This document shows positions 1 to 64,000 of a stretch of DNA of 64,000 nt, piece by piece. A model generated the notes under the pieces. The model did not search any database. It saw nothing but the letters and a program-made list of their open reading frames with translations, and was not told the origin of the DNA. Every line of letters starts with the position of its first letter. Position 1 is the stretch's first letter. The position numbers and the translations under genes are program-made. This stretch comes from Owenia fusiformis (Eukaryota; Annelida; Polychaeta; Sabellida; Oweniidae), in NCBI GenBank assembly GCA_903813345.2, contig CAIIXF020000009.1, positions 8,178,030-8,242,029 on the forward strand, in the 5' to 3' direction.

Positions 1-960
1 ATAGACAAGACTTTAGAGACAAGATTTTAAGACGGAAAATCCAAAATGGCTGCCTTGACATTTACCCAGAATGCCAAAAAACTAATCAGATTTAGATTTT
101 CATACTAAGAATCATCCCTGAAAATTTGAAAATGATCTACCAAGCGGTTTGCCTGAAAACGCGTAGACAAGACTTCACAGACAAGATTTTAGGACGGAAA
201 ATCCAAAATGGCTGCCTTGACATTTACCCAGAATGCCAAAAAACTAATCAGATCTAGATTTTCATAATAAGAATCATCCCTGAAAATTTGAAAATGATCT
301 ACCAAACGGTTCGCCTGAAAACGCATAGACAAGACTTTACAGACAAGATTTTCGGATGGAAAAATCCAAAATGGCCGACAATAAAAAAGTGATTATACTT
401 TTTTGCTGATTTCTTTTTACAAAATTAGCACATATAACTACTGTTAGCAATAACATAGGCTTTTACAATAAAGTACACCTGAAATTTTTTATAAAGCTAC
501 TAAATAGTCTAAGTATGAAAACTCAAAAACACCATACAATATGATACAAAGTATTATCGCACGCTAACTTTTCTTAAGACATTCAAAATGGCTGCCATGA
601 TTGGGCTAACAGGTCCAAAACCTAATCAGATCTAGAATCAAGTGAGCTGAACAGGATGTTAAAGTTTCAAAAGCAACAGTGAAGCCATTTTTCTTAAAGT
701 TTGCAGACAAGGATTTTAGCATTTCACTTCAAAATGGCCGACAGGAAGTAGGTATCGACTTGAAACTTTTTCGTCCACATCTGTATGCACTCATAAGTTA
801 TCCCTGAAAATTTGAAGGTGATATCGGTAGCGGTTTTGGAGAAAACTGCCGGACGGACGGACGGACGGACGGACAGACAGACAGACAGACGGACGGACAG
901 ACGGACGGACGCGCCTATGCCGACAATATGGCCCCACACTATGTGGTGGGGACATAAAAA
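1..960. repeat. 162 bp tandem repeat with diverged tail and GGAC microsatellite
   Basis: Two full units of about 162 bp begin at 2 and 164, and a third starts at 326 and decays. Each unit carries 'tccaaaatggctgcc' and 'gaaaatttgaaaatgatct'. The rest, to 960, keeps fragments of the theme ('aaaatggccgacaggaag', 'ccctgaaaatttgaaggtga'), then enters a GGAC/CAGA microsatellite (about 848-911) and ends in 'gtggtggggacataa'. The short reading frames here are not genes. The block cuts off at the window edge, so its true left end is unknown. Confidence 0.8.
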
Positions 961-2654
961 GCTTTAAATGTCATATTCCCTTTTGGTTCACAATTTAATG
1001 TTAAACCACAACCAATATGTCAACACGATCATATTGTTATATGCCAATGGAGTTTGACATAAATGCCAACAGAAATACTTGATAAATCAAGAAATTGAGG
1101 GATTTTTACTAAGCATTCTCTATACTGGTATACTATCAATAGCATTCTGGCAATACCAACACATGTGCTGCCATCTTTTTATCCATCTCTACATAGCAAA
1201 TGGTACAATGAACTAGCTGTCTCTTCTGGGAGATTTGGGGGTGTGGATTTCATTTTTGACAACTTTAGAGTAGAGCAATATTTTCTTTACTGCTATATTG
1301 GGAATAAGATAAAATTATTGATAGCATTCACAGGTCTGTTTTTCAAAAACATGAACATACCCAAGATGCATAACAGTAGAGATTAAAGCCAAAATACAAG
1401 TCTCGGTTTGGAGAACGAAGTTCATCAGTCTACTGCGACAATAATTTTCTTATGAAAAATAAAGAAAAAACACCCAAATTAAATTATGAATATTCAAAAG
1501 AGGACATTTAAATCTACAATTTGTGAATATGTATATCAAAATTGTCCAAAGCAGGCGAAATGTGCAGTAGACTTATCAACTTTGTTCTCCAGACCGAGAC
1601 TAGTCCTTTTGGTTTTAAATATTAATTTGGTTTACCTATTGTTGAGTACTCTGTCACTTTGCGCCGTTTTGGGTGCAGCTGCATCAGCTCTTTCTCAATA
1701 CACGAGGGCTCCCATGGTTGGCAAGTTTTATCAAGTCCTAAAACATATCATTATAAAAGATATTGTTTATCATCATAATCAAGAACAGTCACATAATAGG
1801 TATCACATTTTTTATCAAAAATTTACCTGTAAAAATAAGTTGAACATGTACCTGTTATGTAAGTTGTTTTAATGGAGTTTTAATGACAAGATTTATGTGG
1901 CGCTTGCCTGCATACCCAGGAGTGCAAGATGACCCGACAATATCGCACTTTGAAGATGTGTGATAAAAAGGTTTTTCCACAGAGAAATAAAAAACTGTTA
2001 CTGTTAAATCATTATGTTTGTTATCATTGTTGTTGTTGTTTGTTTGCCTTTTGTTCGATTTAGAAATTTTACGTTTTGTTGCCATACATTCATGATTGTA
2101 ACATACATGTATGTAATGATTATTTATGTTAAAACTTTTCTGTGTTTTTACAAATGATGAATTGATGTTTTTTCTAAATAAATAAAACTTTGTATCGTGT
2201 AGAAAATTTTTTTTCGATATGTATACAGGCGTGTAGCCAGGATTTCTAAAGGGGGGTTCTATTTTGCTTTGCCATAGACATTTGCACTGCATACGCTACC
2301 TAATTCTGCAAGATATTCCTGTCTTCATGATCAGAAAATAGTAATAATAGTCCCTAAGATATAACTGTCTGAAATTGTTTGCCATAACCTACCTGGCATT
2401 TAGTCTTACCAATGTTGCGAGATTACTTTTAACGTAAAATTGACATTTGTTTCTGTCAAAAGTACAGTTTCATTATAAAATATCGATCTTTCACTTTTCC
2501 CTAGGGTTGTACATTGTATATTATACCTTTAGATCACACCATCAAATAGGCAGACACTATGAACCAGGGAAATTGTTCTCCTATTATGTTTACAAATTTC
2601 AAGAACAAGAAAAAAATGTTGGCTGTGGTCCAATAGCTCACATCTTGAGCTAAA
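961..2654. other. Gene-free stretch with one small foldback element
   Basis: No coding exon with family similarity was recognised. The 128-codon frame at 1486-1872 overlaps the foldback element at 1399-1604 and has no recognisable domain, so it is not called. Around 2228 is a fragment 'gtgtagccaggattt', similar to the ends of the dispersed CAGGCCCGTAG elements described below. Confidence 0.6.
1399..1604. mobile_element. Short foldback element (MITE-like)
   Basis: The left arm starts 'agtctcggtttggagaac' and its inverted partner ends 'gttctccagaccgagact' at about 1604. The arms are about 40 bp with a few mismatches around a roughly 120 bp AT-rich centre. No coding capacity. The family is not recognised. 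Confidence 0.65.
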
Positions 2655-2659
2655 ATGTT

Positions 2660-3612
2660 AATCAGCTCTAGAACTAGATATCCTCTATGATGTGTGGAGA
2701 TATGTGCTTCATTGTGGTATGGTTTATCTGTTTATGTGTCCCGCTAAAATAGCGATGACAAGATTTATCAAAAACCTTCAAAATGGCCACCAGAAAACAG
2801 GATGGCCACCCAAAAGTTAATCGGCTCTAGTTCTTGATATCCTCTATCATGTGTGGGAATTTGGAGCAAATCTAATGAGGGGTTTTCTTGAAATGGCGAT
2901 GAGAGGATTTATCGAAAAAAAACTTCAAAATGGCCGCCAGAAAACAAAATGGCCACCCAAAATTTAATAAGTTCTAGAACTTGATATCCCCTATCATGTA
3001 CAGAAAATCCGATGAGCAGTTTTCCTAAAATGGCAATGACAAGATTTTTCGAAAAACCTTAAAAATGGCCACCAGAAAACAAGATGGCCGCCCAAAAGTT
3101 GATCAGCTCTAGAACTTGATATCCTCTATCATCTGTGCGAATTTGAAGGAAATCCGATGAGCGGTTTTCCTAAATTGGCGATGACAAGATTTTTCAAAAA
3201 ACCTTCAAAATGGCCACCAGAAAACAAAATGGCCACCCAAAAGTTAATCAGCTCTAGTACTTGATATCCTCTATCATTTGTGTAAATTTGAAGGAAATCC
3301 GATGAGCGGTTTTCCTGAAATGGCGATGACAAGATTTTTCGAAAAACCTTCAAAATGGCCACCAGAAAACAAGATGGCCACCCAAAACTTAATCAGCTCT
3401 AGTACTTGATATCCTCTATCATGTGTGTAAATATAAAGGAAATCTGATGAGTGGATTTTCTGAAATGGCGATGACAAGATTTTTCGAAAAATCTTCAAAA
3501 TGGCTGCCAGAAAACAAGATGGCCGCCCAAAAGTTAATCAGCTCTAGTACTTGATATCCTCGATATCATTTGTGTAAGTTTGAAGGAAATCCAATGAGTG
3601 GTTTTCCTGACA
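2660..3612. repeat. 145 bp tandem repeat array, about 6.5 copies
   Basis: The phrase 'gctctag(t/a)acttgatatcc' recurs at about 2664, 2824, 2971, 3106, 3251, 3396 and 3541, giving a spacing of 145 bp in the best part of the array. Each unit also holds 'aaaatggccaccagaaaac' and 'gatgagcggttttcct'. The wording resembles the repeat at 1-360, so the two arrays are probably diverged relatives. Two short minus-strand frames inside are by-products of the periodicity. Confidence 0.85.
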
Positions 3613-4859
3613 TTACATGTGAATTAGAGTCTTCTGGTCAATTTCAGTCAGAAAAGTATGGAAATGTGGTCATAATCAACATTGCATAATCACGAGCATC
3701 AGTCTTTGTCCCATTCTCAAAATTCATTTCGTTCGTTGCGTACCTTCACTACCTCTCTGACGTTGTTAAAATAGTTCTAAAATTCCCGGGGCACGATCTT
3801 AGAAAGCTTCAGAAATTAGTACTTTCTTTATTACGAAATCAACAACGCCAAAACTTTGATATAACATTAATCATGACGTTTACAAATGATTTTACCATCG
3901 AAATTGGTAATCAATGTTGTATTTGATGTGTCTTTAGGTAAAAATCCCCGCGGAGCAACAAATTGTAAAATGCCAAGATCGATAATCACTGGGTTCAAAC
4001 ATTACTACACGTTTTCAAGATGGCGGTGTCAAAATTTTCTAAAAACGCTTCAAATAATATTATGTTAATTTCTGGCGAGTTCATCAATATCATAACTTGT
4101 TATCTAGTAACAAGATAGAGAAATATGTAAGAAATTCAATTTTATCGATTAAAACATCACATCGACACGTGGTATTCGTTTATTAGACGATTAAGATTAC
4201 GGATATGGGGATGACGTCACTTCAAAACGAACTGCATAGCAACGGTGTTAATAAACAATTTCTGTCCTTGCAAATTCCTAAGTATTCGTTTTTAACAGTT
4301 TGTTACGAATAACTTAATATTTTTCTTATGAATGAATTCTAACTACATTAGAAGTAAACATTTTATAAAATATAACGAATAAAATCAGCAGCAAACGCAA
4401 AGAAATATATTTTTGAAGTTGTTTAGCAAAGAAATGTTTGTGACTGAATTCAGACAACTTGTTTCCCTCTGATATACATGTGCCTGTATTTAGGTAAGGT
4501 GATTAATTATGGTTTTTATTATATAGTGTGTTCCACAAAATGTGAATTTCATGAAATAGAAACATTTATAGATAATGTATTTTCAATTATTAATTATATG
4601 TGTACAATGAAGATTTCTTTAGTAGCTGTATGAAACTGCAAATAGTATTAAATCAATGTAATGAATAAAAATATCATGAGTAAAAACACCTATAAAACAG
4701 TTTTATTTAATACTTTTGTCAAACTGGAAAAATGTCAAACTTCACTGGAATTTAGTCATAAATTCTTACCTAAGGCAATCATTAATGAAAAAATAAATCC
4801 TATAAAATATTTTTTTGCATCATTAGGACCACGAGTTAATTTGCTATCATCGAATAAAC
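3613..4859. promoter_or_regulatory. Upstream region of the methyltransferase gene
   Basis: No exon or strong repeat is seen in these 1.2 kb. A perfect CRE-type palindrome TGACGTCA lies at 4212-4219, about 650 bp before the start codon. It could be chance, and no convincing TATA box or CpG-rich promoter was found. The promoter assignment is positional inference only. Confidence 0.25.
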
Positions 4860-6996
4860 ATGACAAATCTTTATAGAATAGTTCTACCCTTAGTACTTCT
4901 AACATTGGTTTTAGTAATAACTTTATTACATCAAATTGTAAAAGAACAAGAAAAATTAGAATCTTTCCGACCACCAGACGCACGTGTTGATACAAATATC
5001 AATCCATTTAAGACATGGTGGAAAAGTTACAGAAAGTCTGAATCTTTTGGCGAAGTTTTTAAATGGGAACACTACTTTGATATCTATCACAGACATTTTG
5101 CAAAATTCAGGAACAAAAAGGTAAGTCATGATTTTAGGAGTTTAAAATCAGATCACTGTTATTTTCTTTTTTGCATGAACAACCGATCACCAACTAATTG
5201 ATTTTTAATGATGTAAAGAAACCTAGTGGAGGCTACAATTTTTGGGGATTTAAGTTGTCAAGATGGACATTACAGTCGAAATGTTGAGACATGCGCAGAG
5301 CTCTCTTTAGTGATATTTTCATTTCAAATATGGTGGCCAATCCGATGTCTGACGACCCTTACAAAGAATCTAGGCAGTTTGCATTTTTACCTCCTGTGAA
5401 ATAACAAGTGGAATTAAGTAGTTGTTTTGTGTTTTATTATCATTCTGCATCGTAATTCTATGTGATGTGGTATTGAAATGTCAGCAGAAATACATATCTA
5501 TACGATAATCGAGTGAATCAGATAACAGATTTTTCGAAAACCCGTCTCGTGCTAAGAGTGTAAAAACTTGTATTAACATGCTCAAAAGTGCCAATGTGCA
5601 CATCAATGTCAAGCTAAATCAATTTTGTGTCTAAAACAGGTACCTGATCTACTCAAAACAAGAAATTCGTATTTATAAACGAACCAATTTGAGATAACCC
5701 GATATCAGTCTGAGAAATCTGACGATCTACGAAACTCACTTCAAAAAATCAAATGCGGACTGACGGCGTATTCTACTATGTTTGGATCTAAGATTTTCAG
5801 TATACCGGTAGATAAAGTCTTTTATGATCTTTCGAATGAGGTAAGTCTCATTCGAAAGACAATCGTATCAACTTGAACAAAAGTTGAGTTTTGACGAAAA
5901 ATTTTAACATGCGCAGAAGTCCCATTTTCGTTGTACCATATTGACTGATTACAACAGCCCTATCTAATATTGCCGGTATCTACATCATCTCTGTATAAAT
6001 GCTAGTTACAAAACTGTCACTCAGTATACCGAATAAATTTAAGAAAACCAAGATATTCATGAAACCATTTATAAGTTGACAATTGCATTGCAATGCGGAT
6101 ATTCTATTAATGAAATATTTTTCATAAATGCCGCCCCATCAACATTTTAATTCTAAACAGAAAGCAAGGTTGAGGTTTCAATTTTTAACAGGGCATTAAC
6201 ATGCAAAATGTCACCACCTGCCATTTGTTACAGATTCCAAACACCAACCACCTTAGGCCAAACTATGTCTGCAAAAAAAGTTTACTCAAATAAAATTCCT
6301 GGGAACATTGTGGGAAGCTAACTTTGAAGGCTAATGACCCCTCTCCCATTACTGTCCAAATACAGTTAATTTTCTGTCATCGATCTTTTGAAATGCTCCC
6401 TAGCCTGACCTACATGTATATCTATTCCACCATTACCTACTTTGCAGATAACAATGCTTGAGATAGGAGTAAGAGATGGCGGATCCATGAAGATGTGGCG
6501 AGACTACTTCGGTCCGGGTGTACAAATCTATGGCCTAGACATTAACGCCAAAACAAAACGATTTGAAAATAAAGAAGAGGGTGTAAAGATCATAATTGGA
6601 GATCAGGGAAATCCCAAATTTTGGACTGAAGCACTGAAAACATTGCCAAAGTTTGACCTAGTTATTGATGATGGGGGACACACTATGAACCAGCTCAAAG
6701 TAACGTTTGATCATCTATATGACCATGTGAAACCAAATGGTGGGATATATCTCGTGGAAGATCTCCTTACTGCTTACTGGCCAGAATACCAAGGAGGATA
6801 CAAAAAAGCAGGGACTTTTATAGAACATACTAAAGATCTCATTGACCAGCTGAATGCAGATCACAGTAAAGATGAAAACTTGAAAGTGACAAAGTTCACA
6901 AGATGCACACAGAGTATGCATGTGTATGACAGTATAGGTATAGTTGTGTTTGAGAAGTCACCACACCCTATATATCATACAGTAATAACACAATAA
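4860..6996 (+). CDS. Membrane-anchored class I SAM-dependent methyltransferase, sugar O-methyltransferase-like
   Basis: Two exons, 4860-5120 and 6448-6996 (GT-AG, phase 0), give 269 aa. Residues 7-27 are one hydrophobic segment after a short Lys/Arg-poor tip, as in a type II Golgi signal anchor. A Trp-His-Tyr-rich motif follows (WEHYFDIYHRHF, about 68-79), then the SAM-binding motif MLEIGVRDGG (90-99), an acidic LDIN (117-120), IGDQ, the IDDGGH motif (160-165) and YLVEDLLTAYW. This motif set is typical of bacterial sugar O-methyltransferases of the MycE type, in which the paired Asp residues bind metal near the active site. A role in methylating glycans in the secretory pathway is inferred from fold plus anchor. 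The acceptor sugar cannot be read from sequence. The start ATG is the first in frame and directly precedes the anchor. A bacterial origin by old transfer is possible, but the intron shows it is resident. Confidence 0.85.
6199..6292 (+). mobile_element. Short GTGGTGACA-family MITE fragment
   Basis: In the methyltransferase intron, 'aaaatgtcaccacctgcc' followed by 'atttgttacagattcc' and 'tgtctgcaaaaaaagtt' matches the order seen at 42225, 49109 (inverted) and 58632. The right terminal repeat is not clear here. Confidence 0.45.
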
Positions 6997-7039
6997 TGAA
7001 TGCAACATCTACTGATGAAAATTGTTAACAATAGTAACA

Positions 7040-7980
7040 ACTCTCACAAGAACAGGGTGCCGTACCCTGTAGATATTTTAAAAATAGGACCCACGGTCCT
7101 GTGCTCACACAGTTTGGAACCTTCAGAGGACAAAAATGTTGATTTGGATTTGTAGTCTCGAACTTTGAGAAACTTAGACAGCACAGTTGTGTGACCTAGT
7201 TTGATGACCTTTGACCTTGAAAATTTTACTTATTTAGAGCTCAGTAAGGTATTTTGTGATTAAGCTGACCAAAATTTACATCCAAAAATCAATTTGAAAA
7301 ATCAACCTTTTTGACCTTTCAAAGGTCACTGGAGGTCAAGTGATTTTGGTCAAATCCTAAAACTAATGTCAGATTTGAACTCCTGGTAACTTGTAGATGA
7401 TTTTCAAAAAAAATTTGGTCAAATTGAAGCAAGTTGAAAAATAACTTATTTTTACTGTGTTTTTTTTACGTCAAATATCTCAAAAACGGTAAAAATTTGA
7501 TGCTGACATATATTAAGCAATATGTAGGGAATGCTTAAATCTAGTTATGATGTAATTCATTGCAAGAAATGATCAAGTATAAGGCAAACTTTGAGAAACT
7601 TGTCAATCACAAAACCTGCCATTGACTTTATACATAAGAAAGTTTCCTGAAAATGACAAAGTCCTACTTTTTGTCAAATTTTATAGAGTAAGCACCAAAA
7701 ACTGTAATTCCTAAAGCTTTGAAATCTTCAGAGGACATAAGTTGCATATACAGCAACTACTACAAGTTATTTCTCGGAAACCGGGCGAACTTGGGAAATG
7801 GCGACGATAGGTCAAATAGGCATTATGGCTATGCATAAAATGACTGTGGATATGACTCAATCCGAATAGCAGTTTTAATTTGTGCGGCCAATGTTGACGG
7901 ACGGACCAACGGACGGACGGACGGACGGACCAACGGACGGACGCCTGGTCGATCTCATAGGCTCACTGTGTGAGCCAACA
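7040..7980. mobile_element. Repeat element with terminal CTCACACAG repeats and GGAC microsatellite
   Basis: The block begins just after the methyltransferase stop. A 'gtgctcacacagtttgg' near 7101 is inverted as 'ctcactgtgtgagcc' near 7960-7975. The tail carries GGAC repeats (about 7899-7945), the same microsatellite type as at 848. The interior is non-coding and rich in 'aggtcaa' words. It resembles dispersed non-autonomous repeats common in mollusc genomes; the class is not assigned. Confidence 0.55.
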
Positions 7981-8027
7981 AAAATGACCTAGAACACTAC
8001 TGAAAATGTCTTTACACCCTGTACACT

Positions 8028-8215
8028 GGCGGATCTTGGGGGGGCTGGGGGCTTGGGCCAAAAAAGGCCTTAAGGCCCCAAAAAGTGGGCCTTTTAAGGC
8101 CTTATTTTTTAATTTCAAAGCCAAATTTTGAAGAAAATGGGCCTCAAAATTTCAAAATTTGAGCCCACTTTGGGGTTTTAGGGGCCCAAAATTTTTTCCA
8201 CGCTTTTTTGCCTCT
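8028..8215. repeat. G-rich interspersed repeat fragment
   Basis: It starts 'ctggcggatcttgggg' and continues with GGCC/AAGGCC words and a run of 'caaaatttgagccc' palindromic pieces. No coding sequence. It looks like one end of a non-autonomous DNA transposon. Confidence 0.4.
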
Positions 8216-8559
8216 TCTATTTTCATATCCATATGTCCCTGTGTTAAAACAAACAATAAAAACAAATATTTGATTCTAATAAGGTGAATACCTATGCATC
8301 TTTCACAAGTGGTATTCAGGCTTCATGGAGTATCAACTGTGAAAGTGCTACATGTACAGTATTCTCCAAAAGCGAGTGAAATATTTATTTCATTATATCA
8401 TTGTCCAGTCCTAACTGGAAAAAGTTTTAAACTTTTTGGAAAAACGTCTCTATATTTGACAAAACGTGTGGTTAAAAGGGGATGTAAAGCTACAAACAAA
8501 TAAGTTGAGTTTGACAAATTACTCTTCAAATTACGAGTATACGAGTGGGGATCTAAACC

Positions 8560-9462
8560 TCTGGTCCAGTCCTAACACTACATTTGACATAGTGTCCAGT
8601 CCTAACACTACATTTGACATAGTGTCCAGTCCTAACACTACATTTGACATAGTGTCCAGTCCTAACACTACATTTGACTTAGTGGCCAGTCCTAACACTA
8701 TATTTGACATAGTGTCCAGTCCTAACACTACATTTGACATAGTGTCCAGTCCTAACACTACATTTGACATAGTGTCCAGTCCTAACACTACATTTGACAT
8801 ATTAGCCAGTCCTAACACTACATTTGACATAGTGTCCAGTCCTAACACTACATTTGACATAGTGTCCAGTCCTAACACTACATTTGACATAGTGTCCAGT
8901 CCTAACACTACATTTGACATAGTGTCCAGTCCTAACACTACATTTGACATAGTGTCCAGTCCTAACACTACATTTGACATAGTGTCCAGTCCTAACACTA
9001 CATTTGACATAGTGCCCAGTCCTAACACTACATTTGACATAGTGTCCAGTCCTAACACTACATTTGACATAGTGTCCAGTCCTAACACTACATTTGACAT
9101 AGTGTCCAGTCCTAACACTACATTTGACATAGTGTCCAGTCCTAACACTACATTTGACATAGTGTCCAGTCCTAACACTACATTTGACATAGTGTCCAGT
9201 CCTAACACTACATTTGACATAGTGTCCAGTCCTAACACTACATTTGACATAGTGTCCAGTCCTAACACTACATTTGACATAGTGTCCAGTCCTAACACTA
9301 CATTTGACATAGTGTCCAGTCCTAACACTACATTTGACATAGTGTCCAATCCTAACACTACATTTGACATAGTGTCCAGTCCTAACACTACATTTGACAT
9401 AGTGTCCAGTCCTAACACTACATTTGACATAATGTCCAGTCCTAACACTACATTTGACAGAG
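8560..9462. repeat. 30 bp minisatellite, about 30 copies
   Basis: The unit is 'cagtcctaacactacatttg' plus 'acatagtgtc'. It repeats with no insertion or deletion for about 900 bp; only scattered substitutions distinguish copies (for example at 8673-8701, 8801-8806, 9015, 9349 and 9431). Because 30 is a multiple of three and the unit lacks stops in some frames, long frames of 337 aa (+) and 305 aa (-) arise. Neither has flanking exon features, so it is called a repeat and not a gene. The homogeneity implies recent expansion or gene conversion. Confidence 0.95.
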
Positions 9463-9933
9463 TGCCGGCTCTGTTATGATCCCTGACTTAATTTCACACT
9501 TCACAAAAACATTTAACTTTGTGATCAGTTCACATTTTTGTACTCGATATAGTTCCCAGTCTCCTCCAACAATTAGTATAAACTTTGAACATCGTTAAGT
9601 GTTACGTTTAGTGTAACCCGATTAGTGAGCCCATTTTCAATTACTTTTGACTTTTTCAGACAAGATATTTGTTTAAATCTTCACTTCTGTCATGCTTTAA
9701 ACCTTGACTTACACTGAACAAATTAATCCTTTTACTTGGAATTGCCACTTGGGTGAATATGCCTAAATATTCACCGGTTGTCTAATTTGATAAGTGTGAA
9801 CAGTGGATATCACTAGATCTTTCATGACAAGCTTGCAATTGTGTGATTTTGACGAATAGTGCAATTAAAAGTTAGACAGTGACATAATAATAGCCAATGG
9901 ATTCATAAGCAATCTTCTATCTATCGTGTTCTT

Positions 9934-11879
9934 TTACATACCTATTGATTGCTTAGATGCTTTACGAGACATGGCCAAGATTTCATCAAATTCAGCGTCA
10001 TAAATGTAGTCCTTGCAGAGGAAGCAGAAAACAGCTCCATGGGAGAGATCAACAGCTGAAATATAAATTAGCATTTTATCATTCCCATACTGGTATGATT
10101 ATCTTCACGATGGTTTCATATGTGACTTTGGTTTATCTGGTACTTTTTAGAGATCAATACAATACAGGCTGAAACAAATTATTTCTAAGTGGTTACAAAG
10201 TTCCATCTTACTTGCTCTATCCATGGGCTTTCAACTAGAATTGAAAGCCCATGCTCCATCTATATAACAGTGTGGGTCTTAGGATATTTCTGTCACTGGC
10301 CAAGTGGCAATCAACTTGTTTTTCACCACAGTGTTGCCACTGATAATAGATTATAGTACTATGTATACTCACAGTTTTCTTGTAAATAAAAATCTTTAAA
10401 AAGAAAGTAATGTATATGAAAGTACTTAAACTTGACTTAGTTCTATAATATTCAAAAATGGTGAATTTTATGTTTTTCATCTTGACAGTGTGGCAAGTCA
10501 CTTCAATTTTACACTCAACTCTAAATATTTACATCCACCAGGGCTACTGTCGAGTTGATACGACCCACACTGTATAAGCAACTAAACCAATCAGTTCAGC
10601 ATGAAAAAATAAAATTGAATTTGTCCTTTTTTTAATTTCATATACAGTAATAGAATACAATTCTAAGGCAAAAGAACCTCCCATAAACCATGGTCAATAG
10701 CTGATACCACATCTAATGAGGACCATTACCGAAATTATGTCTTTTTGTTGTAGCGTGTTGCTTAATATGGTCATTGCCGCCATAGCACCCGAAGTAAACA
10801 CAAGAGAGACAGGAATGAAGACGTGCGGATATGACTCTACAGCTGTGACAAATACAAGACTTGGCCTGAAAAATAGAAATGAGTTCAGATTATAAAAATA
10901 TTGAATGTTGATGGAAGTTTTGAAGACACATAGAAAAATTGATTCAAAAGAGCACCTAATGCATCTACTGAGTGCAAATTGTGCAATTAAGTAATTTTCC
11001 TGCGCATCTATATCAAGTTAGATGTGATATACTCCAAATTGCTAATACTATTTAAAGCAATATAAGATAAAATGCAACGTTCACATAAACACAATTTTTC
11101 TCATTTTTATGAAAATCTGGACAGAGAAAAACTTGATTTTCATCAAAATTAACAAATTCGCAAAGTTTTTGAATTTAATCATGTCAAGAGAAAAAATCCC
11201 TAGATGTGGGTAGATATTTTGAATTTCTGCGGCACCCCCGTTACAAAAAGTTGACCAGTGATCCCTAGAGTCAGTATACAGCGCACAATGTCTTGCTATT
11301 TTGGCAATATTGCTGGATTGCGACATGACGTCAAGATCACCAAGAAGTTCGGAGTTGCAAATATGATTGAAAGTTAAATAAAAATAAATTATACAGCTCT
11401 ATAGATTATACCAGTCAAATCTCTGTGCCAATAAAGCTCCTTGCACAGCGATCTCCTCAGCATTAGCAAGTGGGTGCAACACTTGCCTGATATTTAAACA
11501 GGCTTGGACCCACCAGAAAATCCATTTGCACCCACTTGAAAATGAAAAAAATCATCAAAAATTGGCATATTTTGATAAATTTTGGTCTGAAGTTTAGACT
11601 GAACTTGGTTTGAATTTGTGAAAATGAGAATTTTGCACCCACTTGAGAAAAAGAATAAATATGAAAATGAGAATACATATTTTTCGAAGTAACCAGACTT
11701 CGAATCGTGTATATATAGAGGATATATATTGCTGTCTGTGCTACATTACTGCTATTCACCTTTCTCTTTCTTGCTTCCGTTGATGAACATGCCACAAAAT
11801 AGGAAACCAAAATTCGATATGACCCAGTTCCATCTGTGGACTTAAATTCACGCAAATGTTTGCAGCCCTGGTGGGTCAT
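9934..11879 (-). CDS. USP22-type zf-UBP zinc-finger protein, no catalytic domain found
   Basis: Three minus-strand exons join in frame: 11760-11879 (phase 0), 10730-10865 (phase 1) and 9942-10055. The first has GCKHLREF and STEARKRK, the second [25 protein letters not shown] and [13 protein letters not shown], the third [20 protein letters not shown]. This is the order of the USP22/USP27X/USP51 zf-UBP domain with all Cys/His zinc ligands present. In USP22 this domain tethers the deubiquitinase to the SAGA DUB module. The third exon ends in a good donor at 9941, but reading through gives a stop at 9934-9936 and a 125 aa protein. No UCH catalytic exon was found down to the methyltransferase gene at 6996, only a minisatellite and repeats. 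It is either a stand-alone zf-UBP protein, a truncated duplicate, or a gene whose other exons lie beyond the neighbouring gene. Confidence 0.8.
10213..10580. mobile_element. Intronic element with GGGCTTTCAA hairpin
   Basis: Lies in intron 2 of the zf-UBP gene. A hairpin 'gggctttcaactagaattg' plus its arm covers about 10225-10251, and 'acagtgtgggtc' near 10268 is inverted as 'gacccacactgt' near 10561-10572. A very similar hairpin occurs at 15768-15788, so the motif belongs to a dispersed element. Confidence 0.5.
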
Positions 11880-13165
11880 CTTATTTTTTCATTTAACGCA
11901 TTTTAAATTGCGAACAGAAATCTGCAACATCAAATAAATACACTTTCAAATTTTTATTTTTGGATTTTCCTTCAGCTGCGCAGAAGCCGCAAAATCTAAC
12001 AAACTGCGCATGCCTGCCAAAATGGTATCACAAAATTCAAACAAGCCAAACTATTGAACTAAACTTTCCCTTTTAATAACACTTCCTCTTTGTTAGTTCA
12101 ACGTCGTTAAACTCAATAACGGCGTTTTTTACTTTTAGGAATTTTTTCTTGGGGCCATTATTGAGTTTAACCTCCATGCTATTCTTTCCTTTGATGCAAG
12201 TTGTGGATCTATCGAAACCACTTTTCCTCGCTAATATGACACTGATACTTAACAATAATATAAAACCATATTTCATCAGGCGATTTCACATAATATTATT
12301 GTGTTAAATGTTCATTTTTAATCGTAAAATGAGTCTTATTCTTACCAATTTATGAGACGAATATTTCAACCGGCAATGTCTGTCTGTGCGTCGCCAAAGT
12401 AAACTTGGTCAGCGAAACGAAATTGTTCTTCAATATTGATATTTATTATAACCATCCAGTATGACATGAATCTTTGCTTTATTCAAACAGCGCGTGTATT
12501 CACCCAAGTTTACTCTATTGTTATTTATAAAAACTTTAAAAAGCAATACTCGCAACATTATTAATGCATTTGATTACTGGTAATTTCAGCTCAAAGAAAT
12601 ATAGATGTCATTGATTGTGCTAGATTGTGATTGTGTTGAATAATTGTGCCTATGTGTTTATTGTTTTCTGCTTGCAAAATTAAAACGTACCTAGGAATAC
12701 ACTCAATTGTTTATAACTGGGATCATGTATTTTACTCAGCATACATGCTTTGTAATAATTGTTACATTTTAATAACTTCAATGTTTATCGCAAGCCTCCT
12801 ACAGTATTACAATATTTTGTACTTATATATCGGATAACCGGGGTTCGTTTCGTTTTATGAACTTGTTTCGTTCAGTGTTGCTAACGGCGGTTTATTCCTG
12901 AAAGGATTTGCCATTTCGATGTTACCGGAACCAGAACAGAGTTTTCTAAACTAAGAAAAAGCCTTCTCCCAACATTTTCATAATTATATATCGATGAGGT
13001 TACAGGGGGGTATGTGATGATTTGTATTTATTCATAAGGTATGTATGCATGCGTTGATCACATTATTTCTGTAACGATACCATCTTATTACGGTTAATTC
13101 GTTCCGCATGTCGAAACCTGCTGAACGATTAAATGATCGCATCAAGGGCAAAATCATCATGGAAG
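11880..13165. other. Intergenic, one candidate small peptide frame
   Basis: Apart from the short frame at 12073-12276, no exon, repeat array or RNA gene is seen in these 1.3 kb. The zf-UBP promoter should lie here, but no clear core element was recognised. Confidence 0.4.
12073..12276 (-). CDS. Candidate small secreted peptide
   Basis: A 67-codon single-exon frame. Residues 1-16 read MKYGFILLLSISVILA, a textbook signal peptide with an Ala at the likely cleavage site. The remaining 51 residues are basic (KKKFLKVK, TKRKC) with two cysteines near the ends. It shows no recognisable family. The frame lies about 190 bp upstream of the zf-UBP start on the same strand, so it could also be a chance frame or 5' leader sequence. 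Confidence 0.3.
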   Translation of the reverse strand: MKYGFILLLSISVILARKSGFDRSTTCIKGKNSMEVKLNNGPKKKFLKVKNAVIEFNDVELTKRKCY

Positions 13166-13226
13166 TTAGACCTAGCCGGGGCCATAAGACATGTCAGATA
13201 AGAAACGAGGCCCAGGCTAGGTCTAA
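13166..13226. repeat. Short hairpin
   Basis: 'ttagacctagccggggcc' is inverted as 'ggcccaggctaggtctaa' about 25 bp later. A lone 61 bp stem-loop of unknown role, probably a remnant of an element. Confidence 0.5.
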
Positions 13227-13814
13227 TGTTGTTGGACTACCTCTTTGTATGTATGTGCTTCGTGTTTTTCTTGGAATGTAACTTCGAATGTTGATTTGTG
13301 TACAAGAATATATTCATAAGTAGACATTAAGATTGCCCCTACACACATTGTAATTCAAGCTGCACTTAAGACAAGCAGTACTCAGGGTGGCTATATATTA
13401 TAAACTTATTGACCCCCGGGAAGCCAAATACTTTAAATAAAATAGCCAATGTTCATCTTTATTTTTCATTATTTACAATGTTTTAAAAGACTAAAAAACT
13501 TCATAAGCCAATGATATAGCCTATAAGATCACCTAGCCTAGGATATGTTGAATTTCTAAAAATGAATGAAGAAACAGAAATGATATCATTATGATGTTAA
13601 AATCAGAGTATAAATGTGTTTTACATGTTGGTTCAATGGGGAACTGCTTCAGGCCTAAAATTATTTTCCTGAAAATCTATTGGCTGTTTATAGAGTATTT
13701 CCAACTATTTAGCTATGCTAAACTCCTGTATTGTATCTTGGTTACCGCCATATACATGTATGGCGAGCAATACCTCATTGGTATACTAGTATTCCGTAAT
13801 TTACGTATTTTACA

Positions 13815-14066
13815 CTAGAAGACAGAGGAAACCCCTCCTTGGAGGAGCCCTGTGTTCTTTTGTGTACACGCGGGTACATAGACAATAGACATCCATACAT
13901 GTACAAACCACAGCCTTTTATACGAGTCGTGAACCACACAGTCAAACACCCAGAATTACATCATGAACGCACAAACACTACTTGTCTGAACTGGGAATCG
14001 AACCCTGGGCCAAGCGACGAGCGTGGTAACCTTGACTCTGCCACTGAGCCATAGCGGGTGGACAAT
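13815..14066 (-). mobile_element. tRNA-derived SINE
   Basis: On the minus strand the element opens at about 14066 with an A box TATGGCTCAGTGG (14041-14053) and has a B box GGTTCGATTCC (13993-14003) about 40 bp downstream, the spacing of a tRNA-type RNA polymerase III promoter. A tRNA-unrelated body follows to about 13815. The 71-codon plus-strand frame here is a shadow of the SINE. It is not a functional tRNA, because no full cloverleaf forms. Confidence 0.7.
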
Positions 14067-14920
14067 GGAATTTCCTGACATGATGTTAATCATGCCTCAC
14101 GTATATCATTGTAACAGGAATTGATCCGAGGCAAGTTCACAATGTAGAGTATAAACTAGAATGCTAGAGTAACTCCTGTAATTTCTCCATTTTAGATCTA
14201 CAGAGTGTCTCAAAAAATGTTACAAGTACAAAATGGTCAATATCTTTCAAATTTGGGGAATTTTCCCTAAAACACAATTGAATACTTAAAGAGCAATCTC
14301 TCTTGGTTAATTTGATACCAGCAGATTTAAAATCCATCTATGGTTGACTACACAGGACAGATTTTATGAACTCATCTGACTTGCGCCAACTTCTCAGTGG
14401 TTGAACATGTCATGCCTTTCCGGGACCTTATTCCAAGATTCCAGCACCAGCAGAATGGTCATTTTCGGAATGGGTGGTGACAACAGGATGACACTACAGT
14501 GTACCCTTCACAAGTGAACAGAGCTGTCAAGTGTCCCGCGAATGGCGGGATTATCCCGCGAATTCGATCAAAATTAGGCTAATTCGCGTGTCCCGCAATG
14601 TCCCGCGAAGTCCCGCAAATGTGGCTTTCGACCTCCGCGAATTTCCGAAATTGTTGCAATCCCCTATATGGTGATTATCTTATATAAGAAGCTAAGTTTT
14701 TGCACTTTTGAGGAGTAAAGTTTACCTAATTTCAAGTACCTAGCATGCTGTTGTTTGGTATCAAAATAAAGAGGAAGGGTTTAACTTTCATTTTAATTAC
14801 GACAATAGGGATGTAGGTCACAAATAGTTCCAACGTTGGCCTTTTTGCTATCTGTGTGGCCTTCATCTCAGAACTGAGCAAATGTTAGCAAACGCGAGTT
14901 ACAATAAATGGACGCTGATA

Positions 14921-15714
14921 TCTAGAAAGGGTTTGTAGAAAAAACCGGGTACCGGGTAGTAAATCCTCCATGCTGGGTTCAAACTTGGTACCCGGTACCC
15001 GGTCAAAAAACGGGTACCCAAAAAATGAAAAATACGAATATACGAGTATAACATAATTAGATTATCAGAAAACGTGTAAGATTTGTTTTGAATTTACAAA
15101 AATGTATGTAACATCCTTCAAAATTGAGCTAGAAGCTTCAAATAAAAAGCATATTTTAAGGCTCTTTTCTTCCTCTATCGTCCTGACCATATTTTCATTG
15201 GTTATGTTCACGTACCAACATACGAACTCATTGAAAATAGAGTAAAATTGATTTGTCTTGTTATTCAAATCGTCTTACAATGTCATTGGCGTAGCCAGGA
15301 GAGGGTGTGATGGTGCGATCGCACCCCCTCCCCCTTCATTACCAATGGAAATATGACCATGATGATAGAGGAAGAAAAGAGGCTTAAAATGCCTTTTATT
15401 TGAACCTTCTAGCTCAATTTGAAGGATGTTACATACATTTTTGTAAATTCAAAACAAATCTTACACGTTTTCTAATGATCTAATTATGTTGTATATTCGT
15501 CTATTTCGTTTTTTGGGTACCCGGTTTTTCGACCGGGTACAAAGTTTGTCTACGTAAATTTTATTTATATTATTAATTGCATTACATTTACATGTACATA
15601 TTTATATTTACATGTACATAAATAAGAATGAAGGAATAAAAAAAAAAAGTTTGAACCCAGCATGGAGGATTTACTACCCGGTACCCGTTTTTTTCTACAA
15701 ACCCTATCTAGAAA
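14921..15714. mobile_element. Foldback element
   Basis: 'tctagaaagggtttgtag' at the left is inverted as 'ctacaaaccctatctaga' at the right. The arms, about 300 bp each, contain an unusual palindromic run of 'ggtacccggtacc' words. The right arm has an extra AT-rich piece (about 15550-15650). The centre holds a fragment 'ggcgtagccaggagagg' (15287), like the ends of the CAGGCCCGTAG family. Nested in the preceding element. Confidence 0.75.
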
Positions 15715-15759
15715 AGTAACCTCATTCCCTATAATTTGATGTAGATTAATCGAACTCCT

Positions 15760-16085
15760 ATATCGTGGGCTTTCAATTGAAAGCCCATGCCTACAGTATG
15801 GTAGTAGTTGGTCACGACGCCAGAAGTGCAAAGTATTGTTCCAAATTTTTGAATTTCGTGTTAGATTACGATACTCACACCTCAAGCAAGGAGGATTGGA
15901 AGCCAGGGTTCCAACTCGATATTCTTTAATCTCCACGCATGCGTCATTTGCTATTCGTGTCTGTATAATTTGTACGACTGCATGGAGAATGACCCGATAC
16001 TCTCCAACAAAGCTATCGCTAGGTGATTGTTTTGCAGAATATCGGTGTTGCATTCTGGGAGCCAATCCTCCTTGACCTCAAGCAT
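15760..16085. mobile_element. Small element with GGGCTTTCAATTGAAAGCCC hairpin and inverted GAGGATTGG ends
   Basis: A perfect 20 bp palindrome (about 15768-15788) is followed by a segment bounded by 'aaggaggattgg' (15888) and its inverse 'ccaatcctcctt' (16062). It shares the hairpin with 10225. It lies between the foldback element and the right TCCCGCGAA block. Confidence 0.5.
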
Positions 16086-17573
16086 GGTTTCGTGTTTTTG
16101 ATAAATTACAATAAAGTTTAATAATATTTCTATGCGTATTTTGTGAAATTATGTTGACGTTTATTTAAGTTACAATGTAACGGTGCATTATATTTGATTA
16201 ATCAGTATCTGAAAGTTTGATTCAAGTACTTTTACACGCTTTTACATTAGTCCAAATCACGCAAATCCCTTTTATGTCCCGGGACATCCTGCAAATTTAG
16301 GTGGATGTCCCGCGAAATCCCGCAAATTTAGGGCACTTTTTCTAGAAAATCTGTCCCTCTATGAAGTTTTTGCTGGTAAACCTGTTAACTGTCCCGCAAT
16401 TAGGGTGTTTGTCCCTCGAATGGTCCCGCGAAATCCCGCGAATTTGATAAAAAAAAATTGGCCTAAAGGCGCAATCACGCAAATCCCTTAAATGTCCCGC
16501 GAAATCCCGCGAATTTAGTAGATGTCCCGCAAAATCCCGCGAATTTTGGGCACTGGGTCTAAAAAATCTGTCCCGCGAGAAAATCTTTGGGGGTTGACAG
16601 TACTGAGTGAAGGACTGTGACAAAACTCTTTAGGAATCGAATCTTTGCATTTAATAACCTAGTCGAGTGATCCCCAAGTTCACCCGACTTAACGCACCTG
16701 GATTTCACAACACCCCCAATTGATCTGAATGAACCTTATCAAAGAACAGTTGATAAAGTCCGTTTGGTACGAGAAGAAACGGAGCTTACCACACGTGCTT
16801 GTAGGGATATGTTGAGGCGAGCAAATGTTTAAGACGATGGGTACGGCAGCCATGCAGCGAAATACAGATTGGAAAATTGCAGAATTAATCAGTAAAATGT
16901 CAATCTTCAATTGTGTATAAAATTAACTGTCGAAGGAATGCTTTCTCTTCGTTCTTTGTTTTTTTAACCACTGAGAAGTTGGCGCAAGTCAGATTTCACA
17001 TGAGTGTATAAAGTTTGTCATGTGCAGTCAAACATAGACAGATTTTAAATCTGCTGGTGTCAAATTAATCAAGAGAGTCTGCTCTTTAAGTATTAAATAA
17101 CGTTTTAGGGTAAATGCTAAAATTATAAAAAATATTGAGAATTTTGTACTTGCAAAAATTTTTTGAGACACTCTGTACTCTGTACATTGCATTTTGAATT
17201 TTAGCATCAAAATTTGTTGTGCGGGCAAATTATTAACACATCAATCGTAAGTATAGTGTCATAATATTTCCTATCTCTATTGTTTGCTGTTGATTTCCAA
17301 TAGCGCCATATATATTCAATGACTAACCAGATAGTTATATAGTCAGTTCTAGACTAATCCCATACTTAAAAACTCTCTTGGGGATTCTTATTTACTTAAC
17401 TTTCTCTTAAGGTTTTGAGAAGCTCAACAATTTTTTGGGCATTTTTAAACAATTTCAAGATTCTCTTCATTCCCGTTTAATTCATTTAATGGCTAATACA
17501 TTTATTCTTACGCTGTTTTGGGTATAAAATTGAACAGCACGATATTTTACTTACTGGTAATTATTATCTCTTG

Positions 17574-20500
17574 TTAGACTCCAGATTGAAAATCTGGAGT
17601 CTATTGTTTTTGCCTGTTTTCTTATTAGACTCCAGATGTCAATCTGGAGTCTATTGTTTTTGCCAGTATTCTTCTTTATTATTATTATTCTTCTACCTAC
17701 GTTTTCTCCTTAACTAGAAGACATTGAGTCAAGTCCTGTATATGTTCAATTTAGGTCCAGTATCTAGTTTCTCGGAAATTGGGTCAATTTTTTATCTAGG
17801 TCAAAGGTCAAGAACTAGGTCAAATCTTACATTTTCAACATTCTATCAATTATCTTCGTCATTATTTATCGAAACGTCTTCGTCTTTTTTTCATCATGTA
17901 GCTTAGGAAAAGCCCTTTCATAAGTGTCCCTGTTTTTTTTTAATTACTCTTACCGATTTTGAAATATGGCGTCCAGAAAGTAGGTCAAAACAAAAGTTCT
18001 CCAAATTCAGGGTATGAGTTATGAATTAGGATAAGAATTTTGTCAGGAATCTGAATCTGCAAACCAAATTTCGATCCGACTTCCGGTTCGGAAGTTATGT
18101 CGTTTTAAAAGTTCAAAAATCGCTAAATTTGGTGCCCATGTTAAGTCAATGGGAAAAAAGATTTTTTTGAAGTGAAGAATTCGAAATATAGACTGAGTTC
18201 AGCTTAATTTAATGAAAGCTTTTAAAAGAAGGGGACCTAAAAAGCCATCTAGCTTCAAAATTTGGACACCAACATGCCTAGTTCAAAATCTAGGTCAAAT
18301 TCAAAGGTTTTCCTTATTTTTGCAATTCTGACACTACACTTCAATAATATTCTTTGAAATTGTGTATACATGTAGCCAAGAGTGTGCTAATAGTGTTAGC
18401 CTTTTGCCGTCAGAAAGTATTTTGATCCACTTTTGAGATATGGTGTCCGAAAAGTAGGTCAAAATAAAAAGTTCTCCAAATTCAACGTATGAGTTATGAA
18501 TTAAGGATAGAATTTTCTAAGGAATCCGAATCTGCAAACCAAATTTCGATCCGACTTCCGGTTCCGAAATTATGGCGTGTCCAAAAAGAAGGTCAAAATA
18601 AAAGTTCGCCAAATTTAACGTATGAGTTATGAATTAGGAGTAGAATTTTGTCAGGAATCCGAATCTTTAAATCAAATTTCGATCCGACTTCAGGTTCGGA
18701 AGTTATGGCGTTTTGAAATTTCGGAAAATCGATCTGATGGTATCCTGATAGAAAGTCAAGAGTAGAGAAAAAAATATTGAAAAATTCATTCATTCTTCCT
18801 AACTGATCCTATCATATCCTTCCTATCTATCCTTCCTTCGTATCCTTTCCTTCCTATCCTTCCTATCATATCCTATCATATCCTTTCTTCCTATTCTGTT
18901 CTATCCTATCCTTCTTTCTTATTCTATCCTATCGTTCCTTCCCATTCTATCCTATCCTACCTTCCTATTTTATCCATCCATCTTATTCTGGATGACTCAG
19001 CTTATTCTGGATGACTCGGCTTATTTTAGATGACTGGGCTTAAAAAAGTCTAGATCTGGAGTCTGAAATTGAACTTCGTTCAATTTCCAAAGTCTAGTTA
19101 TTCCTCTTTCTTTCTTTCTTCCTCCTAACAGATTTTCTCTCCAACTATAACATCTTACTTAATCCAACCTACATGGTTGACTAGGGAATGTATCTGGCTT
19201 TCTGGGAAATTAGGTCAAATTTTTTTCTAGGTCAAAGGTCAAGAACTAGGTCAAATCCAGTACTTTATCACTTTTTCCCATTATCTCGGTCGTCCTTCAA
19301 TATTTTTGATCCGGGTTTTTTTCATTTTGTTCCTAATAAAAAAGTAGAAAATCTAGAGTCGATTTAGTTTTTTGGTATCTCAAACCGATTTCGAGATATC
19401 AGTGTCCGAAAACGAGGTCCAAAAAAAAGTTCTCCGAATCCAATGTCAAGGATATCATTCTTATAGGAAATTTCCTCAGAATTCCGAATCTGAAAACCAA
19501 ATTTCGATTTGACTTCCGGTTCAGAAGTTATGGCGTTTTGAAAGCTCAAAAATCGCTAAATTTGTATGTTAAGTCAATGGGAAAAAAGACTTTTTCGAAG
19601 TGTAAAATATAAGATATAGACTGAGTACAGCTTAACATAATGAATGCTTATAAAAGAAGGGGACCTCAAAAGCTACATAGCTTCAAAATTTGGACACCAA
19701 AATGCCTAGGTCAAAATCTAGGTCAAATTCATAGTTCTTCCTTATTTTTACGATTCTGACACTACACTTTAATAATTTACTTCAAAATTTTGTATACATG
19801 TAGCAAAGAGTGTGCTAATAGTGTTAGCCTTTTGCCGTCAGAAAGTATTTTGACCCACTTTTGAGATATGGTGTCCGAAAAGTAGGTCAAAATAAAAAGT
19901 TATCCAAATTTAACATATGAGCTATGAATTAAGGGTAGAATTTTCCCAGAAATCCGAATCTGCAAACCAAATTTCAATCCGACTTTCGATTCGGAAGTTA
20001 TGGCGTTTTGAAAGCTCAAAAATCGCTAAATTTGGTGCCCCATGTTATGTCAATGAGAAAAAATATTTTTTGAAGTGTAAAATACCAGATATAAACTGAG
20101 TACAGCTTAACATTCTGAAAGCCTATAAAAGAAGGGGACCTCGAAGGCTATCTAGCTTTAAAATTTGGACACCAAAATGCCTAGGTCAAAATCTAGGTCA
20201 AAATCATAGTTTTTCCTTATTTTTGCGATTCTGACATTACACTTTAATGATTTGCTTCGAAATTTTGTATACAGGTAGCAAAGAGTGTGCTTATAGTGTA
20301 AGCCTTCTGCCGTCATAGAGTATTTTGACCCACTTTTGAGATATGGTGTCTGAAAAGTAGGTCAAAATAAAAAGTTCTCCAAATTTAAAGTATGATTTAT
20401 GAATTAAGGGTAGAATTTTCTCAGGAATCAGAATCTTTAAGTCAAATTTCGATCCAACTTCTGATTAGATAGTTATAGCGGTTTGAAGTCTCGAAAAGTC

Positions 20501-20690
20501 GATATGATGATATCCCCATGTTAAGCCAATGGAGTCGAAGATAACATTCTTAAGAGTTGTCTAAATGTCTATATTCTAGCTGACTCAGCCTATTCTGAAT
20601 GACTCAGCTTACAAGTATTTGGATGACTCAGCTTAAAAAAAGTCTGAAATCTGGAGTCTTAAATTGAACTTGTTCAATTTACATGTCTAG
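17574..20690 (+). mobile_element. Helitron-like element with two start and two end signatures
   Basis: Two hairpins of the sequence 'agactccagat...atctggagtct' sit at 17576-17602 and 17627-17652. Two ends consist of a hairpin (AAATTGAAC/GTTCAATTT) followed 7-8 bp later by CTAG and then T, at 19066-19097 and 20661-20690. A 3' hairpin just before CTRR at an A/T target is the Helitron signature. The body is two copies of a roughly 1.5 kb segment, each with internal repeats of 'aaccaaatttcgatccgac'. No Rep/helicase coding was seen, so it is non-autonomous. Confidence 0.55.
18800..18985. repeat. Degenerate TATCCT/TTCC simple repeat
   Basis: Pyrimidine-rich low-complexity run of 'tatcctatccttcc' variants inside the Helitron-like block. 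Non-coding. Confidence 0.8.
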
Positions 20691-21264
20691 TTATACTTAT
20701 TGATATTTGTTTGTGGGTGGCGGCTCATTTCTATACATTACAAATTATATAGTGTAAAGTGGTGGGATAAAAGATGTATTGAATCTGCTGAAGTTGTGTT
20801 TAAACCAACTATAGTGTAGTGTAGTGTAATGCAGTATAAATGTAATGTATTATAGTGTAGTGTAGTTTACACTGTAGTGGAGTGTAGCATAGATGGTTAA
20901 AAATGGAAAAAATAAATCTGAATTTTTAGATTTTTTATCTCAAAACTCGTGCAATTTACAACTATGTAAGACAATTTGAAGAGCTTATTGTTGAAAGAAA
21001 TACCCATCCCATTTAGAACATGTACAAGCAATTCATGATTTAATAGGATCTTCTTTCTTAGGTTTACTACACGTCATTGTGTCGATGTGTGGCATTTATT
21101 AGTCAGTCAAATATCAAATGACATTCATTCAAATTCAAATGGCATTTAATCAATTAATTAAACATTAATTACCAAAGTTAATTTCAATTGAGATTCATTT
21201 GTTGATCATTTTCAAATGGTAGCTATTAAAACTAAATGACAGTCACAAAGACTCAAAATGTGTG

Positions 21265-21487
21265 TTCCCAACAGATCATTACTGAGAGTTCCCAACAGAA
21301 TCATTACTGAGAGAACCCAATAGAATCATTACTGAGAGTACTCAACAGATCATTACTGAGAGTTCCCCGGCAACAGAATCATTACTGAGGGTACCCGACA
21401 GAATCATTACTGAGGGTACTCAACAGAATCATTACTGAGAGTACCCAACAGAATCAATACTGAGAGAACCCAACAGAATCATTAATT
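21265..21487. repeat. About 26 bp minisatellite, about 9 copies
   Basis: Units of 'cagaatcattactgagagta' plus 'ccca', with length variation of a few bases between copies. Non-coding. Confidence 0.85.
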
Positions 21488-22109
21488 GATGTAATATTGT
21501 ACTCTTATAACAGAAGACCACCAGCAGGTAACTTATCAAGACTTACATTTGTCAATGTGTACGCAACACTGCCGTATATGACCAACTCTTGAATTCAGTG
21601 TATTAATCAGGTCCCATATCTTATTTTGTTGCAAAGTTCAAAGTCCTTGAGATATTCTGGCATTGCTGGTTAATACACACACTTGGATCTGTTGGACTCC
21701 TTTATACATAAATGTAAGTAAATTATAGAAAATAGTTAGTAAATTATAGTAAATAGTATTTATTCATAATTTGGTTAAAAACTGTCAAATGAACCGACCA
21801 GATGTCACTGTACTCAAAGTAAGGTGCACGATTTTAAATCAATATCAGACCATTAATTAAATAAGTGAGCTGGTTTCTAATAGGTTAGTCTTTCAGTGCA
21901 TTTTCATTTGTAGATCGGTCTTAAAGTATTATTACCTTGTTAAGAAAAATCAGTTTTCGCTATAATAGTAAAGTACCACAAAATGTAATGTTTTATTGCA
22001 TATCATTGTCTTATTTCAGTCATTAATTCAAATTTTAAATTGATTCAATGTTATTGAATACAAAAAATTAAATATTAATAAGTCTTTACAAAGAAGACAT
22101 GGTAAAACA

Positions 22110-22405
22110 ATCTTGATATGACAAACATTCAAATGACAAATATATTTGACAAGCATTGATATGATAAATAGTGATGTGACAAGCATTTATTTGAGAAGCA
22201 TTTGTGTGGCAAGCATTGATGTGATTAACATTGGTGTGGCAAGCATTGGTGTGATTAACATTGGTGTGGCAAGCATTAATGTGATTAACATTGGTGTGGC
22301 AAGGATTGGTTAGCATTGATAAACATCGATGTTATAGAAATTGATGTGACAAGCATTGATGTGATATATTATAATGTGACAAGCATTGGTGCGATAAGCA
22401 TTCCT
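22110..22405. repeat. GTGTGGCAAGCATT minisatellite
   Basis: About a dozen degenerate units of 'gtgtggcaagcattg' alternating with 'gtgattaacatt'; the clearest dimers are at 22200-22310. The 76-codon minus-strand frame of 'CHTNVNHINA' type repeats is a by-product. Confidence 0.85.
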
Positions 22406-24342
22406 ACATTTATGCATTTTATACGATTGCTCGTTAATTGAGATATTTATTGAAACTGTTTCTTTCAATCTCAGATTCACACTTTTCAGTTAGAAATATA
22501 CCATGTAAAAATATCCATTTCTAACCGATTGCTAAGTCTTTCTAAGTCTACCAAATCTAATTATCTCTGTCTTGATTGGTTGAGTTTCTCTATTTGTACT
22601 GCTTATATGCTGCTTGCTTTTAAAATAGTTTATAATGGTAAAACCAAACCTACTTGGGACATGAATTCAAAATGGCCATCGCAATGGCCATAACCGAGTG
22701 TCTCATAGTTTCGTTCATTTATGTTGTGGTCACATTTGCTCCGATCTTTTTATTATCCTGTGTATGAAAAACTTTTGAAATTAACATAAACAAAACATTA
22801 CTGAAATACAATGTACAAAGGAATTATCAACGTGTATATATGCGTCCAATAGACACCGATCATCCTTGTTCAGGTTGGGCGATTAAAAATAAAATTATAA
22901 ATTTCCGAATTGATTTTCAAACATTGAATAAAAATCATACATTTCCGACTATTGTAGAAAATAACGATAATTGACTTTCAAACATTAAATATTTGAGGGC
23001 CTTTGATGAGCTATCCAAAGAAAACGTCTGGTTTCCAAACTTATGGAAGGGAGTGTAACTTCACAATTTTGTACATAGTATGCACATATGCATGAACAAT
23101 AATCACAAGTTATGTACATATGTCAAGTTATCCCAAGCCTGAAATGTCTCTTTGAGATATCACTTTTTCACATTTTCTTCAATATAGAACATTATAAAGA
23201 ATTGCTATGAAGTTGAGAGTGTTGACTATGTGTTTGTTTACTTAACCACTTGCTAGTTCCACTCATTTCTACTTTATTTTCAATTGAAATGACATCCATC
23301 CCGAACTTTTATACATGGGTTCAGCTCAAGTTTATCAGGTCTACATCATAGAACGTACACTTATCTGATAATTCGAAGAAAGTATAACTAAAGTGTAGCT
23401 ATGGTATTCAAAGCCTGCGCCACTATAAATCTATTGAAAAGCTTAAACCTTGTATTAGAAGTTTTGGAGTAGGGATGCTATTTTAATTTTAATTAATGTG
23501 ATAAGAAATTCGATATGTATATACATACACATTCATATATACACAGCATAGGATCAAAACTTTATCAAAATTATATCTGAAAAAATTATAATTTTAATAT
23601 TATGTATCGCACTCTACTTGATTAATTTTATAATTGCAATGAAAAAATATTTCCACATAACATAGAACCATAGTAAAAATAAAGCTCTTTAAAATCACTT
23701 TTTGCCTTTTAAAAGCACCTCACCAGAAATGCATTTTACATAAAGTATGTTCTAGCTTCAGTGGTACACTATTACAATAAATACTTACCAGGTTGTTCAA
23801 TAAGAAAATGTTCTCATTTCAAAGTTTTTTTTGATGTTTTGTGAAAATTTCGTGAACAAATAATACAAAACTTTGAAATGAGAGCATTTCCGTGAACTGC
23901 ATTTCGTTAGCTTCATTTTTATTACAGGTGTACAGTATACATATACCCTTTGCATTCGTTTGACTTCACTTCTTAAAAGAGAGCTTCATCTAGTTTAACT
24001 AGACTCTGCACGCAGGGTAGTATGCATAGTGGATACTTTCTCAAGATGGTATTCAACTCGCCTTACGTACGGGCTTCGTGGAATATCATTGTGGAATTTG
24101 TGAATATTGTTAATATGTATCAGTGTATATACCCAGTTTCATCATCAAACGTTTGAAGACTGTTTAGTCATTGTTTGATCGACCATCGCTTTATAATTCA
24201 ATGTTTCTCGCACTACACAGGGAAATTTAAGGACACTAGAAAATTTAAGAATAGTTCACCATCATTTATAAAGTTATTCCAACATTAGACCGTTGTAAAT
24301 TTTAGATCATCCTTTGCAATGAAAAAGAGAAAAGAAAAATCA

Positions 24343-24545
24343 ATGACTTTGACTAATAAGGTATTATGTCTTGCAGTGTGAGAAATGCCTGAAGAGAACG
24401 AAGTTCGCAAAAGCTTTGACTTATAATACGATGTTATCTCTTGAGGAGGAAGGATTGCCCGAAGATAACGGAATTAGCAATGGCTTTTACTAATAATAAG
24501 ATATTATGTCTTACAGAGTAAGAAATGCCTGAAGAGAACGGAGTA
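24343..24545 (+). repeat. Triplicated acceptor-plus-start-codon segment of villin
   Basis: Three degenerate copies of one segment, 'gtcttgcag', 'gagaaATGcctgaagag' and 'aagctttgact', begin near 24343, 24425 and 24485. Only the third keeps an open frame and is villin exon 1 (ATG at 24525). The first encodes MPEENEVRKSFDL and then a stop; the second has lost its ATG (ttgcccgaagataac). If splicing uses the first acceptor (24376) the mRNA would carry an upstream frame. Confidence 0.75.
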
Positions 24546-27500
24546 AGCAATGGCTTTGACTATGACTTTGATCCTGCCTTTGAGGGAGCTGGCGTTGAAG
24601 AAGGCCTTACAACATGGCGCATCGAGGTAATGTGCTCTATGTTTAACTGTATGTTATATATTGTATAAGTGTGCACCCTGTAATTTATATTGCAGTTTAT
24701 GATTTATCGTACACTGTATACTCTAGATTGCACTAAACGTTTTATATTGTTCTCTATATGTATTTTTTATACTTTAGGATATGAAGGTAGTTAAGCAGGA
24801 TCCTTCCATGAATGGCAAGTTCTTTGATGGCGACTCCTACATCGTTTTATCTGTGAGTATGATGACAAATTGACAGCTACATATTATACGTGTCAAAATT
24901 ATTGTGTTTAGATAATGGCAAAAATTGAAAAATAAAAATATATACTTCACAATACAAGTCTATAATTAGAATCAATATTCCTTGGTACTTTATTCATGCA
25001 ATTTTCCCAATTTTTGTGAAAGAATCAAATGTTTACGACGTTCATAATAATCACTATATGCAAACAAGGGTTACCGATCCTTACTTCGCATGTTGTTATG
25101 AAAGCTTTAATTTTTGCAAGGTAGCATTTGATAACTCAGATGTCAAATTGTATTGAAACATTTTTTCCCAGACAAAGGGCTCAAGAACTAAGACGTGGGA
25201 CATTCATTTCTGGATCGGGCAGAATAGTTCACAAGATGAAAAAGCAATTGCTGCCATGAAGTCTGTTGAACTTGACAATATGTTTGGTGGTGCAGCTATA
25301 CAACATCGTGAAGTCCAGGATCACGAGTCTAAACTGTTCCTCTCATATTACAAAGCTGGTATCAGGTAAAATAATGAAGCCTTTTTTGAAAATATTCATC
25401 TGGTGAGTTCTGTTGTTTGTTACCCTGGTTTTCGGCGTTCGACATCTGAAACAAATGATTAATTTTTAAATTCCAGTCAGTTTGTGACATTTTTGCTTAT
25501 TGATGCTTTAAATGTTGACCTACTACAATATTACCATGGATAAAAATTGTCGTTCGTTCACATTGTAATTACTAAATGAAGCGCTCACGTGAATTTCAGT
25601 CGTACCTGCTTAGCACACACTGTCCAGAAAACACACAAGTTATCATACAAATTATTCCAAAAATATAGGCAAAACATTTAAAAATATCAAAGCTAAGAAA
25701 CTGAACACTTCCATTTAGTAAGCAGCATGTCAAGTTAAATAAATGTACTGCTTTATACTACTCGTTTCGGTATTTAAAGGAATGTACTCTTTTTTGACAT
25801 TTTATTGATGTTGCAAGTTACATATTATATCGGGTGTCCCAAAAAATGAGACACTTTTTGCCAAGTATTTTTTCGGCAACTGATGAACCAAATTTTGGGA
25901 AAATTTGTACAAAGTAGCCCAGGAGTATCGTTAGCAAGGTACAGAAATATGACAAAGATCAGATAAATTTTATGCGAGTATTAAGAAATTCAACATAGCA
26001 TATCAAAATGTCCCATACCGGAGCAATACAATGAGAATTTTCATCGCGTTTGTACCAAAAAGGGGAAGGAATTTGACAAGTGATTTCTCAGCAATAGATG
26101 AGCCAAATGATTTGAAAACTTTACTTGAGGCATTTTAGGATATCTTCTGCTCGTGCTATGAATATGTAAGAGATTGGCCTTATATTATGTGTGTACTGTT
26201 GAATTAAAAACAGTATGTAAAAATAATCATTATCGATGTAAATCTCACTTATTAATCCTTTTCATGCAAAATACCTTTCCGTATTTATTCTTAACAATAT
26301 CACCTCAAATGAATTTTGAGAATGAATGGATTTTGGATATTTGGAAAGAATGAAATGAATTAAGTAGACGAGACACACAGACAAGCTATTTTGACTTGTT
26401 TACAAATGCTATCACCTGATAGCTGGTAGAAACACTGTAGAGGTGACTCATCGCAGAGCTCCGATATGGGTCTATTTGACATGCTAATTTGAATCTCTTA
26501 TTACTCGGGGAATTTTTACTTGATTTGTTTTATATTTGTACAACTTGCTAATGATACTCTCAGGCTAATTTGTACAAATTCTCAGTGAATTTGGTTTATT
26601 AGTTGCCGAGAAAATACTTAGTAAAAAGTGTCTCATTTTTTTGGGACACCCGATATATCCTTATAAATCCATATACAATTTGTAAAATTAGTTATATAAT
26701 GCCATAAAACAGGCCTTCATAATGGTGTGAAGACAAGGTTGAGAAATTTTGTTTTGTGCAGGTACCTTAAAGGAGGTGTGAAATCAGGACTAAGCTCTGT
26801 TAGTGACATTAAGTTCAAGAAGAAACTTCTACAAGTGAAGGGCAAGAGGAACGTTAGAGTCAGAGAGGTACCTGTTCCTCATTGATTCAAAATATCACAT
26901 ATAATATCATTAACAAATGTATATATTTAGTTGTGTGACACCACAATCAAATTAAAAATATAACTGTTCCATTAATATCATATACTATAAGTGGTGTGAG
27001 ATCACAATCGATGTAAACTTTTTTGTCTACAAACAAATGATCTTTTTCAAAGAAACCAAAGAATTATTAAACGTTGTATGTTTTTTATCGTATGATCTGT
27101 AAAATGAAGCCCTCTGATTGGTCAGTTCTTGTGCTGTGAAAATCTGTATTGCTACTGAGATTGTCCCCGTTGATCATCTCCGTCGCAATACAGAAAATAT
27201 CGGTACGGAGGGGACAATCTCAGTAGCAATACAGAGGATCACACGATAACAACGTTATTGAATGATTTGAAGTGCAATACAGGATATATTCTGTCTCGAT
27301 ATTCTGTATTGGCACTCGACTTCGTCTCGATCCATTACGGAATTTCTCGAGCAGAAAATATCCTGTATTGCACTTCAAATCATTCAATAACTTATAATAT
27401 TATTATAGGTTCCTTGTAAGTGTGCGTCCCTAACAAAGAACGATGTTTTCATACTCGACTGTGGTCAGGAGATCTGGGTATGGATTGGTCCTAACAGTAA

Positions 27501-30500
27501 CAGAATGGAAAAACTTAAGGTAAGTATTTTAATCTCAACTTTTGATTAATACAGAATACAGAAATTGTATTTTATTTCTTTATAGCAAGTCTTATGTATG
27601 GCGAGAGGGATTGGTCTTGTAATAGTAACATTATCAACTTCACATTTTAACAGGACCTGAAAATTAAGGGAAGAGGGGAGATCAAACTGAAAATCCTTTA
27701 CAGCATCAAAAATTGTCAAAAATTTAAAATTTGGGGTAATCTATCTTCAGACCTCAGGCAGGGGCATTGTCTTGGCTTTGATACAATCTGACAAATGACA
27801 TTCTCTGTCCTGAATTGTATTATCAGCGTGGCCAAGGATAAAAAGGTTTATGAAAACGAATCCAAAATTGTCATCTCCTTACTATAGGCTACTAACTTCG
27901 TTATCGATGTTAACATTTCTATTACAACTTTTTAAAATGCATTAATGAATAAGTGTAATTGTAGTATTGTAGCCTTGTCCGTTTTACTAATGTTTTGGTT
28001 TTTTAAAACAAGCTTGCACCTGTGTCACGTAAAATACCCTCCACGATAGGTAATTTTAGTATTACATACTTGATACCGTTAAAATTACCTATTTTAAAGA
28101 GTAATTTTACATGAAACCAGTGCTCCTTATTGCCCTTTCTATGTTCAATGTGTTAGTTGTCTACGACAAAAAAGCTTGGTGATCATTTCCTTATAAAAAA
28201 TAAAAGGTTTGTCAAAATTGGTAATTATATTTCCAAAGATGGCAAACCCTCATTTTTGGCCCTATTATTAGCAACACTCTTGAATTTGAACTACTTGAAT
28301 ATCAAAAAAACTCTAACCCCAATTGTGGAATGCTGATTATGGGTATACGCCATACACGTCCTGTGTATTTTCGTTAATTGATGAACATGTTTTGTTGATA
28401 TCACAATACAACAGGGCACATTGGCGGCAAAAGCTATTCGAGATGACAGAGATGGCAAAGCTAAAATATATGTTGTCGGTAAGCTTTGAGAACACGCCCT
28501 TAATACCTTCAAAGCCCCTCTCCCTGATGTCCCTTATTCAACCTGTCGCAAATGTGATAGGAATTCCTTTAAATGTTCATGTAAAAGTGACAAACTTGTA
28601 TCTATTAGTAACCTTTTGTATTTATCTTAATAATACATGTACTTTAGGTATCTGATTTGATGAATAATCCCGTTTCAGCACCAATAATTCTGAAAAGTGA
28701 ATATTTAGACTATGGTTGATTTCAACTCCGATACAATCCCATATACATCAGTGAATTATCCCGACATGATGTATAGTTTAGGGATAATGCAATACTTCTT
28801 AAAACATTGTCCCTTCCTTATATGTTTTATATTGGGATGGGATTATCAATTAGATTCTGAAGTATTTTCCCACCCAAATATCCCGTTCCCGTGATGATTT
28901 CTTTCAGAATCCTCTTTCCAACCCAAGCACTCACTTTTTGTCTTACCACTTATTTCTTTTTCTCTTGTTACTCGTTTGTTAACATCACCTTTTTCTCTTA
29001 TTACTCGATTGTTAACATCAATTTTTTCTCATATTAATCGTTTGTTAACATCACCTTTTTCTCTTATTAATCGTTTGTTAACATCACCTTTTTCTCTTAT
29101 TACTCGATTGTTAACATCACCCTTTTCTCTTATTACACCTATGTATTTATAAAAAAGCTATAATAATTAAATCATGCGTTTAGCATATTTTGTAGAAAGA
29201 CGGTGGGAAATAACTCTTGGGTTTCTTTTATCCCCATATTGTTTTATCTATTAACTGGTTCGCCGATGACGATATTTTGCGTTTGAATTCAATATGCTCT
29301 GAAACATTCTATTTGATTATTAATTATATTACACAATACCAATCACAGCACTAACCAATCTATTACCGATTCCATTAACCTACTTATTACTCAAACCCAT
29401 GGTCATGTATTACATTATACCATTTAACCAACCCATTTATTACCTTAACCCATTCATAACACTAGCCCATTCGCATACTAACGCATTTAACCTATTTGCA
29501 CTTTAGACCCTACAGACTGCCCGTCTGATACGAGATGCATATCGGGAAGGAAGAGTTAAAATTTACATCGTTGGTAAATGTGCAATTTTGATGTACTTTG
29601 TCTAAGGTGGCCATTTCTAGAATATAAGAACGTTTTGGTGTTTGTGAATTTAATACATATATTGTTTTGCTGTAAAGAATGCACCAGATTGAATTCATTC
29701 ATGATATCTGAATCTAGAAATGGCCCTCATCATTTCACTTTGGGCAAATGAATGACACTGGTCATTTGAGTCAAGGTGCATGTGAAAATAATTTGCTTTT
29801 TAGCTTATTTAGCTATGATATTTGACACAGATTTTGTTGCGATTTAAAAATTTTTTATTAAGCATTAAGCCTTGGATATAATAAGCTTCTATTATTATTA
29901 TCAAAGCTGAGAATATGCCTAAAGCTTTTCTATTAAATACGGGCTTTACAAATAAAAAGTTGTATCATAAAATTTGCTGTATTGAAAACCGTTTTTACAT
30001 ATACATGCTGTAAGGTTTTGGTACAAACTTTCATAAAGCAATGAAACATAGATATATTCTAGACTTTCATTTAGGATGAAACTTTTATAATTCATAAATA
30101 TATAACCACTTAAAATAATGTTATGATTTTTCTGAAATATAACTTTTAATAACATTCTAGCTACATTAGATTTTGCTTCAACTGGGGTCACAGAGAGGAT
30201 TGATTATATATCTGTAATGCGGAAACTACCTTGTTGTAATTAATTTATATCATTAGTTAAGAACCTACCATACATTCCATCAGAATTCCTGATTATCTAC
30301 GCCAAATATTATTGAAAATTAAAATTATATCATGGAACAGTGTCAAAATCTCCCCCCCCCCTGCCTGTTGCAATCGCATGTCTGATGCTTGTTGAACCCT
30401 TATAATTGACCCCTCCAATTTACTTTTTATATTAAGAAATGAATGACTGATGTTTACTTAAACTGAATATCTGGTATCTCTATATACATGTGTGTAACCT

Positions 30501-33500
30501 TTTATTAATAGGGAGGTTAATTAAGCTATAAGAAAACTTGTACGTGAACCTTTAGAATTATGGTCCTCTAAGAATTCGTTCTCTCATTCGTAGTATTTAC
30601 TTGCCCGATTGAGCGTATAAGAAAAGGGTATAAGAAAAATAGTTTTAATTGGGTCCCTGGAAAAATTGTCATGGGGACAGTATGTTCCAGGGGTCATACT
30701 ATTACACGTTCACGTATAAGTTCTCTTAAAACGCGTAGCTTAACCTCCCTGTTAACAATGTAAAAATGTAATCCTTTGTAAGCCACATAAATTAATTTGT
30801 AAATAGTGATTTGGATTTAATCAAAGATTAATGTAAAACTTTTAAAGAATAATTAAAATGTCCATTTGCTGCAACATATATCTAAAATGAGAACAAATTC
30901 AATATTATTAACAAAAATAACCTGAATAAACAATACGTCAAAATAAAATCGATTCATAATTGATCCTCTAGAACAAAACTGGGAATCAGACAAAAAGTTC
31001 TTTGAGGCGCTTGGTTCCAAAGACAAAGAAATTAAAGCTGGAGACCCGGATGATCGCCACAACGAGAACGAGAGAGGACCCGAGAGTCAGTGCTGTCTCT
31101 ATCGATGTTCATTCGATGACAATCTGAAGATTCAAGTAGAAGAAGTGGCTCAGAGACCCCTTAGTAAGGGGATGCTCAATTCAAATGTAAGTTATATGTT
31201 ACTCTGACTTTACATAGTTTATATAGTGGCGACATCTATATGTCTTATCACGAATTCTTAACTTTGCGAAAGTTCTGTTAATGACCCCCTGGTTGTTAAC
31301 CTCTTATTTTCACTTTCACTTCAGTGTTCAACTAAAGGTCAGACTTGTGAAAATGTTTACTTGGATTTGATTTAGTTTGTATTTCTATCAATATTAAAAT
31401 CTTGAATTGGATCAGATCAAGATATATTGAATTAACAATTCTTTATTTTAGTGCTGTTATGTCTTGGACTCTGGTATAGGTGGCGTCTGGGTATGGACTG
31501 GCAAGAAATGTTCAATCGATTTCAAGAAGTTTGTTTGGAAAAATACAGAAGTAAGGAAATATGAAGTTTTATTATGTTCCATGATTAAAATAAATCGTGT
31601 GATGTCCTCAGGTTTGAAGCATACAACGCTGTATATTCGGGAATTTATAAATTATTTATCCCACTGTTGACAATTATCCCATTATTAAAAGTCATGCATA
31701 GTTTTTAAGCCCTCTTCACGACAGGCCCGTAGCCAGGGGAGCTGGGAGAGCGGAAACTGGCCAGAAATTCTTTCAAAATCATGCAGTTTTTCAACATACT
31801 GAGCACTTTTCACCGAACTTTGAGCCATAAGTGTAAAAAGCTCTCCCCATGATAAAAACCTGGCTACGGGCAAGGTATTACCTTAGGAGAGGGGCCCTGT
31901 CAATGAAAGTCATCATTATGTACACATGTCTATCATCTTCTTGATACTTGATAAAGGAATTCCTAGACTACAGAGGCTATCCAGACTGGACTCCAATGAC
32001 ACGTGTGACAGATGGCGGAGAATCACCCCTATTTAAACAATACTTTGAGATATGGCAGGATGACACCGACCAGAAGGGTTTAGGAGATGTCAGCACAGTA
32101 AATCAAGTAGCAGGTAGTTTTAAAATACTAGTTTAGAACTGGGTAATTTCATCATTTTCATTATCCAACCTCTGTCACCAATGTAATGATCAAGGGCTGC
32201 AGGAAGAGAACTAATTACTTTAGTACATAAATATCGTATCGTGAAATAAAACCAAATCCCCAAAAATTTATGCCATATTTTAAAATTATTAAAAACGTAG
32301 TATGATAAAAAAAAAGTCCCAAACTATTCTGAAATATAGTCTAGAAATATTGAGACAATTCAAGTACAGGTAGGATGTGAAGGGATATTAGAGATTGCAG
32401 GAATATAATCTCTCTGTTTTTCTAGAGCAATCAGATGACAATTTAGATGGCGCTGACCTACATAAAATGACCAGACCAGCTACATCTGAGGATTACATGC
32501 CCGATGACGGCTCAGGGGAAATCAAGGTAAAAGCATGGAGTAACGAACTACTTTTGGCTTGCAAGAAAAGTGAATTTAGAGATCTTTCTAATTGTGCATT
32601 ATCATAGTTTGGGATATTGCGGGTTTGAGTCCTTATAAATCGTTGAGTTAGGTCCTTCTCCTTTTACACTATGTTACTTAGTCTTACCTCCATATATTGT
32701 AGATATACCGTATCGAGGGTAATGATCTTGAAGAAATCCCTAAAGAATTACACGGCATATTCTTTGGTGGGGATTGTTACATAGTTGCATATATGTACAA
32801 AGATGAGTCTGGAAAAGATAAATACATCATATACTTCTGGCAGGTTGGTACTTTTAACTTATATTTAGGTATTTACTTATAACTAAGTATGTTGAAAATA
32901 TAAAAACAACTAAAGCCTCAGAATTTGTACCTATATTTATATTTGTTTATGAATTTGATTGTGAATATTGTGATATGTAGACTGAAGAGATGAGCCCATG
33001 CAACCAAAAATGAAATTGTTAACCTTTGATGAGAAAAGTGGATTACACTATTTATGCTAATGCAATTGATATACCGAATATGAAACTTACTTCAATACAT
33101 GTGTAGGGCCAGAGAGCCACCACAGAGGATAAGGCAGCCTCAGCCCTACAGACCATTACCCTGGATGATCATCTTGGAGGACAAGCCCTGCAGGTAGGCT
33201 TGTGGCGATTTTTTGGCTTGATGAAAAAACTTGAGTGCAAAGCATAATTCTTGTGTTTTAAATGCAGATAAAATCATTATAGCATTACAGCTGATATTCG
33301 ATACTAGATAAGTAATACATACATTAATACTAATATTTCGAGATTGATGTATTTGAATCACATTTATTTTGGTCATAACATGAATACACATATCATCATT
33401 CGATGTGTTTGAGATTTCAATTTTCTATATATTTCTATATCAGATTTATTTTCAGTTATAACATCACATACATGTGCAGGTAAAACAAAAATTACAGAAT

Positions 33501-36500
33501 TTCTAAACTAAATTCCACCTGACATATAATTAAAAAGATCCTTTAAGTGATTTGTGACGTGTGTTTCCAGATTCGTGTTGTGATGAACAAAGAGCCTAAA
33601 CATTTTCTAAAGCTCTTCCATGGCAGACTGGTTGTATTCCAGGTTATTAATTATTAATTAATATAATATCTAAGAAATATAATATCTCTGTAATACATAT
33701 ACAAACGGGGCAGGGGAATTTAAACGTAATTGTGAACATTAAGTGAATAAAAATGTATATTGATGGTTTGATTCTCTTTACATCGCTATTTACCATGCTC
33801 ATTTACCATTTACATATTATATATTGTACATTTTCGGAATTTTAATACAACCCCTCAGTTGTATGATTCACAAGTCATTAACCCGATGTGGAAGACATTA
33901 TTCAATAGCCTATATTTATGGATTTTGATTCACATACGTAGCCAAAGCATAATAAGTATACTAAATGATTTTGACATCACACCAAGGAAAAAATGACCAT
34001 GAAACTTAGAATATAAGACAAAACGATACGATGTAACAAAAATTTAAGTAACAGTGTTATATGCACTGTTATAATGTTTTAACATGTTAAAATGTTCTCT
34101 TTAGATTGGCCAATCCAAGGGATTCCGTAGCATGAAAGACCATGCTGCATACAACCCCACAGCAATGCTGTTTGAGATTCGAGGCAATGAACAGGACCTC
34201 ACCAGAGCTTTACAGGTACTCATGGCATATCTTTAGTTTATATTTTATTCAGTTGATATACATAGTGGTCCAAAAATCATTCACACTTTTAATTGCGTAG
34301 CATTTTCTAATGATTTTTTTTGTCATGTGCTCAATCCAAACTCCATGCACACACAGTAATCTCTGTTTTAGTATTCTTTAGCTCATCAATTGTTTGGGGA
34401 TTGTTTGCATCGATCCTGCCTTTAAAGTATCCCCACCAAAAATAGGGGATTCGTCTTGTGAATGTACAGGTCAGGTGCGATCCATACAATATGAGATGAG
34501 TCTGACTACAGGGGTGAAGCATTTGAGCAGTACGGCGTTGCTTCTTCTTTCTAATGGATAACAGAATCGATGTTAACCCCTCGCCTCCGCGCAAATGCCA
34601 GAATGATTTTTCTTCTTATAACTTCAATGTATCAGTCCATGTTCACAGGAGAGGAACGTCCATCCTCAAACCAGTATGACCCAGTATCACCAGTATGACT
34701 TAACTTTCACCAGTCAACTTCTCTGCATCACATGTTTGATGCCGATGCTCAGAAGGCTAATCCTGAGCCCAAAAGTGTATTTTCTATTTGTTGAAGGTTA
34801 TTACCAACTTAAATTTGAAATTAACTTAATCATTAACTGTAATCAGCACCAAAGAGCGTGGCTTGGGGACAACACAAATTATTGACCCCATGCTCTCATT
34901 ACGGTGGTATATCAAAATAAAACGTATACCATACAAAACTTGCATGTCTGTAGGACAGGTCTATGAAAAAATGGGAGATCTTCCTGTCGTTAGACAATGT
35001 TACGTTGTCAAAAGTGTGAATGATATTTTGGAGTACCCTGGATAAAGTCACGCCCGGTGATCGTGAATATGGGACGGAGGGGGGAGCAGGCAATTTCTGC
35101 TAGGAAATTCAACAAATCTGGAAGATGTAGAACGTAATTTACGAGTGAGTACGCAGTGATGTGCCGAAAACAGAGAGTTTAGCTACCACTGTCTTCAGAT
35201 TAAAAAAAAATTAATGCTGGCGTGGTTCGGAGAAGATTGTGAAATGAAGCCATGATTGATGATTGTCGTCTATATGTGTATTATTAGTTTCTTCTGACTA
35301 ACAAAACAATTGTAGACCTCTTCATTCGGTCAACCGTCAAAATCATATAAATCGACTGTAAACCTTGACAGAGACCGAGGGTCTGGCTCAACAGTAGTTT
35401 CTCGGTTTACAGTCTCGGTATACAATTTTGCCGGTTGACCTGTGGAGAGGCAACAATTGTATACTGTCTACCATGTAACGCTTAAACTTATTAACTTTTA
35501 AATTTTGAATTATATTTTTCTATATACCAATATAGGTAGAAGACAGAGCGGCTTCCCTGAACAGTAATAGTGTATTTATGCTGGACACCAAGGACAAGAC
35601 TTACGTGTGGGTCGGAAAGGTAAACATTTACTCAACATGTTTCATCCTTTTTCAATAGTATCCCGTATCATTTTCATCGTTTTGTCAATCATAGTTTCGT
35701 CTGTTTTCTTGAAATTAGATATAGGGCCCGGCCAAATTGTGAGTTATGTTTATGCAGATAGTTTAAAGTAAATTCAATACATACCATACATTCTTTAAAA
35801 TGGAGCAATTTTTAATTTGAAGGAAATCAAGAAATATTAAGCTGGGCAGTGTCAAACTTTGAAGGAATTGGTTTTTAACATTGAAATTTTGACTTGGTCC
35901 CTACAGATAAAAATGTGATTATTTAATAAGTGAAACAAAATTTTCATCACATTGAAAATAATAATTTGTAGGTGTATGGACTTTCAATGAGCTATACATC
36001 ACCCTCTAAAGGTTTAGCAACCATATCTTCTCAACTGAACCACATGTTAAAGCCTTGTAATGTTTGGCAATTTAACAACATATAGAAGTTATGAATGTCT
36101 GATATTTTTCCATCGAACAGAAAAATCAAAATATAAGCTAGTACCATTCTTAAACGCTCTACAATGATTGACATACTTTACGAGGGAGTGTAACATAAAT
36201 AATCTTTACACGCTGTACAATGATTGTCATACGTTACGAGGGGGTGTAACATAAATATATTTTACACGCTATAAAATGAATACCATAACATACGAGGGTA
36301 TGTAACATAAATAATTTTTACACGCTGTACAATGATTGCCATACCTTACGAGGGGTGTAACAAATTATCTATGCTATAACTTTTAGAATGCCAATGACAG
36401 TGAGAAAGAAATGGCTCAATTGTGTTGTGAATTTATTGGAGAAAAGTAAGTCATACTGATATATTTCAGTGACACCTTTGTGGCAGGCGTTGTTTTACCC

Positions 36501-39500
36501 TTCACTTGCGACACCATTATTTAAGGTCCTTTTCATTTTCAGCGTTGTTGTTTGACAATGTACATCACTTTTTGGTGCACAGTTTACCTGCATTCCCTAA
36601 CCTAAATTAGAATTGATATTTTGTCTAATGAGTAATATAATGTATGGTTGCGTCTTGCGAACCTCAACGTAAAAATGCCAATGTGGTCATAGTTTTTTTT
36701 ATTAGCAAGGAAAACATCAACGAGGTGTACTTGACTGTCTAAATTACTCGTATAAACCAGAAAATCAGCTTATTTTTAAGGGGAGAACCAGAAAATCAGC
36801 TAATTTTTAAAGGAGAGGTAGAGTGAAATAACCATGAGCAGACGTAATACATGACATACATGTAATGCCAGTATTTGTGATTCAGAAGTTTTAAATAAGT
36901 TGAAAGTTCTGAAATGATTAACTTCTGAAGAGATGCTATACACACATGGTATATTTTTTTGTAACCCCACAGTCAGTTGGTGTAGCTAGATATGACCAAA
37001 CACTCACTTGGTGACCCAACACGATCACTTGGTGTATTTAGATGTGACCCAGCATTCGCTTGAAGTATTTAAATGTAACCCAATTCTAACTTGGTGTATT
37101 TAGATGTGACCCAACACTCACTTGATGACCCAACACGATCACTTGGTGTATTTAAATGTGACCCAACACTCACTTGGTGTATTTAAATGTGACCCAACAC
37201 TCATTTGGTGTTGTCGATGTTATATCACACCAACATGGTGTATTTTGATTTGACACCCCTAAAACAAGGTGTATATACCCAGACCTACATGGTTTATTTA
37301 GATTTGACCGTACACTCACACCGTGTGTTTTTATGTGATTCCCACCCACATTGTGTGTGTTTCCCCAATTTATCTTGCACTTCCCTTATATTTACCTTTT
37401 ATAGAATGCACAGAAAAACCAATTGGAAATGGCAGCTTTGTGTTGTGAGTTTGTCTGTGAAAAGTAAGTTTCTCGACTGCATGCATGAACTAACATTGTA
37501 TTGTTCTGATGATATACACGGATAATATTTTGTTTTATTTTGATATTATAATATAATTTGACATGAGTGTGTTCAAGTGAAATAATCAAATACGTATATC
37601 AATATTACAATTTATCCTATATCAATGATATAAAATGTGACATGTATGCTAAATGTGAAAACTGAAAAGCTTATGGGAAGTACACACTTAATTTAGTTTA
37701 TATTTCTAAAAATAATTTATTTCATTTGCTAAGTTATCAATAACAATTAAGCATTCATTTAGATTATGTATAAATAAATTATTATGTCCATAGAGAACCA
37801 GAGGTCATCGTGGAAGGAGAGGAATCATTTAGATTCTGGGACGCTATAGGGGGACAAGAGGAGTACTATAAGGGGCCACCTATCAAAGTAACTTATTTTT
37901 TATAGTTTTTTCATTTGTTTCATTTAAAATTATTTCAAACTGAAAATCATAAATTTTACAAAATAATTGTCACCATTAAACTAACGGAATTGATTTTGCA
38001 CTTCAACAAATGCTGACAATTTGACGCAATCTTTATTTACTGTTATGGCGTCTATGTTGATGCTCAGCGGGACGAGTGACAGCCAAAATGACGCCACCCT
38101 GGTTCGAATCCTGTTCTAGTTATTAAGTCTGTATTTCCTTTTTCTAGGATTCCAACTATATCCCTCCCAGATTGTTCCACTGTTCTATCAGCTCAGGGAA
38201 ATTCACTGTGGAGGAAATATTTGACTTCCAACAACAGGTTTGTATCATTGGAAAGCATTATACGTCATCATTATAAATATTTGCATTTTGCCGTTGAATA
38301 ACTTTCTATTTTATCATCGGAAGCTTCAAGATTTTATGTCAATTTCAAATCTCATGTACCATTCTAAAGCTTCATATGATATATTTGTGCTATTTTGGAA
38401 TAATTTCTACTTATACAACAAGCGTGATATATATATACCATAAGAAAGCTGTAAAATGTGTATTGTTTACATCGATGCACTGAAATCAAATCAAAATAAT
38501 TTAAAAATGTATTTTTTTAGGATTTGGATGAAGATGATGTAATGATTCTCGATGCCTATACTGAGGTATACATGATATGCATTTAGTATTTAAGTACACC
38601 CGCCCCTTTTACAAGTTTAGTAACTGTATGGCACCAATAGGCAGCATTTCATTTGATCTACAGTTACAGTTAGTTGGAATTGACTTTGATCAATTTGTCA
38701 AATTATCGCCAAATAGTCCTAAACACATTGTTGTGGAAAGGGGACTTCGTTTGCTTAACATTTAACAAACTTAAATCAGTAGATTACTGAATAAATATTT
38801 ATAAAAACTGACATGGGTATGTAAAAAAGCTAACTGACAAGCTAGAATTGTTAATGATGACTGCAGTGAAGATTATGAAAATAATGTTAAAAATACATGA
38901 AAAGTTATCACCACCCTTGACTGTGAGTAAATATATGATGCATTGATATCTGTTTCTGTTTTTTTAGGTATTTGTGTGGATTGGACAGAATTCTGCTGAA
39001 GTTGAGAAGTTGGGAGCATACAAAACTGCTATTGTAAGACTATAATCAGATAATTATTGTTCATTTTTGAAACAACTAGTAGACCATTTTGGCCCCTTTG
39101 ATAAACAAATGAAACAATAGCATTTTATAGGCTAGATTCGTGATGTTGTACGTTGTGACAAGTAGTGTCTCTATACTAAATTGTGTTCGGTTTTTGAAAA
39201 TTAAAAAAAAACTGTAACAATCATTGTCATAATGTATTCTAGCAATATTCAACTATCACATTATCAATTATACAATGCTGAAACTAAGTGAAATTCTATG
39301 TTCTGAACAAGTAAACAACTGTTCACTTTTATTTTAGTTTTCTTACTTTAAATATGTTTCATAATTTTGTTTGAACAGCCTTTGTTAATGTATCTCTACT
39401 TTTGGTCAAACCTCACAAATAACAACACAGATTTATGCATTATACACAACTGATGATGTATAAATGAATAAATTGTGTCTATAGTTTTAAAATTTGATGA

Positions 39501-41077
39501 ATTAAGAATATGATTAAGGACTTGCAACTTTTCATTCGTATTACAGGAATACATTGAGAGTGACCCCTCAGGAAGAACAAAAGACAATACCATGATTGTT
39601 GTTGTACGCCAAGGCTGCGAACCTCCATTCTTTACAGGGCATTTCCATGGCTGGGACGCGGAAATCTGGAGTGTAGGGACAATTTCGAAATAATTTTAGA
39701 ATTGTGGTTTGTTAATTGATCAGTTAGAATTGTATGGTTCACAATCTGCAATGCAAACGAGATCTTCAAGTCAAGATGTATGACTCTTGATCCAAATGAA
39801 AACATTTAATGAATTATAAAATAACGTTTATCAGTTTCTTCTTATAAAGTAAGTGTGACTACAACTCAACTATACCATCCATTAATTTTTCCATATATAT
39901 GTTATAGTCAACTACTCAAACTCTTCTTACCTTAATTTGTATGGAAATGTTTTAAATTGGTACCCTTAAGAGTTAATTCCACTTGATATAAATATACAAT
40001 CATTTATATATTTAATTTGATTTTGATGATTGACTTTCAAGTGAATTACTGAATGAGAATTTTCATTAATTCTGATAAACTTGTTAATGATATTTACATG
40101 TTATGGTGGAATGCATTGTTTAAAATCAAATGACGATGACATTTCCAAATTATTTCATTTTTTCTGAAAGTTTGGAACCATCGCAATGATCACATATATG
40201 ATTTTACAGAAAGGTCTGACGTGGGAACAGTTGGTGGCTCAAGTTGGCGAGGAGAATGCTGGAGTATCTTTGGTAGAAGAGGTACATACATAAAAAGTAA
40301 TAAATATCTAAATCTGAAGAAAGATTAATTTCAGTTCAGAAAAAAGCATTTTATTGTACATATATTGTTATACATTGTACTACTATTTATTTTCACGTGT
40401 GAGTGTGGTGCTAAATTAAATTTATGGTTATAGTGTTATGGTCTCGGATTGTGATAATGATGCTTGAGTGGTGGGGAGGGGGAATTAGACACTGTTTCTT
40501 TTCACGTTGGATTATGATTTGGGATAGTTGGTGTCTGTTTTCCTTATGACTGGTGTCCTCTTAGATGTCTTCTTTTTCTTGCCGTATTCTGTTACCATTT
40601 TTTGTGTTTTACCGTTCCCACTTACGCTTACATATAGAACAAGTATATCTGTACGTGTGTTTTGCAGGAGGTTGAAAAGTATTTTAAACCATACTCCTAC
40701 AAAGAACTTCTAAGAAGCCCACCTCCAGAGGGAGTTGATCCAACATGTAAAGAGGTGAGTAAATACACGTCCTTATGGTAAACACATATTTGAGCTAAAA
40801 ATTCAAAGAAGTCCCAGTCATGTTCCAGTACTGACATATTCTATGCTGGGATGTCATGATTTTGTTCTACAACAATCGGTAAATATATCATGAGCAGTTA
40901 TTGATGCGGCACATCAAACCTTCAGCTACATTTATAAACAATGTTTGAAAAATTATTTTCCAGCAATACTTAAGTGAAGAAGAATTTCTTGAAGTGTTTG
41001 GCATGGCAAGAGCCGACTATGAGAAGATGCCGAAATGGAAACAAATCAATTTGAAAAAGTCAACAAAACTTTTTTAA
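24525..41077 (+). CDS. VIL1: Villin, actin-severing, capping and bundling protein
   Basis: 24 exons give 823 aa, close to the roughly 827 aa of vertebrate villin. Exons: 24525-24626, 24778-24852, 25172-25365, 26762-26867, 27409-27519, 28415-28478 or 29507-29573, 30972-31186, 31452-31550, 31957-32113, 32426-32526, 32703-32843, 33107-33193, 33571-33642, 34105-34215, 35536-35619, 36387-36445 or 37405-37463, 37794-37887, 38148-38237, 38521-38565, 38968-39033, 39547-39672, 40210-40281, 40668-40754, 40964-41077. All join in frame at GT-AG sites. Six gelsolin repeats are visible (for example [63 protein letters not shown]). The C-terminal 36 residues are a headpiece ending [14 protein letters not shown], the F-actin-binding mark that separates villin/advillin from gelsolin. 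It acts on actin filaments, probably in microvilli, under calcium control. Advillin orthology cannot be excluded. The start is the only ATG giving an open first exon. Confidence 0.95.
25830..26653. mobile_element. Mariner-type MITE in villin intron 3
   Basis: Ends 'tcgggtgtcccaaaaaatg' and 'ttttttgggacacccga', flanked by TA on both sides. The arms remain similar for about 100 bp ('gagacactttttgccaag', 'tttgtacaaa'). No transposase frame remains. TIR style GGGTGTCCCAAAA is typical of Tc1/mariner relatives. Confidence 0.8.
27108..27396. mobile_element. Double hairpin element next to villin exon 5
   Basis: Two stem-loops: 'ctgtattgctactgagattg' (about 27146) pairs with its inverse near 27230, and 'attgaatgatttgaagtgc' (27256) pairs with 'gcacttcaaatcattcaat' (about 27370-27388). 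The second arm ends about 20 bp before the exon 5 acceptor at 27408. Confidence 0.7.
28415..28478 (+). other. VIL1: Villin alternative exon 6a
   Basis: 64 bases between 'caacag' and 'gtaagc', entering in phase 0 and leaving in phase 1. It encodes [21 protein letters not shown], split here as [17 protein letters not shown] and IYVV: the gelsolin repeat 2 helix ('xxIRDxxRxGxAxVxVV' in the family) and the following strand. It is interchangeable with exon 6b at 29507. Joining 6a to 6b shifts the frame to a TAA within 6b. Confidence 0.85.
28940..29135. repeat. 33 bp minisatellite between villin exons 6a and 6b
   Basis: Five to six units of 'cgtttgttaacatcacctt' plus 'tttctcttattaat', period 33 bp (for example 28981, 29014, 29047, 29080, 29113). 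Pyrimidine-rich on the transcribed sense strand. Confidence 0.85.
29507..29573 (+). other. VIL1: Villin alternative exon 6b
   Basis: 67 bases between 'gcactttag' and 'gtaaat', phase 0 in and phase 1 out. It encodes [22 protein letters not shown], homologous to exon 6a (shared IRD, G, K-IY-V) but one codon longer and different in the first seven residues. Both acceptor and donor look functional. Skipping both 6a and 6b, or using both, breaks the reading frame, so exactly one should be used. Confidence 0.8.
30510..30750. mobile_element. MITE in villin intron 6
   Basis: 'agggaggttaattaagcta' at the left is inverted as 'tagcttaacctccct' at the right, and the similarity continues inward ('cttgtacgtgaacc' against 'ggttcacgtataag'-like sequence). 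241 bp, non-coding. Confidence 0.7.
31722..31874. mobile_element. CAGGCCCGTAG-family MITE, copy in villin intron 8
   Basis: Left end 'caggcccgtagccagggg', right end 'cctggctacgggcaag'. The interior 'atcatgcagtttttcaaca' and 'tactgagcacttttcac' match the copy at 44803. No clear target duplication here. Confidence 0.7.
34331..34600 (-). pseudogene. Tc1/mariner transposase C-terminal remnant in villin intron 14
   Basis: The minus-strand frame contains [20 protein letters not shown] followed by ELKNTKTEI. This matches the 'DFFLWGYLKxxVYxNxPxTIxELK' end of mariner-family transposases. The upstream catalytic part is scrambled or missing, and one Leu-Trp is Trp-Trp. A short 'gtggtccaaaaatcattcac' at 34266 may be its terminal repeat. 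Dead copy. Confidence 0.7.
35303..35463. mobile_element. MITE in villin intron 14
   Basis: 'acaattgtagacctcttca' then 'ggtcaaccg' at the left is inverted as 'cggttgacc' then 'gagaggcaacaattgt' at the right; about 160 bp, non-coding. Confidence 0.7.
36160..36370. repeat. 56 bp minisatellite just before villin exon 16a
   Basis: Four units of 'cacgctgtacaatgattgcc' plus 'ataccttacgaggg' and 'gtgtaacataaata', with 'acgagg' at 36180, 36236, 36292 and 36348 (period 56). The last unit ends about 20 bp before the exon 16a acceptor. Confidence 0.85.
36387..36445 (+). other. VIL1: Villin alternative exon 16a
   Basis: 59 bases between 'aacttttag' and 'gtaagt', phase 0 in, phase 2 out. Encodes [19 protein letters not shown] plus two bases of Lys: the helix of gelsolin repeat 5 after TYVWVGK. 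It has an equal-length, equal-phase homologue at 37405. Using both gives a stop in exon 17; using neither also gives an early stop. Confidence 0.9.
36970..37395. repeat. About 32 bp degenerate minisatellite before villin exon 16b
   Basis: A dozen diverged units of 'cacttggtgtatttagatgt' plus 'gacccaacact', becoming less regular toward 37390. It runs right up to the exon 16b acceptor at 37404. Confidence 0.8.
37405..37463 (+). other. VIL1: Villin alternative exon 16b
   Basis: 59 bases between 'ttttatag' and 'gtaagt', with the same phases as 16a. Encodes [19 protein letters not shown] plus two bases of Lys. 12 of 20 residues equal those of 16a (NA, EMA, LCCEF, EK), while the polar first half differs. 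Identical length and phase indicate tandem exon duplication. Confidence 0.9.
38040..38125 (+). mobile_element. Possible tRNA-derived SINE remnant
   Basis: A B-box-like GGTTCGAATCC (38101-38111) lies about 40 bp after an A-box-like 'gatgctcagcggga' (38057). It sits in villin intron 17, ending about 30 bp before exon 18. No body or tail was traced. Confidence 0.35.
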
Positions 41078-41450
41078 CAGCACATACACATAAGCAAGAA
41101 CTAAACATGACAGTATTACACGAAGGAGTATTCTTGGAACATTATGTTTTGGCATTTACAGAACCACAGAGTAATATGTTAATTCGTGATTGCTATAACT
41201 TCAGATTTTTTAACCTCAGAGGTTATGAGTTTGACTAATGAGATGAGTGTTTGACTTAAACGCCTCTTGGTGTATTCAGTATCACAGGGTTCACTTTGTG
41301 GATTGACAAATTTATTTTAAGATTGTATTGCAACAAAATAGTAAGTAAGTAAACTTATTATTAAGTATTATATAAATGTATGGCAATTTGGACAATACAG
41401 GGCAAGGCAATACAAGATGATTCAGGCAAATCAGGACACTTTAGGCAATA

Positions 41451-41987
41451 TCACTGGTGATCCGCTCGATTACGCTGGTTACCGAAACGGTTCGTTTTGG
41501 TAACAAAATGTCGGAACGTCGAAGGTACGATTTTTCTCTTTTCCTTATTTCACGATTTGTTGGCAGAATCCCAACGACGTTTTTTCTCACAAACATGTAT
41601 CAGCATCATATGTTTTAGAAAATGTACATGTTTGCGAAAAAATAGCTCAGAAGACAACAGAATCGTCGATTTAATTCCTCACTTAAGTTACATAAACGGT
41701 TTGGGTTAAAAGTGCAGATCTTAACTGTTTTTCGAAAAACCGTTTATGTAACTTAAGTGAGGAATTAAATCGACGATTCTGTTGTCTTCTGAACTATTTG
41801 TTCGCAAATATGTACATTTTCTTAAACATATGATACGGATACACATTTGTATTAAAAATGTCGTGGGAATTCTGCCTACAACGTGTGAAATAAGGAAAAA
41901 TGAAAAATCGTACCTTCGATGTTCCGACATTTTGTTACCAAAACGAACCGTTTCGGTAACCAGCGTAATCGAATGGATCACCAGTGA
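41451..41987. mobile_element. Foldback element downstream of the villin stop
   Basis: Near-perfect inverted arms of about 250 bp: 'tcactggtgatccgctcg' at the left, 'cgaatggatcaccagtga' at the right, with only a short spacer around 41715. Overlapping frames on both strands encode similar peptides for this reason. It lies about 375 bp after the villin stop. Confidence 0.85.
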
Positions 41988-42224
41988 ATATAGGATAATT
42001 TAGGCAACTACTCAAAATAATTTGAGCAAGACACATTATAGGCAGACAGTAAATAAAACTGAATTGTTTTTTATTATTGTTATTTTATATTGTACAGTGT
42101 TATAGGCTAAATAATATATAAAATAAATAAACGTAGTAGTATAACATTTTAATGACTTATCTTCTTATTGTTTGTTAGCCAAAGTTAAGCTACTATGAAT
42201 GAAAATATGTTAAGGCATTTAGTC

Positions 42225-42335
42225 ACAAAATGTCCCCACCTATCATTTGTTACAGACGCCGACCGCCGAACACCGTCCACAAAAAAGTTGGAGACTATAA
42301 CAATATGACACTACTTGTAGTGTTGATATAACAAT
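42225..42335 (+). mobile_element. GTGGTGACA-family MITE copy
   Basis: 'aaaatgtccccacctatca' then 'tttgttacagacgccga' and 'gttggagactataacaa', closely matching the copies at 49109 (inverted) and 58632. The right end is degenerate. Confidence 0.6.
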
Positions 42336-43074
42336 AAGGAATCATCTGAAAGTTATGGATCTCCCTGAACCACTCCCATCTTATCTGATCTTCTAATATC
42401 TATTTGATGCAAAGTTATCATTTTACGTATCAGATATAAACTTGAGAGGTTAAGCTTTGCATATATAATCGAAACTGAACCTGTACGTATCACTCGACCA
42501 TATACAAATTCATGTAGCCTTCTCATATAAATAGCCGTTCAAATCCAGTGTTTGTTTAGACTACACCATAGCGTGTAATGATTCTATAGTATGTCATTGA
42601 TGCGGTTTTATAGCTGGTTTTCTAATACATATTTTAAACGAGCTCGTTTGTTAGATTTTTGGCGCTTAATCATGCATGACATACATCATCGTGTTCAGAA
42701 AGAATTCAACTGTGCATCGAAATCAAAATTGACAGCATAGTGTTCAATAGACACGAGTAAAATGGTTCCCGTTGACCCAACGTCAAATTTCAAAATCTCC
42801 CGTTCTAAACCCGAAACTCTGAAGCTGAAAGAGTATCTGAAGTAGACTAAGCGCGCATAAAACTATGAGCGCTCGATACATTCCTTTGTTAATTTTTGTA
42901 CTTTGCGTTCACGGTTACGTTGTGAAAAACATCGTTAGCTTAACCTCTCCACTGTTTGAATAATACGTGGCTAAAATAGACGATCACTTTATACATTCCT
43001 TGTTAGTAATGTTGTTTATCTATTTTATCTTGACATTACGAGTGGATGTACAATTTGATTAATAGTACACCCTA

Positions 43075-43911
43075 TGCAGACAGAGCCTGTGGGAAATATT
43101 GGGTGCGGAGCAAATGAGCGGAGGGTGCGGAGCTAACGGTCATTTTTGAATTTAAATTTGGGATATTTCTGAAACTAAGCCGTTTTGGGACTTCAAATAT
43201 ACCAAGATATGTGTATTTGACACCAAATATCAATACAATTGTGAAAATAGTAGCGCAATTCATTCTATAGCGACGCAGTGTGCCTTAAACCTTTCCCAGA
43301 CCTATATATTTTGAAATTATCCTTTTAATACTGAGTCCCCAGCATTCATAAAAAATGGTGTTCAAGGTACACTATCTATACAAATTATTTTTGCATCTTG
43401 GAAGCCAGGCAGTATCTGTGTGATTTTATAAAAATTCGGAAATGTTTTTCAGATATGAGCCCCCTCTAAATATTGGGTGCGGAGGAGCTCCATAAACGTA
43501 CCTCCGCACCCAATATTTAGAGGGGGCTCATATCTGAAGAACATTTCTGAATTTTTATAAAATCACACAGATACTGCCTGGCTTCCAAGATGCAAAAATA
43601 ATTTGCATGGGTAGTGTATCTTGAACACCATTTTTTATGAATGCTTGGGACGCAGTATTAAAAGGATAGTCTCAAAATATATAGGTCTGGGAAATGTTTA
43701 AGGCATACTGCGTCGCTATAAAATGAATTGCACTACTATTTTCACAATTTTATTGATATTTGGTGTCAAATACACATATCTTGGTATATTTGAAGTCCCA
43801 AAACGGCTTAGTTTCAGAAATATCCCAATTTTAAATTCAAAAATGACCGTTAGCTCCACACCCTCCGCTCATTTGCGCCGCACCCAATATTTCCCACAGG
43901 CTCTGTCTGCA
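43075..43911. mobile_element. 837 bp foldback element
   Basis: 'tgcagacagagcctgtggg' at the left pairs with 'cccacaggctctgtctgca' at the right. The arms are about 400 bp with very few differences around a spacer at about 43490. Both arms contain 'aatattgggtgcggag'. Two 63-67 codon frames encode the same peptide from the two arms and are not genes. Confidence 0.9.
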
Positions 43912-44802
43912 GTGCGTGTTTTTTAAAGGGGCACGAAATTTTAGAATGTAAAATGTATTTGTCAAAGACGGCTTATTTTCTCAAATGTCCAACAGTCCTG
44001 ACTTTATTTTGCGATAATCATTCAGCAACGATCCATATTTGGTCAGATTTCAATGACACGTCGCAAAAAGGTCGCGCACGTGTGTTAGGGTGTCGCATGA
44101 ATGTGACTATCTTTAATTCTCCGTAATATGAGATAGTTTTCTGTCTAAAGTAATGTATCATTTTAAAGCTACTTTTATGAAGATTTTAAATTAAGTAAAC
44201 TAATTTCATAATTCTTGCTCGTTTTTTCAAAAGAGTTATTTACATGTACATAAAAACCTGGCAAATATCCGATGTTGACACGTTACATTTTGAATAATTT
44301 TTTTATCTTTGATCGCTCATAACTCGAACAATATTTGACTATTATAAATTATTCTCATCTTGATAAAGGAAGGTGGAAGAAGTTTTATTTCAAAAGATGA
44401 ATTCTTATACGCGTCCCATATTGTGCCATCATATAGTTTGAAAGATATTATCTGTTGACAGCAATCTTTTTTTGGACCTTTTTTATCTTCAACTTTTCAG
44501 GTATAAATTAAACAAAAATACGTGGGCAATTTTAAATGAATCATATTATGATTATTTTGCTTCTAAACTCTACTTTTTTAAATATCACCATTGGATTAAA
44601 TGTGTTGAAAAACATTGCTTCTAACATTTTCTTGATGCCTGCTTTTTTTTTTAGATCAGATCACGCTTCATACCAAAAAAGTATGACTTCTTGCTTCAGT
44701 TTGGACCATGAATAAACGAGTAGTCGTTTTCAGGGTTAATGAATAAGATAATGTTAAAAGATACAAGGATAACTCATTATATATTTATGTATACATGCAA
44801 AT

Positions 44803-44984
44803 CAGGCCCGTAGGCGGGGGGGGGGTCGATGGGTTCGAACCCCGCCCACTCCCCCCCCCCGCCACAAAATCTTTCAAAATCATGCAGTTTTTCATCATTC
44901 TGAGCACTTTTTGATTGTTTTTGGCCATTTTTGGACCAAAATTGTCACAGGTGACCCCCCTGGCAAATCCTGGCTACGGGTCTG
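44803..44984. mobile_element. CAGGCCCGTAG-family MITE with 5 bp target duplication
   Basis: Ends CAGGCCCGTAG and CTACGGGTCTG, flanked on both sides by CAAAT (44798-44802 and 44985-44989). Interior 'atcatgcagtttttcatca' and 'ttctgagcactttttg' match the copy at 31722. Confidence 0.75.
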
Positions 44985-46118
44985 CAAATTAACATATTTT
45001 ATTTATCAAACTTGCAGGGCACTTTTTCAAAGTATTGAATAATTGAAGGTTTCTTTATTATATTGATTTAATTTGGTTGCCGAAAATAACTTTAGGAGAA
45101 AGTATATATGCACATTTTTGGTGACCATTATTCAACTATTTCATATCTTCCATACCTTAAAAAGTAAGAATGATAGCACCACAATTGTTGTGCCACATCC
45201 CCATGTTTTCAGGGTCAATAAATAATATTAGATAATGTTAAAAGATACAATGATAACTTATTAGATATTGTGCATATATGCAAATTAGCATATCGTATAA
45301 TTGGCATTTCGCATTTATTTAAAATATTTTCAATTTTGTAAAATCAAGCTTGCAATACAAGGGAATGTACTGACTAATTGGTTGTTTCCTTAAATTAGTA
45401 GTTTAATTTGGTTGCCAAAATAACTTTTGAAAATATAGTAAAAATAATAGCTCTGTCAATGAATAAGATCATCTTAAAATATACAAGAATAACTTTTCAG
45501 ATAGTGTACTTATATGCAAGTTTATTAATTTATAGATATCAAGTTTTGTATGATAAAAATAGATATGTGTCATAACCAATAGTGACAAATTCAATTTATA
45601 CTTGATTTAAGCAGGTGTTTGGTAGAAAAATAATATAACAAGAAACAGATCCCTGAATCACACCATGAATAATAATGAAGGGTGGTTGAATGAGACACTA
45701 TGTTGATGTTCTTGTCATATAGCTTTTATACCATGTTACCGCTAATCCACAGTTGATTTTATAGTTTGAAAGTTCACCAGGCTAATAATAGTATGATCAA
45801 TTGAGTCAAAGGCTTTCAAAAAATCGCTTTTAGATAATGGTCACCTTCATTTGCATATAATTTTCCCCCAATGTAGCCTTTTGTCCAACTCAGCTTAATT
45901 ACTTCATGAAACCCTTTTATGATACTGATTTCATAATAAAACACCGTGTTTTACAAATTCAAACGTTCAAAAATGACACATCGACAATGAGTAATTGTAC
46001 GAACACAGAAAATTCAATATATTGTTCGGTGAATTTGGCGTTCGGAAATTTCACGCATAGTTCGTGCTTTGTTTCCCGGAATAAACAACAACTTGGGATT
46101 TATGAACGATCTACCGAT

Positions 46119-55934
<9,816 letters not shown>

Positions 55935-57020
55935 GCTTTGGACGTAATGTGTTCGACATGTGTTAGGGATTTTCTATTCTGAGGGCCTGTTAATTGAAAA
56001 TATTGGAGATCACGATTTCTGAGCTTTAATTTCATGAATATAGTCTTGTACTAAAACCAGTTGTTCCCATTTTCTTGGCATTAATGAATTTAGTACAGGG
56101 GTTTCAATGCATTAGAAAACAGTTTTTTGGGGGATGCCCGGGGTACAGAGTATGGAGGTGTACAGGGAATTGGGGGTGGAAGTATGTAGGGTGGGGGTTC
56201 AGGGGATTGATGCATACAGAAAGGGGAGAGTACACAGGATTGGGGAAGTTCAGGGGATTGATGTGCCCAGGGGAATAGGAAGGTGCTGGGGATTTGGATA
56301 TTGGCATGTGAAAGGAATGGAGAAGTTCTGGGGATCGGGATGTCAAATATAGGGGGGAGTGCAGCGGATTTAAAGGTACAAGGGTTTAGTGCAAGACTAT
56401 TGTGGATCATTTTTACCATGTAATATTTCCAAGACATATGGCATCCCAAGGATAAGAAGACACCTGAGCATCAAAACAAAAAATTGTATTATCCAAGTAA
56501 ATTGGGAAATCTCCAATATTTGGTTCACCTTGTGATAGTGAAATGTGCCTTGTAAAGCACCGTTTATGGCCTCCAGTTGCAGCATATTGAGAGAATACAA
56601 TAAGGAACTAGATCAATATACAATGTGTTTTGCAAAACTAATCACAGTACAGATGAGACCCTAATTTTTTCCTATCCCCAGTTTATTAAACCTTGGGGAG
56701 CACTTCAGAAGTTATTTTATCCCTGGAAAACCTGTCTTTTTACCACTTACAAAATTAGTTTCGTGAAAATATGGATATTGTAATTTAAACTAGCCCCTTA
56801 TTATTTTGAGTTGGTGTATTTTTCTAGTAACAAATAGAAAATTATGTGTATATATTTATTGTGATAACTGATACATGTATATTTAGAAAAACTACATTTC
56901 GCAATAATTTGCTTTATTATACAATGTATAGGATTTATACTTTATTATAAGACAACTATTAGCCTTTTTATAACATTATTGTACATTGTAAATAAAATAA
57001 TTAATAAATAGTTACAAACA
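55935..57020 (+). terminator. SUZ12: Probable SUZ12 3' UTR and polyadenylation region
   Basis: After the stop comes non-coding DNA with a G-rich degenerate run (about 56100-56350, 'aggggattgatg' type words) whose frames are not genes. AATAAA occurs at 56991, followed by AT-rich sequence. The polyadenylation site is an inference from this signal only. Confidence 0.35.
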
Positions 57021-57251
57021 AAATATTACTTTTAATTGAGTTCTGAGATCAAAATTTAAAAAATTATAATACTTGAAGAGGGCCATATCTTGAATAATGT
57101 TGAATTCATTTGTTGACATTAAAATACTTAATAATTTTCTAAACTTCTTTCAATTTCGACTACAAACATTACTGCCTGCAAAATGTGACATCATGATTGT
57201 AGATAAGGAACCCTGGTTACTCTGGTTCACATAAAGTGATAAATTACACGT

Positions 57252-57446
57252 AAGCTTGTATTCACGAATGCAACTTTCAGCTGTCGGCTTCCGGATTGAC
57301 CTACTATTTTATGGGCAACTCATTTAAATATGAATTGTACTTGCTAGTTGCTACTATTCCATTCATATTTAAATGAGTTGGTCATAAAATAGAAGGTTAA
57401 TCTGGTAGCCGATAGTCATTATTGGCATTCGCGTAGACAAGCTAAG
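57252..57446. mobile_element. MITE between SUZ12 and the sulfurtransferase gene
   Basis: Nested inverted repeats: outer 'cttgtattcacgaatgc' against 'gcattcgcgtagacaag', inner 'actcatttaaatatgaat' against 'attcatatttaaatgagt'. About 195 bp and strongly able to fold. The DNA from 57447 to 58451 shows only short 'ccaatacgattttttc' repeats (about 57980-58060). Confidence 0.7.
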
Positions 57447-58451
57447 ATAAATGTATTGCCCAGTTTAGCATTTTGGCATGCATTCAGTCCAGCGTCTAAG
57501 GCAACTAAGTTTTCAAGTTCTTTGCCAAAAGTCAAAATTGGATGACACTGTCAGTTAAGCAGCTGTGAGTTTTAAATCCCGGAATTATTGGAAAGGTTTA
57601 TTATGACTGAAACGTAGATTCAATAATAATTCAAGAAATGGCCCTCAAACTAAAGTTACAAGGCATGATAGTGAAAGTCAAAGCTGTTTTAATAGAAGAA
57701 CATTCAAAATTACTGTTTTAAGGTGCTTTTTAATTTATGAATGATTTTATGACTAGTTCTGAATAATAAGTGATATAGTGGAGGGTGGGATTAACACGGT
57801 GATGCTCTCAGGCTCGGATTCTAAAAAAGTCAAAACTAAGGTAATTGAATTAAATTCAAGAATATGTGTCCATTTCCACCTTGACTAGAAAACATAAAGG
57901 TCATTTACTGGGAGGGATTGAATATGGGTTTTATTCCGAGGAACAATATCATCTTTTCCGAGGAATAAAAATAGGTTAATACGTTCCAATACGATTTTTT
58001 CCCGGGGACAATACGATTTTTTCATGTAATACGCTCCAATACGATTTTTTCATATTTCCCTGGGAAAACAGAATTATTATGGAATAATAATACAACATCC
58101 ATGGGAATATTTTCTTTGATCGCTCGTATACTAAAATTTTTCTCCAAGTACTTTGTATAAAGGTTTCAGCGTCTTGATGCAGAAAGAGCTATACAATGAA
58201 AAGCTTCCCTGCATGATACATAACAGTATACTAAGTTTTGATGTACTTTTGTTTCACTGCATCTAATCCATGCCCAGAGTAAATAGATGTTACCATTATA
58301 TTCCTGTAAGCATTGATTGCGTTAGAATAAAGTGTGGTTACGGAATATCGTGATAGGCGTTGACTCTTCAGGCAAAAAAACGGTAGTATCCCTAGTTAAT
58401 GGATGCCCAAGCATTTAGTTAATGTGATTTTGTATTTTGTAATCGACCAGA

Positions 58452-61400
58452 TTAAAATGCACGGGCTGGGACGTCTTCTTTCTTGTCAAATGGCGCTCTG
58501 GCGTAGTACTCCGTCCAGGAGCCGTCGTATATGGCGACGTCGGTCTTGCCCATTTGGTGGCATACAAGGCTGATAAAAGCAGAGTTCAGTCCTATAAGAA
58601 CAAAATAATTGCTATGTAGACAAGGCATAAAATGCAAAATGTCATCACATAACATTTGTTACAGACGCTAACTGCCGAAAACCGTCCCCAAATATGCAGA
58701 CTATAACAATACATGTATGTTACCGCTTGTGGTGGTGACATAATAAAACTGTCACGACCAGGAAGTAATATCCTTGTGTGACAGAAAATTGTCCCCCAGG
58801 TTGTATTCCATTTTCAATTTGTATTGTAAACCCATCTTGACGTAGATATACACGAGGACCCAGACGAGCAATAATCAAACTGATAACATATAGCACTAAT
58901 TCACTTTCACTAAATGAATTATCTTCAAGCTTTGAAATTGATAACATTACAGAAAAGAAGTTTTTCCCATCTCTATAAAATGTTTAAGTTACTTATCATT
59001 TTCATTTCTTATATTTTGTGGTAGAGCTCTTGAAATGAGAAATGATGGGCATAATGCGGCATTACGAAATAAAGCGGAAAAGAGTGAGATAAGCGAGATT
59101 AGTTCCCATGTACATATAGTGCAGTCAGAATGTGGGTTTCGGCGTGCGTTCAGAGGGATTTTATGAGACATAATTTTTCATGTTACTACTATGATTATAC
59201 ATATTTTTATGGATTATTAGATCTTAGTTTTTCAGCTTTTAGATTTTGTGGCCATTTAACCCCCCATGAGCTAAAATTTGGACCCCTACTATAAAATTGG
59301 GCAAGAACTCAAAAAATACTCAGTGGAATGTTTCCAAATTACTAAGTTATATTGGTATAGACTAATTGAATATATGATAAAAATTTCATGTCACATGCTT
59401 AAGTGGTTGCCATGGAAATGGATAAAACATGCCCTTCGGGTGTCAATCTCAGGCCAATTTTTCAGGACTGACAGAGTCATTTCATGCATATTTTGTCCCC
59501 AATGTGTTGGGAAGGGTTAAAATATAAATAGAAAACTCCTATAATATATTAGCTACAATTGTATGTAAAGATCAGTCCACAAAACCTCAGATTTTGGCCT
59601 TGTATTGGTCCATGACTTATACAGGGGTCTATTTCATAGACTCGAGCTCCCACATTGGATGGATGCTATAACTTTTGAAATAAGGGTGATACAGGTCTCA
59701 TTTTTTCAGATCTTCATAAATGGTTGGTTTTAAGTATTTTAATATAAGTTTGGAGCTGGTATATGATTGGTTGCCATGGTAACCAGGGTTTTAAGGAAAT
59801 CCTGACCCCGACATTGAATGGATGTTATAACTTTTGAAATAAGGGAGATTCATGTCTCATTTTTTTCACATTTTTGACAATGATGGATTTAAAGTATTGA
59901 TTTAGACTTTGGGAGCTGAAATTTGATTGGTTACCATGGAAACCAGGGTTTTGTTGAAATTCAGACCTCCACAGTTGATGAACACTATAACTCTTAAATA
60001 CAGCCAGATAAGATATAATCTTTTCGGATGTAAGATAATAATAATATGTGTGTATTGTATTAGACTTTGGAAGCTAGGATTTATTTGTCTGCCATGGTAA
60101 CCATGTTTCATTGTCACGGTAACTGCTGTTTTCGTTTTCAGATTCACCTTTATTCTAAAATACCAAGTTGCTCAAAGTTACCATTTTATTCTTAATTTTG
60201 GGATTTTTTTCTATTTTATATGATATACATGCTCATGACTCAATAATACTAGAGATGCAAACATTGTTTGGCTCATAAAATATCAAATACTAGTAAACAA
60301 TACATGTATGTCTGACAATATTGCCTTATTCCATAGGACTAGTTCTTACAAAAGCTCTGACTCCTAATTTGTTCATTTGTACTCATCATTACTGTTTTCA
60401 TTTAGCACAATTTCCTCTTATCATCAATTTCTGTTGGAATGAAGGATTGTTTTGACCATTCTGGAGATAAGGATCCTTAGGGGATATAGTCCATTCATGC
60501 AGTATTGGACTTGGTAGAATGGGTTAAGACTGGTCCCTTTGGGTTCACTGTATATAAAATGTGGTTGGGATCCTTGGCTGAACCCTCAAATATCAATATG
60601 TTCCCATCCAATCTGTCAAATTTGAATGTGTTCCGATATCAACCAAAATAATGCCCAAAAGCCATACCAAATGCCCAAATATAGGACCAGTGCCATACCA
60701 AATATCCAGATATGAAAACATGGCCATTCAAAATTTCTAATGCCTCGAGAAGAAGGCAGATCATTGAGGAAAACAACCAAAAACAACCTCACATTAAGAA
60801 TATACTAGATCAATGCCATACATGTAAAACAAGTGTGGGGCAACATATTTTTCACAATCATTCCCAAATCCGACCATTGCCATACCTCTCAAGTCATAAT
60901 TTGGAGAGCATTCTCATACCAGATCCTAAAAATTGAGCCCATTGCCATATCAAATGTCAAAAGCACCCCACCTGAGCTGAGGATCCCCTCAAGGTTTATA
61001 TACAGGTAACTCGATGGGAGACGAGGGGGGGGGGTAATGTTTCCACTTCCAAATATAAGTTTTATCATCCATCCTCTTCAAATGTTATAATGAGCAATCA
61101 TTACAAGGTGGAAGAGTTCATCATTTAATTCATTGCATTATATTAGTTGCAATGAAAGCAGTGAAGGACCAGTCTTGAAAGATGGGAAGAGTTGAAATGT
61201 CAAAACCTCCATAAGTGAGGGCAGCACTGTTCTGCTTTGGAGAATATCTTATGTGAAACAGCTCATATCGTTATCTATTGATGTAAGTTACAAACATATT
61301 TTTGTAATTCTGCTGTACTTTTACTGGTGAACAAGTCAACTTTGGATTTTTTTGTGTCAGAAATTTCTATATTGATTCCTATTATGAAGAAAACAACCTT

Positions 61401-63591
61401 AAGAACCTCAAATGTGAACTATGTCCCATTAGATGTCAGAAGCTAAACCCAACCCCTGTAGCTGCAAACCTAGGACTAAGTCCTGTGTGAAGCCATATTA
61501 GCCTTCAATGCGTTTACTGGATCAGAACAAAGGAAAAGTAAATCAACTGAAACGGAAGACAAACAATTCTTAAAGTTGTTTTCTTCTATAGGAAACAATA
61601 TAGGAATTCCCGCTACCATAAAATCGAAAGTTGAATTGTTCACCTGCAAAAATACAGCAGAAATAGAAAAATAACTGCCACTAATAGATTACAAGATGAG
61701 CTGTTTCCCATGAGATACAGAACAAAACAGAACAGTGCTGCCCTCACTTATGAAGGTGTTGACATTTTCTTTCACATTTGAAGAGGGTAAATTATCAAAC
61801 CTATGTATGGACACATTCCCACCAGCCTAAACCCAGCTCTACCATTATGCCCAACACTGCATGAATGAACTGTGAATTCCCTGACAAATCTTTAACACAA
61901 GAATGGTCAAAAGAATCCTTCTTTCCAATAGAAATTGTTGATATTTTTAATTAAGAGGTAATTGTGGAAGATGAAAACGATAATGATGAGTAAAAACAAG
62001 TTGGGAGTCAGAATATGTGTGAGAACTAGTAGAATGGAATGAGGCTATACTGTCAGACATACAGGATAAATTGCTGAATTTAAGAGCAAAATGATAATTT
62101 TGAGCGTTTTGGTATAACATGTTGTGAATTGACCATTCTCAAATGAAGGTAAAAATGAAATAAAAAATTAAGGGTACCATGACGACGAAACATGGTTACC
62201 ATGGCAATCAAGTAAATGCTAAGCTACAAAGTCTAATTCAATACACAAACCTAATTAATTTTTAAGACCTGAAATGATGATATCTGTATCTGCTTAAATT
62301 CAAACGTTAAGCATTTATCAATTGAGGAGGTCCAAATTTCAATAAAAACTAGATACCATGGTTACCAATCAAATTTCAGCTCCCGAAGTCTAATTTAGTA
62401 TTAATAATCAATCATTGTCTAAGATCTGAAATAATGAGACATGTTATCTCCCTTATTTCAAAAGTTATAGCATCCATCCAATGTTGGGGCCAGAATTTCC
62501 CTAAAACCCTGGTTACCATGGCAACCAATCACATGTCAGCTCCCAAAGTATATTAAAATACTTAAAATTAACCATTTATGAAGATCTGAAAAAATGAGAC
62601 CTGTATCTCCATTATTTCAAAAGTTATAGCACCCATCCAATGTGGGAGCTCGAGTCTATGAAATAGACCCCTGTATAAGTCATGGACCAATACAAGGCCA
62701 AAATCTGAGGTTTTGTGGACTGATCTTTACATACAATTGCTGCTAATATATTATAGAAGTTTTCTATTTACATTTTAACCCTTCCTAACACATTGGGGAC
62801 AAAATATGCATGAAATGACTCTGTCAGTCCTGAAAAATTGGCCTGAAAATTGACACCCGAAGGGCATGTTTTATCCATTTCCATGGCAACCACTTAACCA
62901 TGTGACATGAAATTTTTATCATATATTCAATTAGCCTATACCAATATAACAATGAAATTTGGAAACATTCCACTGAGTATTTTTTGAGTTCTTGCCCAAT
63001 TTATAGTAGGGGTCCAAATTTTAGCCCATGGGGGGTTAAATGGCCACAAAATCTAAAAGCTGAAAAACTAAGATCTAATAATCCATAAAAATATGTATAA
63101 TCATAGTAGTAACATGAAAAATTATGTCTCATAAAATCCCTCTTCAACGCACGCCGAAACCCACATTCTGACTGCACTAATACCACAGACATCTGGACAG
63201 ATAGTGGAGATGTCCCGAGAAGTAAATCCATCTGCACTCTCCGTATACCAAGGCATTGCTATGCAGATATAGTGAGGGGTGGGTTTTTTATTCCGACAAT
63301 TCTATCTGTTCCGAATACTAGCACCATGCTATCCTACGTTATTTTTATATCGAGGAAAATGTTATACAATGACCATTACAAAAAACGGACATTTTCGGCG
63401 TGAACTAATTATAGAGTGGAAACTCCACTTACCATCCCCACACATGGTCACTATGGATCTCTCCATGTCCACGCCGGCCTCTTTCATGTTTCGCTCATTG
63501 GTCTCCGGCATCTTTAGAGCCTTCCTCTGTGGTAGAAGAAGGGAAGAGAATGGGATACTGATGGCTCCTGGGACATGCCCTCCCTTGATAT
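58452..63591 (-). CDS. Rhodanese / 3-mercaptopyruvate sulfurtransferase-like, last two exons
   Basis: Minus-strand exons 63433-63591 and 58452-58591 join at phase 1 and encode the end of the C-terminal rhodanese domain. Exon one has IKGGHVPGAISIPFSSLL and EAGVDMERSIVTMCGDG; exon two has LNSAFISLVCHQMGK, DVAIYDGSWTEYYARAPF and a stop. The family transfers sulfur through the Cys of a six-residue loop, which here reads CGDGLN. MPST has CGSGVT and TST has CRKGVT, so the third loop residue is Asp where MPST has its catalytic Ser. DGSW..YY.RAP is the usual C-terminal signature. The N-terminal domain and start lie beyond the window. The 4.84 kb intron is nearly filled by a foldback element. Confidence 0.85.
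58632..58742 (+). mobile_element. GTGGTGACA-family MITE copy
   Basis: 'aaaatgtcatcacataaca' then 'tttgttacagacgctaac', 'gcagactataacaat' and a right end 'gtggtggtgacataa'. It is in the sulfurtransferase intron, just upstream of the last exon on the minus strand. Confidence 0.65.
59119..63177. mobile_element. 4 kb foldback element in the sulfurtransferase intron
   Basis: Left end 'gtgcagtcagaatgtgggtt' and right end 'aacccacattctgactgcac', both next to TA. The outer arms of about 1.05 kb (59119-60175, 62135-63177) are highly similar and contain several 'ccatggtaaccagggtttt' words. Inner arms also pair (for example 'gtgagggcagcactgttctg' at 61220 with its inverse near 61745). No intact transposase was recognised; short frames in it are unrelated to known domains. 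Confidence 0.85.
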
Positions 63592-64000
63592 CTGAAATTT
63601 TAGATAAGAGGAGGTAATAACCCAGAAATCATCGATGAACATATCTTCAGGGAAAGATGAAGGATGAGAGGTCCATCTTGATTCAGGTACAATTACTCAT
63701 CTAGCTGCGTATTGTTATTGTTATGATACCATGCGATCATGATTGATTTCTGAGGAGGCTTGTCTGAGAACTGACAACGGGAGGTAAGGGGGTGGGGGGA
63801 AGTATTTCATGTCTCCTATTTCATGTCTTTGAATTACTGTAACACTTTTGAATTTTTTGGGACTATTTTAAAGACGCGGGTTTAAAAAGTGAAGCTTTTT
63901 GAAAATCATTATTTAAGTTCCATCCTTTTCTTTTTTTTTTGGGGGGGGGGGGTTGTTGGTAGGGGTAGTCTGTTTACTGTCTTGATTTACGATGAATGTT
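63592..64000. other. Upstream intron sequence of the sulfurtransferase gene, nothing recognised
   Basis: Only low-complexity G-runs (63790-63810, 63940-63960). No further upstream exon could be identified before the window edge. Confidence 0.5.

Follow-up and report, generated by a model that had tools for sequence, protein, structure and literature searches.

Villin gene of the analysed stretch

The stretch of DNA analysed here (the window, 64,000 nucleotides of Owenia fusiformis contig CAIIXF020000009.1) carries a gene modelled with 24 exon positions and GT-AG introns, whose predicted product of 823 or 824 residues comprises six gelsolin repeats (V1-V6) and a headpiece. Six Pfam Gelsolin (PF00626) stretches were found in each of two isoforms queried without the headpiece, and the 6a/16a form, also queried without it, gave the vent-worm villin 9jus as the top PDB match (579.5 bits). 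A Pfam VHP match of 66 bits lies at C9:8218996-8219103 (window 40967-41074), and the headpiece exons 22-24 join the villin frame through a predicted splice from exon 21 to exon 22. In the unspliced form of exon 21 a TAA stop at 39691-39693 would give a product devoid of headpiece. An early model that ended at 39693, without the headpiece, had been taken for a gelsolin; this identity was ruled out by the VHP match, and three more exons were added. The headpiece encoded at 40964-41077 confirmed that the gene was indeed a villin, as proposed in the first-pass annotation. The 5' boundary given for exon 1 is tentative, as is any 5' untranslated part. The relevant features, all on the + strand, are as follows.

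24517..41077, + strand: villin gene model, exon positions 1-24
27409..27519, + strand: exon 5, constant, V2 to the front of helix alpha-A; ends in phase 0
28415..28478, + strand: exon 6a, alternative, 64 nt, 21 residues then (E); rear of alpha-A, loop and beta-E of V2; phase 0 to 1
29507..29573, + strand: exon 6b, alternative, 67 nt, 22 residues then (E); phase 0 to 1
30972..31186, + strand: exon 7, constant, end of V2 and start of V3 (gene model)
35536..35619, + strand: exon 15, constant, V5 up to TYVWVGK; ends in phase 0
36387..36445, + strand: exon 16a, alternative, 59 nt, 19 residues then (K); alpha-A of V5, with calcium-type Glu; phase 0 to 2
37405..37463, + strand: exon 16b, alternative, 59 nt, 19 residues then (K); Gln at the Glu column; phase 0 to 2
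37794..37887, + strand: exon 17, constant, end of V5 (gene model)
39547..39693, + strand: exon 21; when spliced, it ends at 39672 and is followed by GTAGGG
40210-40281, 40668-40754 and 40964-41077, + strand: exons 22-24, linker and villin headpiece, stop TAA (gene model and Pfam VHP)

Two pairs of duplicated exons

Exons 6a, 6b, 16a and 16b are all flanked by AG and GT, and when 22 internal exons were tested, an intronic copy was present for exons 6 and 16 only. The members of a pair are identical at 10 of 22 (pair 6) and 11 of 19 (pair 16) aligned positions. Six tests with 100 shuffles each were made, and in none of them did a shuffle reach the observed similarity, four of the tests being within the window and one each for the pairs of the C7 villin and the short C4 gelsolin described below. 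The similarity within both pairs is thus more than chance, and the existence of two alternative exon pairs in repeats 2 and 5 was borne out with exact coordinates, AG/GT flanks and the four window tests. Third codon positions, which differ at 13 of 21 codons in pair 6 and 11 of 19 in pair 16, had changed more than first and second positions (one-sided Fisher p of 0.064 and 0.021, respectively, so that the bias of pair 6 taken alone is above p 0.05; 0.0002 for the C7 pair and 9e-8 for the C4 pair). When 400 nt on each side were compared by blastn, matches outside the exons were short (10-13 nt for pairs 6 and 16, 11-23 nt for the C4 pair) or absent (C7 pair).

The acceptor of exon 6a has a pyrimidine content of 0.47, the lowest in the villin gene. 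An exon scan demanding a pyrimidine-rich acceptor did not have 6a among the window matches listed, and 6a was found once that filter was dropped. Self-comparison by tblastx proved too blunt for such short exons, neither window pair being among the 25 of 41 window matches listed; further duplications could have been missed by it, the matches listed elsewhere being 25 of 51 (C7), 25 of 71 (C5), part of 25 of 1416 (C4), 6 of 6 (C9) and 9 of 9 (C7 supervillin-like).

Related genes and the age of the V2 pair

A second villin gene of the same genome, at C7 ~27302156-27330896 on the - strand, also encodes a headpiece and has a duplicated V2 exon. It shares with the window gene a phase-0 intron after EKLK in V2, where window exon 5 ends, and one after SGK in V5, where window exon 15 ends. 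Its V2 pair is 102/102 nt long and runs from phase 0 to phase 0, with a 3' boundary unlike that of window pair 6; with these lengths and phases, exclusion would not be imposed by the frame. A single V5 exon was found in this gene, fused with the following exons. In a short gelsolin (C4) the exon for alpha-A of G1 is duplicated, and in another gelsolin (C5) the pair formed by exon 2 lies on strands, not on the helix; in its second copy the frame is interrupted by a stop, and GT is missing where the sister copy has its donor. In total, five pairs were found in four genes of one genome, counting the one off-helix pair. The exon templates matched no exon in supervillin-like and flightless-like regions (best scores <=7), which does not imply that pairs are absent there.

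Since the V2 pair of the C7 villin starts at the same phase-0 intron after EKLK, this pair could predate the separation of the two villin genes, with only the V5 pair new in the window gene. The scores allow a great age: exon 6a scores 48 against human G2 and 47 against 6b, nearly equal values by which similarity does not date pair 6, and one C7 copy scores 72 against the vent-worm villin and 67 against its own partner. However, the two pairs do not have the same 3' boundary (after KIYVV in phase 1 in the window gene, after DELK/DEKK in phase 0, at 102 nt, in the C7 gene), and the within-gene scores, 47 and 67, lie above each of the four cross-gene scores (19, 28, 30 and 36). The C7 copies also group with the vent-worm villin and the window copies with human G2, in an exon-6 tree of 6 rows and 23 columns in which no fork has full support (82/89), used as support only. 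The comparison with other animals covered the vent-worm and human proteins, and not their genes. We consider an origin of the V2 pair before the split of the two genes unlikely.

Reading frame and probable exclusive use

Could one member of each pair be a non-functional relic of duplication? The second exon-2 copy of the C5 gelsolin is such a relic, and the weak acceptor tract of exon 6a would fit one. Against this, an open frame, the phase and the AG/GT sites were kept in all four window exons despite their 13/21 and 11/19 third-position differences, and we regard the relic reading as improbable.

In the gene model, use of both or of neither member of a pair leads to a frameshift and an early stop, for both pairs. 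Since the frame is lost and the protein ended early in either case, each pair is most likely spliced in a mutually exclusive manner, as judged from the frames. Of the features by which mutually exclusive exons are recognised in the available part of PMC3228551, those that can be read from DNA were found: length and phase (64/67 nt, phase 0 to 1; 59/59 nt, phase 0 to 2), splice-site pattern and sequence similarity, the last two again in both pairs. For the remaining feature, a single member per transcript, the observation is the loss of frame just described. Four frame-intact forms are encoded, in agreement with the four villin isoforms of the first-pass annotation. Optional or tandem use of real exons would be the alternative. 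The introns between the copies (1028 nt for 6a-6b, 959 nt for 16a-16b) probably exceed the range for steric exclusion, and the inverted pairs counted (13 at exon 6 and 4 at exon 16, without a shuffled control) allow no docking/selector pattern of competing RNA structures to be argued. Optional or tandem use is nevertheless quite improbable, given the frameshift and early stop; in addition, the boundaries lie inside helix alpha-A, so that a double copy could hardly fold normally.

Position of the pairs within V2 and V5

Repeats 2 and 5 are indeed paralogous, as had been stated, the repeats of gelsolin being paired as G1/G4, G2/G5 and G3/G6 in the accessible portion of PMC13013752. In the repeat alignment, exon 16 occupies columns 61-79, i.e. 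most of helix alpha-A of V5, and exon 6 occupies columns 70-95, i.e. the rear of alpha-A, the loop, to which 6b adds one residue, and almost the whole of strand beta-E of V2. They overlap in ten columns of alpha-A; their 5' ends are nine columns apart and their 3' ends 16 columns apart (11-12 residues, the rest gaps), in phase 1 and phase 2, respectively. Thus, the equivalent positions claimed for the two pairs hold for the paralogous repeats and not for the boundaries (columns 70-95 against 61-79, and different 3' phases). Nor do both exons begin near the end of the VW(I/V)G strand and replace the following helix: exon 16 starts two residues past the G of VWVG, whereas exon 6 starts eleven residues past the G of VWIG, within the helix, and extends over the loop and almost the whole of beta-E.

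The first-pass annotation had offered two origins, one of them a single exon duplication older than the three-to-six repeat duplication, from which V2 and V5 inherited one pair. Exons 6 and 16 are not equivalent, since they start nine columns apart and end in different phases, and this origin is strongly disfavoured: in spite of the location of both pairs in paralogous repeats and their ten common alpha-A columns, it is extremely improbable, because the boundaries and 3' phases disagree as given above, because later boundary shifts would need to strike both copies of a pair alike, because the ten shared columns are identical at 4/10 within pair 6 and 7/10 within pair 16 as compared to 0-2/10 between pairs, and because the C7 villin has another 3' boundary for its V2 pair and the one V5 exon found in it is fused to its downstream neighbours. 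The other origin, by which the same element was independently made variable, is supported in a looser form, the common part being only ten columns of alpha-A.

A part of alpha-A is carried by 9 of 22 internal exons (hand count), and both duplicated exons would fall there with p ~0.16. Because of this value and of the C5 pair on strands, recurrence of exon pairs is claimed here, and targeting of the helix is not proven statistically.

Predicted effect on filament docking and calcium response

Gelsolin and villin are calcium-gated actin regulators, in which the long helix alpha-A provides one of the calcium ligands and, in the case of V1 and V4, also binds actin. The type-II Asp and Glu columns are intact in 12 of 12 reference repeats of the alignment. 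In the window villin both are intact in V1, V2 and V6 only; the residues are Cys/Phe in V3, Asp/Asp in V4, and Ser/Glu (16a) or Ser/Gln (16b) in V5. The product does not, then, have type-II calcium ligands in every V domain, which to our knowledge is not required of all villins. At the calcium-coordinating Glu column, Glu is encoded by exon 16a and Gln by exon 16b. The constant exon already has Ser in place of the type-II Asp, and the V5 calcium site may therefore be weak even with 16a.

In V2, a filament-docking repeat, the choice at exon 6 would exchange the rear of alpha-A, the following loop and strand beta-E; in V5, that at exon 16 would exchange most of alpha-A, with 16b placing Gln where the calcium-coordinating Glu belongs. 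For both pairs the 5' intron is shared with the second villin gene, and the 3' boundary is specific to the pair. The likely effect is one of tuning, where the V2 choice would act on filament docking or on the packing of V2 against V3, and the V5 choice on how the rear half responds to calcium. The modular actin-regulator switch suggested in the first-pass annotation is a candidate role; in the available text of PMC12674126, the domains of the vent-worm villin structure named as contacting actin do not include V5. Altogether, we consider it probable that the locus encodes a six-repeat, headpiece-bearing villin whose two internal exon pairs go back to separate tandem duplications, with each pair most likely exclusive and with tuning as the likely effect. 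Further, and more tentatively, the gelsolin superfamily may here have repeatedly and independently made alpha-A splice-selectable (V2 and V5 in one villin, V2 in the second villin, G1 in the short gelsolin), with 16b switching off the V5 calcium site; this wider reading is possible though doubtful.

Comparison with known systems

Human gelsolin has six repeats, as has the window villin, with 41.2% identity over 704 residues; it lacks a headpiece, and we know of no duplicated exons at these places in it. Identity with the villin of the vent worm (Paralvinella sulfincola, 9jus) is 45.9% over 704 aligned residues. That villin also has six V domains and a headpiece, and, in the portion of PMC12674126 at hand, type-II calcium in each of the six V domains, whereas full ligands are missing from V3, V4 and V5 of the window villin. 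The main text of that paper has no word beginning with 'splic'. A literature search, covering titles and abstract openings of the matches listed, revealed no mention of exon duplication in a villin or gelsolin gene. The words 'gelsolin' and 'villin' are absent from the main text of four exon-duplication papers (PMC3228551, PMC9013439, PMC9741552 and PMC5740500), and the part of an oyster sodium-channel paper that was available (PMC5295241) gives no precedent for the villin exon pairs.

Tandem duplicated exon substitution, described for voltage-gated calcium channels, tropomyosin and Slowpoke in the accessible part of PMC9741552, resembles the present case in its homologous adjacent exons of matching phase and in its several independent events per gene family, i.e. 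convergent recurrence. There, one exon is used at a time, as is predicted for the pairs described here; the family here is villin/gelsolin, with two events in paralogous repeats of one protein. An actin regulator would thereby be added to the families that show convergent recurrence of duplicated exons, and the idea of exon pairs as an inheritance from an ancestral three-repeat protein is corrected. With exon duplication recurring over a single helix, nature would supply exchanges of one structural element, complete with matched controls, through which V2 and V5 could be probed. In Slowpoke the choice between duplicated exons alters the calcium response, according to the same part of PMC9741552. 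If 16b switches off the V5 calcium site, the isoforms would differ in the calcium threshold at which they sever and cap actin.

Villin gene and its alternative exon pairs

Twenty-one exon positions of the villin gene were modelled at 24517-39693 on the plus strand, with GT-AG introns. Searching the whole genome for the headpiece family gave a match at 40967-41074, and three more exons downstream of 39693 join in frame, adding the headpiece to a predicted villin of 823 or 824 residues. The whole gene model is a prediction, in which the start of exon 1 is provisional. Pfam analysis revealed six gelsolin repeats (V1 to V6) in each of two isoforms tested. When the form without headpiece was used as query, the closest solved relative was vent-worm villin (9jus) at 579.5 bits, with human gelsolin at 555.7 bits. 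The exon 1 start is spanned by a 70-base unit in three tandem copies (24354-24562), so that the start-codon region is also present in partial copies. At 39673-39693 the donor GTAGGG after EIWS looks weak and read-through runs into a stop, and a headpiece-less villin form could possibly be produced by such read-through.

Exons 6 (in V2) and 16 (in V5) are each present as two homologous neighbours:
28415-28478, plus strand, exon 6a, 64 nt, phase 0 to 1
29507-29573, plus strand, exon 6b, 67 nt, phase 0 to 1; identical to 6a at 10 of 22 aligned positions
36387-36445, plus strand, exon 16a, 59 nt, phase 0 to 2
37405-37463, plus strand, exon 16b, 59 nt, phase 0 to 2; identical to 16a at 11 of 19 aligned positions

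In a scan of the introns for splice-flanked open exons of fitting phase, the true partners scored 42 (pair 6) and 61 (pair 16); four tests on the window, each against 100 dinucleotide shuffles, gave best shuffled scores of 2, 5, 7 and 13. When 22 internal exons were tested for a copy in their adjoining introns, exons 6 and 16 alone had one. For the other 20 internal exons, the best candidate in the adjoining introns scored below zero or there was no candidate. Inclusion of both or neither exon of pair 6, or of pair 16, resulted in a frameshift and early stop in all four cases built. Sequence, frames, boundaries and residue changes were observed here, whereas splicing of the pairs, most likely mutually exclusive, and their function are inferred.

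Outside the exons, the flanks of the two pairs matched over just 10-13 nt. Differences at codon positions 1, 2 and 3 numbered 8, 8 and 13 in pair 6 (21 codons; Fisher p 0.064, by itself non-significant) and 7, 3 and 11 in pair 16 (19 codons; Fisher p 0.021). Since flank matches are short and third codon positions are the most changed, both pairs fit old duplications maintained by selection. Minisatellite arrays adjoin the alternative exons in introns 6a-6b (28956-29136), 15-16a (36150-36362) and 16a-16b (36960-37211), with a further small array in intron 13-14 (scan of 24000-42000).

Positions of the V2 and V5 pairs

The paralogy of repeats 2 and 5, assumed in the first-pass annotation, is borne out by the pairing of G2 with G5 among gelsolin repeats (PMC13013752). 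The same annotation had placed the two exon pairs at equivalent positions in these repeats, but this did not hold. An alignment was made of 20 repeats, namely 6 human, 6 vent-worm and 8 window repeats (V2 and V5 each entered in its two forms), and secondary structure was placed on it from human G1 as given in PMC5368644; the long helix alpha-A thereby occupies columns 64-82 and the following strand, beta-E, columns 91-96. Exon 16 spans columns 61-79, covering 16 of the 19 alpha-A columns, whereas exon 6 spans columns 70-95, covering 13 of the 19, the loop and beta-E minus its last column. The two overlap at columns 70-79 only. Their 5' introns, both phase 0, are 9 columns apart; their 3' introns differ in phase (1 for exon 6, 2 for exon 16) and are separated by 16 columns, or 11-12 residues. 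Pairs inherited from a single duplicated exon would be expected to agree in both position and phase, barring a parallel shift of both copies, and the boundaries therefore speak strongly against a common origin predating the three-repeat duplication. An exon duplication older than that event, one of the two options originally put forward, is thus contradicted by boundary positions and 3' phases, while the other, independent origin of the two pairs, stands.

Duplicated exons in other gelsolin-family genes

Genome searches, whose counts are lower bounds, yielded further duplicated exons on other contigs (C4, C5, C7):
C7:27326374-27326475 and C7:27323950-27324051, minus strand, V2 exon pair of a second villin gene, 102 nt each, phase 0 to 0
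C4:16313243-16313370 and C4:16312326-16312453, minus strand, G1 helix exon pair of a short gelsolin, 128 nt each, phase 0 to 2
C5:28707281-28707967 and C5:28695001-28695063, minus strand, duplicated exon 2 of two neighbouring gelsolin genes

The total was five pairs in four genes and one decayed pair, alpha-A being touched in four of the five. The short gelsolin copies share 31 of 42 residues, and 0 of 100 shuffles reached their similarity score. Exon 2 of the C5 genes encodes a strand region; its copies are 75 nt each in the first gene, and one copy in the second is decayed, with an in-frame stop. By blunt tests, no duplicate exon was recognised in regions named, from their translations, supervillin-like (C7:28034000-28043500) and flightless-like (C9:20224500-20234499, on the window's contig).

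The second villin gene, on the minus strand, has both 5' introns in common with the window gene, after EKLK (V2) and SGK (V5). A single V5 exon was found in it, fused to its downstream exons. The V2 copies, identical at 18 of 34 residues, are in frame, and exclusivity would need regulation, not frame. The pair looks like another independent duplication, because it ends at a different 3' boundary from the V2 pair of the window gene, and because copies score higher within a gene (47 and 67) than in any of the four comparisons across genes (19 to 36). Exon 6a, however, matches human G2 (score 48) as well as it matches 6b, and one of the C7 copies is nearer to vent-worm villin (72) than to its own partner; similarity alone therefore cannot date the V2 pairs.

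Possible effects on actin and calcium binding

In vent-worm villin, V1 and V4 hold actin tightly by long helices, V2, V3, V6 and headpiece contact it loosely, and V2V3, headpiece and the V3V4 linker bring the protein to the filament; V5 is unnamed among the actin contacts (PMC12674126). Since these contacts include V2 and leave V5 unnamed, exon 6 choice may tune filament docking or V2-V3 packing, and exon 16 choice may act on the rear half, through its fold and its response to calcium.

The calcium ligands of human G2 are E209 with D187, at a site labelled Type I, the D109 site being Type II (PMC6105678). E209 sits in the calcium Glu column of our alignment. All 12 reference repeats, as well as window V1, V2 and V6, retain Asp in the Asp column and Glu in the Glu column. 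V3 carries Cys and Phe there instead, V4 carries Asp in both, and V5 combines Ser with Glu in 16a and with Gln in 16b. On the basis of the alignment, we take the G5 residues at these two columns to be calcium ligands. With Gln in 16b, V5 keeps no acidic residue at either column; the site may be weak even with 16a, as the V5 Asp is already lost. A calcium switch by exon 16 choice is thus put forward as a hypothesis.

Relation to known homologous exons

Mutually exclusive homologous exons are established, including several independent events per family and convergent recurrence, with actin binding among the enriched terms (PMC9741552, citing Copley 2004 for ion channels). For 87% of the human exons of this kind that match a structure, one or both ends fall within a secondary-structure element (PMC5740500), as is the case for the window pairs. 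No report of duplicated exons in villin or gelsolin genes was present among the literature matches listed, subscription papers being mostly outside the search. The villin pairs add a further case to this known exon type, of added interest for its recurrence across one protein superfamily in one genome.

Other features of the window

Long repetitive open frames occur on both strands at 8460-9476, with an SSPNTTFDIV-type unit on the plus strand. A 195-residue open frame at 6409-6993 resembles, by eye only, a small-molecule or sugar methyltransferase.
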